Shown here in pieces: positions 1-64,000 of a DNA stretch of 64,000 nt (the first letter of the stretch is position 1; every line of letters starts with the position of its first letter). The notes beneath the pieces were generated by a model that saw only the letters and a program-made list of their open reading frames with translations, was not told the DNA's origin and searched no databases. This DNA comes from Shimia sagamensis (GTDB lineage Bacteria; Pseudomonadota; Alphaproteobacteria; Rhodobacterales; Rhodobacteraceae), in assembly GCF_900182745.1 (NCBI RefSeq), contig NZ_FXTY01000004.1:310001-374000 (forward strand). The letters run 5' to 3'. Made by a program: the position numbers and the translations under genes.

Positions 1-419
1 GCGCCGGTGTGACCGTGGATGACATTGCCAAGCGTTTGGTGGACAGCGGTTTCCATGCGCCAACCATGAGCTGGCCTGTGGCCGGCACCTTGATGGTGGA
101 GCCAACCGAGTCTGAGAACAAGGCGGAGTTAGATCGCTTCTGTGATGCGATGCTTTCCATTCGTGAGGAAATTCGCGACATCGAGGAAGGCCGGATTGAT
201 GCGGAGAACAACCCGCTGAAACACGCTCCGCACACGATGGAAGACCTCGTGAAAGATTGGGATCGTCCCTACACCCGCGAGCAGGGTTGCTTCCCTCCCG
301 GTGCGTTCCGTGTGGACAAGTATTGGCCACCAGTGAACCGTGTAGACAACGCGTGGGGCGATCGCAACTTGGTCTGCATCTGTCCGCCAATGGATGACTA
401 CGCCGACGCGGCGGAGTAA
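1..419 (+). CDS. gcvP: Glycine dehydrogenase (decarboxylating), P protein, C-terminal part
   Basis: This is the 3' end of a gene whose start lies before the window; the frame is open from base 3 to the TAA at 417-419, giving about 138 residues. The segment matches the C-terminal end of the glycine cleavage P protein, with the [20 protein letters not shown] stretch, the HAPHTMEDL segment and the closing [17 protein letters not shown]. The P protein is the PLP enzyme that decarboxylates glycine and passes the aminomethyl group to the lipoyl H protein. The PLP lysine lies upstream and cannot be checked here. A terminator follows directly, so it is probably the last gene of the gcv operon. Confidence 0.93.
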
Positions 420-499
420 AATCTGCCGGATTGGGTGAGGGGGCCAGCCCCCTCGTTTGCCAAGGCAAGCTCACCTCCGGGGTATTTGAAGAATGAGAA

Positions 500-524
500 A
501 GCCGGGTTTGTCGCCCGGCTTTTT
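500..524 (+). terminator. Rho-independent terminator after gcvP
   Basis: A 7-bp stem, AGCCGGG paired with CCCGGCT around a TTTGTCG loop, runs straight into a T-run. It lies between gcvP (plus) and the convergent permease gene (minus) ending at 535. On the minus strand the stem is followed by only a short T-run (TTTCTCATT), so it may stop transcription weakly from that side too. Confidence 0.85.
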
Positions 525-534
525 CTGTTTTGGC

Positions 535-3060
535 TTAATCGCGGGCGCGCAGGATTTGTGCGGGGCGATTGGCGAGCGAGGGCAGGGCAAACATCATGCC
601 GGCCAACAGATTGGCCAAAATGCCTGCGGACAAGATCAACAGGGCATTGGGCCAGATCACATAGAAATCGCTTTCCATCACAAAGGTCATCACGGCCCAG
701 CCGCCGGTGAGGCCAACGGCCAGTGCCACGGTGCCTGCGGCGGCCCCAAGCAGGGCCGCGCGCCATGCAAAGCTGCGCAGCACATGCGCGCGGGTGGCGC
801 CGAGGGTCTTGAGGATGGCAGCCTCATAGGTGCGGGCGGCTTGGCCCGCTGCAGCGGCGCCAAAGATCACCAAGAGGCCGGTGAGCAGAATGGTTGAGGC
901 ACCGTAGGTGGTGGCATTGGCCAGTTGCGCAACAAGGCTTGAGACTTGCTCTGCGGCGTCCCGTACGTGGATGGCGGTCACGTTGGGGTATTGCTCGGAC
1001 ACGTCTTTGAGCAAGGTGGCTTCGCTGTCCGCATCTGCATAGACCGTGGCGATGAAGCTGTGTGGCGCGCCAGCCAGCGCGGCTTCGTTCATCATAATCA
1101 CAAAGCCCATGCCCGCGGAGGAGAAATCCACCTCGCGGAAGCTGGTGACAGTGCCGGTGATGTCGCGGCCCAGAATATTGATGGTCAGACTGTCGCCGAG
1201 ATTGAGGCCCATCTCAAGGGCTTCCTCTTCGGCAAAGCTGATCTGAGGTTTGCCTGTATGGTCCGGATCCCACCATGTGCCAGCGGTCAGCTTGGTGTCC
1301 TCTGGCATGGCACCGGCGTAGGTCACGCCGCGGTCGCCGCGAATGACCCAATGGTCGCCTGCAACCTCTTTGGCGGGTTGGTCATTGATGCGGGTGACCA
1401 CGCCGCGCAGCATGGGGGCGGTTTCGACGTTGTGGATGGTGGGTGTGGCGTCCCAATCGGCTTGTAGTTCCGGCATTTGGTCGCGCTGGATGTCCACAAA
1501 GAAAAACGACGGGGCCACGTCTGGCAGATCGCGGGCAATGGCGTTGCGCAGGTTGCCGTCGACTTGACCGACAGTGGCAAGCACGCTGAGACCAAGGCCA
1601 AGGGAGAGCACCACAGGTGTGGTGGCGTCACCGGCGCGGCCAAGGGATTGCATGGCCCAACGGAGTTCAGGGCGCAGCCGCATGCGGGTGGCGAGGCGGC
1701 GCAGAAGTGCGCGCAGGCCGGTGGCGGCAAAGGTAAGCGCGATCATGGCGATTATCACGCCGCCAGCAAACCAGAGCGTCAGTCGGGGGGAGCCAGAAAG
1801 CCAACTGGCAAGACCCAAAAGGAGCGCGATCAGCAGACCGACCACAAAGATGTAGCGCGCGGCGGGCAAATGGCGGTTTTCCCCCAGTTGGTCGCGGAAG
1901 AGAGCACTTGGGCGGACGTTTTCGACGCGGGCTAGGGGCCAAAGGGTAAAAATTGCAGCAGCGAGGGCGCCATAGAGGGCGGCCTCGATCAGGGGGATCG
2001 GATAGAGACTGAAGTTCGCGGGGAACGGCAAGACCGACTCGATCAGCGGGCCCAACAGGATCGAGAGGAGCGCGCCTAGGGCAAGACCAAGAGCGATACC
2101 AACAAGAGAAACAAAGCCGATTTGCAGGAAGTAGCTGAGGAAGATCACACGGCGCTCAGCGCCAAGGCTGCGCAGTGTGGCGATGGTCTCGGTTTTACGC
2201 GACAGGTAAGCGCGGATGGCGGTGGAGATGCCCACGCCGCCCACGGCAAGCCCTGCGAGCCCGACGAGGATCAGGAAAGCACCAAAGCGTTCCACAAAAC
2301 GGGTGATGCCTGGGGCACCGTTGCGGCTGTCGCGCCAGCGTAGGCCGGTGCTTTCGAATTTGGCGCGTGCGTCGGCCTCTAGGGTGGCTAGGTTCGGGTT
2401 TGGTGGCAGGTCTAGGCGGTAGTGGCTGGTGAAGAGCGTGCCGGCGGCGAGCAGGCCGCTGTTGGCGAGGTCTTCGGTGCGGACAAAGGCGCGGGGGGCG
2501 AAGTTGAAGCCGCCAGCGGTGTCAGGTTCGCGATCCAAGCGCGCGGTGAGGATGAATTCTTGGGTGCCGAGTTGGAAGGTGTCGCCGATGTCGAGAGACA
2601 AGCGGTCTGCGAGGAGGCCATGCAGGACTGCGCCGGGGAGGGTGTCTGAGCCAGCCAGCGCGTCTTGCCATGGGATGTCCGGTGAGATGTCGACGGTGCC
2701 AACAAGCGGATAAGCATCATCGACGGATTTGACCTGTGCGAGCGCGCGTTCGGTATCGTCAGCGCGTGGAACCACCACCATGGAGCGGAAGTCGATGATT
2801 TCGGACGTGGCTTCCGCGTTTTCTACTATCCACGCCAGCTCTTCGTCGGTGGCGCGGCGGTAGGTGAAGCTCATTTCGGCGTCACCGCCCAGAAGCGTCG
2901 CACCTTCGGCAGCGAGGCCGGTTTTAATGGCGCTGCGGACGGAGCCAATGGCGGCAATGGTGGCTACGCCCAGGATCAGGCAGGCGAGGAAGACGGCAAA
3001 ACCGCGCAGACCTCCGCGGATCTCACGGCGGGCGATGCGCGTTGCGGCGGCGAGGCTCAT
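535..3060 (-). CDS. FtsX-family ABC transporter permease (YbbP-like)
   Basis: The 841-residue membrane protein begins with a cytoplasmic RREIRGGLRGF segment, one TM helix (about 22-42), a large periplasmic domain (about 45-255), then further TM helices in two FtsX-type blocks (about 260-480 and 715-840). This matches the YbbP/LolE-like permease family that works with a LolD/YbbA-type ATPase, generally on lipophilic substrates; the actual substrate is unknown. The start ATG overlaps the stop of the upstream ATPase gene by 4 bp, so the two are translationally coupled. The tesA homologue lies divergently next door, as in the tesA-ybbAP locus of E. coli. The family assignment is firm and the transported molecule is not. 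Confidence 0.88.
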   Translation of the reverse strand: MSLAAATRIARREIRGGLRGFAVFLACLILGVATIAAIGSVRSAIKTGLAAEGATLLGGDAEMSFTYRRATDEELAWIVENAEATSEIIDFRSMVVVPRADDTERALAQVKSVDDAYPLVGTVDISPDIPWQDALAGSDTLPGAVLHGLLADRLSLDIGDTFQLGTQEFILTARLDREPDTAGGFNFAPRAFVRTEDLANSGLLAAGTLFTSHYRLDLPPNPNLATLEADARAKFESTGLRWRDSRNGAPGITRFVERFGAFLILVGLAGLAVGGVGISTAIRAYLSRKTETIATLRSLGAERRVIFLSYFLQIGFVSLVGIALGLALGALLSILLGPLIESVLPFPANFSLYPIPLIEAALYGALAAAIFTLWPLARVENVRPSALFRDQLGENRHLPAARYIFVVGLLIALLLGLASWLSGSPRLTLWFAGGVIIAMIALTFAATGLRALLRRLATRMRLRPELRWAMQSLGRAGDATTPVVLSLGLGLSVLATVGQVDGNLRNAIARDLPDVAPSFFFVDIQRDQMPELQADWDATPTIHNVETAPMLRGVVTRINDQPAKEVAGDHWVIRGDRGVTYAGAMPEDTKLTAGTWWDPDHTGKPQISFAEEEALEMGLNLGDSLTINILGRDITGTVTSFREVDFSSAGMGFVIMMNEAALAGAPHSFIATVYADADSEATLLKDVSEQYPNVTAIHVRDAAEQVSSLVAQLANATTYGASTILLTGLLVIFGAAAAGQAARTYEAAILKTLGATRAHVLRSFAWRAALLGAAAGTVALAVGLTGGWAVMTFVMESDFYVIWPNALLILSAGILANLLAGMMFALPSLANRPAQILRARD

Positions 3061-3752
3061 GCAGTGGCCTCGACCGCGGTCAAAGCTGCGTCAATACGGC
3101 CGTCACGCAGACGCACAATGCGTTCACAGCGTTCTGCAAGCGTATTGGAATGGGTGACCAGAACCAGCGTGGTGTCGCGCTTGGCGTGCAGATCAAACAG
3201 CAGGTCCATGATGGTCTTGCCCGTGGATTGGTCTAGATTGCCGGTGGGTTCATCAGCCAGCAGGAGACGTGGCGAGGGTGCGCAGGCCCGGGCCAATGCC
3301 ACGCGCTGTTGTTCGCCACCTGACATTTGCGATGGGTAGTGATCAGCCCGGTGGGCGAGGCCGACGGCTTCGAGTTCCGCTTTGGCTCGGTCAAGCGCAT
3401 CTTTGCGGCCTGCCAGTTCCAGCGGGGTGGCGACATTTTCCAGCGCTGTCATAGTCGGGATTAGGTGGAAATTTTGGAAGACCACTCCCATGTTTTCACG
3501 GCGAAATCGTGCCAGAGCGTCTTCATCCATTGCAGACAGATCATAGCCGAGTGCAGTGATGGTTCCAGAAGTGGCGCGTTCCAGGCCGCCCATCAGCATC
3601 AGTAGCGAGGACTTTCCGGAGCCAGAGGGGCCAACAAGCGCCAAAGTCTCTCCCGCCTGCACGTCCAACGAGATGCCATGCAAGATTTCTATGCGTCCGG
3701 CATTGCTATCCAGCGCCAAAACCGCATCTTTAAGGGAGAGAATGGATGACAT
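3057..3752 (-). CDS. ABC transporter ATP-binding protein (YbbA/LolD type)
   Basis: The 231-residue ATPase has Walker A GPSGSGKSS (about 40-48), Q-loop VVFQNFHLIPT, signature MSGGEQQRVALARA and Walker B LLLADEPTGNLD, followed by the switch histidine in VTHS. The LolD/MacB-class hallmark is the Q-loop HLIP segment and the TGNLDQSTG motif. It forms a two-gene unit with the downstream FtsX permease (ATGA overlap) and is the ATP-hydrolysing subunit of that exporter. Only about 18 bp separate its start from the divergent esterase start, so any divergent promoter must overlap coding sequence. Confidence 0.93.
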   Translation of the reverse strand: MSSILSLKDAVLALDSNAGRIEILHGISLDVQAGETLALVGPSGSGKSSLLMLMGGLERATSGTITALGYDLSAMDEDALARFRRENMGVVFQNFHLIPTMTALENVATPLELAGRKDALDRAKAELEAVGLAHRADHYPSQMSGGEQQRVALARACAPSPRLLLADEPTGNLDQSTGKTIMDLLFDLHAKRDTTLVLVTHSNTLAERCERIVRLRDGRIDAALTAVEATA

Positions 3753-3770
3753 GAAAGAGGCCGCCTGTTG

Positions 3771-4448
3771 ATGAATGTTTCCACCCTATATGGGGCGTCC
3801 AAGCGCGTGGGCAAGGCGCTGACCTTCGGCATTTTAGTTGTTCCGGTAACGGCTTGGCAGGTTTTTGCGGAGCCAGTGGTGATTGCGGCGCTGGGGGACA
3901 GTCTCACGCATGGCTATGGTGTGCCACAGGGAGAGGGTTTTGTGCCGCAGCTTGAAAGCTGGCTTCGGGCGCAGGGGCTGGACGTGATTGTGCAGAACGC
4001 GGGGGTGTCTGGGGACACCACGCAGGGGGGCTTGTCACGGGTTGGCTGGACCTTGGGGCCGGAAGTGGACGCAATGATTGTGTCGCTGGGGGGCAATGAC
4101 GCTTTGCGTGGGATTGATCCTGCGGTGAGTAAGGGCAACTTGGCAGGGATTATTGAGGCCGGTCAGATGGCGAATGTGGATGTGCTGCTGATAGGTGTCC
4201 AAGCACCGATGAATTTTGGCGCGGACTATAAGCAAGCGTTTGATGGGATGTATGGCGCGTTGGCGGCGCAGTATGATGTGGCGCTGGCGCCGGATTTCTT
4301 TGAGGCCATTCGGGATTTGCCAGCTGACGAGTTGCGTGCGCTGATGCAGGCGGATGGCATTCATCCAAATGTGCAGGGTGTGGCGCGGATTGTGCCGGTT
4401 CTTGGCTCACATGTGCAAAGCTTGGCGGAGAGTGCCGCAAAGGAGTGA
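3771..4448 (+). CDS. tesA: Periplasmic SGNH esterase / thioesterase I-like arylesterase
   Basis: An SGNH/GDSL hydrolase of 225 residues. Block I is ALGDSLTHGYG with the nucleophile Ser at about residue 44; block II is the NAGVSGDTTQGG glycine; block III is GGNDALRG; block V is DGIHPN with the catalytic Asp and His. The N-terminus (KRVGK followed by a hydrophobic run ending VFA) is a signal peptide, so the enzyme is exported and should act on acyl esters or thioesters in the periplasm. A TTG at 3768 in the same frame is a less likely start. It is divergent from ybbA and followed after 3 bp by the SRAP gene. Confidence 0.9.
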   Translation: MNVSTLYGASKRVGKALTFGILVVPVTAWQVFAEPVVIAALGDSLTHGYGVPQGEGFVPQLESWLRAQGLDVIVQNAGVSGDTTQGGLSRVGWTLGPEVDAMIVSLGGNDALRGIDPAVSKGNLAGIIEAGQMANVDVLLIGVQAPMNFGADYKQAFDGMYGALAAQYDVALAPDFFEAIRDLPADELRALMQADGIHPNVQGVARIVPVLGSHVQSLAESAAKE

Positions 4449-4451
4449 TTT

Positions 4452-5063
4452 ATGCCGGGGCGGCTGTTTTTGGAAACCCCTGTGACGGAAATCGGCCAGT
4501 GGGCTGGCCGTGAGACTGTTGGGGTTTCTGATGAACCGCTACGCCGGAACATTGCTCCGGGACAGGAGATTGTGTGCCTGACTGCGGATGGCTTCACGCG
4601 TATGCGCTGGGGCATCATTCCGGTTGGTCGTGTGAACGCCCGGGGGCGGCCGGTGATGGAGACCATTGTCAATGCGCGGTCCGAGACAGTGTTCGACAAG
4701 TCCGCGTTTGATGGCGTTGGGCGGGCTGTGGTGATTGTAGATGGGTGGTATGAGTGGACCGGTGAGAAGCGCAAGAAGACAGCTTGGCGGATAACGGGCG
4801 CGGAGCCACTGGTGTTTTCGGCGATCACGGATCTGTGGATTGCGCCCGGAGGGCGGGAAGTCTACCAAGTTGCGACGGTGACTTGTGAGCCCAATGGCGA
4901 CGTGAAGCCAATCCATCATCGGATGGGGGTTCTGCTTGAGAAAGACGCGATTGATTTATGGCTCACTGGCACGCCGGAAGAGGTTGCGCCATTAATGGTG
5001 CCTTGGCCAAACGGGCGGCTGTCTATCGAAGAGGCCGCGGATGTGGATTGGGACGGCGCTTAG
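4452..5063 (+). CDS. SRAP (YedK/HMCES) family protein lacking the catalytic Cys2
   Basis: The 203-residue protein has the SRAP fold markers: NARSET with Asn74, GWYEW with Glu101, and IHHRM with the His155/His156 pair. These correspond to the Asn, Glu and His active-site residues of E. coli YedK. SRAP proteins normally begin MCGR, and the Cys exposed after Met removal forms the thiazolidine crosslink to abasic sites in single-stranded DNA. Here the protein reads MPGR. An in-frame TGA at 4446-4448 rules out an upstream start, so the substitution is not a start-site error. It sits 3 bp after the esterase gene and overlaps the convergent xthA by 4 bp. The fold call is firm; whether it can crosslink is doubtful. 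Confidence 0.9.
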   Translation: MPGRLFLETPVTEIGQWAGRETVGVSDEPLRRNIAPGQEIVCLTADGFTRMRWGIIPVGRVNARGRPVMETIVNARSETVFDKSAFDGVGRAVVIVDGWYEWTGEKRKKTAWRITGAEPLVFSAITDLWIAPGGREVYQVATVTCEPNGDVKPIHHRMGVLLEKDAIDLWLTGTPEEVAPLMVPWPNGRLSIEEAADVDWDGA

Positions 5064-5839
5064 GCGGCGAGATCAATCCAAACGGGGACGTGATCCGATG
5101 GTTTAGAGCGTCCGCGCTCTTCCTTGTCGATCTGACAGTCTTGTAGAAGGTCTGCGCATTGCGGGCTGAGCAGGAAGTGGTCGATGCGGATGCCGTTGTT
5201 ACGATTCCAGGCGCCGGCTTGATAGTCCCAGAAGGAATACATACCAGGCATTTGATTGCGGGCACGGAAGGCTTCCGTGAAGCCGAGGTTGAGCAGGCGG
5301 CGGTAGGCGGCACGGCTTTCAGGACGGGCCAGCGCGTCTTCTTGCCAGTCTTCGGGTTTGGCCGCGTCTTCGTCCTGCGGGATGATGTTGTAGTCGCCTG
5401 CCATTAGGAAGGGTTCTTCAGTGGCCATAAGTTCTTGGGCCCGGGTATACAGACGCTCCATCCAGGCCAGTTTGTAGTCGTACTTCGGACCCGGGGTTGG
5501 ATTGCCGTTGGGCAGGTAAAGGCCGCAGACCCGTACGGGGGTGTCGCCCATGACGGTGGCCTCAATGTAGCGGGCCTGTTCGTCGGTATCATCACCGGGC
5601 AGGCCTCGGGTTACATCTTCGAGCGGGAGCTTGGACAGGATCGCCACGCCGTTGAAGCTTTTCATACCGTGGGTTTCGACCTGATAGCCGCGGTCCTCAA
5701 AGACTTCGCGCGGGAAAGCTTCGTCCACAGACTTGATTTCTTGCAAGAGCGCGACGTCGGGCTGCGCCTCATCCAGCCAGCGGGGCAGGGTTTCGATGCG
5801 CGCTTTGATGCCGTTGATGTTGAATGTGGCGATTTTCAT
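5060..5839 (-). CDS. xthA: Exodeoxyribonuclease III (AP endonuclease)
   Basis: A 259-residue EEP-superfamily nuclease. Metal and catalytic motifs are visible: NINGIKAR at the N-terminus, LLQEIKS with the metal-binding Glu, YLPNGNP, GDYN with catalytic Asp-Asn, and the C-terminal DHVPVW with the Asp-His pair. Length and motif order match Xth-type enzymes that nick DNA at abasic sites and remove 3' blocking groups during base-excision repair. It converges on the SRAP gene with a 4-bp overlap; both families deal with abasic sites. Confidence 0.95.
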   Translation of the reverse strand: MKIATFNINGIKARIETLPRWLDEAQPDVALLQEIKSVDEAFPREVFEDRGYQVETHGMKSFNGVAILSKLPLEDVTRGLPGDDTDEQARYIEATVMGDTPVRVCGLYLPNGNPTPGPKYDYKLAWMERLYTRAQELMATEEPFLMAGDYNIIPQDEDAAKPEDWQEDALARPESRAAYRRLLNLGFTEAFRARNQMPGMYSFWDYQAGAWNRNNGIRIDHFLLSPQCADLLQDCQIDKEERGRSKPSDHVPVWIDLAA

Positions 5840-6015
5840 GGGGCGCTCCTGTTCGCTGGATAGGGGTATCTATCCAGCCATAGCAGGGAACAGCAAGGCG
5901 GAATGTTACACGGTGGAAGCGGCGCGACCTCAGCGATTTTGAGAAATTGGAAACTTGTGGCAGGCTGTGAGGAGTACTTTCGACAATTTTCGTGTTTTGG
6001 TGTGTTGAGGGTCAT

Positions 6016-6924
6016 GTGTCTGTTGCTTCAGTGCGCGTCGTTGGCGGCGTGGTGGTACTCGCCTATTCTTTGGTAATCACGGGAGCGGATGTGCTGATCA
6101 AGGTGATCGCGCAGAGCTACCCTGCGGCTCAGCTATTTGGTGTGTCTTGTTTGGTTGTGGTGACGCTGAGCATGATGTCCGTCAGCGTGAAGGCGCATGG
6201 GAACATCTTGCGTGTGAGCGCGCACTTGCGAACACGGTATTCAGGTTTCATGGTTTTACGCTGCGGACTTGGGTTGTTGGGGGCCTTTGGATTTTATCAT
6301 GGCTTTCGGCTTTTGCCCTTGGCGGAAATGTTCCTGTTCATTGGCATGATCCCACTTGGGGTGGCGGTTTTGTCGGGGCCGGTCCTGCATGAGCCGGTGC
6401 GGGCGACCGCTTGGGTGGCATTGACCGTTGGCAGCTTTGGTGTGGCGTGTCTTTTTGTCGACGGTGGACGTGTTTTGGGCGGCGGGCACGCTGCTGCTTT
6501 TGTGGGCTGCGTGACTTCGGCATTTTCAATGGTGTTGGCGCGGTGGATGACACAACGTGAAGGCGGGTGTCTGGCGCAGGTGTTTTGGCCAAACCTCACA
6601 GCGGGCTTGGTGATGGTGGCGATTTTGCCTTTTGTGGCGGTGCCCATGCCGGTCTCAGATTTGCTGTGGGCATGTCTCTACGGTGGCGTGATGTTTTTGG
6701 CGCGTTGGCTGTGCATGGTCGCGTTGACCCTGCTGCCAGCCTATGTGGCGACGCCCTTGATGAACATTCAGTTTGTGTGGGCGTTGATTGTTGGTGCCGC
6801 GGTGTTTGGCGAGGCCATCTCTGGCGCGGTGGTGCTGGGTGGCGCTTTGGTCGTGTTGAGCGGGTTGGTGCTTGTGGCTGACATGGTGCCAGCCACGGGC
6901 AAGGTGCAGGCCGTAGCGGGCTGA
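6016..6924 (+). CDS. EamA/DMT-family transporter
   Basis: About 302 residues with roughly ten hydrophobic helices in two repeated EamA halves (first about 1-140, second about 145-295). The first half carries the RCGLGLLGAFGFYHGFRLLPLAEM segment and the second the MALTLLPAYVATPLMNIQFVWALIVGAAVFGE segment, typical of drug/metabolite exporters. Substrate cannot be told. I prefer the GTG at 6016, preceded by TTGAGGG, over a GTG at 5992 in the same frame whose GGAG is too distant. The gene stands alone between xthA and erpA, which are both on the other strand. The gap 5840-6015 holds no gene that I can support. Confidence 0.85.
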   Translation: MSVASVRVVGGVVVLAYSLVITGADVLIKVIAQSYPAAQLFGVSCLVVVTLSMMSVSVKAHGNILRVSAHLRTRYSGFMVLRCGLGLLGAFGFYHGFRLLPLAEMFLFIGMIPLGVAVLSGPVLHEPVRATAWVALTVGSFGVACLFVDGGRVLGGGHAAAFVGCVTSAFSMVLARWMTQREGGCLAQVFWPNLTAGLVMVAILPFVAVPMPVSDLLWACLYGGVMFLARWLCMVALTLLPAYVATPLMNIQFVWALIVGAAVFGEAISGAVVLGGALVVLSGLVLVADMVPATGKVQAVAG

Positions 6925-6926
6925 CT

Positions 6927-7250
6927 TTACATGGAAAAACTGGTTCCGCAGCCGCAGGAGCTTGTGGCGTTGGGGTTGTTGATCACAAACCGTGCGCCAA
7001 TCAGCTCTTCGGTGAAGTCGATCACGGCATCTGTCAAAAAGGGCAGGGACACACTGTCCACCAAGACTTTTTCGCCTGCGCCCTCCAGTACAAGGTCGTC
7101 GTCTGTTTGGGCATCGAGTTTGATTTCATACTGAAAGCCAGAGCATCCGCCGCCTTCTACAGCCACGCGCAGGGCCTGGCCTTGTTCGGCAGCGCCAATT
7201 TCAGCGAGACGTTCGAAGGCTCTTTGGGTCACTTTGGGCGGCAACTGCAT
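6927..7250 (-). CDS. erpA: Iron-sulfur cluster insertion protein (A-type carrier)
   Basis: A 107-residue A-type Fe-S carrier with the three conserved cysteines: one in GGGCSGFQY and two in SCGCGTSF at the C-terminus. It delivers Fe-S clusters to apoproteins. The frame is open further upstream to 7319, but the family normally begins close to LPPKVT, so the ATG at 7248-7250 is preferred. It is divergent from dgt. ErpA and IscA/SufA are hard to tell apart from sequence alone; erpA is favoured because no suf or isc genes are adjacent. Confidence 0.88.
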   Translation of the reverse strand: MQLPPKVTQRAFERLAEIGAAEQGQALRVAVEGGGCSGFQYEIKLDAQTDDDLVLEGAGEKVLVDSVSLPFLTDAVIDFTEELIGARFVINNPNATSSCGCGTSFSM

Positions 7251-7343
7251 GATATTTTGTCCTATTCGCGCGATTTGCCCGGTTCCTAGCGGGCATAAAC
7301 TCCAATATAGAAGGGCCAAGGACAGGCTACAAGGACCACGCTT

Positions 7344-8483
7344 ATGCAGGCGCCCTATGCCTCAGATCCGGCGCGCGCCAAGGGACGGCGTTTTCCGGAG
7401 GAGGAGAGCAGCTTCCGGTCGTGTTTTCAGCGGGACCGGGACCGGATCATTCATGCGAGCGCGTTTCGGCGGCTCAAGCACAAAACACAGGTTTTTGTGG
7501 AGCATGAAGGTGATTACTTTCGCACCCGTTTGACACATTCGATTGAGGTGGCGCAGGTGGCGCGGACCATTGCCGGGGCGCTGGGGCTTAATCAGGAAAT
7601 CACCGAAGCGATCGCGCTGGCGCATGATCTGGGGCACACGCCCTTTGGGCATACCGGTGAAGACGCACTGCATGAGCTGATGGCACCATACGGGGGCTTT
7701 GACCACAACGCACAGGCGGTGCGGATTGTGACCTCGCTGGAGCGGCACTACGCGGATTTTGACGGGTTGAACCTGACCTGGGAGACCTTGGAAGGCATTG
7801 CCAAGCACAATGGACCAGTGACTGGCGATTTGCCTTATGCATTGGCGGACTACAATGCGCTGCATGATCTGGAGTTGCACACTCACGCGAGTGCAGAGGC
7901 GCAGGTGGCGGCTTTGGCGGATGATGTGGCCTATAACAATCATGATTTGCATGACGGGCTCCGTGCTGGGCTGTTCTCTGAGGAAGAGATTTGTGCCTTG
8001 CCCATCGTAGGAGGGGCCTTTGCCGCGGTGGATCAGAAATACCCAGGCTTGGAGGCCATCCGACGGCGCCACGAAGCTTTGAGGCGTGTGTTTGGCGTGA
8101 TGGTGAGTGATGTGATTGACACCTCTCGCGCAGCCTTGGCCGAGGTGGATGCGCAGTCTGTGGAAGAGCTGCGCGCCTGCGGACGACCTGTGGTGCAATT
8201 TTCCACCGCGCTGTGGGCGGACCTCAAAGAGATCCGTAGTTTTCTGTTCACACGCATGTATCGTGCGCCAAGCGTGGTGAAGATGCGCAAAGAAGTGACA
8301 GTTGTGGTGCAGGAGCTATTTCCGTTGTTTTTGTCTGAGCCAACTTTGTTGCCGACACGTTGGCATGCGGATTTGGCAAAGTGTGACAATGAAACAGCGG
8401 TGGCCCGCATGGTATCGGACTATATTTCCGGCATGACGGACCGCTATGCGCTGCAACAACATGAGCAGCTTCTGGGCAAGTGA
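7344..8483 (+). CDS. dgt: Deoxyguanosinetriphosphate triphosphohydrolase-like protein
   Basis: The 379-residue HD-superfamily phosphohydrolase shows RDRIIHASAFRRLKHKTQVF near the N-terminus and the metal-binding set RLTHSIEV...AHDLGHTPFGHTGE (His, His-Asp), with the distal Asp in ALADDVAYNNHD. These enzymes cleave dNTPs to deoxynucleoside and triphosphate. The length is that of the shorter dGTPase-like type 2 proteins. It precedes argS by 75 bp, and the argS-SPOR-nagZ-scpAB run follows in the same direction. Confidence 0.92.
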   Translation: MQAPYASDPARAKGRRFPEEESSFRSCFQRDRDRIIHASAFRRLKHKTQVFVEHEGDYFRTRLTHSIEVAQVARTIAGALGLNQEITEAIALAHDLGHTPFGHTGEDALHELMAPYGGFDHNAQAVRIVTSLERHYADFDGLNLTWETLEGIAKHNGPVTGDLPYALADYNALHDLELHTHASAEAQVAALADDVAYNNHDLHDGLRAGLFSEEEICALPIVGGAFAAVDQKYPGLEAIRRRHEALRRVFGVMVSDVIDTSRAALAEVDAQSVEELRACGRPVVQFSTALWADLKEIRSFLFTRMYRAPSVVKMRKEVTVVVQELFPLFLSEPTLLPTRWHADLAKCDNETAVARMVSDYISGMTDRYALQQHEQLLGK

Positions 8484-8558
8484 CGTTGACGTGACGGATT
8501 GGGGTGATAAACCACGCCAAATCCGAAAAGACCAAAGACACATTGATAGGACGGTCTG

Positions 8559-10304
8559 ATGAACCTGTTTTCCGAGATCCGCGTTGCCGTGATCGACGCG
8601 CTGACTGCGATGCAAGCCGAAGGCAAGCTGCCTGAAGGACTGGACTTCAAAAACGTGGCGGTAGAGCCCCCGCGCGACGCGTTGCATGGCGACATGGCAA
8701 CCAACGCTGCGATGGTGTTGGCCAAGCCTTCCAAGATGAAGCCACGCGATATAGCCGAGGTGCTGGCGGCAAAGCTGGCCGAAGACGCGCGTGTTGAAGT
8801 TGCCGAGGTAGCTGGTCCGGGGTTCTTGAACCTGCGTTTGGCGCCGGTGTTGTGGCAAGGTGTTGTGAAAGCCGCTCTGGATGGCGGTCAGAACTTTGGC
8901 CGTTCGACCATGGGCGAAAGCAAAAAGGTCAACGTCGAATACGTCTCTGCCAACCCAACAGGCCCTTTGCATGTGGGCCACACCCGTGGGGCAGTGTTTG
9001 GGGATGCGCTGGCGTCGCTGTTGGACTTTGTCGGCTTTGACGTGACGCGGGAGTATTACATCAACGATGGTGGCGGGCAGGTTGACGTGTTGGCGCGGTC
9101 TGTTTACCTGCGCTATCTTGAGGCGCATGGCCAAGAGGTTGCTTTCCCAGACGGCACTTATCCCGGTGACTATCTGATCGAGACCGGCAAGGCGCTTAAG
9201 GAAAAAGTCGGCACAGCCTACATCGACCAGCCTGAAGATGTCTGGCTACAGGATGTCCGTCTCTTCGCAACCGATGCGATGATGGAGTTGATCCGGGCTG
9301 ACCTGAAGGCGCTGGGCGTGGTGATGGACAAGTTCTATTCCGAAAAGTCGCTCTATGGCACTGGCCGGATCGAGGCTGCCATTGCGGAACTGGATAACAA
9401 GGGCCTGATCTACGAAGGCGTTTTGGAGCCACCAAAAGGCAAGAAACCGGAAGACTGGGAACCACGTGAGCAGACTTTGTTCAAGTCGACCGAGCATGGG
9501 GACGATGTGGATCGTCCGGTGAAGAAATCCGACGGGGCGTGGACCTATTTTGCCCCAGACATTGCTTATCACTACGATAAGGTGGATCGCGGATTTGATA
9601 TGCTGATCGATGTCTTTGGAGCGGACCACGGCGGTTACGTCAAGCGCATGAAGGCGGCTGTTTCGGCACTGTCCGATGGCAAGGTTCCATTGGACATCAA
9701 GCTGACCCAACTGGTGAAGCTGTTCAAAAACGGTGAGCCATTCAAAATGTCCAAACGGGCAGGGACCTTTGTGACCCTGCGCGATGTGGTGGATCAGGTG
9801 GGGCCAGATGTGACCCGCTTTGTGATGCTGACCCGCAAAAACGACGCGCCACTGGACTTTGATTTTGACAAGGTTCTGGAGCAGTCCAAAGACAATCCGG
9901 TGTTCTATGTTCAGTATGCCCATGCACGGGTGTGTTCGGTGATCCGCAACGCTGAGTCCGCGGGTATTACCGCGGATGACGCAACTTTGGCGGCTGCCGA
10001 TCTGTCCAAACTGGATCATGCAGCGGAGATAGCTGTGGCCAGAAAATTGGCCGAATGGCCACGTTTGGTGGAAATTGCGGGGCGCACCAACGAGCCGCAC
10101 CGGATTGCCTTTTACCTCTATGAACTCGCCGGAGAGCTGCATGCGCTTTACTACAAAGGCAATGAGGATACCTCTCTGCGTTTTGTGCAAGAGGGTGACG
10201 CAGATACATCACAGGCGAAAATTGCACTCGCACGCGCCGTGGCCGTTGTTATTTCCGCAGGTCTTGGTATTCTGGGCGTAACTCCGGCACAAGAGATGCG
10301 CTAA
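8559..10304 (+). CDS. argS: Arginyl-tRNA synthetase
   Basis: A 581-residue class I synthetase. The N-terminal Arg-tRNA additional domain covers about 1-100. The ATP-binding HIGH motif appears as [14 protein letters not shown] (about 136-149). KMSKRAG (about 396-402) is the KMSKS-like loop, and the DALR anticodon-binding domain occupies the C-terminus (about 450-581). It charges tRNA-Arg. The synteny argS, SPOR protein, nagZ, scpA, scpB is typical of Rhodobacterales. Confidence 0.97.
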
Positions 10305-10394
10305 AGCTGCACGTTCGTCGGGGTTGAGGACTAGGCAAGACGACCCCGGCGACACCGCACATCCGCGGTAACGCGCGCGGGCAGTGAGGCAAAA

Positions 10395-11414
10395 ATGGCA
10401 GAAATTCCGATGGGTGCGCATGGCGCGCCCAAAGGCGACTCTCCGAACGCAGCTCTTTTGGTGAGCCGCGCAGGGATGTTTGTATCTCTCGCGCTGGTTG
10501 TCGGGACGGGCGTGTGGGGGTTCCAGATCCTTTCCCGCGATGTAAGCGGCGTGCCTGTAGTACGGGCCTTGGAAGGGCCTATGCGTATTCAGCCCGACAA
10601 CCCGGGAGGACGTCAGGCTGGTCACCAGGGGTTGATGGTCAATCAGGTGGCAGCGGATGGCAGTGCGGCTGGTCCAGCGGATCAGGTGATTGTTGCGCCA
10701 CCGCCAATTTCTTTGACAGATCGTGATATGGTGACAGGTGCACCTGTGGTCGTGCAGCCTGCTGACAATCGGTCGACGATGCCAAATCTTGTGGAAACGG
10801 AAAAATTGACCGAAGTGGTCGCGCGTGCGCCCATTGAGCCAATCGTTGCGCCTGCACCGCTGGATGTGAGTACGCCTTTGTCCGTGGAAGAACTGGCCGA
10901 ACGCCTTTCTGCTGGTGCTACGCCCTTGGAGACCGTCGACGTTGAAGACGTGAAACCCATTCAGGTGGCTTTGAAAGAGCCGGATGTCTCCGTTGATGTG
11001 GCAACCGCCGATAAGCTAGAAATTAAGGGCGGACTGAAACGCTCGTTGCGTCCGGTGTTGCGTCCAGCCAAGTTGTCCTCTGTGGCGCAAGGCACGCAGG
11101 TTGCGTCGATTGATGCGGCTGTTCAAGGCGCGTTAAAAGAGGTTGATGCAGAAACCATTCCGGCAGGCACGCGTTTGGTGCAACTGGGCGCATATGCCAG
11201 TCCGGAGATTGCGCGGGCGGAGTGGGACAAGCTGCAGCAGCGGTTTGATACCTATCTAGGCGACAAATCCCGTGTGATTGAGAAAGCCAGCAGCGGCGGG
11301 CGGGTGTTTTATCGCTTGCGGGCGATGGGCTTTGAAACCGTTAGTGACGCACGCCGCCTGTGCTCTGCGCTGAAGGCAGAAAACGCCGATTGTATTCCGG
11401 TCACCACGCGATGA
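10395..11414 (+). CDS. SPOR-domain membrane protein
   Basis: A 339-residue bitopic protein: short cytoplasmic N-terminus, one TM helix at about 21-46, a long low-complexity periplasmic linker rich in Val, Pro and Ala (about 50-250), and a C-terminal SPOR domain starting near GTRLVQLGAYASPEIARAEW (about 255-339). SPOR domains bind denuded septal peptidoglycan glycans, so a role in cell division or envelope maintenance is expected. Its stop overlaps the start of nagZ (ATGA), linking it to a peptidoglycan-recycling gene. Confidence 0.88.
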   Translation: MAEIPMGAHGAPKGDSPNAALLVSRAGMFVSLALVVGTGVWGFQILSRDVSGVPVVRALEGPMRIQPDNPGGRQAGHQGLMVNQVAADGSAAGPADQVIVAPPPISLTDRDMVTGAPVVVQPADNRSTMPNLVETEKLTEVVARAPIEPIVAPAPLDVSTPLSVEELAERLSAGATPLETVDVEDVKPIQVALKEPDVSVDVATADKLEIKGGLKRSLRPVLRPAKLSSVAQGTQVASIDAAVQGALKEVDAETIPAGTRLVQLGAYASPEIARAEWDKLQQRFDTYLGDKSRVIEKASSGGRVFYRLRAMGFETVSDARRLCSALKAENADCIPVTTR

Positions 11415-12394
11415 ACCGGTTTTGCGCCGCGATCTTTGGTTGCGACGGGTTGCGCCTAACGGCTGAAGAGACGGCGTTTTTTCGGGATGTGCAGCCGTTT
11501 GGTTTCATACTGTTTGCTCGTAATATCGACACCGCGGATCAGGTGCGCATGTTGTGTGATGAACTACGGGCTTGCGTGGATCATCATGCACCGATCCTGA
11601 TTGATCAGGAAGGTGGGCGTGTGCAGCGGTTACGGCCTCCGTTGGCATCTGAGTGGGTGCCACCCTTGGAAGAGGTGCAAAAAGCGGGCCCCAATGCGGC
11701 GCGGGCAATGTATTTGCGCTATCGTATCATTGCACATGAGTTGATGGCGCTTGGAGTAGACGCCAACTGTGCGCCGATGGTGGATGTGGCTCGACCTGCC
11801 ACACATCCGTTTTTGCGCAACCGGTGTTACGGCGACGATCCGCAGCAGATTATCGAGATCGGCCGCGCAGTTGCAGAGGGGCTTTGGGATGGCGGCGTCT
11901 TCCCCGTGGTCAAACATATGCCAGGGCACGGGTTGGCAGTTGTTGATAGCCACAAGGATTTGCCGCGCGTCTCTGTGCCAAAGGCACAGTTGAAAGCTGA
12001 TTTTGCGCCCTTTAAAGCGCTGAAAGGCCTTCCGATGGGAATGACAGCGCATATTGTGTTTGAAGACATGGATGACAGACCTGCGACGACATCACCTAAG
12101 ATGATGAAATTCATGCGCGACGAGATTGGCTTTGACGGGCTGATCATGACCGATGACATCGACATGCAGGCCTTGAGCGGCTCTGTGGACCAACGCGCAG
12201 CGGCAGCGATTGCCGCAGGATGTGATGCAGTTTTGCATTGCAACGGCACTTTGGCGGAGCGCCAAGCGGTGGCGGAGGCTATTGGTGAGATGACTGAGGC
12301 AGGGCAACGGCGTGCCGAAGTGGTATTGGCAACGCGGCGACAGGCCGTGCCTGTTGACATTGAAGCGCTTGCCGAGGAACTTAAAGCGTTCTGA
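11411..12394 (+). CDS. nagZ: Beta-N-acetylhexosaminidase (GH3)
   Basis: The 327-residue cytosolic glycoside hydrolase family 3 protein carries LIDQEGGRVQRLRPP, the substrate loop KHMPGHG with the catalytic His, and MTDDIDMQAL containing the nucleophile Asp. NagZ removes GlcNAc from anhydromuropeptides during cell-wall recycling. The frame is open from 11360, but the ATG at 11411 that overlaps the SPOR gene stop is the natural start. Confidence 0.94.
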   Translation: MNRFCAAIFGCDGLRLTAEETAFFRDVQPFGFILFARNIDTADQVRMLCDELRACVDHHAPILIDQEGGRVQRLRPPLASEWVPPLEEVQKAGPNAARAMYLRYRIIAHELMALGVDANCAPMVDVARPATHPFLRNRCYGDDPQQIIEIGRAVAEGLWDGGVFPVVKHMPGHGLAVVDSHKDLPRVSVPKAQLKADFAPFKALKGLPMGMTAHIVFEDMDDRPATTSPKMMKFMRDEIGFDGLIMTDDIDMQALSGSVDQRAAAAIAAGCDAVLHCNGTLAERQAVAEAIGEMTEAGQRRAEVVLATRRQAVPVDIEALAEELKAF

Positions 12395-12417
12395 ACAGGC
12401 GCTTGACGGGCAGGGGC

Positions 12418-13242
12418 ATGGCCGAGACCGACCTAAATCATACTCTACAGATGTCCTTTGAGGACGATCGGGAAGAGATTTCCGTTGCTGACCGCATGGC
12501 AGCGGAAGCTCTGATTGTGGATGTGGACGGGTTTGAAGGGCCTCTTGATCTGTTGCTGACCTTATCGCGAACGCAGAAAGTAGATCTGCGCAAGATTTCG
12601 GTGTTGGAGCTGGCGAAACAATATTTGGACTTTGTCGAACGGGCCAAACGGCTGCGGCTTGAGTTGGCAGCGGATTATCTGGTGATGGCTGCCTGGCTCG
12701 CGTTTCTGAAATCGCGCTTGTTGTTGCCACCTGATCCAACCGAAGAAGGACCGTCTGGAGAGGAACTTGCGGCGCACCTGGCCTTTCAACTGGAGCGCTT
12801 GCAGGCGATGCGGGATGCGGCCGCCAAGTTGATGGCTCGGGATCGGTTGGGGCGTGATTTCTTTGCGCGCGGTGTGCCGGAATCTGTTGAGCGTGTGCGG
12901 CGGATCACTTTCACAGCGACGTTGATGGACTTGATGCAGGGGTACGCACGCCTGCGCACAAGAGATGAGTTCCGTCCCTTTATTCTGGACCGCGAGTCGG
13001 TGTTCACGATGGAAGAGGCGTTGGAGCGAATGCGCGGGTTGATTGGCTATGCCGGCGCATGGACCGATATTCTGAGTTATCTGCCCGTGGGCTGGGAGAA
13101 CGATCCGAAGAAACGCCGTTCGGCCACCGCGGCAACATTTGCGGCATCGCTGGAACTGGCCAAAGAAGGCAAGGTGTTTATCCGCCAAAGCGAGACCTTT
13201 GCGCCGATAGAAGTACGAAAGAGAGACGGCAGGGATGAGTGA
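12418..13242 (+). CDS. scpA: Segregation and condensation protein A (kleisin)
   Basis: A 274-residue ScpA: the family core FEGPLDLLLTLSRTQKVDLRKISVLELAKQYL is at about 40-70, followed by the ADYLVMAAWLAFLKSRLLLP helix and a C-terminal winged-helix part ending in VFIRQSETFAPIEVR. With ScpB and SMC it forms the bacterial condensin. Start taken at the ATG at 12418; a TTG at 12403 is possible. The scpB start overlaps its end by 8 bp. Confidence 0.94.
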   Translation: MAETDLNHTLQMSFEDDREEISVADRMAAEALIVDVDGFEGPLDLLLTLSRTQKVDLRKISVLELAKQYLDFVERAKRLRLELAADYLVMAAWLAFLKSRLLLPPDPTEEGPSGEELAAHLAFQLERLQAMRDAAAKLMARDRLGRDFFARGVPESVERVRRITFTATLMDLMQGYARLRTRDEFRPFILDRESVFTMEEALERMRGLIGYAGAWTDILSYLPVGWENDPKKRRSATAATFAASLELAKEGKVFIRQSETFAPIEVRKRDGRDE

Positions 13243-13942
13243 CGATATCAATATGTCGGAGCCGGACGTTGAGGACGCTGTACAGGACGCTCCGGAACAA
13301 GAGGAAAGTCTGTTTGAAGCGCCGCCCATCGCGGAGCAGGAGCGCATGTGTGAAGCCATCTTGTTTGCCAGTACAGAACCGGTGAGCGTCAAAGAGATGA
13401 ACAACCGCATGCCGCATGGCTGTGACGCAGCGGAGGCGTTGGTGCATCTGCGCAAGCGGTATGAAGGCCGTGGGGTCAGCGTCGTGAAAGTCGGCGATGC
13501 CTGGGCGATGCGCACGGAGCCCGACCTTGGCTTTCTCATGCAAAAAGAGACTGTGGAGACACGCAAGCTGTCCCGTGCAGCCGTCGAAACACTAGCCATT
13601 ATTGCGTATCATCAGCCGGTGACGCGGGCGGAGATAGAGGAAATCCGCGGTGTGAGCGTGAGCCGAGGTACGGTGGATCAATTGCTCGAGATGGAGTGGA
13701 TCCGGTTTGGGCGTCGCAAGATGACGCCGGGGCGGCCGGTGACCTTTGTGGTAACACCGCAGTTCTTGGATCACTTTGGTTTGTCCAGTCCGCGGGACTT
13801 GCCAGGGCTCAAGGAACTGCGGGCTGCGGGGCTTCTGGAAAACCGCCCGCCACCGGGCACGATTCCATTGGGTCTGAATTCCGATGAGGATGAAGACGGG
13901 ATGGTCATTGATGACGGGCAGCCGGAATTGTTTGAGGAATAA
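13235..13942 (+). CDS. scpB: Segregation and condensation protein B
   Basis: A 235-residue ScpB with two winged-helix domains. Markers are CEAILFASTEPVSVKEM (about 33-50), the IAYHQPVTRAEIEEIRGVS block (about 126-144) and TPGRPVTFVVTPQFLDHFGL. It has an acidic N-terminus and C-terminus. ScpB dimers bind the ScpA kleisin in the SMC complex. Translationally coupled to scpA. Confidence 0.95.
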   Translation: MSDDINMSEPDVEDAVQDAPEQEESLFEAPPIAEQERMCEAILFASTEPVSVKEMNNRMPHGCDAAEALVHLRKRYEGRGVSVVKVGDAWAMRTEPDLGFLMQKETVETRKLSRAAVETLAIIAYHQPVTRAEIEEIRGVSVSRGTVDQLLEMEWIRFGRRKMTPGRPVTFVVTPQFLDHFGLSSPRDLPGLKELRAAGLLENRPPPGTIPLGLNSDEDEDGMVIDDGQPELFEE

Positions 13943-14027
13943 GCCCAACCTCAAAAACAAGGTAATTGCCTTACTCTAGGCGCAATTTGTTCCTAAATTG
14001 GGGGGGTGAATTTTCGGAGTAGACTCA

Positions 14028-14252
14028 ATGAACGCCAATCAGCTGATCAATATGGTCACCCGTATGGTGATGCGCCGCCTGATCAATGGCGGCATCAACG
14101 CTGGGATCAACGCGGCGTCCAAGGTGCAGAAAAAAACACCTACTGAGCCGGGGCCATGGGGAGAGACCGCGAAACCTACCAAAACCCCACAGTTTGACGC
14201 CAAACGCACGCGGCAGGCTATGCGCGTCACACGCAATATTGGCCGGTTTTAA
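14028..14252 (+). CDS. Small conserved-looking protein of unknown function, 74 aa
   Basis: A basic 74-residue protein starting MNANQLINMVTRMVMRRLIN with an amphipathic, Asn/Ile/Gly-rich N-terminal half (INGGINAGINAASK) and a Lys/Thr/Pro/Arg-rich C-terminal half. The start has upstream CGGAGTAGACTCA, a fair ribosome-binding site. No domain is recognised. The methionine/asparagine-rich start followed by a proline-rich tail suggests a short membrane- or partner-binding helix plus a disordered tail, which is inference. It lies between scpB and convergent dcd. Confidence 0.6.
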   Translation: MNANQLINMVTRMVMRRLINGGINAGINAASKVQKKTPTEPGPWGETAKPTKTPQFDAKRTRQAMRVTRNIGRF

Positions 14253-14258
14253 ACCGGA

Positions 14259-15335
14259 CTAGACCGTTTTGAAGTGTTTGCTCAGCTTCAGGCCTTGTCC
14301 CTGATAGTTTGAGGCGATGCCAACGCCATAAAGCTGTTCTGGTACGTTTGTCATGCGTTCGTAGACCAGACGTCCAACCACCTGTCCGTGTTCCAGTACA
14401 AATGGAGCCTCATGACAGCGCACTTCCAACACGCCACGAGAGCCTGTGCCGCCCGCTGCGTCATGGCCAAATCCTGGGTCAAAAAAACCTGCGTAGTGCA
14501 CGCGGAATTCACCAACCATTGCCAAGAACGGTGCCATTTCAGCAGCATAAGCTGGTGGAATGCTGACGGCCTCGCGGCTCACCAGAATGTAAAACGCACC
14601 GGGGTCCAGAATGATTTTTCCGTCTGAAGCGTGCAGTTCCTCCCAATATTCGGCAGGATCGTAGTATCCGATATTGTCGAGGTCGATGACACCGGTGTGT
14701 GGTTTTGCACGATACCCAACAAGCGTACCTTCGCCGGGCTTCAGATCGACCGAAAAGCCAAGACCATCGTCAATTACAGCATCGCCATCCACCAACGGAC
14801 TGCGGTCATGCAAGACACTCAGGTCTGCGTCCGTCAGTACGCTTTGGCCCTGTCGGAAACGAATTTGGTTAAGACGCATGCCGGGACGCACCAACACAGA
14901 AAAGCTGCGCGGGCAGATTTCAGCATAAAGTGGGCCGGAATAGCCAGAGGCGATGCGGTCAAACTCTGTGCCGCCGTCGGTGATGGTGCGGGTCAACAGG
15001 TCAAGACGCCCCGTAGAGCTTTTGGCGTTGGCCACGGCTTGTATCCCGTCCGGTAGCGCGAGGCTTTCCATAAGCGGGACCACATAGACGCAGCCTTTTT
15101 CCAATACAGCACCATTGGTGAGGTCAATGCGGTGCATCTCGAATTCTGCGAGGCGATCCTGGACGCTGCGGCCACTGCCTGACAGGAACGATGCGCGTAC
15201 GCGGTAGGCAACTGTGCCCAGACGCAAATCCAGTGAGGCCGGTTGCACCTGACCCTCTGCAACGGGCTGTGTGACCGATATTTCTCCGGTTTTCAGCATT
15301 GTTTCAATGGTTTGGCTCGGAATAACGCCGGTCAT
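14259..15335 (-). CDS. dcd: Double-length 2'-deoxycytidine 5'-triphosphate deaminase
   Basis: At 358 residues it is nearly twice the usual Dcd length (about 190) and appears to hold two dUTPase-like folds. The first half carries VQPASLDLRLGTVAYRVR and VYVVPLMESLALPDGIQAVANAKSSTGRLDL. The second carries YILVSREAVSIPPAYAAEM and VEFRVHYAGFFDPGFGHDAAGGTGSRGVLEVR-like elements. This is the alphaproteobacterial fused form. It deaminates dCTP to dUTP for dTMP synthesis. The frame is open to 15380, but the ATG at 15333-15335 (MTGVIPSQ) fits the family start. Confidence 0.88.
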   Translation of the reverse strand: MTGVIPSQTIETMLKTGEISVTQPVAEGQVQPASLDLRLGTVAYRVRASFLSGSGRSVQDRLAEFEMHRIDLTNGAVLEKGCVYVVPLMESLALPDGIQAVANAKSSTGRLDLLTRTITDGGTEFDRIASGYSGPLYAEICPRSFSVLVRPGMRLNQIRFRQGQSVLTDADLSVLHDRSPLVDGDAVIDDGLGFSVDLKPGEGTLVGYRAKPHTGVIDLDNIGYYDPAEYWEELHASDGKIILDPGAFYILVSREAVSIPPAYAAEMAPFLAMVGEFRVHYAGFFDPGFGHDAAGGTGSRGVLEVRCHEAPFVLEHGQVVGRLVYERMTNVPEQLYGVGIASNYQGQGLKLSKHFKTV

Positions 15336-15354
15336 TGGATAGTCTCCAGATACA

Positions 15355-15386
15355 CAAAACGCCCGGGCCTTGCGGCACACGGGCGG
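15355..15386 (-). terminator. Terminator after tRNA-Pro
   Basis: Read on the minus strand, CGCCCG (about 15380-15385) and CGGGCG (15360-15365) form a stem with a GC-rich inner hairpin around GCCGCAAGGC, followed by TTTTG at 15359-15355. It lies just downstream of the tRNA 3' end and upstream of the dcd start, so it separates tRNA transcription from dcd. Confidence 0.7.
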
Positions 15387-15393
15387 TTTTGAT

Positions 15394-15470
15394 TGGTCGG
15401 GCTAGCAGGACTCGAACCTGCGACCTTCCGTCCCCCAGACGGACGCGCTACCAGGCTGCGCCATAGCCCG
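15394..15470 (-). tRNA. tRNA-Pro (anticodon GGG)
   Basis: The 77-nt cloverleaf reads on the minus strand with acceptor arms CGGGCTA (15464-15470) and TAGCCCG (15398-15404), discriminator A at 15397 and an encoded CCA at 15394-15396. The anticodon stem TCCGT/ACGGA encloses the loop CTGGGGG, giving anticodon GGG at 15434-15436. The T arm contains GGTTCGAGTCC. It decodes CCC and CCU proline codons. Confidence 0.96.
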
Positions 15471-15544
15471 ACGATGGGCTGTTCATAACGGAATTGCGGG
15501 CGGGAGCAAGTCTTATTGTGCAAGTTTTGTCTCGCCCTGAATGA

Positions 15545-16933
15545 TTAGCCAGCTTTGCTGTTGAGCGCTTCCAGGCGGGCCAGAAGATCGGCGGCGCGAG
15601 AGGCGTCTTTGGGGGCGACGGTCACCGGCTTGGTCAACATCAACAAGAAGTCGTCGCGTGTGTTTTCGCGCGCGATCACAGTTTCCACATCAGGCGTGTC
15701 TGCTGCACTCGAGACGGCTTGTGTGTCGAACGCGGCGTCAGCGGTTGGCGCAGGCTTACTTGCCGATACGGAGCCTCCCAGTGATGTTGCCGTTGCATTG
15801 GGTGCCGATGGTTTAGGTTCTACAGGCGCTGCCACGTCTGGATCTTTTGTCGTCGGTGCCCCTTCGGTTGGTGTCAGGGCGGCTGACGGTAGAGAAGACC
15901 CATCGGGGGAGACAGGAGCCGAGCTTCCGGTGAGTTCGGTGTCTCCGGCTTGGTCCGTGTCAGCGGTTTCTGTGGTCACACCAGCCGGCTCGATTTGAGG
16001 GTTGGTGTCCTGCGCGTTGGAAGAGAGCGGCAGCACATCGTCGGAAGTCGCAGCTTCCAGTGCCTCGACATCCGGATTGCTCTGCGTTGGGTGCGCGGAC
16101 TCTGCTGGAGCATCGATGGAGGCAAACAGGTCATCCATCGGCGGTGTTTGGCTGGGTGTGTCTTGGTCGATTGGTGTTTGTGGTCCCGGAGCTGAAGGGG
16201 CGTGTGTTTCGCCTTCTGCGGGCACCGCACTGGCGTCATCTGCTGCAGGGGCTGCAGTCTGTGGCGTCCTCTCAGTCTCGGCCTCAGAGGTAGTCGGTGC
16301 CCCTTCATGATCAACCTTGACCAGGAGATCATCAAGAAAGCCGTCGTCGTCTTCTGCGGACTCCGTTGTTGTATCGGGCAGGTCCGGTGCCGTGTCGTCT
16401 GGGGCTGTATGGAGCTCTGCCTCAGATTCGGCGTCAGGGACCTCGGCCTCAAGTCCTTCGGACACAGTCTCGCTCTGAAGGTCTTTGGTGGTTGTTACGT
16501 TTTCAGAAAGCACGGGCTCTTCTGCAGCTTCAAGCGCGTCGACTGTCTCCAGCACCTCAGGTGGCGAGATTTCGTCTTGAACTGCGTCGTCTTCTTGCAG
16601 TTTTGCGCTGTCCTCCGCGACCACGTTTTCGCCGCCCTCGAGGTCGTCTTGATCCTGATCGACGGGGCGGGACAGACTCGAGACGTGTTTGACACCTTTT
16701 TCCCGCAGGAGCTGTTGTGCTTCTTTGATGGGCAGTCCGTCTTCATGCAGCAGCTTTTTCAGGCCGCCCAAAAGCTCCATGTCTTGAGGGCGGTAATACC
16801 TCCGGCCCCCAGCACGTTTCACGGGTTTGACTTGTGAAAACTTGCTTTCCCAAAAACGCAGAACGTGCGTTTGCACGTCAAGCCAGTCAGCAACTTCGCT
16901 GATGGTGCGAAATGCCTCACGCGATTTGGCCAT
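15545..16933 (-). CDS. MerR-family regulator with a long acidic disordered C-terminus
   Basis: The N-terminal 80 residues form a MerR winged helix: [25 protein letters not shown] with recognition helix, then the [25 protein letters not shown] wing and [11 protein letters not shown]. Residues about 95-425 are a low-complexity stretch rich in Glu, Asp, Ser, Thr, Pro and Ala with no evident fold. A short ordered segment near the end ([31 protein letters not shown]) closes the 462-residue protein. It follows ihfA by 15 bp. Usual MerR dimerisation coiled coils and effector domains are not visible, and target genes are unknown. Confidence 0.85.
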
Positions 16934-16948
16934 GGAGTTTGTCTCGTC

Positions 16949-17251
16949 TTATTTTTTGTTGCCGGCGGCGACGCGATCTTTCATCAGATGCGATGGCCGG
17001 AAGGTAAGGACACGGCGCGGCTGGATCGGAACTTCTTCACCCGTCTTTGGGTTACGGCCCACCCGCGCGGCTTTGTCTCGCACACTAAAAGTGCCAAAAG
17101 AGGAAATCTTGACCTGTTCGCCACGCACCAGCGCGTCGGACATATGGGTCAGAATGCTCTCAACCAATTGAGCGGAGTCGTTTCTGGACAGGCCCACTTC
17201 GCGAAACACTGCTTCGCTCAGATCCATCCGGGTCAATGTCTTATCAGTCAT
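16949..17251 (-). CDS. ihfA: Integration host factor alpha subunit
   Basis: A 100-residue HU/IHF-family DNA-bending protein. It shows [28 protein letters not shown], the beta-arm region [29 protein letters not shown] and the C-terminal [16 protein letters not shown]; the alpha-type beta-arm NPKTGEE is present. The ATG at 17249-17251 is taken as the start rather than the frame extension to 17287. A sigma70-like promoter is placed 32 bp upstream. Confidence 0.95.
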
Positions 17252-17282
17252 GTGGTCCCCCCTGCCGGTACTCGTTTGAAAA

Positions 17283-17312
17283 ACCATAGAAGCAAGCGAA
17301 TTTGCGAGTCAA
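17283..17312 (-). promoter_or_regulatory. Putative sigma70 promoter of ihfA
   Basis: On the minus strand TTGACT (17312-17307) is followed after 18 bp by TATGGT (17288-17283). The predicted start would give a leader of about 25 nt before the ihfA ATG. It is a motif match only. Confidence 0.5.
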
Positions 17313-17372
17313 TGACTTGCACCGTCTCAAAGACGATTATCTGCAATATTCGCCAACGACTTAGGCTGGCTC

Positions 17373-18347
17373 TTACCATCTTATGACTACGGCACCCCAA
17401 GCAAGACCGCCACCAATGGCCTCGGTCACCAGCAGATCGCCACGCTTGATCCTGCCTTCCGCGACACCGGTGGACAGTGCAAGCGGAATTGAGGCTGCGG
17501 ATGTATTGCCATGATCCTGAACCGTCACAATCACGCGATCCATGGGGACACCGAGCTTTTTGGCGGTGCCTTGAATAATGCGGATGTTGGCTTGGTGCGG
17601 CACAATCCAATCCACGTCGTCGTCTGTGAAGCCAACTTTGGTCAGGGCAGTGTGAGCTGTCGATGTCAACTTCTCAACCGCTTGACGAAAAAGGGCATTT
17701 CCCTGCATGCGCAGCTTGCCAGAGTCGCCTGTGGTGGAAACGCCTCCGTCCACAAAGAGCATGTCTTTGTAGCGGCCGTCAGAATTCAGGTCTGCGCTTA
17801 GGACACCGCGGTCGGCATTGTCGCCAGTGCCGTCTTGGGCTTCGAGGATCAGCGCACCTGCGCCATCACCAAACAGCACACAGGTGGCGCGATCGGTCCA
17901 GTCCATGATGCGGCTAAAGGTTTCGGCGCCAATCACCAAAACACGTCTGGCTTGTCCGGACAGAATCAGGGCGTTGGCATTGGTGAGCGCATAGACAAAA
18001 CCGGCGCACACCGCTTGCACATCAAAGCCAAAGCCACGGGTCATTCCGATTTTCTGCTGAACCATGGTGGCGACAGAAGGAAAGGTGAGATCTGGCGTGG
18101 AGGTGGCCACAACCACCGCATCAATTTCATTGGCCTCTAGATTCGCATCCTTAAGCGCCGCGTTGGCGGCCAGGCTGGCGAGGTCAGATGTGGTTTGATC
18201 ATCGGCGGCAAAATGGCGGCGCTCGATGCCTGAGCGCGTCCGAATCCATTCGTCCGATGTGTCCAGAGTTTTTTCGAATTCGGCGTTGGGAACGACCCGT
18301 TCCGGCAAGTAGTGGCCAACGCCCTTAACCACGGCGCGTGTCGTCAT
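17373..18347 (-). CDS. fabH: Beta-ketoacyl-ACP synthase III
   Basis: A 324-residue thiolase-fold condensing enzyme. The catalytic triad is visible: Cys114 in VQAVCAGFVYAL, His in VPHQANIRI and Asn in GNTSAAS. The C-terminus GGGLAWGAVVIRW is typical of FabH. It condenses acetyl-CoA with malonyl-ACP to start fatty-acid synthesis. It lies in the order rpmF-plsX-fabH-ihfA found widely in alphaproteobacteria. Confidence 0.97.
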   Translation of the reverse strand: MTTRAVVKGVGHYLPERVVPNAEFEKTLDTSDEWIRTRSGIERRHFAADDQTTSDLASLAANAALKDANLEANEIDAVVVATSTPDLTFPSVATMVQQKIGMTRGFGFDVQAVCAGFVYALTNANALILSGQARRVLVIGAETFSRIMDWTDRATCVLFGDGAGALILEAQDGTGDNADRGVLSADLNSDGRYKDMLFVDGGVSTTGDSGKLRMQGNALFRQAVEKLTSTAHTALTKVGFTDDDVDWIVPHQANIRIIQGTAKKLGVPMDRVIVTVQDHGNTSAASIPLALSTGVAEGRIKRGDLLVTEAIGGGLAWGAVVIRW

Positions 18348-18370
18348 ATCAGTGCCTTGCTATATTATTG

Positions 18371-19456
18371 TTATTCGTTTGTGCTGTCAGCATCTTGCGG
18401 CAGGGAAACAGCAGATGCAACCCGCGCCGCGAGCTTTTCAGAGAAGCCGGATTGCGCCAGTTTGAAGGCGAGTTTTACCGCTGCTGACACGCCTGTGGCG
18501 TCCGAAGACCCGTGGGACTTCACAACGGTGCCGTTGAGGCCCAGAAACACGCCTCCGTTGACCCGACGCGGGTCGATGCGCTTGTTGAGGCGGTTTAGCG
18601 ACGTATAGGCCAGCAAGGCGGCCAGGCGTGACAGAGGAGAGAACCTGAAAGCTTCTTTCAGCAAGGAGCCGATCAAGCCAGCGGTGCCTTCGCCGGTTTT
18701 CAGCGCAACGTTGCCGGTGAACCCATCAGTGACAATCACGTCCGCCTTATCGGCCGGCAGATCATTGCCTTCAACAAATCCGACAAAGTCATAGTTTGCG
18801 TTCTTGGCATTGCGCGCAATCAGGTCATGCGCCAGTTTTAGCTCGGTGCGGCCCTTGTGCTCTTCGGTGCCAACATTGAGCAACCCAACGCGGGGACGCT
18901 CTAGGTCCATCCCGTTGCGGGCATAAGAGGCGCCCATTAGTGCGTATTGTAGCAGATCATGCTCATCGGCGCTGATGTCTGCGCCGGCGTCGAGCATGAT
19001 GTTGAAACCCTGCGGCGCGCGCGACGGCCAGAGTACGGCAATTGCCGGGCGGTCGACTCCGAGGATTTTGCGGAGGCGAACCACCGACAACATCATCAAG
19101 GCTCCGGTGTTGCCACAGCTGACCACGCCGGCTGCTTCTCCGCTGCGTAGTGATTCCAATGCGGACCACATCGAGGTGGTCTTAGATCGGATCACTTCAC
19201 GGGGTTTGTCTTCCATCGACACCACGTCAGAGGCGTCGCGAATCTCGACACGACCGTCCAATATGCGCTTGCGTGCCACAAGCTTGGCCAGCTCGTCTGC
19301 GGGGCCGTGCAAGATGAAAGCAATGTCTGGATTAATCTTCGCGGAATGCGAAATGCCGGCAACAACAGCTGCCGGCCCGCGATCGCCACCCATGGCGTCA
19401 ACTGAGATCACTGTGCGCCCGCTGCCGGGGTTTGCTGTTTGCGCCAAACCGGTCAT
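18371..19456 (-). CDS. plsX: Phosphate acyltransferase PlsX
   Basis: A 361-residue protein with VISVDAMGGDRGP near the N-terminus, GALMMLSVVRLRKILGVDRPAIAVLWPS, the ANYDFVGFVEGNDLPADKADVIVTDGFTGNVALK block and DPRRVNGGVFLGLNGTVVKSHG close to the C-terminus, all PlsX hallmarks. It makes acyl-phosphate from acyl-ACP for phospholipid synthesis. The 23-bp gap to fabH indicates an operon. Confidence 0.97.
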   Translation of the reverse strand: MTGLAQTANPGSGRTVISVDAMGGDRGPAAVVAGISHSAKINPDIAFILHGPADELAKLVARKRILDGRVEIRDASDVVSMEDKPREVIRSKTTSMWSALESLRSGEAAGVVSCGNTGALMMLSVVRLRKILGVDRPAIAVLWPSRAPQGFNIMLDAGADISADEHDLLQYALMGASYARNGMDLERPRVGLLNVGTEEHKGRTELKLAHDLIARNAKNANYDFVGFVEGNDLPADKADVIVTDGFTGNVALKTGEGTAGLIGSLLKEAFRFSPLSRLAALLAYTSLNRLNKRIDPRRVNGGVFLGLNGTVVKSHGSSDATGVSAAVKLAFKLAQSGFSEKLAARVASAVSLPQDADSTNE

Positions 19457-19476
19457 GCGGGCTCAGATCCCGTTGT

Positions 19477-19683
19477 TTATGCTGCGTCTTCGTCCAGATC
19501 GACGTCGTCCACCATCGCAACGACTTCACGGTCGCTGTAGTGGCCGCAGGAGGCGCATACGTGGTGTGGACGCTTCAGCTCGCCACAGTTTTCGCATTCG
19601 TTAGGGTTCGCTGCAACCAGGGCGTCATGTGCACGGCGGTTGTTGCGGCGCGATTTCGATACTTTGTTCTGCTGGACAGCCAT
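19477..19683 (-). CDS. rpmF: 50S ribosomal protein L32
   Basis: A 68-residue ribosomal protein starting [20 protein letters not shown], with the zinc-ribbon cysteine pairs in [20 protein letters not shown] and an acidic tail. The C+ form keeps all four cysteines, so it should bind zinc. It lies directly upstream of plsX. Confidence 0.98.
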
Positions 19684-19822
19684 GTCGCAACCTTTGATTT
19701 ACTTGGGGGCCGGAGCCCGGTTTCCTGAGCGTTTGGAGCCTCTACGCGGTAAGCGCGCCCGAGTCCAACGCTAAATTCGAATGAGCGCGCGAAAATACTG
19801 CGATTTCCGCACAACGCAAGCC

Positions 19823-20386
19823 CTATTCGTCCTCTTTTGATCCCAACTGGTCACGCAGGGCGGCCAATCCGGAAAAGGGGCGGGCGTCTTCGTCCGTCAT
19901 GGCCTTTTTTCCAGCCTCCGTAAAGACCGCATCTTTCAATTCCGCTCCCTGGGCACGCGGAAATTGTGGAATGTTCAATGCCAGAGCCTCATGTAGGATG
20001 GCATGCACATCAATGTGTGTTTCCAATCGCTCAGCGTTTTCATCCTCTGGCATCTCAATTTCTTCTTCTTCGTCGCCGTCTGGGTCCGGCAGGTGGGCGA
20101 CAAAACGACGCTCGATTTTGTCCTCCACACGTGTTGTGACTGGGTCCAGCGTTACAACACAGGGCTGCACAACCGTTGCGCCAAGTTTTGCAACCAGCTC
20201 CCAATCAGATTTGCCGTGGGCACGAATTTCACCAGCAAAGACAACTTTGCGGACTGTAGATAGTGACAAAGCTTCAGCCAAAGCAGTCAATTCCTTCGGG
20301 CTGGGGCGCAGCTCAAAGGAGGTGGGGCGGTTCTGTTGGAGATCGGCCACGCGGAAAACGGTGGAAGAAGAGGCGCTTGGGGACAT
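19823..20386 (-). CDS. YceD/DUF177 family protein
   Basis: A 187-residue protein of the DUF177 family, upstream of rpmF as in most bacteria. Visible features are RVADLQQNRPTSFELRPSPKEL, the EIRAHGKSDWELVAKLGATVVQPCVVTLDPVTTRVEDKIERRF core with one Cys, and an acidic EEEEIEMPEDENAE loop. YceD is linked to 23S rRNA maturation in plants and bacteria, but the biochemical role is unsettled. The frame runs on to 20542, but MSPSASSS at 20384-20386 is the better start. Divergent from bamE. Confidence 0.85.
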   Translation of the reverse strand: MSPSASSSTVFRVADLQQNRPTSFELRPSPKELTALAEALSLSTVRKVVFAGEIRAHGKSDWELVAKLGATVVQPCVVTLDPVTTRVEDKIERRFVAHLPDPDGDEEEEIEMPEDENAERLETHIDVHAILHEALALNIPQFPRAQGAELKDAVFTEAGKKAMTDEDARPFSGLAALRDQLGSKEDE

Positions 20387-20420
20387 GTTTTTGACTTCGG
20401 ATTTAGGGCGGTTGGCGTTA

Positions 20421-20455
20421 GGAACGCGGTTGTCATCTTGAACCAAACGCGTTCC
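20421..20455. repeat. 8-bp inverted repeat between yceD and bamE
   Basis: GGAACGCG (20421-20428) and its exact inverted copy CGCGTTCC (20448-20455) flank a 19-bp spacer in the 118-bp divergent intergenic region. A TTGAAC (20439-20444) overlaps the right arm and could be a -35 for bamE. It may be an operator or a hairpin; nothing identifies the binding protein. Confidence 0.4.
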
Positions 20456-20504
20456 TTCTGTAAGCGAGATAAAAGGCAAGAGACGCCAAGACAAGAGGGC
20501 AGGC

Positions 20505-20978
20505 ATGAAGACGCGAACCAAAGTGATCAAATTTGCGGTCATGGGGGCGGTTTTGCTGTCGCTGACAGCCTGTTCTACCCGCTATCGCAATCATGGTTAT
20601 GTGCCCACAGAAGAAGAGCTGGCCTCGATCACCTTAGGGGTGGACACCCGGGACACGGTTGCCGAAACGTTTGGTCCGCCGTCTGCGTCCGGCGTGTTGG
20701 ATGACAGCGGCTACATATACGTGCGCTCTCGGGTCAGGCATCTTGGCCCGATTCGTCCTGAGGTGGTGGATCGACAGGTCGTTGTGATTGGATTTGATGG
20801 CAAAGGTATCGCCCGCAATATAGAGCATTACGCGTTGGAAGACGGGCGCTTTGTGCCGCTTCAACGACGCATCACCGACAACGGCATTGAAACCGGTGGC
20901 TTGTTGCGTCAGCTGGGGGCCAACATTGGCAACTTCGGGCCGTCTGGTTCGCCAACTGCGAGCAACGGAAGCTTCTAA
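20505..20978 (+). CDS. bamE: Outer-membrane assembly lipoprotein BamE
   Basis: A 157-residue SmpA/OmlA-family lipoprotein. The signal ends in a lipobox LTAC with the lipidated Cys at residue 23. The mature part has the BamE fold signature LASITLGVDTRDTVAETFGPPSASGVLDDSGYIYVRSRV. It belongs to the Bam complex that inserts beta-barrel proteins into the outer membrane. Divergent from yceD. Confidence 0.92.
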   Translation: MKTRTKVIKFAVMGAVLLSLTACSTRYRNHGYVPTEEELASITLGVDTRDTVAETFGPPSASGVLDDSGYIYVRSRVRHLGPIRPEVVDRQVVVIGFDGKGIARNIEHYALEDGRFVPLQRRITDNGIETGGLLRQLGANIGNFGPSGSPTASNGSF

Positions 20979-21063
20979 TTTGCCACCTCAGTCTGGTAGG
21001 TGTCGGTTTGTCATTCGGATGTCGCGGCACCTCTGTTAGACTGCCTGTGTGAGAGGAGCGCAG

Positions 21064-21804
21064 ATGGGCAGTCATAAGCTTGAGTTGGGGCGTTACCGTG
21101 TGCGTGTAGCGGAAGGTGTGCAGGATTTGCACGCTGCGCAACGGTTGCGGAGTTTGGCTTTTCGCGGCGACGACACTGGTTTGGATACGGACGCCTACGA
21201 TTCCCTTTGTACCCATTACATGATCGAAGAGGTGATCAGCGGCCGGTTGGTCTGTGGGTTTAGGATGTTGCCTCTGAATGGTGGGGATGAAATCGGTCGC
21301 AGCTATTCGGCACAGTTTTATGAGCTGGACGCCCTAAAAACCTACAACGGCCGCATGGTTGAGATGGGTCGTTTTTGTGTGCATCCTGACGTGTATGATG
21401 CCGATGTCTTGCGTGTGGCGTGGGCTGCCATGACGTCTTATGTTGATGAAAATAATGTAGAACTTCTGTTTGGGTGTGCGTCCTTTGCTGGCACGGATAC
21501 CAGCACTTACCTTGACAGCTTTGCCATGTTGCGAGACAGACATTTGGCGCCAACACGGTGGTTGCCAAAAGTGAAAGCGCCCAAAGTTTTTCGCTTTGCA
21601 GCGCGATTGCGCCGTAAGCCCAATCTCAAAGCCGCTCAACTCAGCATGCCGCCGATGTTGCGTAGCTATCTTCTGATGGGGGGGTGGGTCAGTGACCATG
21701 CGGTTGTGGATCAAAAAATGAATACGCTGCATGTGTTTACTGGTGTTGAGGTGAAGGCCATTCCTGCGGCAAGAAAACGGCTTTTGCGCGCTTTGGCGGG
21801 TTAG
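21064..21804 (+). CDS. olsB: OlsB-like N-acyltransferase (ornithine lipid type)
   Basis: A 246-residue GNAT-fold acyltransferase of the OlsB family. It has LRSLAFRG, THYMIEEVISGRLVCGFRML, the YNGRMVEMGRFCVHPDVYDADVLRVAW motif and GCASFAGTDTSTYLDSFAMLRDRHLAPTRW. OlsB joins a 3-hydroxyacyl chain from ACP to ornithine, giving lyso-ornithine lipid. The ATG at 21064 follows a good AGAGGAG site. The usual second enzyme, OlsA, is not adjacent, so the product is inferred from family only; glutamine- or other amino-acid lipids are possible. Confidence 0.78.
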   Translation: MGSHKLELGRYRVRVAEGVQDLHAAQRLRSLAFRGDDTGLDTDAYDSLCTHYMIEEVISGRLVCGFRMLPLNGGDEIGRSYSAQFYELDALKTYNGRMVEMGRFCVHPDVYDADVLRVAWAAMTSYVDENNVELLFGCASFAGTDTSTYLDSFAMLRDRHLAPTRWLPKVKAPKVFRFAARLRRKPNLKAAQLSMPPMLRSYLLMGGWVSDHAVVDQKMNTLHVFTGVEVKAIPAARKRLLRALAG

Positions 21805-21854
21805 ACGCAGCGGTCGTGGTTGACGGGAATGCCTGTGCGGGCTAGGCGCAGGGC

Positions 21855-23669
21855 ATGGCACGTATACCCCTTTTACAGATGAATGATATTTCCCTGACCT
21901 TTGGTGGGGATCCTGTGTTTGATCAGTTGGGCCTGGTGGTGCAACCCGGAGACCGGGTGGCCTTGGTTGGGCGCAACGGATCAGGCAAATCGACCTTGCT
22001 GAAAGTGATGGCTGGATTGGTGGAGCCGGACCGCGGTGACATTGTTGTGCCGCCAGGTGTGAGCGTTGGATACATGGAGCAAGACCCTGATATGAAAGGG
22101 TTTGCCACGCTTGGTGATTTTGCCTCTGCCGCTCTGGACCCAGGTGAGATGTACAAGGTTGAGCGCGCGGGCGAAGGGCTGAAGTTTGATCCAGCACGTG
22201 CGGTGGAGACTGCTTCTGGGGGAGAGAGGCGGCGGGCGGCTTTGGCACGCTTGATGGCCGAAGCGCCGGAGTTGATGTTGCTAGACGAGCCGACCAACCA
22301 TCTTGATATTGAAGCCATTGCCTGGCTTGAGGCGGAGTTGAATGCCACCCGTGCGGGCTATGTCTTGATCAGTCACGACAGGGCGTTTTTGCGTGCGCTG
22401 ACTCGCGCAACCCTCTGGATTGACAGGGGAATGGTGCGTCGTCAGGAAAAAGGGTTTGAGGGTTTTGAAGCTTGGCGTGACAAGGTTTGGGATGAAGAAG
22501 ACCTGCAACGCCACAAGATGGATCGCAAGATCAAAGCAGAGGCGCGTTGGGCTGTGGAAGGCATCAGTGCGCGGCGCAAACGCAACCAAGGACGGGTGCG
22601 GGCGCTAAAGGACTTGCGCTCCGAACGCTCGGCGATGATCACACGCCAAGGATCGGCGGCCATGGAGCTGTCAGCAGGACCAAAGTCTGGCAAAAAGGTT
22701 ATTGACGCCAAAGGCTTGTCAAAATCCTATGATGGCAAAAGCATCGTGCAGGACTTTTCTCTGACGGTGCAGCGCGGCGATCGTGTTGCCTTTGTTGGGC
22801 CCAACGGTGTGGGTAAAACAACGCTGATTAAAATGCTGATGGGAGAAGTAGCGCCTGACACGGGATCGGTGGCGTTGGGCACCAATCTGTTGTCAGCGGT
22901 GTTTGACCAGGCGCGTTCAAAACTGGACCCGGACATGACGTTGTGGGACAGCCTGACAGGCGACCCAGACATGCGGGTTTCGGGCAAGGCTGATCAGGTC
23001 ATGGTGCGCGGTAACCCCAAGCATGTTGTTGGATACCTTAAAGAATTTCTGTTTGATGACCGTCAGGCGCGGGCGCCGGTACGGTCTTTGTCCGGTGGTG
23101 AAAAGGCGCGGCTGTTGTTGGCAAAACTGATGGCCAAAGACAGCAATCTTCTGGTCATGGACGAACCCACCAACGATCTGGATGTGGAGACGCTCGATCT
23201 TCTGCAAGAACTGTTGGACGATTATGACGGTACCGTTTTATTGGTGAGCCACGATCGGGATTTTTTGGATCGCGTCGCGACCACAACCATTGCCATGGAA
23301 GGCAATGGGCAGGCGGTGACCTATGCTGGCGGGTGGTCTGATTACCGTACGCAGCGGCAAGCGGATGCGCCAGAAAAAGCCGCGAAATCAAAGTCTAAGG
23401 CTGATAAAGCCAAGGCAGGGAAAACCGCGCCGGCTGCAGGGTTGAGCTTCACCGAGAAGCACCGTTTGGAGGCGCTACCGGGCATAATGGAACGGTTGGA
23501 AGCGGAGATATCCAAGCTGGAAGGCTTTATGGCTGACCCCGAGTTGTTCACCAAAGAACCGGTGAAGTTCCAGAAGGCCACAGAGGCATTGGTGGAACGT
23601 CAAACCGCACTGCAGGATGCAGAGGAAGAGTGGCTGATGCTCGAGGAAAAGGCCGAAAGCAACGGCTGA
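21855..23669 (+). CDS. uup: ABC-F ATPase, Uup type
   Basis: A 604-residue soluble protein with two ABC domains and no TM segment. First domain: Walker A GRNGSGKST, signature SGGERRRAALA, Walker B LMLLDEPTNHLD. Second domain: GPNGVGKTT, LSGGEKARLLLA, LLVMDEPTNDLD. A charged linker joins them, and a C-terminal Uup-type coiled coil (about 535-600, after a KSKSKADKAKAGKTA stretch) binds nucleic acid in homologues. ABC-F proteins act on the ribosome or on DNA structures rather than in transport. Confidence 0.9.
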   Translation: MARIPLLQMNDISLTFGGDPVFDQLGLVVQPGDRVALVGRNGSGKSTLLKVMAGLVEPDRGDIVVPPGVSVGYMEQDPDMKGFATLGDFASAALDPGEMYKVERAGEGLKFDPARAVETASGGERRRAALARLMAEAPELMLLDEPTNHLDIEAIAWLEAELNATRAGYVLISHDRAFLRALTRATLWIDRGMVRRQEKGFEGFEAWRDKVWDEEDLQRHKMDRKIKAEARWAVEGISARRKRNQGRVRALKDLRSERSAMITRQGSAAMELSAGPKSGKKVIDAKGLSKSYDGKSIVQDFSLTVQRGDRVAFVGPNGVGKTTLIKMLMGEVAPDTGSVALGTNLLSAVFDQARSKLDPDMTLWDSLTGDPDMRVSGKADQVMVRGNPKHVVGYLKEFLFDDRQARAPVRSLSGGEKARLLLAKLMAKDSNLLVMDEPTNDLDVETLDLLQELLDDYDGTVLLVSHDRDFLDRVATTTIAMEGNGQAVTYAGGWSDYRTQRQADAPEKAAKSKSKADKAKAGKTAPAAGLSFTEKHRLEALPGIMERLEAEISKLEGFMADPELFTKEPVKFQKATEALVERQTALQDAEEEWLMLEEKAESNG

Positions 23670-23770
23670 TTTTCACGTCGGCATTGCGTCTGTATAACGT
23701 CTGTTTTGCGACTGTCCGCGGTTTTTGAATATGTTGCGGCGCCACGGTGCCGTAACAATGTATTCAGAGT

Positions 23771-25168
23771 TTAGGCATTTGCTGTTTCCGACGAGGGTGC
23801 GGCCGCAGCGTGTAAATGTTCGATCACGCGGTTGGCCATGACATGGCGGTAGTGGTGAAATTCGCGCCCGTTTGCGCAGGCCGCCAGAACTTCCAAATCC
23901 TGCATGGATTGCAAGGCTGGGGTTCCATTGATCGCCAGTGTCGCTTTGGCGTTGGCCTTTGTGAATTTTGGCAAGGTGAGAAGCACCGACAGATCAGCAA
24001 CATCCGTGTCCGTGATGTCCAGCCATTCCAAGTTTGGAAGTGAGTGCAGGGGGTAGAGGTCTTTGACGGCCGTGCCCGTGCATTGCAGATTCTGAAGCGC
24101 TCGGCAGCGCTGAAGTCCGTTCAAGGAGACAATAGCGGTTCCTGTTAAGCTGGCACTTTGCAGGTTGGGCAACGGTGGCCAAGCTGAAGTCATGGAGCCG
24201 TCCACGGAATCGGCCAGACGGACATGCAAGGTTTGCAATGCGGTGCAATGTGACAGTGGGGCAGGGTCAAAGATCGGGTCTGCGACTTGCAGCAATAGGT
24301 AGGTCAGCTTGTTCAATTGGGACAAGGGCGACAGATCGCTTTGTGACACCTGTCCCAGAGACAGGTGGTTTAGCTCTGTGAGTGCGGCGACAAACGATAA
24401 GTCGGACAGTGGCACCAGCGACTGAATTGTGAGGTTTTGGAGCGTGGTCAGCACGGCCAGTGAACCAAACTCGCGCGCCGGAGTGTTCAAAAGTGAGAGA
24501 GTTTTTAATTTTGGCAGGGCATTCAAGGAGGTGAGGTCGGTTGTTTTGGCGCCAAACAGATCCAAGGTTTCCAGTTCCTGGAGAGAAGAGAGAGCCGTCA
24601 AGTCAACAACACCGTCACACCGCAGCGACAGGCTTAAGAGGTTTTCTGCCTGAGCCAGAGGAACCAGCGACTGTCCGTCCGAGAGGCGCAGCTTGAGCTC
24701 CGTCAACGCCGGGCTTTGCACCAGCCGTGAAGGGTCTTCACAGAGCGCCAGAAGATCGGCTGATTGCAACCGTGGCATGTTGCCAAGCTGTATTGGTGTG
24801 CGTGGATGGGACAGTTTTAGGCTGCGCAGGTTAGGTAAATCAGGGAGGGAGACCGGCGTCTCCGGTGGGATCGATAGGGTTAGCTTTGCCAGATTGGGCA
24901 GGTCGGCCAGTGGAGACAGGTCTGCCACCGGTGAGGCGATGATTTCCAGTTCAGTCAGGCTGGGCAGGCCGCGCAGGGCGGAGATATCTGTGATTGGCGT
25001 GTGGCGAATGCAGAGTTTGCGCAAATGCGGATCCAGCTCGGCAATTTCCGGCAGAAGCATGCCGTTGTCCCCAGAGATCACTTTGTGCTTGGCGCGAGCC
25101 TCTTTATGACGTTCCAAACTCCAGAAAAAGTACGCTGTGGGGTCAGCAGGGGTGTCATTTGAGGCCAT
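23771..25168 (-). CDS. Cytoplasmic leucine-rich-repeat protein
   Basis: About 465 residues, of which roughly 70-440 are tandem 20-22-residue leucine-rich repeats of the form LxxLxxLxLxxTxxxDLSPL, for example LPSLTELEIIASPVADLSPLADLPNLAKLTLS is two consecutive units. I count about 14-16 repeats. There is no signal peptide, anchor or catalytic domain, so it should be a soluble protein-binding scaffold. The ATG at 25168 is preceded by AAGGCGGGC and is preferred; a 37-residue longer basic N-terminus from ATG 25279 lacks a ribosome-binding site. The gene stands alone between uup and an MFS gene. The function and binding partner are unknown. Confidence 0.8.
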   Translation of the reverse strand: MASNDTPADPTAYFFWSLERHKEARAKHKVISGDNGMLLPEIAELDPHLRKLCIRHTPITDISALRGLPSLTELEIIASPVADLSPLADLPNLAKLTLSIPPETPVSLPDLPNLRSLKLSHPRTPIQLGNMPRLQSADLLALCEDPSRLVQSPALTELKLRLSDGQSLVPLAQAENLLSLSLRCDGVVDLTALSSLQELETLDLFGAKTTDLTSLNALPKLKTLSLLNTPAREFGSLAVLTTLQNLTIQSLVPLSDLSFVAALTELNHLSLGQVSQSDLSPLSQLNKLTYLLLQVADPIFDPAPLSHCTALQTLHVRLADSVDGSMTSAWPPLPNLQSASLTGTAIVSLNGLQRCRALQNLQCTGTAVKDLYPLHSLPNLEWLDITDTDVADLSVLLTLPKFTKANAKATLAINGTPALQSMQDLEVLAACANGREFHHYRHVMANRVIEHLHAAAAPSSETANA

Positions 25169-25279
25169 GCCCGCCTTGCGCCGCGCCCGAACTTGCGGGC
25201 GCATGCGTTGCTTGAGGCTTTGTTTGGCCACGGTGAGAAAGGACTGGATTTTTAAACTGGTCAGCACGCGAAAACTCAT

Positions 25280-25293
25280 CAACGGCGCCGTTG
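25280..25293. repeat. 14-bp perfect palindrome upstream of the LRR gene
   Basis: CAACGGCGCCGTTG is its own reverse complement. It lies about 112 bp upstream of the preferred LRR start and immediately before the alternative start. It could be a regulator site in the leader or a cruciform/hairpin. No protein is assigned. Confidence 0.4.
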
Positions 25294-25443
25294 AGTGGGC
25301 GCGGGGAAAAAGAAAACAGGAGCGATAGTGGAGGTCCAGTGTACTGAGGATCGGTGCTCCGGCAACTCACTTTTTGGACAATTTTGACAGCCTTTGGGGG
25401 ATCATCCCTCGCCAAAAGGCGTAGGTGATTGAACCAAAAGAGG

Positions 25444-25484
25444 AAACAAACGTGCCCGCGCGTTGGGGAAAATACGCGGGCACG
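25444..25484 (-). terminator. Terminator of the MFS gene
   Basis: On the minus strand a 10-bp perfect stem CGTGCCCGCG (25484-25475) with CGCGGGCACG (25460-25451) encloses a 14-nt loop and is followed by TTTGTTT. It lies about 30 bp after the MFS stop. The rest of the 25294-25515 gap shows no gene. Confidence 0.88.
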
Positions 25485-25515
25485 AACGGTAATTGATGTT
25501 GGAGCAGACCTGCGT

Positions 25516-26694
25516 TTAGGCTGGGGCCGCTTTGGCCAGCTCAGGTGTTGGGGTCAAATGACGGGCCATCACAAAGCTGAGGCAGAGACCTGGTAAAAGC
25601 GCGGCCAAGGCAAGGGAAATGCCAACATTATCCGCCAGTAGCCCAATGATAGGCGGCGCAACCACATTGGTGCCGACGGCCATGATCGACAGGAAGGCGA
25701 TGTTGTCGGCGTCGTGTTCATCTTCCAGCGCAGCGGCGGCGGACACAGCCAGCGGGAAGCCAACCGAGAGACCCAGACCTATGCAGGCAAAGCCGACAAA
25801 AGACACCAGAGGCGGGAACGGTGCCACCAGGATCACCAAGCCAATGATGGCAAGGCCAACGTTCATGCGGGCGAGATTGGTGCTGCCCATGCGGACTTTC
25901 AAGAAATCACCGATGAAACGGCCAAAGGCCACAAAGGCGGAAAACACGGTTATAGCAAGGCCTGCGGTGCTGGCGCCTTCCGGCAGACGTTCCGCCATAT
26001 AGACGGCCCCCCAGTTGGCCATTGCGCCTTCGGCCATGGTGACGGAGACCACAAAAAGTACGATCAGAAACAGGGGTGTTGGGTAATCGCGCAGCTTGCG
26101 GCGTTTGGTTGCGTTTTGGGTGTCTGAATTTTTCGGGCGCAGATTGGGCAGAGGCCGCGCAAGCCATATAGCCAGGACTGTGGTGCTTGCGGTGAGGGCA
26201 AGCACAGTGACTGCAGGCGACAAGGCAACGGTGAACATTGCGGCCAAGAAGGAGCCAACCGTTAGGCCAAGCGCCCAGAAACCGTGACAGCGGTTCATTA
26301 CGGATTTCTTTGCGGCTTTCTCAAGTTGGCCTGCGTAGACGTTGAGCGCCACATTGAGGCAGGTCATCGACGCACCAAAGACAAGCAGGGCTAAAAATAG
26401 CGTGACCTGGTTGATGGCGTAAAGCGGCAACACAACTGTGACTGCTTGGATTGGGAAAAAGACCTGGAGGACTCTTGGCGCACCGTATTGCGCCACGATT
26501 TTTGCGCCCAGTTTCGAAATGAACACAAAGGCCAGGGGCAGGCCGAGAAGCGACAGGGCGAGCTGCGCGTTGGTCAGGTCAAGTTTGGATTGCACATGTG
26601 GGATGTGCGGCAACCATCCGCCAAGTGCAAATGGGTGCAAGAAGAACAGCGCCATAATGAGGCGCACGGTCCCTGGGGACTGAGTGGGAGTCAT
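25516..26694 (-). CDS. MFS transporter
   Basis: A 392-residue polytopic protein with about 12 TM helices in two six-helix halves separated by a basic loop (RPKNSDTQNATKRRKLRD, about 190-207). HVQSKLDLTNAQLALSLLGLPLAFVF and the G-rich third and eighth helices resemble the YbjJ/FucP-like MFS subgroup. The substrate cannot be inferred, and the flanking genes do not help. It has its own strong terminator, so it is monocistronic. Confidence 0.85.
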   Translation of the reverse strand: MTPTQSPGTVRLIMALFFLHPFALGGWLPHIPHVQSKLDLTNAQLALSLLGLPLAFVFISKLGAKIVAQYGAPRVLQVFFPIQAVTVVLPLYAINQVTLFLALLVFGASMTCLNVALNVYAGQLEKAAKKSVMNRCHGFWALGLTVGSFLAAMFTVALSPAVTVLALTASTTVLAIWLARPLPNLRPKNSDTQNATKRRKLRDYPTPLFLIVLFVVSVTMAEGAMANWGAVYMAERLPEGASTAGLAITVFSAFVAFGRFIGDFLKVRMGSTNLARMNVGLAIIGLVILVAPFPPLVSFVGFACIGLGLSVGFPLAVSAAAALEDEHDADNIAFLSIMAVGTNVVAPPIIGLLADNVGISLALAALLPGLCLSFVMARHLTPTPELAKAAPA

Positions 26695-26859
26695 GAGAAA
26701 GGTCCTGTTGGAGGATATGCGCGCAGCTAGACGTAAGTTTGCGCGGTCATCAAGCCAAATACGTGTATGGATGGATAGAATGCAAGTTTAGATTGAGTCA
26801 CCATCTTGACGACACTACTTTGTGTGAAAATTGGTTGGGTTTTATAAGTGCAGTTTTTG

Positions 26860-27030
26860 TCAGGCTTCGCCAAGTAGCGGAGAGATTCGCGCCCAAGTGC
26901 GTGTTTCAAACGTGTCGTTTTGCGGTTCCAGCAAATGGTGGGCAAGAAACCAGTAGAAGTATTCGTCGTAATCAAACCCTGCGAGGTCTGCTTGAGCGGC
27001 GTGCAACGCCTTGCGTAGGCCCTGCGGGGG
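26860..27030 (-). pseudogene. C-terminal remnant of an unidentified protein gene
   Basis: On the minus strand about 55 codons ending at 26860 read like genuine coding sequence (GLRKALHAAQADLAGFDYDEYFYWFLAHHLLEPQ region, then ISPLLGEA). The frame upstream of about 27030 becomes the antisense of the NTF2-like fragment, so the N-terminal part is missing. I do not recognise the parent family. Rated on protein-like composition only. Confidence 0.35.
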
Positions 27031-27037
27031 GCGTTGC
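27003..27037. repeat. 8-bp inverted repeat at the junction of two gene remnants
   Basis: GCAACGCC (27003-27010) and its exact inverted copy GGCGTTGC (27030-27037) sit where the minus-strand remnant and the plus-strand NTF2-like remnant meet. A deletion or inversion through short inverted repeats is one way to make such a join. Confidence 0.4.
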
Positions 27038-27336
27038 TTGTGGAGGACGTCAGTTTTGTGGTGGCGGAGTTGAGCATTGATCTGCAGAGGCGCGATGCCA
27101 TTGTGGCCTGGACCAAAGCAAACGCGGCGTCTTTCCCGCCAGGGTTGGCCCATGTGTGGAGCAACTTTGTAATCGGTGGGGACGGGCAGACGGCAGAGTT
27201 GAGCTGTATCAGCCGGTCGATCCAGAATTTGGAGGGCGAAATCAAACCCTATGTGGTGGGGCGCTATTTTGAAACATTGGTTAAGACTCCAGAGGGCTGG
27301 CGGCTAAAGGATCACCGGCTGCAGTTGAAGGCGTAG
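27034..27336 (+). pseudogene. N-terminally truncated NTF2/SnoaL-like protein
   Basis: About 98 codons encode the C-terminal part of a SnoaL/NTF2-like cone domain: EDVSFVVAELSIDLQ-R-DAIVAW, then GLAHVWSNFVIGGDGQTAELSC and YVVGRYFETLVKTPEGWRLKDHRLQL. The first helix and the conserved start (about 30 residues) are missing. A TAG lies in frame at 27016, and only a TTG at 27034 could serve as start, without a clear ribosome-binding site. Best read as a decayed gene; a short expressed protein is not excluded. Confidence 0.5.
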
Positions 27337-27353
27337 AGGTGCCGGTTTGGCGG

Positions 27354-28067
27354 TTACGATCCGCTGAGCGCGGAGGTGTGCGGTTGGAGAATAGGCATTC
27401 GGATGTCGCGCCCCGACACGACAAACTGCCCGTCCGCCTTCAATCGATTGAGAACACGTGAGACTGTCTCTGGTTTGATACCCAACAGATCTGCCAAGTC
27501 GGTTCGCGACAATGGCAAATGCATGCGCAAATAAGCGCCGTCGCGGGTGCCGTGCGCCTGCATCAATTTGCCCAAGATACGGGCCAGTCTGGTCTGGTTG
27601 CTTTCGGTTGCCGCATCAATGATCCGATCACGGGCGGCGTCAATCTCTGCAATGCTGCGCGCGGTGAGACGGGCCAGCACTTTGGCATCAGTTTGCACCA
27701 GCCGGTTGGCGTTGCGATGCGCCACCGTACACACCCGGGACGGCATAAGGGCACGGGCTTCGGTTTTGTGAGTGTCGTTTGCGAGGTAGGAGCGGAAGCC
27801 AATAACGTCGCCGGGATATGCGAGCTTTAGCAAGGTGGTGTTGCCGGTTTCACTGTGCGCGCGAATGGCAAAAAGGCCACGCGACACACAGAATACTCCG
27901 CGGTTTTCATCCCCTTGCATGTAGAGTGCCTGACCTTCGGCAAACTCGCTGCGAGAAAATCCGCCGGTCAAAAAAGACATGGCACCCTTGCCAACGGGCT
28001 GCCACACGCTTTGATCATAAAAAGCACATTGGCTGCAGGGGTGGGCCGAGGGAGATGGCAAACGCAT
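27354..28067 (-). CDS. Crp/Fnr-family regulator with an incomplete Fnr cysteine set
   Basis: A 237-residue Crp/Fnr protein with a cyclic-nucleotide-type beta-roll (about 30-115), dimer helix (about 120-150) and C-terminal winged helix SRTDLADLLGIKPETVSRVLNRLKADG. The recognition helix has the Glu, Ser and Arg (ETVSR) that read TTGAT/C half sites in E. coli FNR. Cysteines are at 11, 14, 60 and 113. The C11-x2-C14 pair and the 99-residue step from Cys14 to Cys113 match E. coli FNR Cys20, Cys23 and Cys122. The position of FNR Cys29 is Ser20 here. It may bind an Fe-S cluster through three cysteines plus another ligand, or have lost it. An Fnr box lies 76 bp upstream of its start. Confidence 0.88.
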   Translation of the reverse strand: MRLPSPSAHPCSQCAFYDQSVWQPVGKGAMSFLTGGFSRSEFAEGQALYMQGDENRGVFCVSRGLFAIRAHSETGNTTLLKLAYPGDVIGFRSYLANDTHKTEARALMPSRVCTVAHRNANRLVQTDAKVLARLTARSIAEIDAARDRIIDAATESNQTRLARILGKLMQAHGTRDGAYLRMHLPLSRTDLADLLGIKPETVSRVLNRLKADGQFVVSGRDIRMPILQPHTSALSGS

Positions 28068-28142
28068 GAAGACCTCATAAGCTGGGCCATGGGAGGATGT
28101 GGCCGGGTAAAACTGCTGTGTCACAAATTGACGGCCGGTTTT

Positions 28143-28156
28143 TTGACAACAATCAA
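28143..28156. promoter_or_regulatory. Fnr-type box TTGAC-N4-ATCAA
   Basis: TTGAC-AACA-ATCAA matches the Fnr consensus TTGAT-N4-ATCAA with one change. It sits in the divergent gap between the Fnr-like regulator (start 28067) and the P450 gene (start 28219), 76 and 63 bp from the two starts, suited to autoregulation and control of the P450-alkB unit. Confidence 0.6.
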
Positions 28157-28218
28157 TGACCGCAAAATTTTCCCTTCTACATCTGGTTGAATTGCGTGCT
28201 GTTTGCGCAGGAAATTTG

Positions 28219-29649
28219 ATGGACAATACAGTGTTTGACACCCCGCACGCAGCCCCGCCGCAGTCTCCTCCAAAGCCAAAACCGCGCGCCGGAAAGGTGT
28301 CGCTCTGGTCCTATCTGAAGCTGTTTCGGCAGGATATTCTGTCCGCCCAACCTGCGCATTTGTATCGCGCGTGGATGGCGGAGATGCGCACGCCGTTTTT
28401 CCAGTCTTACCTGTGCAATGATCCTGAGTTGGTGGAACTGGTGCTCAAACAACGCCCCATGGATTTCCCGAAATCAGAGCGCATGCGGGTGGGGCTTAAG
28501 CCCCTTTTGGGGGAGTCGATCTTTATCTCAAACGGCGCGCTGTGGGCGCGTCAGCGGCGGATCATTGATCCTGCATTTGAAGGCGGGCGGCTGCGCAGCG
28601 TGTTTCCGGCGATGTGGGACAGCGGTGTGGCCATTGTGGACCGGCTGCGCCCGCTTGCGGACGGCACCCCAGTTGAGATGGAGGGCCATTGCAGCCATGT
28701 GGCCATGGATGTGATTTTTCGCACCCTGTTTTCAGTGCCCATCGAACATGAGATCGCTGCGGCGGCCTTTGAAACCTTCAAAACCCATCAGGCGGCCCAA
28801 CCCTTGGCCAATGTGGCCGCCGTGTTGCCCATGCCCAAGTGGTTGCCACGTTTTCATTCCCGCAAAACCAAAGAGACCGCGCGCACCATTCGTGGCCTGA
28901 TTGGGCAATTGACCGAAGCGCGGGCCGCGCAAATCGCGGCGGGAACCGCGCCGGACGATCTGGCCACCAAGATCATGACCACGCCAGACCCGGAGACGGG
29001 AAAGACGTTTGAGACCGACGAAATGATCGATCAGGTCGCAATCTTCTTTCTGGCGGGGCATGAGACCTCGGCTGCGGCCCTGTCCTGGTCGCTCTACTTA
29101 CTTGCGCTTTACCCCGAGTGGCAGGACAAGGTTGCGGCCGAGGCACAGGAGGCGATTGCGCCAGAGAAGATCTATTTCTCAGCCCTGTCAAAACTGCGGG
29201 CAGCGCGGGCGGTGTTTCGCGAAGCCATGCGGCTTTACCCGCCGGTGCCGATGTATGTGCGGGAGGCGGCCTGTCCCGAGCATTTCCGCAAGCGCGACGT
29301 GAAGCGCGGCTCGCAGGTTATTCTGAGTCCATGGCACCTGCACCGGCACGAACGGCTTTGGGAGCGGCCGGATGAGTTTGATCCGGACCGGTTTGAAACC
29401 CCAAACGGCAAGGCGTGCCTGCGCAAAGCCTATATTCCGTTTTCCGCCGGGCAACGGGTCTGCCCGGGGTCAGCCTTTGCCATGGCCGAAGGGACGCTTT
29501 TGCTCGCAATGCTGGTGCGGGCGTACCGCTTTGAGGTTGTGACAGAAAAGCCTGCTGTTCCGGTGGCTCATCTGACGGTGCGGTCCAAAGACGGGATATG
29601 GCTCAAACTCACACCTCGCGGTGCGGCAAAGGACAAGACACATGACTGA
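28219..29649 (+). CDS. Cytochrome P450
   Basis: A 476-residue P450 without a TM anchor. It has the I-helix oxygen-activation motif AGHETSA (about 285-291), the K-helix EAMR (ExxR, about 336-339) and the haem loop FSAGQRVCPG with the axial Cys. The haem loop differs from CYP153 alkane hydroxylases and is closer to CYP110/CYP102-like fatty-acid or hydrocarbon hydroxylases; the substrate is not determinable. The start ATG follows CAGGAAATTTG. The next gene, alkB, starts 8 bp before its stop, so the two are translated together. No ferredoxin or reductase is adjacent. Confidence 0.92.
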   Translation: MDNTVFDTPHAAPPQSPPKPKPRAGKVSLWSYLKLFRQDILSAQPAHLYRAWMAEMRTPFFQSYLCNDPELVELVLKQRPMDFPKSERMRVGLKPLLGESIFISNGALWARQRRIIDPAFEGGRLRSVFPAMWDSGVAIVDRLRPLADGTPVEMEGHCSHVAMDVIFRTLFSVPIEHEIAAAAFETFKTHQAAQPLANVAAVLPMPKWLPRFHSRKTKETARTIRGLIGQLTEARAAQIAAGTAPDDLATKIMTTPDPETGKTFETDEMIDQVAIFFLAGHETSAAALSWSLYLLALYPEWQDKVAAEAQEAIAPEKIYFSALSKLRAARAVFREAMRLYPPVPMYVREAACPEHFRKRDVKRGSQVILSPWHLHRHERLWERPDEFDPDRFETPNGKACLRKAYIPFSAGQRVCPGSAFAMAEGTLLLAMLVRAYRFEVVTEKPAVPVAHLTVRSKDGIWLKLTPRGAAKDKTHD

Positions 29650-30787
29650 GATGACCACAACGCCGGACAAGGCGCGGCTGCGCGCGTGGCCGTATTGGCT
29701 GACACTCACCTTTGTGCCGCTGGTGATCCTGGCCGTGATCAAGGGCGGTTGGACCGTGGCGTTGATCCCGGCTTATGGCTGGGTCCTGATGCCGTTGCTG
29801 GACGTCGTGCTGGGACAGGATTTGCGCAATCCGGACCCAGATACGCCGGTGAACGAACTCTTCTGGTTTCGCCTGCTGACGATCATCTGGTTTCCGATCC
29901 AGTTCTGCCTCGTGTTTGGCGCGCTGTATTACGTGACACGGGTCGCGGACTATGGCGTCTGGGAAGCATTGGCAATTATGTTTGGCATTGGCGTGACCAC
30001 CGGCACTGTCGGGATCGTCTATGCGCATGAGCTGTTTCACAAGCCCAACAAGTTGGAGCGCAATCTGGGTGATTTTCTGATGGCCTTGGTGCTCTATGGG
30101 CATTTTCGCACCGAACATCTGTTGGTGCATCACCCATATGTGGGCACGGGCCGCGATACGGTCACTGCCCGCTACAACGAAGGGTTTCACCGGGCATTTG
30201 CGCGGGTGCTGACGACTGGGTTTGGCTCAGCCTGGCGGGCGGAAAAGGCGATGCTGGCCCGCAAAGGATTGCCCTCCACGCACCTGTCCAACCCGATTTG
30301 GAAATACCTCGGCTTGCAGGCGGGATTCTTGGCGCTGGCCTTTGGCATTGGTGGCTGGGTTGGGCTGGGGCTGTTTGCGTTTCAGGCGTTGGTTGCGGTG
30401 TGGCAGCTGGAACTGACCAACTATGTGGAGCACTACGGGCTGACACGGAAATACCTCGGCGAGGGCAAATATGAACCAGTGAAGCCACATCACAGCTGGG
30501 ACTCGGCCCATCAAGTGTCCGGAGCGTTGCTGATCAATTTGCAGCGCCATGCCGATCACCATGTGCACCCGATGCGGCGGTTTCCTCTGTTGCAGGTCTA
30601 TGATGAAAGCGAAGTGCCGATGTTGCCCACCGGTTATCCGCCAATGACGGCGCTGGCGATGGTGCCCCCGTTGTGGCGACGCATGTTCAATCCGCGGGTG
30701 CGGGCTTGGCGGCGGCAGTTTTATCCCGAGATTGAGGATTGGGGCCCCTACAAGACGCTCTCACACGCAGACCCAAGTGAGCGCTAG
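29642..30787 (+). CDS. alkB: Alkane 1-monooxygenase-like membrane di-iron hydroxylase
   Basis: A 381-residue integral membrane protein with about six TM helices and the eight-histidine clusters of the AlkB/XylM family: HELFH (129-133), EHLLVHH, NYVEHYG and LQRHADHH. The HYG motif NYVEHYGL is typical of alkane hydroxylases. The enzyme uses O2 and rubredoxin electrons to hydroxylate terminal carbons. It overlaps the P450 gene by 8 bp and converges on nnrS with a 4-bp overlap. No rubredoxin or rubredoxin reductase gene is in the window. Confidence 0.9.
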   Translation: MTEMTTTPDKARLRAWPYWLTLTFVPLVILAVIKGGWTVALIPAYGWVLMPLLDVVLGQDLRNPDPDTPVNELFWFRLLTIIWFPIQFCLVFGALYYVTRVADYGVWEALAIMFGIGVTTGTVGIVYAHELFHKPNKLERNLGDFLMALVLYGHFRTEHLLVHHPYVGTGRDTVTARYNEGFHRAFARVLTTGFGSAWRAEKAMLARKGLPSTHLSNPIWKYLGLQAGFLALAFGIGGWVGLGLFAFQALVAVWQLELTNYVEHYGLTRKYLGEGKYEPVKPHHSWDSAHQVSGALLINLQRHADHHVHPMRRFPLLQVYDESEVPMLPTGYPPMTALAMVPPLWRRMFNPRVRAWRRQFYPEIEDWGPYKTLSHADPSER

Positions 30788-31977
30788 GTTTTGGGGGCCT
30801 TTTTGCCGCTGAGCACCGGGCGGACCGGCGCGCCGATGAGGCTGGGACGCAGGGTGATCAGGAAGGCGCTCCAAGCGGTGATCCAGAGCAGGGCTGCCCC
30901 ATTGAGGAGTGTGGTTTCGGAAGATGACAAGGGCGCGATCAGGCGCAGGGTGGTGGCAAGCCAGAGGCAGATCATGGCGAGGATGAGCGGCTTGGGGGCT
31001 TTGAGCTGGCCAGAAGGCGTGTGTGATCCTGCGCGGCCTGCGACAGCAAGGATCAGGCCGGAAATGGCCCCTATGGTGAGCGCGTGTTTGGTGGCCCCCG
31101 CGGGATAGATGGCGGGGAAGAGGTCTGTGAGGGCGAGGGCGGCAAGGCCAAGTGGCAACCAGAGGTAGGCGACATGAAGTCCCGCGAGCAGCGGATTGTG
31201 CCGGGTTATAATGCTGCGCCAGCCCGTGGCTGTGAACAGTGTGCAGAAGGACGCAATCAAGAGCGCAAGCGGGCCCAGCCAAGGCAGGCTCAGCACTGTG
31301 GCGACCACAGCCACCAACAGGGCGAGCAGTGCACACACCCGCGCGCGGGGCCGGAGGTGTACCGCAAGGTCATAACGACCTGTGATCTGCTGCCAGCTTT
31401 GTGTGAACGCCGGGATCATGCGGGCGCCAACAAATGTCAGCAAGAGTGCGAAGCCCAGAAGCAAGAGCTGTGTCAGCGCGATACAGGCTGCAACGTCGCC
31501 GGATTTTGCCAAGATGAGGAAAGTCGCATCCAGCGTTGCCAACATAAGGATTGCGGCGACAAAACCAAGCTTTGGGTACGCTTTGGCGCGCTTCAGGCGG
31601 ATCGCCATGAGACCTGCCAAAACCACCAAGTAGGCGGCATTGACCGGCAGCACCACAGCCAGCGGCATGGTATCAAAGGCCGCCATGACGAGGCGCGCGG
31701 CAATCCACGCGCACAACAAGCCCTTGAGTACCAAGCCCCGCTCTGGGGGCTTGCCAATCCAATTGGGCATGGCCGTCAGCAGGTAGCCACCAACGGCTGC
31801 GGTGGCAAAGCCAAAAAACAGCTCATGAATATGCCAGAGCACCGGCGCTGACATTGCAGGCGCAGGCACTCCGAAAGACGTGCCCAGAGGCCACCAGGCG
31901 ATGCACAGTACAGCCCAAACACCGGCGGCTGTGAACAGCGGCCGGTAAGGCGCCTGCCAGAATGCGCTGTGTCTCAC
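30784..31977 (-). CDS. nnrS: NnrS family protein
   Basis: A 397-residue membrane protein with about 12 TM helices. The NnrS signature WHIHELFFGFATAAVGGYLLTAMPNW near the N-terminus contains conserved histidines. NnrS is a haem- and copper-containing protein tied to nitric-oxide stress relief in denitrifying alphaproteobacteria. The GTG start overlaps the ubiV stop (GTGA), so it belongs to the ubiTUV unit. No nitrite or nitric oxide reductase genes are in the window. Confidence 0.9.
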   Translation of the reverse strand: MRHSAFWQAPYRPLFTAAGVWAVLCIAWWPLGTSFGVPAPAMSAPVLWHIHELFFGFATAAVGGYLLTAMPNWIGKPPERGLVLKGLLCAWIAARLVMAAFDTMPLAVVLPVNAAYLVVLAGLMAIRLKRAKAYPKLGFVAAILMLATLDATFLILAKSGDVAACIALTQLLLLGFALLLTFVGARMIPAFTQSWQQITGRYDLAVHLRPRARVCALLALLVAVVATVLSLPWLGPLALLIASFCTLFTATGWRSIITRHNPLLAGLHVAYLWLPLGLAALALTDLFPAIYPAGATKHALTIGAISGLILAVAGRAGSHTPSGQLKAPKPLILAMICLWLATTLRLIAPLSSSETTLLNGAALLWITAWSAFLITLRPSLIGAPVRPVLSGKKAPKT

Positions 31978-32885
31978 GTCCTCGCAGCAATTGGAGGCGT
32001 GGACATGGCCACACCCCGGTCTCCGGTCAAAAAGCCGTCTGAGAAGCGGATCTCAGGGGTTTGCCCGGTGATGGCGTTAAGCACAGCCTCGCTGCTGCAT
32101 TGGCCCTCCACCAAGGCGCGGTACTGGTGGCATAGGTCGGCAAAGCCTTGTGATTGCGGAGACAAGCGCAGGGCCGTCACGCCAGCAGCACGCAATTGGT
32201 CGATCTGATGCACCGTGGTGGCGTAGCTGTCGGACAAAGTTTGCACGCCGTTCATGGTCAAGAAGGGCTGCCCATCAAGCGTGGCGACATCCAACCCGTC
32301 TGGGTCGTCTTCGCACGCAAACTGACAGTTGTCCTTGGTGCGGCCGTGCAGCCGCGCATGATAGCAGCGACCAGAGATGGCCAACGGCAGGCGGCCATGG
32401 CCCCAAACCTCAATCGTCACACCCAGCGCTTCGGCCTCTTTGGCAAGTATCTCTACTGAAGCCAGAGGCAACTCTGGCGGCAGGCAGATACGCGTTGCCC
32501 CAAGCGAGGCCAGCCAACGCAGTGTGCCTTCGTTATAGACATTCACCAACGGGCCAACAGAGAAATTGGTGCCTTTGGGCAGGTAAGACAACACGGAGAG
32601 GTCGTTAATCTCAACCTCAAGGCCCATCTCCACCAGATCGGCGGTCAGCTTGCGTTCGCGTTTGAGTGTGATCAGGGCAAGGCTGGTCAAGGCGACGTCT
32701 TTGCCAGCGGCGATCAAACGTTCGATTGCGCCTGGAATCTGATCCTGAAAAAACGGCAGGCGCTTTGAACAGACCAATTCTCCCAGCACCACACGGTCAA
32801 CAGACGTCTCGGCGATTTCTTCATAAAACGCAGACCAAGTGTCTTTGGACCAGAAAAACGGGATGGGGGCCACAGTGAGCTGCAT
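31974..32885 (-). CDS. ubiV: O2-independent ubiquinone hydroxylation factor UbiV
   Basis: A 303-residue U32-family protein. Its four cluster cysteines are visible: Cys39 in LGELVCSKR and three in the SGRCYHAR and NCQFAC segment, the pattern known for UbiV 4Fe-4S binding. With UbiU it hydroxylates ubiquinone precursors without oxygen. It lies 3 bp after ubiU and overlaps nnrS. Confidence 0.92.
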   Translation of the reverse strand: MQLTVAPIPFFWSKDTWSAFYEEIAETSVDRVVLGELVCSKRLPFFQDQIPGAIERLIAAGKDVALTSLALITLKRERKLTADLVEMGLEVEINDLSVLSYLPKGTNFSVGPLVNVYNEGTLRWLASLGATRICLPPELPLASVEILAKEAEALGVTIEVWGHGRLPLAISGRCYHARLHGRTKDNCQFACEDDPDGLDVATLDGQPFLTMNGVQTLSDSYATTVHQIDQLRAAGVTALRLSPQSQGFADLCHQYRALVEGQCSSEAVLNAITGQTPEIRFSDGFLTGDRGVAMSTPPIAART

Positions 32886-32888
32886 GGG

Positions 32889-33872
32889 TTATCTCCAGGT
32901 CTTTTTGTAAGCGCCGGTGGTCATGGCCTGACCTTCGGACAGACGGGCCAGCATGCCCTGCGGCAGGGGGCGGCCATCCTCCAAGGCGTCCACCGCCTCG
33001 CGGAAGTTGCGCACCACTTGGGTCACATAAGAGCGCGACCGCTGGCGGCCTTCGATCTTAAGGGCGGTCACGCCTGCTTTTTGCAACTGTGGGATCAGCT
33101 GCTCGGCATTCAGACTGACCGGGTCTTCGAACAAATGGTCTGTTTTCTCGCCTGCGGTAAAACAGCCTTTGCAGAGCGTTGGATACGGGGCAGCGTCGCC
33201 TTTTTGCGCGCGGTGGATGGTGTAACCGCCCAGTTGGGCATCCAGAACCCCATTGTGATCGTGGTATTCCACGTGGCTGGCCGGGGAACAGACGCCGTTC
33301 ATATTTGGCGAGCGCCCGGTGGCATATGAGGAGAGCGAACAGCGGCCCTCGGCCATCACACAAAGACCGCCAAACACAAAGACCTCGGTTTCCACTTCGG
33401 TTTCCGCGTTGATGGCGGCAATTTCCGGCACCGACAACACACGTGGCAAAACCACGCGCTTCACGTCAAAAGTTTCTGCGTAAAAGTTGACCATGTCAGC
33501 ATTCGCGGCAGCGGCCTGTACAGACAGGTGGCGGCGCAGGTTTGGATGATTGCGCGCGGCGTAATCAAGCAACCCTGCGTCGGCCAGGATGACCGCATCC
33601 GCGCCACAGGAGTCCGCATCTGCCACAGCGCGGTGCCAGATGGCTTCGTCGCCCGCGCGGGGGAAGGTATTGATGGCCACCAGAACTTTCGAGCCATGTT
33701 GATGGGCAAAGGCAACGCTCTCGCGCATTTCGGTCCGGTCAAAGTTCAACCCCGGAAAATTGCGGGCATTGGTTTCATCCGCAAAGCCGCAGTAGATCGT
33801 GTGCGCTCCGGCTTTCACAGCCGCCCGCAAAGCAGCAGGCGTGCCCGCCGGGCAGACAATTTCCATCACCAT
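32889..33872 (-). CDS. ubiU: O2-independent ubiquinone hydroxylation factor UbiU
   Basis: A 327-residue U32-family protein starting EIVCPAGTPAALRAAVKAGAHTIYCG. The putative cluster ligands are the cysteines in GGLCVMAEGRC, GVCSPAS and LCKGC. The RSYVTQVVRNFREAVDAL segment closes the U32 domain. It pairs with UbiV. The start overlaps the end of ubiT by 7 bp. Confidence 0.93.
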   Translation of the reverse strand: MVMEIVCPAGTPAALRAAVKAGAHTIYCGFADETNARNFPGLNFDRTEMRESVAFAHQHGSKVLVAINTFPRAGDEAIWHRAVADADSCGADAVILADAGLLDYAARNHPNLRRHLSVQAAAANADMVNFYAETFDVKRVVLPRVLSVPEIAAINAETEVETEVFVFGGLCVMAEGRCSLSSYATGRSPNMNGVCSPASHVEYHDHNGVLDAQLGGYTIHRAQKGDAAPYPTLCKGCFTAGEKTDHLFEDPVSLNAEQLIPQLQKAGVTALKIEGRQRSRSYVTQVVRNFREAVDALEDGRPLPQGMLARLSEGQAMTTGAYKKTWR

Positions 33873-34405
33873 GCGGGTTCCTCCGGACGGGTGAGATACA
33901 GGCCAGTGCGCCGTTCCAACAGCAACAACGCTCGATGGACCGGCGCGGCAAGCGGACCGGTCAGGTTCATAAGCTCTTCCGAGAAGTCGATTTCCGCGTC
34001 ATCAATGGCGTTGCGCAGCGCAAGCGAGGCAGAGGTATCACCTTCGATCACCAGATCTCGTGAGAAAAACAGCGCATCCCCATCAAAGCCGCCATGCACA
34101 AGCCCCAGAAGCGCGGCCAAAGGCCCTGCGATGCGGGCGGCCCCTTCGACCGGACGGCGGGTCAGTTTGATGGTGGGTTTGCCATTGCCGGGATGCAACA
34201 AGATCACCAGCGGCAGATCGGTTGGGTCAATCACAAACGGCGTGTTGGCATAGTCACCCAAGCGGCGAAACAACCCGGGATGTGAGGTGGCAATCCGGCG
34301 CGAGAAAGCTGTGAGTGAGGCTGAGAGCGGCGCAAGCGGCACAGCGCGCAACGGCACTGCCAAAAGAGGCGGGCACCGAGGCACGGAAACAGAAGTTTGG
34401 GACAA
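33866..34405 (-). CDS. ubiT: Anaerobic ubiquinone accessory factor UbiT (SCP2 domain)
   Basis: A 179-residue SCP2-domain lipid-binding protein with RIATSHPGLFRRLGDYANTPFVIDPTDLPLVILLHP, FDGDALFFSRDLVIEGDTSASLALRNAIDDAEID and LERRTG. UbiT binds isoprenoid quinone intermediates and works with UbiU and UbiV. The start at 34405 is a TTG; a GTG at 34384 is an alternative. An Fnr/Dnr-type site lies 63 bp upstream of the TTG. Confidence 0.88.
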   Translation of the reverse strand: MSQTSVSVPRCPPLLAVPLRAVPLAPLSASLTAFSRRIATSHPGLFRRLGDYANTPFVIDPTDLPLVILLHPGNGKPTIKLTRRPVEGAARIAGPLAALLGLVHGGFDGDALFFSRDLVIEGDTSASLALRNAIDDAEIDFSEELMNLTGPLAAPVHRALLLLERRTGLYLTRPEEPAW

Positions 34406-34467
34406 GGAGGACTCCCTTGGTCTTGTCTTGATTGCTCCCTTCGTAAAGTCTGACGGGGAGGGGCAAA

Positions 34468-34481
34468 TTGACGGTGGTCAA
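34468..34481. promoter_or_regulatory. Perfect Dnr/Fnr-type palindrome TTGAC-N4-GTCAA
   Basis: TTGAC-GGTG-GTCAA is a perfect 5-bp inverted repeat with the Crp/Fnr spacing of 4, centred in the 133-bp gap between divergent ubiT and ubiD. It is 63 and 58 bp from the two starts, so one dimer could control both units. The Fnr-like protein encoded at 27354-28067 has the matching recognition residues. Confidence 0.68.
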
Positions 34482-34538
34482 TTTCGCTCGGCATTTTTGC
34501 TGTTAGGCGGAGCGGACAGACAAAAACAGGACTCCCCC

Positions 34539-36056
34539 GTGCGCCAACTTCCGCCTTTTGCTAGCCTGAGAGACTTTCTGGCTTGGTGCAAAGAGACCGA
34601 CCAATTTCAAGCCGTTACGGCCCCGGTCGCGGTGCGTCATCAGATGACCGCTGTGCATCGGCATGTGTTGGAGCGGGGCGGGCCAGTGTTGCAATTTGAT
34701 ACGCCGCAATCAGACGCGGGACGCAGATTTGACATGCCAGTGGTGACAAATCTGTTTGGCACCTCCGAACGGGTGGCCGCAGGGCTGGGCATTTCTTTAG
34801 AGAATGTCTCAGAGCTGGGACATTTCTTGGCAGCACTTCGGGCGCCAACACCCCCGGACGGCTTGCGGGATGCGCTGTCGCGTTGGCCGATGCTGAAAGC
34901 CGCACTTAATACGCGGCCCAAGACGGTGCGATCCGCGCCTGTTCAACAGATTGTGCATGAAGGCGCAGCGGTGGATCTTGGAAAAATTCCGGTGCAAACG
35001 CATTGGCCGGGGGACGGAGGGCCGCTGATCACCTGGCCAGTTGTGATCACCAAACCTTGTGGCGTGGAGGCCGCACAGGTGACCCAATATAACGCGGGGG
35101 TGTATCGCGCGCAGGTGCTCAACCGCGACAAGCTGATCATGCGGTGGCTGCCTCATCGCGGCGGCGCGGCGCATCATAGAAGCTGGGCACAAGCTGGGGA
35201 GCCAACCCCGGTGGCGGTGGTATTGGGTGCAGACCCCGCGACACTGTTGTCAGCCGCCTTGCCCTTGCCGGAAACCGTGTCGGAGCTGACCTTCGCCGGA
35301 GCGCTCAATGGGCAACGGCCTGCGATGGTTGCGGCCAAGACGGTGCCGTTGCTGGTGCCAGCAAATGCTGAAATTGTATTGGAAGGCTATGTTTCGCAGA
35401 CAGAGACAGCGCCGGAGGGCCCATTTGGCGATCACACTGGCTACTATAACAAGGCGGAGCCGTTCCCAGTGATGCAAGTCACAGCAGTGACCCACCGCAA
35501 AGACCCGCTTTATTTGTCGACCTATACGGGGCGGCCTCCGGATGAGCCTGCGGTGATTGGAGAGGTGTTCAACCATCTGGCACTGCCAACCATTCAAGCA
35601 CAGATCCCGGAAATCCGCGACGTATGGCTGCCGCCAGCAGCCTGTTCATACCGCATGGCGGTTATCAGCATCGACAAGCGTTATCCCGGTCAAGCCCGTC
35701 GCGTGATGATGGCGCTGTGGGGGATGCTGCCGCAGTTCAGCTACACCAAGATGATTGTGGTGGTGGACGACGACATCGATGTGCGCAATTGGGACGACAT
35801 TGCCTGGGCATTGGCCAGCCGGATGGATCCGGGGCGCGATGTCTTGCAACTTGAAAACACACCCATGGACTATCTGGACTTTGCCTCGCCAGAGCCCGGA
35901 TTGGCCGGAAAAATTGGCCTTGATGCCACCATCAAAATTGAGAGTGAGACCCGCCGTGATTGGGGCGCTGTCATGCACACAGCGCCAGCGGACGCGGCCT
36001 TTGCGGAAAGCCTCGTTGCTCAGGTGATGCCAGGGCTCAAAAAGGACGCAAAATGA
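34539..36056 (+). CDS. ubiD: UbiD-family decarboxylase
   Basis: A 505-residue UbiD (E. coli UbiD is about 497). Visible features are SLRDFLAWC at the start, the prFMN-site region PEGPFGDHTGYYN, and the catalytic-region Glu/Arg motifs around EIRDVWLPPAACSYRMAV. It decarboxylates polyprenyl-4-hydroxybenzoate using prenylated FMN from UbiX. The frame is open from 34287, but that stretch is antisense to ubiT; the GTG at 34539 with upstream ACAGGA is the likely start. Its stop overlaps the ubiX start (ATGA). Confidence 0.92.
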   Translation: MRQLPPFASLRDFLAWCKETDQFQAVTAPVAVRHQMTAVHRHVLERGGPVLQFDTPQSDAGRRFDMPVVTNLFGTSERVAAGLGISLENVSELGHFLAALRAPTPPDGLRDALSRWPMLKAALNTRPKTVRSAPVQQIVHEGAAVDLGKIPVQTHWPGDGGPLITWPVVITKPCGVEAAQVTQYNAGVYRAQVLNRDKLIMRWLPHRGGAAHHRSWAQAGEPTPVAVVLGADPATLLSAALPLPETVSELTFAGALNGQRPAMVAAKTVPLLVPANAEIVLEGYVSQTETAPEGPFGDHTGYYNKAEPFPVMQVTAVTHRKDPLYLSTYTGRPPDEPAVIGEVFNHLALPTIQAQIPEIRDVWLPPAACSYRMAVISIDKRYPGQARRVMMALWGMLPQFSYTKMIVVVDDDIDVRNWDDIAWALASRMDPGRDVLQLENTPMDYLDFASPEPGLAGKIGLDATIKIESETRRDWGAVMHTAPADAAFAESLVAQVMPGLKKDAK

Positions 36057-36628
36057 TGCGCAACGTAAGAGTGATCGTGGGGATTGCCGGCGCGTCAGGC
36101 GCGGCCTTAGGCGTTTCAGTGGTGCGTCAGTTGCGTGAAGTGGGTGCCGAGGTGGATTTGGTGGCCAGCGCGGCGGCTCAGCGCACATTGAAAGAGGAGG
36201 TCGGCCCAGACGCGTGGGACCACTTGAAGGCGCAGGCTTCGCAGGTTCACGACGTGCACAACATTGGCGCCAGCATTGCCTCGGGGTCCGTGCCTGTTGC
36301 GGGCATGATTGTCGCGCCGTGCTCCATGCGGTCGCTGGCCGCCATCGCTGCCGGGTTGGATGACAATCTGCTGACCCGCGCAGCTGGCGTGCAGTTAAAG
36401 GAGCGCAGGCGGTTGGTGTTACTGGCCCGCGAGGCCCCACTGACGTTGGCGCATCTCAGGAACATGACATCGGTGACCGAAATGGGGGCGATTGTGATGC
36501 CACCGGTGCCCGCGTTTTACCTGAACCCAACGTCGGTGAACCAGATCGTGGATCAACTGGCCGCGCGCGCAATCGACGTTCTGGGCATTGGGGGTGGTCT
36601 TGCAGATCAATGGCAAGAGACGGTCTGA
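36053..36628 (+). CDS. ubiX: Flavin prenyltransferase UbiX
   Basis: A 191-residue flavoprotein with VGIAGASGAALG near the N-terminus, the SGSVPVAGMIVAPCSMRSLAAIAAGLDDNLLTRAAGVQLKERRRLVLLAREAPL core, and the C-terminal PPVPAFYLNPTSVNQIVDQLAARAIDVLGI. It makes prenyl-FMN for UbiD. Directly coupled to ubiD. Confidence 0.95.
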   Translation: MMRNVRVIVGIAGASGAALGVSVVRQLREVGAEVDLVASAAAQRTLKEEVGPDAWDHLKAQASQVHDVHNIGASIASGSVPVAGMIVAPCSMRSLAAIAAGLDDNLLTRAAGVQLKERRRLVLLAREAPLTLAHLRNMTSVTEMGAIVMPPVPAFYLNPTSVNQIVDQLAARAIDVLGIGGGLADQWQETV

Positions 36629-36677
36629 TCCAAGGCGGCTGAATGGGACGCGAGATTGTTGGGGCTGCCCAAAATCT

Positions 36678-37502
36678 CTAATCAAGCCCGACACACATGG
36701 TCCTGGCCGTTTCATGGCCAAGTGACGGCTGCATATTTGGCACCGGGCTCACCATTTTGCTGCCCGTTACGGGATCGGCGTAGACACGCGTGCGCAGACC
36801 ATACACCTGCTCGACAAGCTCTGGCGTCAGGATTTGGTTTGGGGTGCCCGTCGCGTACAGCCGCCCATCTTTCATCACCACAAGGTTGGTGGCAAACCGC
36901 GCGGCGTGACCGATGTCATGCAGAACCGCCACAATGGTTTTTCCAGCCGCGTGCAGGGTCTCGGTTAGCTCTAAGACTTCATATTGGTATTTGATGTCCA
37001 GAAAACTTGTGGGTTCATCCAGCAGCACATAAGGCGTGTCCTGTGCCACACACATGGCCAAAAACGCCCGCTGACGCTGCCCTCCTGAAAGCTCACTCAC
37101 CATGCGATCGCGCAAATCTGCAATCGCCACAGCTTCCAGCGCGGCTTCGATTTTTTCCTGATCAGTGCGGCTGCGTACACCAAACAGATTTTGATGTGGC
37201 GCACGGCCGTAACCAACCAATTGCCCGACGCTGATCCCGGGAGGCACCACAGGATGCTGAGGCAACACCGCAACCTGCCGCGCAATGGCTTTGGTGGGTT
37301 CACGTGCTGTATCTCGCCCCGAAATCCGCACTGTACCGGCACTCAATGGCAGTTGGCGCGCAATGGTTTTAAGCAAAGTGGATTTTCCGCAACCGTTTGG
37401 TCCAATCAGTGCGGTTAATTCACCGGCCTTGATGGTGGCGGTTACCTGATCCAGCATGAACCCGCCATATCCGGCACGAATATCAGTCAACTCAATGCTC
37501 AT
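36678..37502 (-). CDS. Iron-siderophore ABC transporter ATP-binding protein (FecE type)
   Basis: A 274-residue ATPase: Walker A GPNGCGKST, LPQHPVVPPGISVGQLVGYGRAPH (FecE-like), signature LSGGQRQRAFLA, Walker B VLLDEPTSFLD and switch LHDIGHA. The FepC/FecE-type Q-loop and C-terminus point to siderophore or haem uptake. ATG overlaps the stop of the upstream permease (ATGA); it is the last gene of the four-gene importer. Confidence 0.92.
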   Translation of the reverse strand: MSIELTDIRAGYGGFMLDQVTATIKAGELTALIGPNGCGKSTLLKTIARQLPLSAGTVRISGRDTAREPTKAIARQVAVLPQHPVVPPGISVGQLVGYGRAPHQNLFGVRSRTDQEKIEAALEAVAIADLRDRMVSELSGGQRQRAFLAMCVAQDTPYVLLDEPTSFLDIKYQYEVLELTETLHAAGKTIVAVLHDIGHAARFATNLVVMKDGRLYATGTPNQILTPELVEQVYGLRTRVYADPVTGSKMVSPVPNMQPSLGHETARTMCVGLD

Positions 37503-38494
37503 TCGCGCGTCTCCATGCGGCTGGTCAAAAGGATAAAAACAAAGAATGGCGCGCCAAACAGAGCCGTCAGAATGCCGGCGGAAATTTCCAACGGCGGCAC
37601 CAACACGCGACCTGTTGCGTCTGCCAAGACCACCAGAAGCGCCCCTATCAGCATCGCTGTGGGCAAAAGCACCCCATGACGCCCACCCACCAACTGCCGG
37701 GCAATATGGGGGGCCATCAGCCCCACAAAGCCAATGACACCCACCACACTGACTGAGATCGAGGCCAGCAAGGTGGCAATCGCCAAAAGTACAAAGCGCT
37801 CCAGCCGTACATTCACGCCCAGCGCCGTGGCTTGTGATGTGCCCAAGCGCATAAGGTCCAGTCGGAAGAAAAGGCACAGACAGAGTGCGGACAAAAGCGA
37901 CAGGAATGGCCAAACTGCGGACAAATGCTGCCAACCGCGCGCCCAAAGGGATCCAGTGAGCCAAACCAAAGGTGCGGAAATTTCAAATGTGCTGGCGGTG
38001 ACCATAATGAAATCTACCCCTGCGTCGCAGACCAATCCCACCGCAATGCCAACAAGAATCAACCGCTCCGGCGACATCGGGCGCAGGGCCGAAAGGCCGT
38101 AAATTGTTCCTGCTGCCAGCGTCCCGCCCAGCAAAGCGACCAAAGGCAACCAGGCCAAAGCCAAGTCCGGCGCCAGCGACGTGCCCAGCAAAACCGCCAG
38201 AGCCGCCCCCGAGTTGATGCCGATGATCTTGGGGCTGGCCAGTGCATTGCGCAAAAGCGCCTGCACAATAACGCCTGACAGGGCCATCGCTCCGCCGGTG
38301 AGCACGGCCAGTAAACTGCGTGGCAACCGCGACCGATTGATGATGAACCTCTGCTGATCGCCGTCCAGATCAAACAAAGTATTGATGATCACAGATGCCG
38401 GTATCTTCACCGCCCCAACAGAGAGCGACCAGACAAAGGCCAGCGTCAACAGGAGGACCAAAGAAGGCAGAGTGATCCGCGCGCGTCTGGTCAT
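37499..38494 (-). CDS. Iron-siderophore ABC transporter permease (FecD type)
   Basis: A 331-residue FecCD-family permease with about ten TM helices. INRSRLPRSLLAVLTGGAMALSGVIVQALLRNALASPKIIGINSGA is the family signature near the N-terminus, and GLMAPHIARQLVGGRHGVLLP is the ATPase-contact loop. Both ends overlap neighbours by 4 bp (ATGA), so it is tightly coupled with the other subunits. Confidence 0.92.
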   Translation of the reverse strand: MTRRARITLPSLVLLLTLAFVWSLSVGAVKIPASVIINTLFDLDGDQQRFIINRSRLPRSLLAVLTGGAMALSGVIVQALLRNALASPKIIGINSGAALAVLLGTSLAPDLALAWLPLVALLGGTLAAGTIYGLSALRPMSPERLILVGIAVGLVCDAGVDFIMVTASTFEISAPLVWLTGSLWARGWQHLSAVWPFLSLLSALCLCLFFRLDLMRLGTSQATALGVNVRLERFVLLAIATLLASISVSVVGVIGFVGLMAPHIARQLVGGRHGVLLPTAMLIGALLVVLADATGRVLVPPLEISAGILTALFGAPFFVFILLTSRMETRE

Positions 38495-39498
38495 GACAGA
38501 TCTCGCGCAAATACGGTCTGCCATAGAAACCAAGGGGCTCCAATCAGGGCGACAACCACGCCAACCGGTGCTTCAACCGGCGCAGTCAAAACTTTGGACA
38601 CCCCATCCGCATACAACATGAGCGCTGCGCCAAGCAGGGCCGAAACGGGCACCAAAATGCGATGGTCGCCCCCAAATAGCAGCTTTGCAAGATGTGGCAC
38701 CACAAGTCCAACAAAGGCAATTGGTCCCGCAACTGATACGCTGACACCGGTCAAGGCAGCGGCTATCAAAGTGCCCAACAACAGAGTGATGCGTGAATCT
38801 GCCCCAAGCCCTTGGGCGGACGCTTGTCCAAGGGCCATCAAATTCAATCTTTGTGACAAGGCAAGCGCCGCAAACAATCCCGGCAAGCCCCACAGGGCCA
38901 AACGCCGCACCGCGGGCCATCGAATGTCGGTGATATCCCCGACGGTCCACCGCACCACTGACCGTGCCAATTCATCCTCAAGGGTGAAGGCAAAACGGAC
39001 CATGGCGTAAGAAAACGCCCCAACAGCCACACCGCCAAGTACGAGACGCAAGGAGTCCATACGTCCGGTAAATCCTCCGGAGATGGCAAAGGTCACAACA
39101 CCTGCGCCAAACGCCCCCACAAGGGCCATTACCTGTAAAGGAACGCCGCTAAACAGGGGCAACACCAACCCAAGAGACAGGCCAAGGGCGGCGCCTTGGT
39201 TCAGCCCCAAGATTGCAGGTGACGCCAGCGGATTGCGTGTCGCTGCTTGCAAGATCAAACCTGACAGGGACAAGTTGAGCCCCAACAGCGTCGCCGCAAA
39301 CATGCGTGGCGCCCGGGTGTCATAGATGACCGTCGCCGCAATCCCCTCCGGCGCCCAGAGATCGGTCAGCCCAACGTCTGATCGTCCCCCGGTTGCCAAG
39401 GAGAACAGCGCACCACTGAACAGCACCGCCAAGGCCAGCCCAACGGCCAGCCCGCGCGGAAGCTTACCCGCGCCATGCGCTGTTACGGAATGGCTCAC
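38491..39498 (-). CDS. Iron-siderophore ABC transporter permease (FecC type)
   Basis: A 335-residue FecCD-family permease paralogous to its neighbour. It carries TRAPRMFAATLLGLNLSLSGLILQAATRNPLASPAILGLNQGAALG-like signature parts and the GLVVPHLAKLLFGGDHRILVPVSALLGA loop. The GTG start overlaps the binding-protein stop (GTGA). Two paralogous permeases suggest a heterodimeric membrane unit. Confidence 0.92.
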   Translation of the reverse strand: MSHSVTAHGAGKLPRGLAVGLALAVLFSGALFSLATGGRSDVGLTDLWAPEGIAATVIYDTRAPRMFAATLLGLNLSLSGLILQAATRNPLASPAILGLNQGAALGLSLGLVLPLFSGVPLQVMALVGAFGAGVVTFAISGGFTGRMDSLRLVLGGVAVGAFSYAMVRFAFTLEDELARSVVRWTVGDITDIRWPAVRRLALWGLPGLFAALALSQRLNLMALGQASAQGLGADSRITLLLGTLIAAALTGVSVSVAGPIAFVGLVVPHLAKLLFGGDHRILVPVSALLGAALMLYADGVSKVLTAPVEAPVGVVVALIGAPWFLWQTVFARDLS

Positions 39499-40418
39499 TC
39501 AAGCGCGTCCATGATTCTGACGACATCCGCGGCGGTCATCTCTGCTGCCAACATGCCGCGCAGGCGCGACCAATTGTGCGCGGTCACAGGAAGCACCTGA
39601 TCAGCTTTTACCGAAGTCAGGTTCTCATAAAGGGTTTCACCAGCCCAGCCGTCCACAAAACTGGGGTCGGCATAGGCGCCAACCAGCAGGAGATCGGGGT
39701 CAATCTCCGACAGTTGCTCAAGCGTGGTCGGCACATACACCTTTTCATAAACCGCGCCATCAGCGGTTTCCATGTTGCTGTCAAAACCGAACATTTCCAG
39801 CAGAGACCCATTGTAGGAGCGGGGAGAATGCAACCACAGACCCTTGGCATTGGTCACGCCAAACTGTGCTGCAATGCCTTCTGCTTTTGGTTTGATCTGA
39901 GCGACATACTCCGCCATCGTCGCCTTATGCGCTGTGATCCGCGCCTCCATTTCGACGGATTTTCCAATCGCTGTGCCAATCGCGGCCATCTGCGCGACTG
40001 ATGCGTGGTAGTCTCCACCAAGGCTGTCCAGAACAATTGTCGGCGCAATTTCTGACAGAGTGTCATAAGCCGCCGTGTGGCGGGTTTTATCGGCAATGAT
40101 CAGGTCTGGCTGAAGCGATGCAATGATCTCTAGACTTGGCGTTTTGCGTGTTCCAACAGACACCCAGTCGTCGCCAATCACATCGATGTAAGGCGCGATG
40201 ACACGGTCTCGTTTGCCGTCATCGGCCAGGCCAACCGGCGCAACGCCAACAGAGGCCAAAGCGTCGATGTAGCTGAATTCCAGAACCACAATGCGTTTTG
40301 GGTCATCTGGCACGTCAGTGGTGCCCAATTCATGGGTAATATCACGCGCCAGCACAGGGCTCGCCAGCGCAATCAGCGCAGCTGAAAAAACAGGTAGAAG
40401 TTTGAAAGTATAGGCCAT
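39495..40418 (-). CDS. Iron-siderophore ABC transporter substrate-binding protein
   Basis: A 307-residue FecB/FhuD-type binding protein. A signal peptide (hydrophobic run ending SPVLA before RDITHELG) directs export. The two lobes are joined by a long helix, typical of class III binding proteins, with KRIVVLEFSYIDALASVGVAPVGLAD and LQPDLIIADKTRHTAAYDTLSEIAPTIVLDS motifs. No lipobox is seen, so it is a soluble periplasmic protein. First gene of the importer, with a good promoter just upstream. Confidence 0.92.
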   Translation of the reverse strand: MAYTFKLLPVFSAALIALASPVLARDITHELGTTDVPDDPKRIVVLEFSYIDALASVGVAPVGLADDGKRDRVIAPYIDVIGDDWVSVGTRKTPSLEIIASLQPDLIIADKTRHTAAYDTLSEIAPTIVLDSLGGDYHASVAQMAAIGTAIGKSVEMEARITAHKATMAEYVAQIKPKAEGIAAQFGVTNAKGLWLHSPRSYNGSLLEMFGFDSNMETADGAVYEKVYVPTTLEQLSEIDPDLLLVGAYADPSFVDGWAGETLYENLTSVKADQVLPVTAHNWSRLRGMLAAEMTAADVVRIMDALE

Positions 40419-40479
40419 TTATCCCTCCATGACACAAGCAGGTGACTGGCGGAGGCATAACCTTGGCTGATCTGGAGCG

Positions 40480-40508
40480 GTTATCTGAATCCTGAAAATT
40501 TTTGTCAA
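40480..40508 (-). promoter_or_regulatory. Sigma70-like promoter of the iron importer
   Basis: On the minus strand a consensus TTGACA (40508-40503) is followed after exactly 17 bp by GATAAC (40485-40480), giving a leader of about 55 nt before the binding-protein start. Confidence 0.6.
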
Positions 40509-40527
40509 GAGATTGAATTTACTCTTG
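40506..40527. promoter_or_regulatory. Inverted repeat CAAGAG-N10-CTCTTG at the importer promoter
   Basis: CAAGAG (40506-40511) and CTCTTG (40522-40527) form a perfect 6-bp inverted repeat with a 10-bp spacer. One arm overlaps the -35 element of the importer promoter, so it may be an operator. It does not look like a standard Fur, RirA or Irr box. Confidence 0.4.
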
Positions 40528-40830
40528 GCCTGATGTGTTTGTGCATTATTGACCGCCTTAAAGGCGGGATTGGTTTGGCTTTGCCTATTTTTCGGTTGGG
40601 CTGCATCGTCTACGCGATCGTTAGACAAGACGGCGTCGCCTCGGACTTGCCCCCCAACGTTGATTTTAACCTGAGTCGCTTGAAATTCACGCCGGAAACC
40701 CCACGCCATTCTGGTCTGAAAATGGTGTCTGAGGTGTCTTATCAGCGAAAAAAATCAGGTCACGGCGCTCAAAATAGTGTTTCTGTTGAAAGTGCTACAG
40801 AGTTTTGGGGTGGCACATCATTCGTCAGGG
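40528..40830. other. Intergenic stretch without a supportable gene
   Basis: Between the iron importer promoter and the sugar-operon promoter. A short plus-strand open frame (about 40533-40919) has no family-like composition or ribosome-binding site and is rejected. A compact hairpin CCGCC/GGCGG (40553-40567) is present with no T-run. I see no tRNA or convincing small RNA. Confidence 0.5.
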
Positions 40831-40859
40831 TTGACATAAATTTCCGTTATGTGAATTAT
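40831..40859 (+). promoter_or_regulatory. Sigma70-like promoter of the SorC-linked catabolic operon
   Basis: Consensus TTGACA (40831-40836), 17-bp spacer, AATTAT (40854-40859, four of six to consensus); TATATT at 40857-40862 is an alternative -10. The leader to the binding-protein ATG would be about 100 nt. A palindrome lies between and over these elements. Confidence 0.5.
40834..40852. promoter_or_regulatory. Candidate operator ACATAA-N7-TTATGT
   Basis: A perfect 6-bp inverted repeat (40834-40839 and 40847-40852) covers the spacer of the operon promoter, where a bound protein would block RNA polymerase. The SorC-family regulator encoded in the same operon is the natural candidate to bind here. 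Confidence 0.5.
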
Positions 40860-40963
40860 ATTTCATCGGTTGATATTTATTGCGGATTCGGGAGGGTGCG
40901 CGGGAAACCGGAAAAGTGAGGTGACTGTCATCTCTTTGATCCAATGCATGGGAGGAGTGTGTA

Positions 40964-41983
40964 ATGGGGATCTTTGGAAAGAAACTTATGGCGACCACGT
41001 TGATGGTGTCATCCTTGGCGATATCGGCAGGGTCGGCGCTTGCAGACGATGGTAAGCGTATCGCGTTCTTTGTTTCAGACTTGTCCAACGTGTTTCACCA
41101 GTCGCAAGCCGCGGCTGCTGAGAAATACGCGATGGAGGAGTATGGCGCGAAGGTTGTTGTGTTTGACGGTCAGGCCGACAGTGCGGTGATGACTCAAAAC
41201 GTTGATCAGGTTGTTGCTGGTGGCTTTGATGCAGCAACGTTGCACATTTGGGATGCTGAGGCGGCAACGCCTGGTGTGATGGACGCGCTGGACGAGGGCA
41301 TTGTCATGACCTCCTTCTTTAGCCCAATCACCGACACTGGCATTCCTACGGCCCGCAGCGATGAAGCATCGGTGTCGTTTGAAATGGGCGCCCAAATGGC
41401 GACCGCTTGGAAAGAGGCCCATCCAGACAAGCCAATTGTGATGGTGCAGCTTGGCTGGCCAAACCACACAGAGGTCAACTCTGGGCGTACAGCGCCGTTT
41501 GTTGAAGGTGTGTTGTCTGTGGATGCGTCGGCCGAAAACCTCGGCGCATTGGACTCCAGCAAAGGTCAGGAAGCGGCCAAGCAGATTATCGTGGACCTCT
41601 TGACCCAGCGTCCTGAAGTGAACCTGATCTACTCGGAAGCGTCAAACCTGACCGTTGGCACCATGGCGGGCCTGTCCCAGCTTGGGCGCGGCAAATTTGA
41701 AAACGGCAAGCCGTTGACAGAGATCGTGGCCAGCGTGGATTTTGACGCGGTTGAAGTTGACCACGTGTTTGATCCGAACTCGAGCCTGAAAGTGTCCATG
41801 GGTTTGCCACCGCTGGAAACAGCGATGGGCCGTATCGACCTGATTATGGACGTGCTTGAGGGTAAGGTTGCGCCGAAATCGGACACCGCTGAAGAGTTCT
41901 TCTACAAAGCGTATACCATTTCCAATTGGACAATGGACAAAGCTGATGCGGAGAAGTGGTTGGACAGCCAGTTCGGCGGATAA
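40964..41983 (+). CDS. Sugar-type ABC transporter substrate-binding protein
   Basis: A 339-residue periplasmic binding protein of the ribose/galactose (type I) class, with a signal peptide ending GSALA before DDGKRIAFFVSD. The fold shows two Rossmann lobes: VFHQSQAAAAEKYAMEEYGAKVVVFDGQADSAVMTQNVDQVVAGGFDAATLHIWD is the first lobe start. It is not evidently LsrB, whose ligand-binding residues differ. First gene of the operon, likely the most abundant product, and followed by a 152-bp gap with a hairpin. Confidence 0.88.
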   Translation: MGIFGKKLMATTLMVSSLAISAGSALADDGKRIAFFVSDLSNVFHQSQAAAAEKYAMEEYGAKVVVFDGQADSAVMTQNVDQVVAGGFDAATLHIWDAEAATPGVMDALDEGIVMTSFFSPITDTGIPTARSDEASVSFEMGAQMATAWKEAHPDKPIVMVQLGWPNHTEVNSGRTAPFVEGVLSVDASAENLGALDSSKGQEAAKQIIVDLLTQRPEVNLIYSEASNLTVGTMAGLSQLGRGKFENGKPLTEIVASVDFDAVEVDHVFDPNSSLKVSMGLPPLETAMGRIDLIMDVLEGKVAPKSDTAEEFFYKAYTISNWTMDKADAEKWLDSQFGG

Positions 41984-42065
41984 GTCCACACGAAGGCGGT
42001 TGGCGGTTCTGACGTGACCGGGGATGGGTCATAGGGATCGCCAGCTTGCCAGAACTATTTGAGCA

Positions 42066-42098
42066 TTGCGACAAACCCACAACGCTGAGGCGTCGCAA
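42066..42098 (+). repeat. Intercistronic hairpin after the binding-protein gene
   Basis: TTGCGAC (42066-42072) and GTCGCAA (42092-42098) form a 7-bp perfect stem with a 19-nt loop in the 152-bp gap between the binding-protein and ATPase genes. There is no T-run, so it may protect the upstream mRNA rather than terminate; this is the usual reason for high binding-protein yield. Confidence 0.4.
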
Positions 42099-42135
42099 GT
42101 CGAGATGAAGTGCTTCGAGCCAGGGGGAAGCAGGC

Positions 42136-43647
42136 ATGACCGAAGAGCAGAAAACATCGGTGCTCTCCGTTGATGGGCTGACAAAAGACTATCCGGGTGT
42201 CCGGGCTGTCGACAATGTCACATTTTCTATTCAAAACAGTGTGGTGCACTGTTTGGTTGGGGAGAACGGTGCGGGCAAATCAACGCTGGTTAAGATGCTG
42301 ACGGGCGCACTTGCGCCAACGGCCGGCGCGATGACGGTGAATGGTAAGGCTTACGTCCCCACCAGTCCGCAAGAGGCACGCGAGGGCGGGATAGCAACTT
42401 TGTTCCAAGAGCTGCACGTGGTTGACGAGCTGACAGTACTAGAGAACCTGACGTTGGGCATGGAGAAAAGTCGATTTGGGTTTTTTGTGAAGTCGGACCT
42501 TGAAGACCGAGTGACCCAGACTTTGGCCACGATTGAACCTGCCATTGATCCGGCTGCACGGGTGTCGACTTTGAGTGTCGCGCAAAAACAGATTGTTGAA
42601 ATTGCACGTGCGGCGTCATCCGGCGCAAACATTATCATTATGGATGAACCCACTGCGGCGCTATCAGAGCGCGAAGTGGAGCGTTTGTTCACGGTTATTC
42701 GGCGACTGCGCGAAAACAATGTCACTGTGATCTATATCTCTCACAAGCTGGACGAGATATTTGAGTTGGGTGACACGGTCACTGTCATGCGCGACGGCAA
42801 ACATATCACCACCTGCCCGCTGAGCGACGTGGACGGACGCGCGGAACTGATTGAAATGATGATCGGGCGGACGGTGTTTCAGAGCTATTCACCGCGCGGC
42901 AAGATCGGTGAAAAAGTGGTGCTCAAGGCCGAAGGTTTGAACACCAAACTTCTGAAAAATGTGTCCTTTGACATCAAAGAAGGTGAGATCATTGGGTTTT
43001 ATGGACTGGTTGGGGCCGGAAAAACCGAGGTGGCACGGGCGTTGTTTGGTGCGGACTCTTTTGATGGGAAAGTCACATTTCACGGCAAACCCGGCGGCAG
43101 GACACCTAAAGAAGCGATTGCCAAAGGCATCGCGCTGGTGCCGGAGGAACGCCGCACGCAGGGTCTGTTCACCAGTTTGACCATTCGTGAAAACGTGCCG
43201 GTGATGAACCTGCCAAGGGTGACGCAAAACGGTGTGTTCAAAGCTGAAGACGTGCGCACTGCGGCCCAGGAGTTTGTCACTCAGCTGGGCATCGCGACCA
43301 GCTCCATCGAGAAACACACGGAAAAGCTTTCTGGCGGAAATCAGCAAAAGGTTGTTCTGGCCAAGTGTCTGTTTTCGCAGGCAGACCTTCTGCTTCTGGA
43401 TGAGCCAACGCGCGGCGTGGATGTTGGTGCTAAGACTGAAATTTATGAAATCATCAAGGACCTGGCAAACGAAGGCAATGCGGTGGCGGTGTTTTCCTCG
43501 GAACTGGAAGAAGTTCTAGGCATTTGTGACCGTGTGTTCTTGATGTTTGACGGTTGTCTTCAAGAAGAAATCGAAAACGGCCCAAATGTGGATATCGCCC
43601 ATATTTTGAATGTGGTGACCGGTGGTCAAGACGAGGATGCACGATGA
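42136..43647 (+). CDS. Sugar ABC transporter ATP-binding protein (double ABC, RbsA/LsrA type)
   Basis: A 503-residue fused ATPase with two ABC domains. N-terminal: Walker A GENGAGKST, LSVAQKQIVEIARA signature, Walker B IIIMDEPTAALS. C-terminal: altered Walker A GLVGAGKTE, signature LSGGNQQKVVLAKC, Walker B LLLLDEPTRGVD. This is the CUT2 carbohydrate class. The stop overlaps the next permease start (ATGA). Confidence 0.94.
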   Translation: MTEEQKTSVLSVDGLTKDYPGVRAVDNVTFSIQNSVVHCLVGENGAGKSTLVKMLTGALAPTAGAMTVNGKAYVPTSPQEAREGGIATLFQELHVVDELTVLENLTLGMEKSRFGFFVKSDLEDRVTQTLATIEPAIDPAARVSTLSVAQKQIVEIARAASSGANIIIMDEPTAALSEREVERLFTVIRRLRENNVTVIYISHKLDEIFELGDTVTVMRDGKHITTCPLSDVDGRAELIEMMIGRTVFQSYSPRGKIGEKVVLKAEGLNTKLLKNVSFDIKEGEIIGFYGLVGAGKTEVARALFGADSFDGKVTFHGKPGGRTPKEAIAKGIALVPEERRTQGLFTSLTIRENVPVMNLPRVTQNGVFKAEDVRTAAQEFVTQLGIATSSIEKHTEKLSGGNQQKVVLAKCLFSQADLLLLDEPTRGVDVGAKTEIYEIIKDLANEGNAVAVFSSELEEVLGICDRVFLMFDGCLQEEIENGPNVDIAHILNVVTGGQDEDAR

Positions 43648-44669
43648 GCAGCGTGACAGACACTCTCCCTTCAGGGCCAACGCGGTCCAAAATGAGCGAC
43701 GAAGGGTTCATCTCGTCCCTTGTGGCGGCGGTTGCGATCAGTCTCTTTCTGATAGCCTCGCTGTTGGTTCCCAATTTTTTCCAGTGGCAGAATGTGGTCA
43801 ATTTGGTCACCAACAATTGGGCGGTGATTGCGCTTGGCGTAGGGGTGTCCTTCCTGTTGGTGTCTGGCAACTTTGACCTGTCGGTGGGAGGCATTGTGGC
43901 CTTGTCCGGTGTTTTGTCCGTCTGGTTTGCTCAAAGCACGGAGGGCGCAAATGCGCTGTCCACTGGGCTTGGGCTTCCTTATGGGCTTGCGATTGCATGT
44001 GCCCTACTTGGGTCTTTGGCAATTGGTGCTCTGAACGCGTTGTTTGTGGTGCGATTTGGCATCCCGTCGATCATTGTCACCTTGGGTACAATGATGGTGG
44101 CGCGTGGCATTGCGCAGGTCATCACCCATGGTTCACAGCGCAACACAAACTTGCCAGATGCCTTTGGCTATCTTGGAAATCTGAGTTTGTTTGGCACATC
44201 CATAAAATTTCCCGTGGTGCTTATGGGGCTGTTGTTGGTGGTTGCCATATTTGTGGAGCGGAAAATGGTGTTTGGCCGCATCACCTATTGGATTGGCGCC
44301 AACCCGGAGGCCGCAAGCCTGTCTGGCATCGATCGGGCGCGCCATATCACCAAGCTTTATCTGTTTAGTGCCGGTATTGCCGGGGTGGTGGGGATCCTTC
44401 TGGCGTCTGAGTACAAATCGGGGTTTTCCAATCGGGGACTGCTGATGGAGTTTGATGCCCTGGTCATTGCATTGCTTGGCGGTGTTGCCATTGCAGGTGG
44501 CTTTGGCTCCGTGATTGGCATGTTCTTTGGTGCCATCATTCTTGCGGTGGTCACCTCTGCGGCCACAGGATTGGTGCTTTCGCCGGATTGGCAGTTCATT
44601 CTCAAAGCGGTGGCCGTTTTCCTCGCGATTGTCACGCAAACCTGGGCGCTGGCCCGTCGGAATAAGTGA
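43644..44669 (+). CDS. Sugar ABC transporter permease 1 (RbsC/LsrC type)
   Basis: A 341-residue CUT2 permease with about eight to ten TM helices. LLVSGNFDLSVGGIVALSGVLSVWFA is the family signature, and IGALNALFVVRFGIPSIIVTLGTMMVARGIAQ follows. It differs from the second permease by a longer cytoplasmic N-terminus. Overlaps both neighbours by 4 bp, so a heterodimeric channel with the next gene is likely. Confidence 0.92.
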   Translation: MSSVTDTLPSGPTRSKMSDEGFISSLVAAVAISLFLIASLLVPNFFQWQNVVNLVTNNWAVIALGVGVSFLLVSGNFDLSVGGIVALSGVLSVWFAQSTEGANALSTGLGLPYGLAIACALLGSLAIGALNALFVVRFGIPSIIVTLGTMMVARGIAQVITHGSQRNTNLPDAFGYLGNLSLFGTSIKFPVVLMGLLLVVAIFVERKMVFGRITYWIGANPEAASLSGIDRARHITKLYLFSAGIAGVVGILLASEYKSGFSNRGLLMEFDALVIALLGGVAIAGGFGSVIGMFFGAIILAVVTSAATGLVLSPDWQFILKAVAVFLAIVTQTWALARRNK

Positions 44670-45709
44670 GTACGATGTCGATGTCATCTCAATCCAAAAC
44701 TGCGGAACAGAGTGTCGCGTCTGGTGCGGCCAACTTCCTGCGCAACTACTATATCTACTTTGTGCTTGTGGCCATCGTAGCGCTGCTTAGCCTGGCCAAT
44801 CTGGATCAATTTGCCTTGTTTGAGCGGGGAAACTTTCTCAACAAGCGCAACATCATCAATATCTTGCGTGTGTCTGCGCCCATTCTTGTTGTTGCTGGCG
44901 CGTTCACATTGCTGATGGTGTCAGGTTACATCGACTTGTCCATTGGCAGCACAATGGGGCTGACCGCGGTGATCTATGCGATGTTGGCGATCAATGGCAT
45001 GCCGTTTGTGCCCGCCTTTCTGCTGACAATGCTGGCTGGTGCCGTATTGGGAGCGATCAATGGGATCTTGGTTGTGCGCCTCAATATCACGCCTGTGATC
45101 GCAACACTGATCACGCTGAGTTTGTTCAAAGGCATTGCGCTGCTGTTGGTGCAGGACGGGGTTTCGGCGATCAAATCCGGTGGTGGATTGAAAATGCCGG
45201 CGTGGTTTAATGACTATGGACGGGACGGGGTGTTTCTCAAGTTGCCGGCTGCCTTCTGGGTCGCCGTGGCGGTGACGTTGGTGCTGATTGTTGTGCAAAA
45301 CCGCGGCAAGCTTGGCAAATACGCAGCCGCAACGGGCGGTAACCCAACTGCGGCCAAACTCTCTGGCATCAATACTGGGCGCACTGTTTTCCTGCTCTAT
45401 GTCATCGTTGGTGTCACCGCAGCCTTGGCCGGGATTGCCCGATCCAGCTTTATGTCTCTGGGGGATCCGCTGTCTGGCGACGGCATGGAGCTCACCGCGA
45501 TCCTGGTGGTCCTGCTTGGCGGGACGGCGTTCAGCGGTGGCGAGGGGCGGGTGTTGCGCTCTTTTGTCGGTGCGCTGATCATCATGGCGTTGACCGTCGG
45601 CATGTTGACGATTGTCCCTGCGTATTATCAAACACTTGTAATCGGCGCGGCGCTTTTGACAGCGGCGGCCACCAACCACCTTGTTAGTCAAAAGGGCAAA
45701 GTATCGTGA
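44666..45709 (+). CDS. Sugar ABC transporter permease 2 (RbsC/LsrD type)
   Basis: A 347-residue CUT2 permease with FTLLMVSGYIDLSIGSTMGLTAVIYAMLA and INGILVVRLNITPVIATLITLSLFKGIALLL. The GTG start at 44666 overlaps the previous stop (GTGA); ATGs at 44675 and 44681 are alternatives. GKYAAATGGNPTAAKLSGINTGRTVFLLYVI is the conserved cytoplasmic coupling loop. Confidence 0.92.
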   Translation: MSTMSMSSQSKTAEQSVASGAANFLRNYYIYFVLVAIVALLSLANLDQFALFERGNFLNKRNIINILRVSAPILVVAGAFTLLMVSGYIDLSIGSTMGLTAVIYAMLAINGMPFVPAFLLTMLAGAVLGAINGILVVRLNITPVIATLITLSLFKGIALLLVQDGVSAIKSGGGLKMPAWFNDYGRDGVFLKLPAAFWVAVAVTLVLIVVQNRGKLGKYAAATGGNPTAAKLSGINTGRTVFLLYVIVGVTAALAGIARSSFMSLGDPLSGDGMELTAILVVLLGGTAFSGGEGRVLRSFVGALIIMALTVGMLTIVPAYYQTLVIGAALLTAAATNHLVSQKGKVS

Positions 45710-46677
45710 GTTCCCTGACCCCAAATCCAGAACAAATGCGTCTCATCGTGCGTGTGTTGTCGATGCATTATGAAGATGAACGTGCGCAGTCTGACATTGC
45801 CAAAGCGCTGGAGCTTTCAACGGCCAAGGTGAACCGTCTGATCAAGCAGGGCCGGGAACTTGGCATGGTGCAGATCACGATCAAAAGCCCGTTGATGCGC
45901 TTTTTTGATCTCGAACGCGAAATCGCGGATCGCTGGTCTTTGAAACGGTGTTTGGTGGTGCCGTCTGTGACAGGCAGCGAGACATCGACTTTAACTGAAG
46001 TGGGCAAGGGCGCTGCGAACCTATTGCTGGATGCGATCCGGGATGGCGACAAGATTGCGGTTTCGGGCGGCAAAACTCTCAGCGTGATGATCGAGAACCT
46101 GTCTGTCAGCGCGCATTATGACGTTGAAGTGGTGCCAATGACCGGCGGCGTTCAAGGGCAGCATTACACCGACGTGAACCACATCACGACGCAGCTGGCT
46201 GACAAGTTGTCGGGCCGCGCGCGGCTTATTCATGCGCCGCTACACGCGGATTCCGAAGGCGAACGCGATCTGGTGATGTCGGTTAAGTCTGTGCGCGAGG
46301 TCATGAGTGAGGCCCGCAGCGCCAATGTGGCTGTGGTGGGCATCGGAGCCGTCGTTGGTGCGGACAGCACATACTACATGGCCCATCCAGTGTCAGAAGT
46401 GGAGCGTGCACGGCTGTATAAAACCGGGGTGCGCAGCGAATTTCTCGGCCACCTCATTCAGGAAGACGGCAGTGTTTCTGGCAACACCTACAACTCCCGT
46501 CTTGTGGCGCTGCTGCCGCAAGAATTGGCCCGCATTCCCGTCACCATTGCCATCGCGTCGGGGGCCGAAAAGGTCGAACCCATCGCCGCTGCGCTTAATG
46601 GTGGGTATTTCAACTCGCTTGTCACGGACGAGCACACCGCAACCGCCTTGCTGAAAGAGGAAGTGCTCAATGCTTGA
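45706..46677 (+). CDS. SorC-family transcriptional regulator
   Basis: A 323-residue regulator: N-terminal HTH RAQSDIAKALELSTAKVNRLIKQGRELGMVQITI (about 25-60), then a large sugar-phosphate-binding domain with DKIAVSGGKTLSVMIENL, GGVQGQHYTDVNHITTQLADKLSGRARLIHAPLHADSEGERD and VVGIGAVVGADSTYYMAHPVSEVER. SorC members include LsrR (binds phospho-AI-2) and EryD. Its place inside the operon suggests autoregulation with a phosphorylated pathway intermediate as inducer. GTG start overlaps the permease stop. Confidence 0.93.
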   Translation: MSSLTPNPEQMRLIVRVLSMHYEDERAQSDIAKALELSTAKVNRLIKQGRELGMVQITIKSPLMRFFDLEREIADRWSLKRCLVVPSVTGSETSTLTEVGKGAANLLLDAIRDGDKIAVSGGKTLSVMIENLSVSAHYDVEVVPMTGGVQGQHYTDVNHITTQLADKLSGRARLIHAPLHADSEGERDLVMSVKSVREVMSEARSANVAVVGIGAVVGADSTYYMAHPVSEVERARLYKTGVRSEFLGHLIQEDGSVSGNTYNSRLVALLPQELARIPVTIAIASGAEKVEPIAAALNGGYFNSLVTDEHTATALLKEEVLNA

Positions 46678-47677
46678 TCGACAGGAACACAACATGCTGA
46701 CGCGTGAAATTGGCCGCTCTGGTATCCAGGCCTCCGCCATTGGGCTAGGCACCTGGGCCATTGGCGGCTGGATGTGGGGGGGCACAGATGAGGCCAAATC
46801 CATCAAGGCCATTCAGGCCTCTATTGACGAAGGTATCAGCCTGATCGACACGGCGCCGGCCTACGGGCAAGGCGTGGCTGAGGAAATTGTCGGCAAGGCC
46901 CTTAAGGGACGCCGCGACAAGGTGGTTTTGGCCACCAAATGTGGCTTGGTCTGGCACACACAAAAGGGAAATCACTTTTTTGATTACGACAGCGGCCCAG
47001 TGCATCGGTATCTGGGGAAAGACGCGATCATCTATGAGGTGGAGCAAAGCCTGAAGCGCTTGGGCACAGATGTGATTGACCACTACATCACCCATTGGCA
47101 GGACCCAACAACGCCGGTTGAAGAGACCATGGAAGCTTTGGAACAGCTCAAAACCCAAGGCAAGATCCGTTCGATTGGCGCCAGCAATACCACACCAGAG
47201 GACGTGGCCGCTTATCTCGCCGCAGGTCAATTGGATGCGGTGCAGGAAGAGTACTCCATGATCAAGCGGGATCTGGACACCACAATGGCGCCTCTGTGTG
47301 TTGAAAAAGGTGTGTCGATCCTGAGTTATTCGTCGCTCGCGCTGGGTTTGTTAAGCGGCAAAATTGGCCCGGATCGCGTGTTTGAGGGGGATGACCAACG
47401 CAAGGACAACCCGCGTTTCTCGATGGCCAATCGCCAAAAAGTGGCGCAGCTCATGCAAGCCATTTCAGAGGTTGCGGAAACACATGGGGCCACGTGTGCC
47501 CAAACGGTCATCGCCTGGACCGTGCAACAACCGGGCATAACTTTTTCACTCTGTGGTGCGCGTGATGCTGGTCAAGCCGCGGAAAACGCCAAGGCTGGGC
47601 GTTTGCGATTGAGCAGCGACGATCTCGAAGTCATCAGTACTGCGGCTCAAAAGAACCTGACCGACCTCGACGGGTAA
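46670..47677 (+). CDS. Aldo/keto reductase
   Basis: A 335-residue TIM-barrel AKR with the catalytic tetrad Asp60, Tyr65 (DTAPAYG), Lys90 (ATKCGL) and His142 (YITHWQDP). The NADP-binding segment near the C-terminus (ISFSLCGARDAGQAAENAKAGRL-like) is present. The ATG at 46670 overlaps the regulator end by 8 bp; an ATG at 46694 gives the more usual family start. It probably reduces or oxidises a carbonyl/alcohol in the pathway. Confidence 0.9.
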   Translation: MLDRQEHNMLTREIGRSGIQASAIGLGTWAIGGWMWGGTDEAKSIKAIQASIDEGISLIDTAPAYGQGVAEEIVGKALKGRRDKVVLATKCGLVWHTQKGNHFFDYDSGPVHRYLGKDAIIYEVEQSLKRLGTDVIDHYITHWQDPTTPVEETMEALEQLKTQGKIRSIGASNTTPEDVAAYLAAGQLDAVQEEYSMIKRDLDTTMAPLCVEKGVSILSYSSLALGLLSGKIGPDRVFEGDDQRKDNPRFSMANRQKVAQLMQAISEVAETHGATCAQTVIAWTVQQPGITFSLCGARDAGQAAENAKAGRLRLSSDDLEVISTAAQKNLTDLDG

Positions 47678-47734
47678 CTCTCGTCACAATGAAACCTTTG
47701 CAACATCGCATGTGCTGCGGTGAACGGGAAAGCT

Positions 47735-49459
47735 ATGTCTGACGCACGCCAAAATAATCTGGCTTTGATCAAGGATAACAATGCCTTTGACGTTGTTGTC
47801 GTCGGCGGCGGGGTGAATGGGATCGGTGTCTATAGGGATCTGTCCCTGCAAGGATTGCGGGTCCTGTTGGTGGAGAAAAACGATTTTGCGTCGGGATGTT
47901 CTGCGGCACCATCGCGTATGATCCACGGTGGTTTGCGCTATCTGGAAAACGGTGAATTTGATCTGGTGCGAGAGTCGTTGCTGGAGCGTGATGCCTTGTT
48001 GCGCAACGCCCCACATATGGTGAAGCCGTTGCCAACCGTGATCCCAATAACCTCTTTGTTTTCTGGCATGTTGAATTCTGCCGCGAGTTTTTTAGGGCGG
48101 CAGGGCAAGCCGTCGAGCCGCGGTGCGCTGCCAATCAAATTGGGGCTGGGGCTGTATGACTGGGTGACCCGGAAAAGTCGCGCGGTGCCGAGACATGCCT
48201 TTTTTGGCGGGGCGGAAACCCGCAGGCGCTGGCCTGACATCACCGCACAGGCCAAGTGTTCGGCGGTTTACTACGATGCATGGATTTCGCATCCGGAACG
48301 GCTGTGTCTGGAAATGATCTCTGATGTGGGTGAAGCCGCGCCGCACTGCGTCGCCCTAAACTATGCCGAGCTGCAAAAATCTGGAGACACTTATACACTG
48401 ACCTGTCAGCGCTCCGGCAAAAGCTTGGACATTAAGCCCCGCACAATTGTGCATGCAACGGGCGCTTGGTTGGATAAATCGGTGTCAAACTTGGCGGGTG
48501 CACCTGAGAAAAAGATGGTGGCCGGCACCAAAGGCTCCCATCTGATCATCGACAACCCTGCGTTGGAAAAGGCGCTCGGTGGCCATATGGCCTATTTTGA
48601 GAACGCCGATGGGCGGGTGTGCATTGTGTTCCCGTATCAGGGCAAAGTTCTGGCGGGCTCTACCGATATCCGGGTCGAAGAAGCTGCCCGCGTGCGGTGC
48701 GAAGCGGATGAGCTCAACTACATCTTGGATTCGTTGAGGTTGGTGTTTCCCAACATCGAGATGTCCGCAACCGACGTCGTGTTTAGCTACTCGGGCATTC
48801 GGCCGTTGCCGCAGAGCACGCAGGAGTTCACTGGGCGTATTTCCCGTGGCCATGATGTCAAAGTGTTGCCCGGAGATGTGCCGCAATTTTGCATGGTTGG
48901 CGGTAAGTGGACAACCTTTCGCGCCTTTGCGGAACAAACCGCCGATATGGTTTTGCAAGAGCTGGGCAAGCCCCGGCGCCGCGATACGCGTAATTTGGCA
49001 ATTGGCGGCGGCAAAGGCTATTCTGAGCAATCCGAGGTGCTTACCCAAGCCTTGCAGCATCGTTTTGCCATCAGCTCGGATCGAGCGCGGCATTTGATGT
49101 CGCACTACGGCAGTGCTGCAGCGTCTGTTCAGGCGTTTTGCACATCTTTGGGAGGGGATGTCTCCCTTGGCGAAGGTGTCCAGTATTCGAAAGCCGAGAT
49201 ACGCCGCCTCATCACCGATGAACACGTTCAAACGCTCGCTGACATTGCTTTGCGACGCACCTCTTTGGCGATCACCGGGCAGATATCCTTAGGGCTTATC
49301 GGGGGACTGGCGCAGGTGTTGTCAGAGGAGCTGTCCCTGTCAGCTGCGGAAACCACAGCACAGAAAAATCAATTGATCGAAGAATTGTCGGACTTCTACG
49401 GGGTGACCCCGCAGATGCTGGCCGAACGCACAAAACAATGGAGTATGAAATGCGCGTAA
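47735..49459 (+). CDS. FAD-dependent glycerol-3-phosphate dehydrogenase family protein (GlpD/EryB type)
   Basis: A 574-residue flavoprotein. The FAD Rossmann motif VVVVGGGVNGIGVYRDLSLQGLRVLLVEK is at about 20-48, followed by DFASGCSAAPSRMIHGGLRYLE, both GlpD hallmarks. A DAO-type core and a C-terminal domain (about 395-530) complete it. Members oxidise polyol phosphates and pass electrons to quinone: GlpD acts on glycerol-3-P and EryB on erythritol-4-P. Beside an FGGY kinase and an aldolase, a role in polyol-phosphate oxidation is likely. No glpF/glpK is adjacent, so plain glycerol use is less likely. Confidence 0.88.
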   Translation: MSDARQNNLALIKDNNAFDVVVVGGGVNGIGVYRDLSLQGLRVLLVEKNDFASGCSAAPSRMIHGGLRYLENGEFDLVRESLLERDALLRNAPHMVKPLPTVIPITSLFSGMLNSAASFLGRQGKPSSRGALPIKLGLGLYDWVTRKSRAVPRHAFFGGAETRRRWPDITAQAKCSAVYYDAWISHPERLCLEMISDVGEAAPHCVALNYAELQKSGDTYTLTCQRSGKSLDIKPRTIVHATGAWLDKSVSNLAGAPEKKMVAGTKGSHLIIDNPALEKALGGHMAYFENADGRVCIVFPYQGKVLAGSTDIRVEEAARVRCEADELNYILDSLRLVFPNIEMSATDVVFSYSGIRPLPQSTQEFTGRISRGHDVKVLPGDVPQFCMVGGKWTTFRAFAEQTADMVLQELGKPRRRDTRNLAIGGGKGYSEQSEVLTQALQHRFAISSDRARHLMSHYGSAAASVQAFCTSLGGDVSLGEGVQYSKAEIRRLITDEHVQTLADIALRRTSLAITGQISLGLIGGLAQVLSEELSLSAAETTAQKNQLIEELSDFYGVTPQMLAERTKQWSMKCA

Positions 49460-50292
49460 GCACTAAAGCGCGGATGAACCGCATGTTCACAAATGGCGGG
49501 TGTCTGGATGTGGCAATTGACCATGGCGTCTGTAATGAGCCCAGCTTCATGGTGGGTCTGGAAGACATGCCAAGTGTGATGGACACGCTGATCAAGGCCA
49601 AGCCGGACGCAATCCAATGTGCTTATGGTCAGGCTGACCTGCTGCAAAACCGCCCTGAAAAGGACAAGCCGGCGTTGGTGATGCGCATCGACATGGGCAA
49701 CCCCTACAACGACCAGCGCCATCGGGTGATGTGGTCGATGCTACAAAACGCTGATGAACCGATTATTGGCGCGTTGGAAATGGATGCGGCGGCAGTGGTG
49801 GTCAATCTGTTCATGTTGCCCGACGAGCCGGAGCTGTTCCGTCAGTGTGTGGAAAACATCAGCCGTGTGCGGGCGTCATGTGACAAATACGGCATGCCTT
49901 TGATGATCGAGCCGCTTGTGATGCTGCCCAACGATGTGCGCGGTGGCTATCAAGTTGATGGCGCCGCTGAGAAAATTGTGACCCTCGTGCGCTTGGCCTC
50001 AGAAATGGGCGCTGACATTATCAAAGCGGATCCCACTGAAAACGCTGAGGATTTTCACCGCGTGATTGAGGCGGCTCGGGTGCCGGTGCTGGTGCGTGGC
50101 GGCGGCAAAGATGATCTTCAATCTGTGCTGAACAAATCCGCTGCTCTTATGGCGCAAGGCGCGCAGGGGATGGTCTACGGGCGCAATATCTATCAGCATG
50201 ACAATCCGAAGGCTGTGGTCGCTGCGCTGATGGCGCTGATCCACTCCGGCGCTTCGGGTGACGAAGCTTGGGATATATACAACCGTGGTTAA
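49450..50292 (+). CDS. Class I aldolase of the DhnA/LsrF family
   Basis: A 280-residue TIM-barrel aldolase. CLDVAIDHGVCNEP matches the AFDHG motif of LsrF and FbaB, the Schiff-base lysine is Lys192 in GADIIKADPT, and the C-terminal phosphate-binding loop is GAQGMVYGRNIYQHDNP. The family includes fructose-1,6-bisphosphate aldolase (FbaB), LsrF and related enzymes. The ATG at 49450 with upstream GGAG is used; it overlaps the previous stop by 10 bp. Confidence 0.9.
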   Translation: MRVSTKARMNRMFTNGGCLDVAIDHGVCNEPSFMVGLEDMPSVMDTLIKAKPDAIQCAYGQADLLQNRPEKDKPALVMRIDMGNPYNDQRHRVMWSMLQNADEPIIGALEMDAAAVVVNLFMLPDEPELFRQCVENISRVRASCDKYGMPLMIEPLVMLPNDVRGGYQVDGAAEKIVTLVRLASEMGADIIKADPTENAEDFHRVIEAARVPVLVRGGGKDDLQSVLNKSAALMAQGAQGMVYGRNIYQHDNPKAVVAALMALIHSGASGDEAWDIYNRG

Positions 50293-51805
50293 ATCAGCGC
50301 AAAAATACCTCCTAGGGCTGGATGCAGGCAACACCGTGATCAAGGCGGTGCTGTTTGATCTAGAGGGCCAACAGGTTGCGATGCAGGTATTGGATGGCCA
50401 GACCAGCACGCCGCAGCCAGGCTACGTTGAACGTGATTTAGGCGAGCTTTGGGCCAATGCTGGCACTGTGATCGCTGCCTGTATCGCGGAGGCCGAAATT
50501 GCCGCGGAACAGATCGCGGCGGTTGGTTGTGCGGGACATGGCAACGGGCTTTATCTGTTGGATAAGTCCGGGGCGCCGCTGCTTGGCATTCAATCTCTGG
50601 ACACGCGGGCCGCCTCTGTGGCTGAGGAGTTGTCGCTTGCCCATGGTGATCGACTGCATGAGCTCTGCTTGCAAAAACCATGGCCGTCGCAAACACCTGC
50701 GCTGTTGGCATGGGTGAAGCGGCATAAGCCGGACCTTTATGCCGCCACCGGTACGGTGCTGTTGTGCAAAGATTTTATCACCAACCGGCTGACTGGCGCG
50801 CGGGTCAGTGACATCTCCGACATGTCCGGCTGTGGCCTTACCCGGATGCCTCAGGCCACTTATGACGCAGAGCTTTTGGCGCTGTATGGCTTGGCCGACG
50901 CAGAAGAGATGTTGCCGCGCCTGATCGATCCCGCCGATATTGCGGGCCATGTCACGGCTGAGGCGGCAAAAATCACAGGTCTGGCGGAAGGCACGCCAGT
51001 GATCGGGGGCTATTTCGATGTGGTCTCCAGTGCCTTGGGCTCTGGGGCGGGCTGTGCGGGGGACGCTTCAATTATTGCGGGCACCTGGAGTATCAATCAG
51101 GTGTTCTCTGACGCGCCTGTGGTTGATCCCAACGTCTTTATGGTCAGCGCGTTTGGCGCCGGCCAGTTTGTCAATATCGAGGCCAGCGCCACCTCTGCGG
51201 TGAATTTGGAGTGGTACGTCCGTGAATTTGTGGAGCGAGGGGGGCATCACGACGACCCCTTTGGGTACTGCAATCAACGTGTCGGAGAGATTGCGCCGCG
51301 ACTGGATGATCCATTTTTTCACCCGTTTCTTTACGGCTCGGGGCAAGGCGCAGAGTTTCGCGCTGGGTTTTATGGTGTGGCTGGCTGGCATACTGAAGGC
51401 CATATGCTGCGCGCGTTATTTGAAGGGGTGATGTTTGAACACCGTCGTCATATTGCGGTTTTGCAAGATGCCGGGGTGAACATTGACCGCGCTATTTTGT
51501 CAGGCGGCGGCGCTCGAAGCCCACATTGGCCGCAAATGTTTGCCGATTGTTTGGGCGTGCCAATTGTGGTGGCCGAGGCGCAGGAAACCGGCGCGCTGGG
51601 TGCCGCAATTGGTGCTGCGGTGGCCGTGGAGCTGGTGGCGGATTATGCGGAGGGCATCGCCAAAATGACGCGCCCACGCCAGACCTTTGCGCCCAATCCG
51701 GCGATGCGCGCGCATTACCAAAAACGCGCCGAAATTTTTGCGACCCTGTCAGACGCAATGCAACCTATCTGGGCGCAGATGCGCTCTCTGGAGGACAACT
51801 CATGA
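50285..51805 (+). CDS. FGGY-family carbohydrate kinase
   Basis: A 506-residue FGGY kinase. N-terminal ATP fold: LLGLDAGNTVIKAVLFDLEGQQVAM; substrate-domain signature DKSGAPLLGIQSLDTRA-like; C-terminal FGGY part: DRAILSGGGARSPHWPQMFADCLGVPIVVAEAQETGALGAAIGA. Members phosphorylate glycerol, xylulose, erythritol (EryA) or AI-2 (LsrK). The substrate cannot be told. The GTG start overlaps the aldolase stop. Confidence 0.9.
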   Translation: MVKSAQKYLLGLDAGNTVIKAVLFDLEGQQVAMQVLDGQTSTPQPGYVERDLGELWANAGTVIAACIAEAEIAAEQIAAVGCAGHGNGLYLLDKSGAPLLGIQSLDTRAASVAEELSLAHGDRLHELCLQKPWPSQTPALLAWVKRHKPDLYAATGTVLLCKDFITNRLTGARVSDISDMSGCGLTRMPQATYDAELLALYGLADAEEMLPRLIDPADIAGHVTAEAAKITGLAEGTPVIGGYFDVVSSALGSGAGCAGDASIIAGTWSINQVFSDAPVVDPNVFMVSAFGAGQFVNIEASATSAVNLEWYVREFVERGGHHDDPFGYCNQRVGEIAPRLDDPFFHPFLYGSGQGAEFRAGFYGVAGWHTEGHMLRALFEGVMFEHRRHIAVLQDAGVNIDRAILSGGGARSPHWPQMFADCLGVPIVVAEAQETGALGAAIGAAVAVELVADYAEGIAKMTRPRQTFAPNPAMRAHYQKRAEIFATLSDAMQPIWAQMRSLEDNS

Positions 51806-52812
51806 AAGCCATTGGTTTTGTAAACTCTCTGCCCATCGAACACGCGGACAGCCTGTTTGAAGTTGATATGCCCACGCCTGAAATTGGCGCCATGGACCTG
51901 TTGGTTGCGGTTGAAGCCATTTCAGTCAATCCAGCAGACGCCAAACGGCGCATTCGCACTGCCGTGGACGCGCCACATGAAGCTCCGATGATTTTGGGCT
52001 ATGACGCTGTTGGCCGCATTGAGGCCATCGGGGCAGATGTATCCGGTTTCGAGGTGGGAGATCGTGTTTGGTATGCGGGGGATGCAAACCGCCCCGGGTC
52101 TTATGCGGAACTACAGGCCGTGGATCACAGGATAGTGTCCCACGCGCCTGGCAATGTGGTGCCGGAGGCGGCTGCGGCCCTGCCCTTGGTGTCGCTCACA
52201 AGCTGGGAAATGTTGTTTGACCGATTGCAGGTGGCCTCTGGGCCGTCCCGCAAATCGTTGCTGGTGATTGGTGGCGCCGGAGGGGTCGGGTCCATCACAC
52301 AACAGTTGGCACGCAAGCTCACGGGCTTGGAAGTCATTGCCACCGCGTCGCGCAAAGAAAGTGCACAGTGGTGTCGAAAAATGGGGGCACATGAGGTTGT
52401 GAACCACCGCGATCTGATTGCGGACACACGGGCCAGCGGCCGGGAGTTTGTAGACTTCATCGCGCAATATGCCGACACAGCCCAGCACTGGGATGCCATG
52501 TGTGACTTGATCGCTCCTCAGGGTCGGATCGGCACCATTGTGGAAACGGATGAAAAGCTTGATATCTCGGCGCTACAAGGCAAGTCAGCGGCTTTGATGT
52601 GGGAGCTTATGTTCACGCGCTCCCTGTTTGGGACGCCGGATATGGCACGTCAGGGGCAGATACTGGCCCGCATGGCGCGCTTGGTGGATGATGGCATCGT
52701 CAGCACAACGGAAACCACCACGCTACGTGGTTTAAGCGCTGACACCTTGAAAGAGGCGCATGCGTTGATTGAGCGCGGCACTATGATTGGCAAGCTTGTG
52801 GTTGCCTTCTGA
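51802..52812 (+). CDS. Zinc-type alcohol dehydrogenase family protein (MDR superfamily)
   Basis: A 336-residue medium-chain dehydrogenase/reductase. N-terminal GroES-like part with PADAKRRIRTAV and GYDAVGRIEAIGADVSGFEVGDRVWYAGD; NADP-binding motif LLVIGGAGGVGSITQQLARKL (about 150-170). The zinc ligands of classical alcohol dehydrogenases are not evident, so it is closer to the quinone-oxidoreductase-like branch. GGAGGACAACTC precedes the ATG, which overlaps the kinase stop. Confidence 0.88.
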   Translation: MKAIGFVNSLPIEHADSLFEVDMPTPEIGAMDLLVAVEAISVNPADAKRRIRTAVDAPHEAPMILGYDAVGRIEAIGADVSGFEVGDRVWYAGDANRPGSYAELQAVDHRIVSHAPGNVVPEAAAALPLVSLTSWEMLFDRLQVASGPSRKSLLVIGGAGGVGSITQQLARKLTGLEVIATASRKESAQWCRKMGAHEVVNHRDLIADTRASGREFVDFIAQYADTAQHWDAMCDLIAPQGRIGTIVETDEKLDISALQGKSAALMWELMFTRSLFGTPDMARQGQILARMARLVDDGIVSTTETTTLRGLSADTLKEAHALIERGTMIGKLVVAF

Positions 52813-52835
52813 TCCAAACAGCCGAGACTAAGAAT

Positions 52836-54449
52836 ATGACAATTCCAACCCCTTTAGAGGGTGACTACGACTACATCATAGTTGGGGCGGGGACCGCTGG
52901 ATGTGTGCTGGCAAACCGCTTGACAGAAGATCCCAAAACCCGGGTTCTTTTGTTGGAGGCAGGCAAGTCGGACAATTACCATTGGGTGCACATCCCGGTT
53001 GGCTATTTGTATTGCATCGGCAACCCGCGCACCGACTGGATGATGAAAACCGCCAATGAGTCTGGCTTGAATGGGCGGGCGCTGGTCTATCCACGTGGCA
53101 AGGTGTTGGGCGGCTGTTCCTCAGTGAACGGCATGATTTACATGCGCGGGCAGGCTGCGGATTATGACCACTGGCGGCAATTGGGAAATGCCGGTTGGTC
53201 GTGGGATGACGTCTTGCCGTATTTTCGAAAATCGGAAGATCACCATGCCGGTGAGAACGCGTTGCATGGGGCGGGCGGCGAATGGAAAGTGTCCAAACAA
53301 CGCTTGGGCTGGGAGATCCTTGAGGCGGTTCAGGAGGGCGCGCGCGAATTTGGCATCGCGCCACGCGCTGACTTCAACGATGGGAACAACGAGGGCAGCG
53401 GCCTGTTTGAAGTGAACCAGAAAGGCGGGGTCCGCTGGAACACGTCCAAAGCGTTTTTGCGTCCGGCCATGAAGCGGCCCAATCTGCGTGTGATTACTGA
53501 AGCACATACCGATCATGTGGTGCTTGAGGGCACGCGGGTCACGGGCGTGCATTTCACCCACAGGGGGCAGAAAACATTGGCCAAAGCCAGTGCGGAAGTT
53601 TTGCTTGCCGCAGGGGCGATCAACTCTCCCAAAATTCTGGAACTGTCGGGTATTGGGCGCGTGGACGTGCTGAAAGAACACGGCATTGATGTACAACACA
53701 TGAGTGCGGGTGTTGGCGAAAACCTGCAGGATCACTTGCAAATTCGCACTGTGTTTAAGGTCAAAAACGCCAAAACGCTGAACACCATGGCAAATTCAAT
53801 CATAGGCAAAGCGCGGATCGGGTTGCAGTATATGTTCACCCAGTCGGGGCCGATGTCGATGGCTCCCAGTCAATTTGGCATGTTCACCAAGTCAGATCCT
53901 GCGATGGCGACGCCTGATCTGGAGTACCATGTGCAACCCTTGTCCACCGACAAATTGGGAGACCCATTGCATCCCTATCCGGCCATCACTGTGTCTGTCT
54001 GTAACTTGCGGCCAGAGAGTGTTGGCAGTTGCCATATCTCGACTTCGGACCGGCAGGTTCAACCAGACATTCAGTTGAATTACTTGTCTGCTGCCAAAGA
54101 CCGGCAAGTGGCCCTGACGTCTGTGAAGCAGGTGCGCGAGATTATGACGGCCACCGCCCTTGCACCTCACGCGCCTGAAGAGATGCTCCCGGGAGCTGAG
54201 GTGGAAAGTGATGACGCGCTACTTTCTGCCATTGGCGATATTGCCACCACAATTTTTCACCCGGTTGGAACCTGCAAAATGGGCACGGACGATGCCGCTG
54301 TAGTGGGGCCGGACTTGCGGGTGAGAGGGCTTGAAGGTCTGCGCGTGGTCGATGCCTCTATCATGCCGAAAATTGTGTCCGGCAACACGGCCTCACCTGT
54401 GATCATGATCGCAGAAAAGGCCGCCGACCTTATCCGGGAGGCCCATTAG
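52836..54449 (+). CDS. GMC-family FAD oxidoreductase
   Basis: A 537-residue glucose-methanol-choline oxidoreductase. FAD motif IIVGAGTAGCVLANRL (about 15-30), LVYPRGKVLGGCSSVNGMIYMRGQ (GMC signature 1), LLAAGAINSPKILELSGIG (signature 2), and the C-terminal FHPVGTCKMG with the catalytic His and GNTASPVIMIAEKAADLI. No signal peptide is seen, so it is probably cytosolic or membrane-associated. It would oxidise an alcohol group of the pathway compound or a side product. Confidence 0.92.
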   Translation: MTIPTPLEGDYDYIIVGAGTAGCVLANRLTEDPKTRVLLLEAGKSDNYHWVHIPVGYLYCIGNPRTDWMMKTANESGLNGRALVYPRGKVLGGCSSVNGMIYMRGQAADYDHWRQLGNAGWSWDDVLPYFRKSEDHHAGENALHGAGGEWKVSKQRLGWEILEAVQEGAREFGIAPRADFNDGNNEGSGLFEVNQKGGVRWNTSKAFLRPAMKRPNLRVITEAHTDHVVLEGTRVTGVHFTHRGQKTLAKASAEVLLAAGAINSPKILELSGIGRVDVLKEHGIDVQHMSAGVGENLQDHLQIRTVFKVKNAKTLNTMANSIIGKARIGLQYMFTQSGPMSMAPSQFGMFTKSDPAMATPDLEYHVQPLSTDKLGDPLHPYPAITVSVCNLRPESVGSCHISTSDRQVQPDIQLNYLSAAKDRQVALTSVKQVREIMTATALAPHAPEEMLPGAEVESDDALLSAIGDIATTIFHPVGTCKMGTDDAAVVGPDLRVRGLEGLRVVDASIMPKIVSGNTASPVIMIAEKAADLIREAH

Positions 54450-54740
54450 ATGACTGTATTTGTCGTTGTTGCCGAAGTGGAGGCTGGTGATGGTCATGAG
54501 GAGGCCATGGCGGCTGAGCTTAAGCTGTTGACCGCGGCGTCACGCGCAGAGGCTGGATGTGTGCAATACAGTCTTTGCGAAGAAGAGGGCGCAACTGGAC
54601 AGTGGTTGATCTACGAGGTGTGGCAGTCAGAAATGCATTGGCGGCAGCACTTAGAGACTGATGCGTTTCGGGCATTTAAGTTTGATGTTGTGCCCAGCAT
54701 TGGGCGCTTGTCTGCTCGAAAGTTTCGGCCTGTTCGTTAG
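54450..54740 (+). CDS. Antibiotic-biosynthesis-monooxygenase domain protein (LsrG/YgiN-like)
   Basis: A 96-residue ABM-fold protein: VFVVVAEVEAGDGHEEAMAAELKLLTAASRAEAGCVQYSLCEE followed by WLIYEVWQSEMHWRQHLET. Its start follows the GMC stop directly. ABM proteins are cofactor-free monooxygenases or isomerases; LsrG isomerises phospho-AI-2. It closes the operon. A terminator for the convergent prs gene follows at about 100 bp. Confidence 0.85.
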   Translation: MTVFVVVAEVEAGDGHEEAMAAELKLLTAASRAEAGCVQYSLCEEEGATGQWLIYEVWQSEMHWRQHLETDAFRAFKFDVVPSIGRLSARKFRPVR

Positions 54741-54840
54741 GGAGTATCTGGTACCCAAACGGGCGATAGAAAGTACAGGTATGGTCATGGTCTGCTTGTC
54801 ACTGATCGCCGTCACTCGGAGGTGCTCGAGATACTCACAG

Positions 54841-54870
54841 AAAAAGCCCCGACGTTTTCGCCGGGGCTTT
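54841..54870 (-). terminator. Bidirectional terminator between the operon and prs
   Basis: AGCCCCG (54845-54851) pairs with its inverted copy CGGGGCT (54862-54868). On the minus strand the stem is followed by TTTTT, after prs. On the plus strand only a weak TTTCT follows, so it may also end the catabolic operon. Confidence 0.82.
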
Positions 54871-54900
54871 CTCGTATCGTTAGAGCGGTTGACCCTCCGA

Positions 54901-55917
54901 TCAGGTCTTGAACAGACCTTCGTAAGCTGGCTCCAGCGTCTCGGTTTCAAACAGCGAGCTCACGGACGTGCCGTTGGCGGTGTTCAGGATCGCCTGAGCA
55001 AACATCGGGGCGGTGGGCACGATGCGGATGTTGCTGGCGCCCTTTACGGCCTCGGTGGGCTCGATGCTGTCGGTGATCACCAGCGACTTCATCACCGAGT
55101 TGGTGATGCGCTCAATCGCCGGGCCGGACAACACACCGTGGGAGATATAGCTGTGCACCTCGGTGGCGCCATGCTCGATCAGCACTTCGGCGGCTTTACA
55201 CAGCGTGCCGGCAGTGTCGCAGATGTCGTCCACGATGATACATTTTTTGCCTGCGACGTTGCCGATCACGGTCATCTCGGCAATTTCGCCCGGTTTCTCG
55301 CGCCGTTTGTCGACGATGGCCAGGGGGGCGTTGATACGTTTCGCCAATTCGCGTGCGCGGGCCACACCACCCACATCCGGGGAGATGATCATCACGTCGT
55401 CCAGCTGATCTTTGAACTGCGCTTTGATGTCGAGCGCAAACACCGGGGAGGCGTAAAGGTTGTCGACCGGGATGTCGAAGAAGCCTTGGATTTGGGCAGC
55501 GTGCAGATCCATGGTCAGGATGCGCTCGATGCCAGCCTCAACCATCATGTTGGCGACCAGCTTGGCGGTGATGGGTGTGCGGGCCTTGGTGCGACGATCC
55601 TGACGGGCGTAGCCGAAGTAGGGGATCACGGCGGTGATGCGGCTGGCCGAGGAGCGGCGCAGGGCGTCGGACATGATCAGCAGTTCCATCAGGTTGTCGT
55701 TTGCCGGATTGGAGGTCGACTGGATGATGAACATGTCTTCGCCGCGCACGTTGTCGTAGACTTCGACAAAGATTTCGGCGTCGTTGAAACGCTCGACACG
55801 GGCGTCGATCAGGTTGACGTTGCTGCCCCGGTGCATCGACATGCGCCGCGCGATGGCGCTGGCAAGCGGTTTGTTGGCATTGCCAGTGATCAGTTTTGGT
55901 TCAAGAATGGTGGCCAT
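54901..55917 (-). CDS. prs: Ribose-phosphate pyrophosphokinase
   Basis: A 338-residue PRPP synthetase. ATP/ribose motifs: [19 protein letters not shown], the catalytic [11 protein letters not shown] (Lys/His region) and the PRPP loop [14 protein letters not shown]. It makes PRPP from ribose-5-phosphate and ATP. Convergent with the catabolic operon; divergent from the isomerase gene at 56025. Confidence 0.96.
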
Positions 55918-56024
55918 AGCGCGGTAATCCCCAGGTGGCTTTGGTGACAGATTCGTGACGTTGCACTCGCCTTAACATGGCCCTAACGTCCCGCAAAGCG
56001 ACGTGCGTGCTATGGGAGGCAAAA

Positions 56025-56624
56025 ATGGCCACGATCACCTACTATTTCTCAACAATTTCTCCGTATTCCTATTTGGCAGGCACACGGTTGGAACAGATCG
56101 CGGCCAAACACGGCGCGGAGATCGTTTATAAGCCGCTCGATATTGTGGCGCTGTTTGGCCGCACCGGGGGCACGCCACCGAAAGAACGTCACGTCAGCCG
56201 GCAGGAATACCGCGCGCAGGAAATGCAGCGGCAGGCTAAGAAGCTGGGCATGGACTTCAATCTGAACCCGGCACATTGGCCGACCAATATGGCGCCATCC
56301 TCTTATGCCTTCATTGCGGCGGCAAATTCCGGTGGTGGCGACTTGGGTGCTTTGGCGCATGGGTTTTTGCGGGCGTGCTGGGCTGAGGAGAAAGACATCG
56401 CACAGGATGATGTGATCCGCGCCTGTTTGACTGAGGCCGGGTTTGATCCGTCGCTGGCGGACAGCGGCTTGTTGGTTGGAGCGGAGACCTATGCCCGCAA
56501 TCTGGATGAAGCGGTGGAAGCGGGGGCCTTTGGTGCGCCGTTTTATGTGACGGACGATGGGGCGCGGTTCTGGGGGCAGGACCGGTTGGACGATTTGGAC
56601 GCGCATTTAGCGGGTGAGTTGTAA
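56025..56624 (+). CDS. 2-hydroxychromene-2-carboxylate isomerase family protein
   Basis: A 199-residue kappa-class GST/DsbA-fold protein starting TITYYFSTISPYSYLAGTRLEQIAAKHG, with the glutathione-site Ser in STISPYSYL, then VYKPLDIVALFGRTGG and the C-terminal GAFGAPFYVTDDGARFWGQDRLDDLDAHL. Family members isomerise hydroxychromene carboxylate in naphthalene degradation, but no other such genes are near, so the substrate is open. The ATG at 56025 follows GGGAGGCAAAA. Confidence 0.88.
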   Translation: MATITYYFSTISPYSYLAGTRLEQIAAKHGAEIVYKPLDIVALFGRTGGTPPKERHVSRQEYRAQEMQRQAKKLGMDFNLNPAHWPTNMAPSSYAFIAAANSGGGDLGALAHGFLRACWAEEKDIAQDDVIRACLTEAGFDPSLADSGLLVGAETYARNLDEAVEAGAFGAPFYVTDDGARFWGQDRLDDLDAHLAGEL

Positions 56625-56640
56625 GGACACTTCAAGAGCT

Positions 56641-57447
56641 ATGGCACTGGACACCAGAAAGACGCCTGACATGCATTGGCGTGTGTTGGGGCAGGGGCCG
56701 CGTGCGGCTTTGGCGCTGCATTGCAACCTTGGGCATTCGGGTGCCTTTCGCGGCATTGGCGCGGCGCTGGACGATCTGTTGACGATTGAGGCACCAGACA
56801 TGCCGGGCCATGGGCGCAGTGCGGAGTATGTGCCGGGTACGTTGACCGGCCAGACCATGTTGGATGCGATATTGGCGCGTCTGGACGGCCCGGTGGATGT
56901 GATTGGGCATTCCTATGGCGGGCTGCTGGGGCTGCAGTTGGCGATTGAGCGGCCGGATCTGGTGCGCTCATTGTCGTTGTTTGAGCCAGTTATGATGCTG
57001 GCGGCCAAGGCGGCTGCGCCGGAGGCCGTGGCCAAGAATGATGCGCATATGGGGCAGGTGTTTGCCCTCAATGACGCTGGTGATCCGGAAGCGGCGGTAC
57101 GCATGTTTGTGGAGGAGTGGGGGAACGGGACGTCTTGGGAAGCGTTGCCGGAAGAGACCCGCGCGACCTTCACGCGGCAGGTGCCGTTTGTGGTGGCCTC
57201 TCAGCAGGATGTGCTGGAAGACATTGGCACCATCATGCCGCGATTGGGCGAGATTGCCGTGCCGGTGGTGGTGATGGACGGGGCGGAGAGCCCTGCGATT
57301 ATGAAGCCGGTTTGTGATGGCGTTGCAGGCGCGGTGCAGAACGGGCGGCGGGTGACCGTGGCCGGTGCGGGGCATATGGGCGCGATCACCCATGCGGATG
57401 TGCTGGCGGCTGAGGTGCGGCGGATGGTTGAGAGTACGCTGGACTAG
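56641..57447 (+). CDS. Alpha/beta-fold hydrolase
   Basis: A 268-residue serine hydrolase with the nucleophile elbow GHSYGGLLG (Ser about 92), oxyanion region LHCNLGHSG and catalytic His in GAGHMGAITH. The acid is probably in the VVMDGAESP strand. Family members include esterases, haloperoxidases and C-C hydrolases. It follows the isomerase gene by 16 bp, suggesting co-transcription; substrate unknown. Confidence 0.88.
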   Translation: MALDTRKTPDMHWRVLGQGPRAALALHCNLGHSGAFRGIGAALDDLLTIEAPDMPGHGRSAEYVPGTLTGQTMLDAILARLDGPVDVIGHSYGGLLGLQLAIERPDLVRSLSLFEPVMMLAAKAAAPEAVAKNDAHMGQVFALNDAGDPEAAVRMFVEEWGNGTSWEALPEETRATFTRQVPFVVASQQDVLEDIGTIMPRLGEIAVPVVVMDGAESPAIMKPVCDGVAGAVQNGRRVTVAGAGHMGAITHADVLAAEVRRMVESTLD

Positions 57448-57531
57448 GTTGTCGGGCATCAATCGGTGCCGTTGCAGCGATCAGTTGAATTCATCGGGGA
57501 AAGCTGTCGGTCTGGGGGATTTGGCGCTTTG

Positions 57532-57927
57532 CTATTGCGTGCGTTTCCTTACTCGTTTTGTAAGCGCAATCGCAATTGCCAACCAAAAACCGGAACGCAG
57601 ACTCATGGCACCGATTGTGCGCCATTCAAATGCGGTTCCATTAAGGGCCATTGCAATCAGTATGGTGAATATCAAAAAGGTGCCAATCCCTATCACCCAT
57701 GAGGCTCGAAGCCCCCAAGTCGTCGAAAAAACGAGCGCAAATGCGCCAAGGATATAGGCGAAGCCGGCCAGAAAATTGAACCAAAGAACCAATGGAACAG
57801 CGTCCCCGGCCGCAGCTTTGGCGGCGGAATTACCAAAAAGAACCATACCTCCAGAAAAAACGGTCAGGGCACCAAAAAGCGCTGCAACTATTGCCGTAGG
57901 ACGAACCCATTTTGGAATTTCGGACAT
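57532..57927 (-). CDS. Small four-helix membrane protein, unknown function
   Basis: A 131-residue protein with about four TM helices (about 10-32, 48-66, 72-92, 105-125). Start at the ATG at 57925-57927 (MSEIPKWVRPTA); an ATG at 57960 is possible. Ends in a basic TKRVRKRTQ tail, predicting a cytoplasmic C-terminus. No family recognised. It is convergent with the hydrolase gene. Confidence 0.6.
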   Translation of the reverse strand: MSEIPKWVRPTAIVAALFGALTVFSGGMVLFGNSAAKAAAGDAVPLVLWFNFLAGFAYILGAFALVFSTTWGLRASWVIGIGTFLIFTILIAMALNGTAFEWRTIGAMSLRSGFWLAIAIALTKRVRKRTQ

Positions 57928-58332
57928 CGCACACCCCCGATAAATGCCGTCGATTGACATAACGTTTCGAGTCTAGCCCACTTCAGGGCTACTAACTTGA
58001 CTGAAATCAATGGCCTGGCTGTTTGGGTCGTTTCTCCAAAAACAAAAGGGGCTGGTGAGAAATTTCTCACCACAATATTGTTGAAAAGAATGTACTGGAT
58101 TGAAGAACCGAGTGCTTCGCCCCCCGACAAAAGCACTTGCGGCACTTTCTCAAACTGATCCAGTTTGTGATTTTGGCTCCACCAGCCTCTTCCGTTGGCA
58201 GGACTGGAGAGGCTCTTCTAAAACGAATGTTTGGCTTGATCAGTTCTGAGCAACGGTCGCCACAAACCGACTTGATATTTAGTACAGGACTTGTCAGCTC
58301 TGGGTTGTGATAAATTCACGAGGGCATTTGTC
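57928..58332. other. Intergenic stretch with a decayed gene fragment and a hairpin
   Basis: The 405-bp gap holds an inverted repeat AGTGCTT/AAGCACT (58111-58117 and 58131-58137) without a T-run and the gene fragment listed at 58145-58188. Nothing else is supportable. Confidence 0.5.
58145..58188 (-). pseudogene. Decayed partial copy of the small gene at 59423-59641
   Basis: Bases 58145-58185 match 59461-59501 ungapped with 33 of 41 identities on the same strand. In the matching frame the fragment reads WWSQNHKLDQFEK, against WWIQTHELDHFEK in the intact gene (9 of 13 residues). The remaining parts of the gene are not found, so it is a fragment left by an old duplication or transfer. Confidence 0.55.
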
Positions 58333-59415
58333 ATGCGAAAACTGTTTGTTTGGTCTATCCTCACGTTGATGTTGGGTGTCTTTGCCCTTGTCACTGTGCC
58401 GCGAGTTTGGAACCCTTCACCGGAGACACAAACCGCACATAGTTTTGCGGATTTCGACAGCTCCCAGATTGGAGCGCTTTGGCCTGCGCCGGGGCCGGAT
58501 GATCGCAAGCGGGCGCGTATGATCTTGTATAAAGGCGATGTCATTTTTGCCGACGGTCCTACTGATCTGATCATGAACACCCATTCGATGCGCAAATCCA
58601 TCATGAGCCTGATGTATGGCATTGCGGTGGATAAGGGGCTGATTGACCTAAACAAAACACTGGCGGAGTTGGGAATTGATGAAACCATTCCCCTCACAGC
58701 GCAGGAAAAAACCGCGACCATACGGGATTTGTTGATGTTCCGGTCGGGGGTGTTTTTGCCTGCCGCCGGGGAACATGACGCGCAGATCACGGATCGGCCG
58801 CAGCGGGACAGTTACAAACCCGGCGCGTACTTCTTTGCCAACAATTTTGATGCCAACGCGCTTGGCACGATCTTTGTGCAGGAAACCGGCTATGAAATTG
58901 GGGCGTTCATGGACGCGTTCCTGGCGAAGCCGTTGGGGATGCAGGATTTTCAGGCAGAGAATGTGATTATGGGCGACCCGTGGTTTATGCCCAGCACAGA
59001 TACGCAACACCCGCATTATCACACCTATATGAGCGCACGGGATTTTGCGCGGATTGGCGTGATGGTGGCGCAGGAAGGCGTCTGGCGGGGGCAGCAAGTT
59101 GTGCCGGAAAGCTGGATCGCGCTCTCAACCGCGCCGCATAGTGATCTGCGCGACAATCATATTGGCTACGGGCAATACAGCCATGCGGGGTATCTTTGGT
59201 GGATAAAAGACGCGGATGGCACGGTGTGGACCGACGGCTACGGTGAGCACTTTATGATGGTTGATGCGGCGCGGGATTTGGTGCTGATTGAGCGAAATTA
59301 CACCGGCAACTCTTATCTCAGCACCGGACTTTGGATGTTTGTGTACGGAAACCGCTCGCAATCTCTAAACGGAATGCGCGCGGCTTATAAGTGGTTGGTT
59401 CAAGAGAGGCTTTGA
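58333..59415 (+). CDS. Beta-lactamase-fold serine hydrolase with a substituted tyrosine motif
   Basis: A 360-residue class C beta-lactamase/esterase-like protein. An N-terminal hydrophobic segment (about 5-22) anchors or exports it. The SxxK motif is HSMRKS with Ser85 and Lys88. The usual YxN (commonly FYYNNWDFNALG in this family) reads FFANNFDANALG, with Ala169 in place of the Tyr. The third motif region HAGYLWWIKD is present. It may be an esterase, amidase or inactive binding protein; it is not evidence of antibiotic resistance. The ATG at 58333 follows a weak GAGGGCATTTGTC. Confidence 0.82.
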   Translation: MRKLFVWSILTLMLGVFALVTVPRVWNPSPETQTAHSFADFDSSQIGALWPAPGPDDRKRARMILYKGDVIFADGPTDLIMNTHSMRKSIMSLMYGIAVDKGLIDLNKTLAELGIDETIPLTAQEKTATIRDLLMFRSGVFLPAAGEHDAQITDRPQRDSYKPGAYFFANNFDANALGTIFVQETGYEIGAFMDAFLAKPLGMQDFQAENVIMGDPWFMPSTDTQHPHYHTYMSARDFARIGVMVAQEGVWRGQQVVPESWIALSTAPHSDLRDNHIGYGQYSHAGYLWWIKDADGTVWTDGYGEHFMMVDAARDLVLIERNYTGNSYLSTGLWMFVYGNRSQSLNGMRAAYKWLVQERL

Positions 59416-59422
59416 GCGGTTC

Positions 59423-59641
59423 TTATGCGCCGGACAGGATCATATCCCGCACCTTTACAGCTTTCTCAAAGTGGTCCAGCTCATGGGTTTGGATCCACCA
59501 GGTGGCGGCCTCCATCAGCAGCTCCGGGTTGTCGTTCTTGTTGGCAAAGAAGGCATAGAAGGACAGGCCGACGGTCTCACCTTTCTTGGTGATCTTGTCG
59601 TTGCAAATCTGAACTGCTTTGGCGCGTAGGCTGTCTCTCAC
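59423..59641 (-). CDS. Small conserved-type protein, 72 aa
   Basis: A 72-residue charged alpha-helical protein: MRDSLRAKAVQICNDKITKK, GLSFYAFFANKNDNPELLMEAATWWIQTHELDHFEKAVKVRDM. No domain recognised with certainty. The stop lies 8 bp from the end of the hydrolase gene on the other strand, and it starts 4 bp after the threonine aldolase stop, so it is probably in that operon. A decayed copy lies about 1.3 kb away. Confidence 0.72.
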   Translation of the reverse strand: MRDSLRAKAVQICNDKITKKGETVGLSFYAFFANKNDNPELLMEAATWWIQTHELDHFEKAVKVRDMILSGA

Positions 59642-59645
59642 CGGA

Positions 59646-60695
59646 TTATTTCCCTGCGGCCAGATCGAGGAATTGGTCGATCACCTCTTTGTTGAGCGAC
59701 CAGTCACAGACCAAACGCGCGGTGACCATCTCGGCGTCGTCACCCTCTAGAGTGCCGTCCCAGAGGTGGTAGACCGCGCCGGCGTCCAGCAGGCGTTTGT
59801 GGGTGGCGCGGGGCAGGGCGACAAACATCATGTTGGCCTGTGGCGGGTATTTGAAGGTGGCCCCAAGTGCGCGTAGGCCGCCAGCGAGATGGGCGGCGTT
59901 GGCGTTGGCTTTGGTGGCGGCTTCGATCCAGACGTCGTCTTGCAGGTAGCCGAGCATTTGCGCGGAAAGGTAGCGGTGTTTGGAGAACAGGTGGCCGCCA
60001 CGTTTGCGGCGCAGTTCGAACTCCCAGGCGTGTTTGGGATCAAAGAAGATCACCGCTTCGACCCCCATACAGCCGTTTTTAGTCCCGCCAAAGCTGACCG
60101 CGTCGACACCGGCTTTCCAGGTCATTTCGGCAGGGGTGCAGCCAAGCGCGACCATGGCGTTGGTGAAGCGCGCGCCGTCCAGATGCACGGGCAGGTCGTA
60201 GGATTTGGCCACATCACACAGCGCGGTGAGTTCGGCGAGGGTGTAGACGGTGCCGTATTCGGTGACCTGCGTGATCGACACAGGGCCACGTTGCGGGCCG
60301 TGCACGCCGCGGGTCTCTTCGACCTCGATGGCGGCGCGCAGTGATGCTGGCGTCATCTTGTCGACGTCTTTGTCCGCCGCCAGTGTGAGTTTGGCACCGC
60401 CAGTGTAAAACTCGGGCGCATTGCACTCGTCCTTGTGGATATGCGCCACTTCTGTACAGAAGATGGTTTGCCAAGGATCACAAAGGGTTGCAAGCGCAAG
60501 TGAATTTGCCGTGGTGCCGGTGGAGACCAAATAAACGGCTGCCTCGGGAGCTTCAAAAATCTTGCGGATTTTGGCGGTGACTTGGGTCATTTCCACGTCG
60601 TCGCCATAGCCCATGGCGTAGCCGTCGTTGGCTTCGGTAATGGCGGCGAGGACCTCGGGCAGCGCGGCGCCGGAGTTGTCAGAGGCAAAGTGCAT
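59646..60695 (-). CDS. ltaE: Low-specificity threonine aldolase / beta-eliminating lyase
   Basis: A 349-residue fold-type I PLP enzyme. It starts MHFASDNSGAALPEVLAAI; the PLP-lysine lies in SFGGTKNGCMG, and the histidine/Asp pair in LPVHLDGARFTNAM. It cleaves threonine or allo-threonine to glycine and acetaldehyde. The frame extends to 60728, but the ATG at 60693-60695 overlaps the ycgN stop by one base. It forms an operon with ribF and ycgN. Confidence 0.88.
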   Translation of the reverse strand: MHFASDNSGAALPEVLAAITEANDGYAMGYGDDVEMTQVTAKIRKIFEAPEAAVYLVSTGTTANSLALATLCDPWQTIFCTEVAHIHKDECNAPEFYTGGAKLTLAADKDVDKMTPASLRAAIEVEETRGVHGPQRGPVSITQVTEYGTVYTLAELTALCDVAKSYDLPVHLDGARFTNAMVALGCTPAEMTWKAGVDAVSFGGTKNGCMGVEAVIFFDPKHAWEFELRRKRGGHLFSKHRYLSAQMLGYLQDDVWIEAATKANANAAHLAGGLRALGATFKYPPQANMMFVALPRATHKRLLDAGAVYHLWDGTLEGDDAEMVTARLVCDWSLNKEVIDQFLDLAAGK

Positions 60696-61192
60696 TAGGA
60701 GGGCTCCTCGATGATAAAGTCTTCCCACTGCTCCAGCGGGGTTTCGAATTCGGATACGGTTTGGTGCTGCACAGAGACACCCGCGTCGTGCACCGTATCT
60801 GGCGTGCCGGAGATCAACGGGTGCCAGTCATAAAGCGGCTTCTTTTCCCACAACAGGCGATACGCGCAGGTTTGCGGCATCCAATAGGCGTGCTCGTGGA
60901 TGTTTTGCGGGGTCATCACAATGCATTCCGGCACAAATTGATGGCGGATGTCGTATTGCACACAGCGGCAGGTCTCATCGTCCAGCAGCCGGCAGGCAAC
61001 GCGGGTCAGGGCGACTTCGCCGGTGTCCTCGTCCTCGAGCTTGTTGAGGCAGCATTTGCCGCAGCCATCACAAAGCGCCTCCCACTCTTTGTCGTTGAGG
61101 GAGGTCAGCGGCTTCTTTTCCCAGAAGCGTTTGGCGAGGCCGTGGCGCTCGATGGGATCGCTGGGGGCTTTTAGAAAAGGGGGGCGTGTCAT
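60695..61192 (-). CDS. YcgN/UPF0260-type cysteine-cluster protein
   Basis: A 165-residue protein with the N-terminal PFW-like segment FWEKKPLTSLNDKEWEALCDGCGKCCLNKLED, three cysteines in CDGCGKCC plus CRLLDDETCRCVQY and PECIVM. These cysteines suggest metal or Fe-S binding. The function of the family is unknown. Coupled to ribF by an ATGA overlap and to ltaE by one base. Confidence 0.88.
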   Translation of the reverse strand: MTRPPFLKAPSDPIERHGLAKRFWEKKPLTSLNDKEWEALCDGCGKCCLNKLEDEDTGEVALTRVACRLLDDETCRCVQYDIRHQFVPECIVMTPQNIHEHAYWMPQTCAYRLLWEKKPLYDWHPLISGTPDTVHDAGVSVQHQTVSEFETPLEQWEDFIIEEPS

Positions 61193-62121
61193 AGGGCATT
61201 CAGGATGTTGCGGGCGTCGTCGCAGTCTTGTGCAATTTGAGCAACAAGCGCGTCGAGGCTGTCATATTTCTCTTCTGGACGCAGGTACTCAACAAGGCCA
61301 ACAGACAGGGTGTGGCCGTAGAGGTCGCCTGAGAAATCAAACAGGAAGGTTTCGATATTGGCTTTGTTTTCGCCAAACATCGGGCGAGTGCCAATGGAGG
61401 CGGCGCCAAAATAGCTGCCGGTGTGCGGGCCGTCGAGCACGTCCACAAGAACCGCATAGACGCCGTATTTGGGCTGGTGCAGATCGTCGATGGACATGTT
61501 GGCGGTGGGAAAGCCGAGATCGCGGCCGCGTTGTTCGCCGCCAATCACCGACCCGTCAATGCGGTGCCAGTGGCCGAGCATGTTGGCAGCGTCGCGGGGG
61601 CGGCCGTCTGAGAGGGCTTGGCGGATGGAGGTTGAAGAGACCTGACCGTCGCCGGCTTGAATGAGCGGAGCGACGGTGACGCCAAAGCCAAACTCTTGGC
61701 CAAAGGCCACAAGATCGTCTGCGGTGCCCTTGCGGCCTTTACCAAAGCAGAAGTCGGCACCAACCACCACATGGGTGAGGCCGAGGCCTTTGGCGATCAC
61801 GTCGCGGGCAAATTCCTCCGGGGTGAGGCTGGAGAGCGCGGTGTTGAACGGCAGTTCATATAGCTTGTCGACACCGAGTTTTTCCAGACGGTGCGCGCGG
61901 GTTTCGGCGCTGGCCAAGCGGAACGGTGGCGCGTCGGGCGCAAAATATTCACGTGGATGTGGCTCAAAGGTCATGATGCCGAGAGGCGCGTCAGGCGCGG
62001 CATTGTGGGCAAGGTTAATCACCGATTGGTGGCCCAAATGCACGCCGTCAAAATTGCCAATCGCGACGCTGGCGCCGCGATCTTGGGGTGTCACAAACTG
62101 GTAGTCGCGAATGATCTGCAT
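61189..62121 (-). CDS. ribF: Bifunctional riboflavin kinase / FAD synthetase
   Basis: A 310-residue RibF: N-terminal nucleotidyltransferase with AIGNFDGVHLGHQSVI and VVGADFCFGKGRKG (about 95-110), and the C-terminal kinase with GEQRGRDLGFPTANMSIDD and HTGSYFGAASIGTRPMFGEN. It phosphorylates riboflavin and adenylates FMN. No FMN riboswitch is seen in the 53-bp gap upstream. Confidence 0.96.
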   Translation of the reverse strand: MQIIRDYQFVTPQDRGASVAIGNFDGVHLGHQSVINLAHNAAPDAPLGIMTFEPHPREYFAPDAPPFRLASAETRAHRLEKLGVDKLYELPFNTALSSLTPEEFARDVIAKGLGLTHVVVGADFCFGKGRKGTADDLVAFGQEFGFGVTVAPLIQAGDGQVSSTSIRQALSDGRPRDAANMLGHWHRIDGSVIGGEQRGRDLGFPTANMSIDDLHQPKYGVYAVLVDVLDGPHTGSYFGAASIGTRPMFGENKANIETFLFDFSGDLYGHTLSVGLVEYLRPEEKYDSLDALVAQIAQDCDDARNILNAL

Positions 62122-62174
62122 GTGGCAGGGTTAGCTCTTGAAGCGGCAAGGCGCAAGAGAGGACGCAACGGCGG

Positions 62175-62540
62175 TTACTGGTCTGCCAAATTGCGCGATT
62201 GTGCGATATCGTCAAAGTTCTCCGCAGCCCAATCCACCAGCGGTTTCAAAACCGTAAGCAGCGCAAACCCGCGATCGGTGAGCGCATAGCTGACGGCCAG
62301 GGGCGGGCCAGGATGAACCGTGCGAGTCAAATGACCGTCGCGTTCCAATGTGCGCAGGTTCTCGGTCAATACCCGTTGCGTCACATCGCCAATAGATCGC
62401 TTTAATTCGCCAAAGCGCTGCGCACCGTTGCCCAGATTGAGAACTATCAGCAATTGCCATTTTCCGGTCACGCGGGTCAGGACAGACCGCACCGGGCAGT
62501 TCTCAGCCTCCTCTTTTGTAAGGGCGGTTACTTTGACCAT
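62175..62540 (-). CDS. HxlR-family transcriptional regulator
   Basis: A 121-residue winged helix with the HxlR signature ENCPVRSVLTRVTGKWQLLIVLNLGNGAQRFGELKRSIGDVTQRVLTENLRTLERDGHLTRTVHPGPPLAVSYALTDRG. Cys14 in NCPV is the redox- or ligand-sensing Cys of some members. Start at the ATG at 62538-62540. Divergent from the NTF2-like gene, which it probably controls. Confidence 0.92.
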   Translation of the reverse strand: MVKVTALTKEEAENCPVRSVLTRVTGKWQLLIVLNLGNGAQRFGELKRSIGDVTQRVLTENLRTLERDGHLTRTVHPGPPLAVSYALTDRGFALLTVLKPLVDWAAENFDDIAQSRNLADQ

Positions 62541-62633
62541 ACTTCGTTCCTTTGAGGTGCGTAATTGATACTTGGTGCAGAAATAATACCTTCTCAATCA
62601 CTATGAAAACAAGGTGATTCGAAAGGCTGTCTT

Positions 62634-63404
62634 ATGACCATCACTGAAACTGTTCTGAATGCGGTGTCCGCGCTGTTCATTCAATTTGACCCGGAGGCCG
62701 CGACGGAGCTGTTGGCGCCGGATTACATTCAACACAATCCAGCAGTGCCCACTGGCGCGGCTCCCATTATCGGCTTCATTCCGGCACTCAAGGCAAGTGG
62801 CATCACAATCGACACACATCGGGTGATCACGGAGGGGGATTTTGTGGTTTTGCACACCACTTACAACAACGCACAGGCCTTTGGGTCGGAGACTTTGGTG
62901 GCGTTTGACGTGTTCCGAGTAGAGGGTGGAAAAGTCGCGGAACATTGGGACAATCTTCAACCGCTCGCGGCACCCAACCCTTCCGGTCGTTTGATGACGG
63001 ACGGTGGCACCGAGGTTGTTGATCTCGAAAAAACGGCTGAGAACAAGGCGGTTGTGACGGCGTTTGTAACGGATGTGCTGCACGGACAGGCGCCTGAAAA
63101 CATTGCGAATTACATCTCGGCGGACACGTACTTGCAGCACAATCCCTTGGTTGCGGATGGGTTGGATGGACTTGGCGCGGCGTTGGCAGCCATGGCACAG
63201 GCGGGGCAGAAAATGCGCTATGACGAAACCCATTTGATTGTTGCGGAAGGCAATTTTGTGTTTACGGCGTCTGAAGGTGCGTTGGGAGATACCCCAACCG
63301 CGTTTTTCGATTTGTTCCGCGTGGCTGATGGCAAAATCGTTGAACATTGGGACACGATCAGTGAGATTCCAGCCGAGATGTCGCATGAGAATGGTAAGTT
63401 CTAA
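62634..63404 (+). CDS. Tandem NTF2/SnoaL-like protein
   Basis: A 256-residue protein made of two homologous SnoaL-type halves. Half one (about 1-118): YIQHNPAVPTGAAPIIGFIPAL, VVLHTTYNN, FDVFRVEGGKVAEHWDNLQP. Half two (about 130-256): YLQHNPLVADGLDGLGAAL, FVFTASEGAL, FDLFRVADGKIVEHWDTISEIP. Such proteins are found near HxlR regulators and stress genes; the ligand is unknown. Start at ATG 62634. Confidence 0.85.
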   Translation: MTITETVLNAVSALFIQFDPEAATELLAPDYIQHNPAVPTGAAPIIGFIPALKASGITIDTHRVITEGDFVVLHTTYNNAQAFGSETLVAFDVFRVEGGKVAEHWDNLQPLAAPNPSGRLMTDGGTEVVDLEKTAENKAVVTAFVTDVLHGQAPENIANYISADTYLQHNPLVADGLDGLGAALAAMAQAGQKMRYDETHLIVAEGNFVFTASEGALGDTPTAFFDLFRVADGKIVEHWDTISEIPAEMSHENGKF

Positions 63405-63411
63405 AGCAAAT

Positions 63412-63447
63412 AGGGCGGTGCTTTTGGCGCCGCCCTACCGTTTTGGA
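63412..63447. terminator. Hairpin between the NTF2-like and MaoC-type genes
   Basis: AGGGCGG (63412-63418) pairs with CCGCCCT (63430-63436) in the 64-bp convergent gap and is followed on the plus strand by ACCGTTTTG. It can serve as a terminator on the plus strand; on the minus strand the T-run (TATTTG) is weak. Confidence 0.6.
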
Positions 63448-63468
63448 GGAGATTTGTGTTGGGAATGA

Positions 63469-63912
63469 TCAGTCCAGCTTGCGGGACGGCGCCAGCACGG
63501 TGGCTTCACCCGCGAGGACTTTTTTGCCCTCTACCATACAGGCGCATTCAAGTTTTACGCGGCGTTTGCTTATGTCGATGTCGGTGACGGTCACGGAGGC
63601 CACAACGGTGTCGTCCGGGCGCACCGGGGCGAGGAATTTCAGCGACTGGCCCATGTAGATGGTGCCATGGCCGGGCAGTTGCTCACCGATCACAGCGGAG
63701 ATCAGGCCAGCAGTGAGCATGCCATGCGCGATGCGGCCGCCAAACATGGTGTCTTTGGCATAGTCCTCGTCCAGATGCACCGGGTTGTGGTCGGTGGACA
63801 CGGCGGCAAACATTTCGATGTCCTGATCGGTCACGGTTTTGCGCACGTAGCGAGTCATGCCGATTTCGAGGTCTTCGATAAATATGGTGCCGCGAGGCAG
63901 ATTGTCCAACAT
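63469..63912 (-). CDS. MaoC-family hydratase (R-specific enoyl-CoA hydratase type)
   Basis: A 147-residue hot-dog protein. The catalytic Asp41 and His46 lie in STDHNPVHLDEDYAKDTMFGGRIAHGMLTAGLISAVIGEQLPG, the R-hydratase signature, followed by the SLKFLAPVRPDDTVVASV strand region. It probably hydrates 2-enoyl-CoA, as in PhaJ. Start at the ATG at 63910-63912, with the remaining 88 bp to the window edge showing no gene. Confidence 0.88.
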   Translation of the reverse strand: MLDNLPRGTIFIEDLEIGMTRYVRKTVTDQDIEMFAAVSTDHNPVHLDEDYAKDTMFGGRIAHGMLTAGLISAVIGEQLPGHGTIYMGQSLKFLAPVRPDDTVVASVTVTDIDISKRRVKLECACMVEGKKVLAGEATVLAPSRKLD

Positions 63913-64000
63913 TGGGCCCTCCGAGTCTGGATTGGCTGTGCAATTAAGTGACGCAATTTGTGCTTGATTGGCAATATTGTTACTTTGCAGTTGCAGAAAA

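Follow-up and report, generated by a model that had tools for sequence, protein, structure and literature searches.

A conserved SorC-linked operon of Shimia sagamensis, proposed to take up and break down a small polyhydroxylated compound

Organization of the operon and its flanking signals

In Shimia sagamensis, a CUT2 importer and a SorC-family regulator stand beside enzymes recalling those of the AI-2 (lsr) and erythritol (ery) systems, which raises the question of whether the operon belongs to either of them and what kind of compound it would break down. We analyzed the 64,000-nucleotide stretch that carries it (the window). Downstream of a promoter-like site, twelve intact and mostly overlapping ORFs, all on the + strand, occupy positions 40964-54740. 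The class of each product was upheld by an NCBIfam scan (12/12) and by a Pfam scan on ten of them (all except the ATPase and permease B), and the previous description of a SorC-linked operon for CUT2 import and catabolism was retained. The features are as follows.

40831-40859, + strand: sigma-70-like promoter, TTGACA-17-AATTAT (promoter scan, alignment of upstream regions)
40964-41983, + strand: CUT2 substrate-binding protein (SBP), "type B", 339 aa (PF13407)
42136-43647, + strand: CUT2 two-domain ATPase, 503 aa (NCBIfam)
43644-44669, + strand: CUT2 permease A, 341 aa (PF02653)
44666-45709, + strand: CUT2 permease B, 347 aa (NCBIfam)
45706-46677, + strand: SorC-family regulator, 323 aa (PF04198)
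46670-47677, + strand: aldo/keto reductase (AKR), 335 aa (PF00248)
47720-49459, + strand: GlpD-like FAD protein, long form, presumed polyol-phosphate dehydrogenase, 579 aa (PF01266 + PF16901)
49438-50292, + strand: class I DeoC/LacD (DhnA-type) aldolase with predicted Schiff-base Lys196, 284 aa (PF01791)
50258-51805, + strand: FGGY carbohydrate kinase, 515 aa (PF00370 + PF02782, trees)
51802-52812, + strand: MDR-family alcohol dehydrogenase-like protein, accessory (TIGR02817, 388 bits, cut-off 284)
52836-54449, + strand: GMC flavoprotein, choline-dehydrogenase-like (PF00732 + PF05199)
54450-54740, + strand: ABM-domain protein, accessory (PF03992)
54843-54870, no strand assigned: GC-rich hairpin between the ABM gene and the convergent gene 54901-55917 (seen by eye, absent from the scan listing)

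The junctions are tight. After a 152 nt gap between the SBP and ATPase genes, the ATPase, permease A, permease B and SorC genes follow one another with overlaps of 4 nt each, and SorC overlaps AKR by 8 nt. AKR and GlpD are separated by 42 nt, GlpD overlaps the aldolase gene by 22 nt, the latter overlaps the kinase gene by 35 nt, and kinase and MDR share 4 nt (ATGA); MDR and GMC are 23 nt apart, and GMC and ABM directly abut (0 nt). The MDR start was corrected to the ATG at 51802, in place of the long ORF upstream. The importer has a Peripla_BP_4 SBP, a two-domain ATPase and BPD_transp_2-type permeases, and the GlpD-type protein has the DAO + DAO_C architecture of polyol-phosphate dehydrogenases. 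The AKR is related to B. subtilis GS69 (PDB 1pz1, E 8e-74). The assignment of the GMC protein to its family stood; its description as an oxidase is less secure, since it resembles choline dehydrogenases and may itself act as a dehydrogenase.

On its own the TTGACA-17-AATTAT match is weak, since the scan returned 8 such sites overall for 7.1 expected. The -35 TTGACA was aligned in 10/10 upstream regions (the window and 9 of 18 type B loci), and a TGAA..TTCA inverted repeat, seen by eye, overlaps the -10 and is a possible candidate for the SorC operator. The GC-rich hairpin is likely a terminator common to the operon and the convergent gene.

Conservation of the enzyme set and exchange of its transporter

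Related loci were found in many marine Rhodobacteraceae, in Photobacterium and in rhizobia (S. meliloti pSymB, R. leguminosarum pRL12, R. etli p42b). By our count, the kinase, GlpD and aldolase genes of S. meliloti 1021 are SMb20497, SMb20499 and SMb20498, in the stretch SMb20496-SMb20504. Among the best 80 of 185 confirmed loci, from which all gene counts were taken, we observed the aldolase in 80/80, AKR and GlpD in 78/80 each, SorC in 77/80 and the kinase in 74/80. Outside this core, GMC was present in 67/80, MDR in 21/80 and ABM in 10/80, and ABM was rejected as a core gene on this count. The detected core genes had one order and one strand in 80/80 of these loci, an arrangement therefore beyond chance. 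As a unit the operon is conserved, MDR and ABM being accessory. Two reduced versions (L133, L134) consist of transporter, SorC, GlpD, aldolase and kinase, with no AKR or GMC match in the 20 kb read. The conserved pathway is present in well-studied plant-associated models as well as in marine bacteria. Once the substrate is identified, a carbon source of both groups would be known, and three sets of proteins that now have generic annotations (the kinase clade, the GlpD clade and the class I aldolase family) would gain a function.

Two dissimilar CUT2 transporter types, A and B, supply the same enzyme set. The transporter type changes 4 times on the enzyme tree (72 loci), compared with a mean of 11.3 and a minimum of 8 over 500 shuffles, and only once on the SorC tree (71 loci), which tracks transporter type. 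In Shimia abyssi (L035), and likewise in the genome G256, which gave one aldolase match, one enzyme set, with one SorC gene, lies between the two transporters. The window SBP is 79-99% identical to 18 other type B members.

The sequence-only reading had considered the binding protein unlike LsrB, which BLAST and a profile comparison bore out. The AI-2 contact residues of LsrB are K35, D116, D166, Q167, P220 and A222. For the window SBP the profile probability with LsrB was 8.4, a level at which residue matches are rough, with Ser38 facing K35 and Phe119 facing D116 by eye. The type A SBP reached a probability of 95.6; by eye, D116 is replaced by Ala and D166-Q167 by Asn-His, P220 and A222 are retained, and the alignment does not extend to K35. 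The predicted structure of the window SBP had a mean pLDDT of 39.9, too low for use. The type A model (pLDDT 81) resembled many sugar-binding proteins, among them LsrB and those for arabinose, ribose and allose, implying no one ligand. Because branches reached lengths of 10 when distant outgroups were included, the SBP tree used here leaves out four rows: EryG, LsrB, the window SBP and the Shinella SBP.

Relationships of the enzymes to known systems

The kinase carries FGGY_N and FGGY_C, and the Asp of its GGYFDVV motif, presumably the catalytic one, aligns by eye with the GGGDNAA motif of XylB. Of the named kinases compared, the closest was a Pantoea L-xylulose-kinase-like protein (35.6% identity), whose LyxK role is read from its operon, followed by EryA (28.5%), LsrK (26.6%) and XylB (26.3%). 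Placement in the EryA or LsrK clade had been singled out as a point that would count against a new combination; in two trees, the kinase lay outside both. In the second tree, where the backbone was without resolution, the Photobacterium kinase and the LyxK-like row formed a pair (81/88, long branches). Alignment of the kinase to PDB entries gave no interpretable specificity residue. The GlpD-like protein is 30.3% identical to EryB; EryB and E. coli GlpD cluster together at 100/100 and the window flavoprotein belongs to another clade, the backbone of this tree being open. In R. leguminosarum pRL12, the pair RL_RS33910/RL_RS33905 is closer than EryA/EryB, at 37% and 42% to the window kinase and GlpD. 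This pair adjoins an eryEFG-like transporter; its regulator is of the DeoR family where the window has SorC, and the aldolase close by is a class II fructose-bisphosphate aldolase where the window has a class I enzyme.

The window aldolase matched PF01791 at 187.5 bits (cut-off 23.8). Its Lys196 aligns with Lys203 of LsrF, and this position is Lys in 89/89 rows of its family and in 7/7 LsrF rows; Schiff-base formation is predicted at Lys196. Identity to LsrF is 26%, with 100 bits against NF006081 (cut-off 297). The aldolase motif is MIEPLVM here and AVTGV in LsrF; since these motifs differ, the two enzymes may catalyze different reactions. A YihT-type sulfosugar aldolase was set aside, as no YihT was found among the BLAST matches of the window aldolase at 1e-3, although both have the (I)IEP motif.

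True LsrF is found in the same slot elsewhere. Sagittula MA-2 and the genome G246 possess transporter, SorC, GlpD and kinase with LsrF in place of the aldolase; for Sagittula P11 the record shows the genes from SorC to LsrF, and Shinella provides a further kinase-GlpD-LsrF locus. In MA-2, GlpD and kinase are 44% and 45% identical to those of the window, and LsrF is 72% identical to that of E. coli (499 bits, cut-off 297). The SBPs of MA-2 and G246 cluster with six aldolase-linked SBPs at 100/100, the MA-2 protein being 68-78% identical to these. LsrF is followed in MA-2 and P11 by a RhaD-like class II aldolase, which could be an alternative cleaving enzyme; G246 has none in the stretch read.

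Proposed pathway and competing readings

We consider it reasonably probable that the operon serves the uptake and phosphorylative breakdown of a small polyhydroxylated compound, probably of C5-C6 and either a polyol or a ketose of a rare kind; substrate class, inducer and each reaction are predicted from sequence. The CUT2 importer would take up the substrate and the FGGY kinase would place a phosphate on its terminal CH2OH. GlpD enzymes oxidize the hydroxyl next to a phosphate. The flavoprotein would thus convert the neighboring carbon to give a 1-phospho-2-ketone, passing electrons to the respiratory chain, and such a product is the substrate type cut by DHAP-forming class I aldolases. The aldolase would then cut C3-C4 through its Schiff base, yielding dihydroxyacetone phosphate together with a small carbonyl product. 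Redox steps on the free substrate or on that carbonyl product may be the task of AKR, GMC and MDR, and SorC would exert control, probably by sensing a phosphorylated intermediate. The order import, phosphorylation, flavin oxidation and aldol cleavage, already suggested by the sequence-only reading, remains plausible. Several observations count against this scheme: where LsrF occupies the aldolase slot, the intermediate could be a 1,3-diketone and not a ketol; in Sagittula MA-2 and P11 the RhaD-like class II aldolase could do the cleaving; the Sagittula kinase pair fell outside the window-type group in the second kinase tree; and one locus (L138) has a divergent arrangement, a kinase match of just 30% and no SorC match. 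Separately, the scheme leaves the roles of AKR and GMC without explanation.

Could the operon simply be a divergent form of a known one? E. coli lsr has in common with it the CUT2 importer, SorC, an FGGY kinase and a class I DeoC/LacD-fold lyase, ABM extends the shared superfamilies, and some relatives carry true LsrF as E. coli lsr does; the window adds the GlpD-like flavoprotein, AKR and GMC. A diverged AI-2 uptake operon is nevertheless very improbable: LsrB, LsrK, LsrF and LsrG were not recognized among the products, and an ordinary lsr operon (LsrK, LsrR, LsrACDB, LsrF, LsrG) exists in the same family (G290, locus L160). The ABM protein, previously called LsrG-like, has PF03992 and no LsrG BLAST match at 1e-3, and was rejected as LsrG. 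The rhizobial ery loci (eryABCD, eryEFG) share the FGGY kinase, the GlpD-like dehydrogenase and a SorC-family regulator, but have EryC/TpiB/RpiB where the window has an aldolase and other kinase and flavoprotein clades. An erythritol operon is scarcely credible: EryA and EryB were not recognized either, no EryC-type family (EryC with TpiB/RpiB) occurs among the NCBIfam and Pfam matches of the twelve products, as the earlier reading had also noted, the best EryB match of the host genome lies on another contig (C7), and a four-carbon ketose 1-phosphate would give formaldehyde. SorC itself is 30% identical to LsrR and 29% to EryD. Membership in lsr or ery was rejected, and the labels "lsr-like" and "ery-like" apply at the superfamily level only. 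The E. coli ydj cluster likewise combines AKR, kinase, dehydrogenase and aldolase for an uncommon sugar, but with a PfkB kinase, a zinc dehydrogenase, a class II aldolase and a different step order. As far as searched, the operon is a variant of known pathways without an assigned substrate; no description of it or of its pathway, including by locus tag, was found in searches of open-access main texts, in line with the suggestion that the gene combination may be undescribed.

Within the general scheme, two special cases differ in the substrate. A rare pentitol or hexitol, cleaved to DHAP and glycolaldehyde or glyceraldehyde that AKR would reduce or GMC oxidize, is possible, if less likely than not. 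In both R. leguminosarum and Paracoccus, a transporter of the erythritol type adjoins sister kinase/GlpD pairs (pRL120200, named EryG in PMC5758756, would be RL_RS33920 judging from its position), and a sister aldolase, 51% identical, lies within an isomerase-PfkB-Gfo/Idh operon, which fits ketose 1-phosphate chemistry; this route, however, leaves the true LsrF in the slot without explanation. The other case, rather unlikely in our view, would account for LsrF. A 1-deoxypentulose, e.g. 1-deoxy-xylulose or a reduced AI-2 precursor, would be imported and phosphorylated to the 5-phosphate, and GlpD would oxidize C4 to 3-hydroxy-5-phosphooxypentane-2,4-dione, on which LsrF is known to act, with neither LsrK nor LsrG involved; LsrF would cut the dione into DHAP and acetyl-CoA, whereas in window-type operons AKR would reduce the methyl ketone first, so that the aldolase would release acetaldehyde. 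To our knowledge, LsrF has one known substrate. The shared SBP family and the closeness of the kinase to the Pantoea protein are consistent with this route, as is the presence of AKR in 78/80 aldolase-type loci (best 80 of 185) versus 0/5 LsrF-type loci (Sagittula MA-2 and P11, G246, two Shinella). Against it, L133 and L134 have the aldolase without AKR, which breaks this correlation, and a class II aldolase domain also occurs in Sagittula MA-2/P11 and Shinella.

A wider version of the deoxypentulose route, which we regard as doubtful, would make the operon a second, quorum-signal-independent entry to the last step of AI-2 breakdown, with the dione split by LsrF, or by the DhnA-type aldolase after AKR reduction, to DHAP and a C2 unit. 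If true, LsrF would serve catabolism in general, with lsr as one of its users, and the S. meliloti and roseobacter operons would dispose of deoxysugars from the isoprenoid (MEP) pathway. The natural presence of LsrF in the aldolase slot makes the chemistry of the operon directly testable.

The window operon and its distribution

The operon is a real, conserved catabolic unit, and it is a variant of the kinase, polyol-phosphate dehydrogenase and DHAP aldolase kind, of which some relatives carry LsrF, the thiolase of the lsr operon, in place of the aldolase. The features concerned are listed here.

37499-40418, - strand: divergent upstream FecCD-like permeases and an iron-siderophore-type binding protein, read from translations
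40831: -35 box of a promoter-like sequence
40964-54740, + strand: twelve-gene operon (CUT2 substrate-binding protein (SBP), ATPase, permeases A and B, SorC, AKR, GlpD-like protein, aldolase, kinase, MDR, GMC, ABM)

All twelve ORFs are intact and co-directional. Of their 11 junctions, two are gaps of 42 and 152 nt, and at the other nine the genes overlap or lie 0-23 nt apart. The gene families assigned by the sequence-only reading were correct at the family-scan level. The start it had given to the operon is the -35 box at 40831, and the TTGACA of this site was aligned in 10/10 upstream regions (the window and 9 of the 18 loci with the window kind of transporter, type B).

A contig search with the window aldolase confirmed 185 loci, and the following counts rest on the best 80 of these. 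By ORF clustering, where some genes are missing because a contig ends or an ORF is broken, we observed the aldolase in 80/80, the GlpD and AKR genes in 78/80 each, SorC in 77/80 and the kinase in 74/80, together with GMC (67/80), MDR (21/80) and ABM (10/80). Detected genes kept a single order and a single strand in all 80 loci. The nearest named loci were those of 'Rhodobacteraceae bacterium Alg238-R152' (99% aldolase identity) and an uncultured Shimia (98%), which places the window in a Shimia-like member of the Rhodobacteraceae. In Alloyangia pacifica the optional GMC gene (L109 16787-17859) is annotated as two pieces, which suggests that it is decaying there.

Plasmid matches to the aldolase at E <= 1e-40 amounted to 193 records (Rhizobium 86, Sinorhizobium 74), including R. 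leguminosarum (R. johnstonii) pRL12, R. etli p42b and S. meliloti 2011 pSymB. Thirteen of the 193 were below 60% identity, and the two neighbourhoods read among these belonged to a sister operon with a related aldolase. Among the whole genomes sampled, the aldolase was found in 15/292 of the order (five being the sister operon, at only 52-55%), 9/385 of the class and 10/398 of the phylum (one, G806, of the sister group), each count including the window genome. A Photobacterium plasmid carries an operon with the second transporter kind, type A, in which a GMC match was absent. The sister operon (L107 1801-9188; also L108, L110-L114 and L139), whose aldolase in L107 is 51% identical to that of the window, contains a Gfo/Idh/MocA oxidoreductase, a D-lyxose/mannose-type isomerase (no match in L113) and a PfkB kinase; a similar CUT2 transporter is also present in L107, L114 and L139.

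By counting ORFs between published tags, the S. meliloti copy would span SMb20496 (GMC) to SMb20504 (SBP). The literature gives SMb20495 as a Clr target (PMC5498481), SMb20504 as a periplasmic sugar-binding protein (PMC12542648) and SMb20505 as a tag (PMC4053727). Psicose was predicted for the nearby SupABCD (SMb20484-20487; PMC4961836), which is a different system from the operon copy. The open-access literature searched gave neither an assigned function nor a description of the operon.

Relation to lsr and ery, and LsrF in the aldolase position

The sequence-only reading had likened parts of the operon to lsr (AI-2) and ery (erythritol) genes, but kinship with these was not supported for the enzymes. 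The window kinase shares 26.6% identity with LsrK and 28.5% with EryA, the closest named kinase among those compared being a Pantoea L-xylulose-kinase-like protein (35.6%), and in trees it falls with kinases of the same operon type, outside EryA, LsrK and XylB. This group had ten rows including Sagittula in a first tree (support 97/95) and eight rows without Sagittula and Photobacterium in a second (85/92). The GlpD-like protein forms a separate clade from EryB, which joins E. coli GlpD at 100/100, and the window aldolase scored 100 bits with the LsrF model against a cut-off of 297. The SBP comparison confirmed that the binding protein is unlike LsrB. In the host genome, LsrF was not found at E <= 1e-70, and the best EryB-like match lies on a different contig from the operon.

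LsrF does occupy the aldolase position in Sagittula sp. MA-2 and genome G246, where a type A transporter, SorC, GlpD and the kinase are followed by LsrF; the Sagittula P11 record starts just 5' of SorC and has the same genes from there onward. A class II aldolase is present in the MA-2 and P11 loci and was not found in the stretch of G246 read. The MA-2 LsrF is 72% identical to that of E. coli (499 bits), and the catalytic lysine is retained in 7/7 aligned LsrF rows. The MA-2 SBP clusters (support 100/100) with six aldolase-linked SBPs, to which it is 68-78% identical; these come from S. meliloti, R. leguminosarum, Photobacterium and three further genomes. Two Shinella plasmids (L161 10001-19939, and L162) differ in arrangement: LsrF lies outside any lsr operon and is accompanied by an aldolase/SDR-like protein, a transporter of the CUT2 kind, an FGGY kinase, a GlpD-like protein and a divergent DeoR gene. 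Four LsrF loci were found in the 292 genomes of the order: GlpD adjoins LsrF in one (G246), another (L160) belongs to an ordinary lsr operon, and L158 and L159 show neither context. At L158 (genome G011, about 4765-10871), LsrF (70% to E. coli) lies 3' of a CUT2-like transporter and of a pair of small ORFs resembling, by eye, an RbsD/FucU protein and an epimerase, and an LsrK match was absent.

Two transporter types and one enzyme set

Type A comprises an SBP, an ATPase and one permease, and type B an SBP, an ATPase and two permeases. Among the best 80 of 185 loci, the type A SBP was found in 63 and the type B SBP in 18, lying 5' of the enzymes in 14; three loci (L078, L083, L092) had no assignable type. 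The four-enzyme tree of 72 typed loci required 4 transporter-type changes (500 shuffles: mean 11.3, minimum 8) and the SorC tree of 71 loci only 1, so transporter and regulator tend to move jointly over common enzymes. Four loci (L025, L027, L028 and L035) carry both kinds: the type A operon comes first, and a type B transporter with a SorC gene lies 3' of it. An additional SorC stands inside the type A part of L025, L027 and L028; L035 has the downstream one only. Since the type B part of L035 (Shimia abyssi) stops after SorC, and the matching genome G256 has one aldolase match, both importers most likely feed one pathway. Type A and type B SBPs, which have no significant profile relation (probability 5.9), would then bind the same compound.

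Proposed route and substrate classes

GlpD enzymes oxidise the hydroxyl adjacent to the phosphate. We infer every reaction of the following route: the kinase and then the GlpD-type enzyme would yield a 1-phospho-2-ketone, the half that would end as DHAP in class I aldolase and LsrF chemistry alike. The Schiff-base Lys196 of the aldolase is retained in 89/89 family rows. In the 20 kb read, the small loci L133 and L134 hold only the transporter, SorC, GlpD, aldolase and kinase; AKR, GMC and MDR would then have auxiliary roles, converting either the substrate before phosphorylation or the fragment that the aldolase releases.

The substrate would belong to one of two classes: a rare alditol, which would give DHAP and glycolaldehyde or glyceraldehyde, or a 1-deoxypentulose. 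The 1-deoxypentulose would account for LsrF directly, since C4 oxidation of its 5-phosphate would give the LsrF substrate, and is favoured by the presence of AKR in 0/5 LsrF-type loci examined versus 78/80 aldolase-type loci (best 80 of 185). However, L133 and L134 carry the aldolase without AKR, which argues against a strict equivalence of AKR plus aldolase to LsrF.

Other kinase/GlpD pairs were also observed. On R. leguminosarum pRL12 (L143 3837-12514), a second pair with a DeoR regulator lies 3' of an eryEFG-like transporter and adjoins a class II fructose-bisphosphate aldolase gene, and similar pairs lie 3' of such a transporter in Paracoccus and R. tumorigenes. The Agrobacterium fabrum plasmid pAtN33_94 (L148 7287-14626) carries a diverged pair with a CUT1-type transporter.
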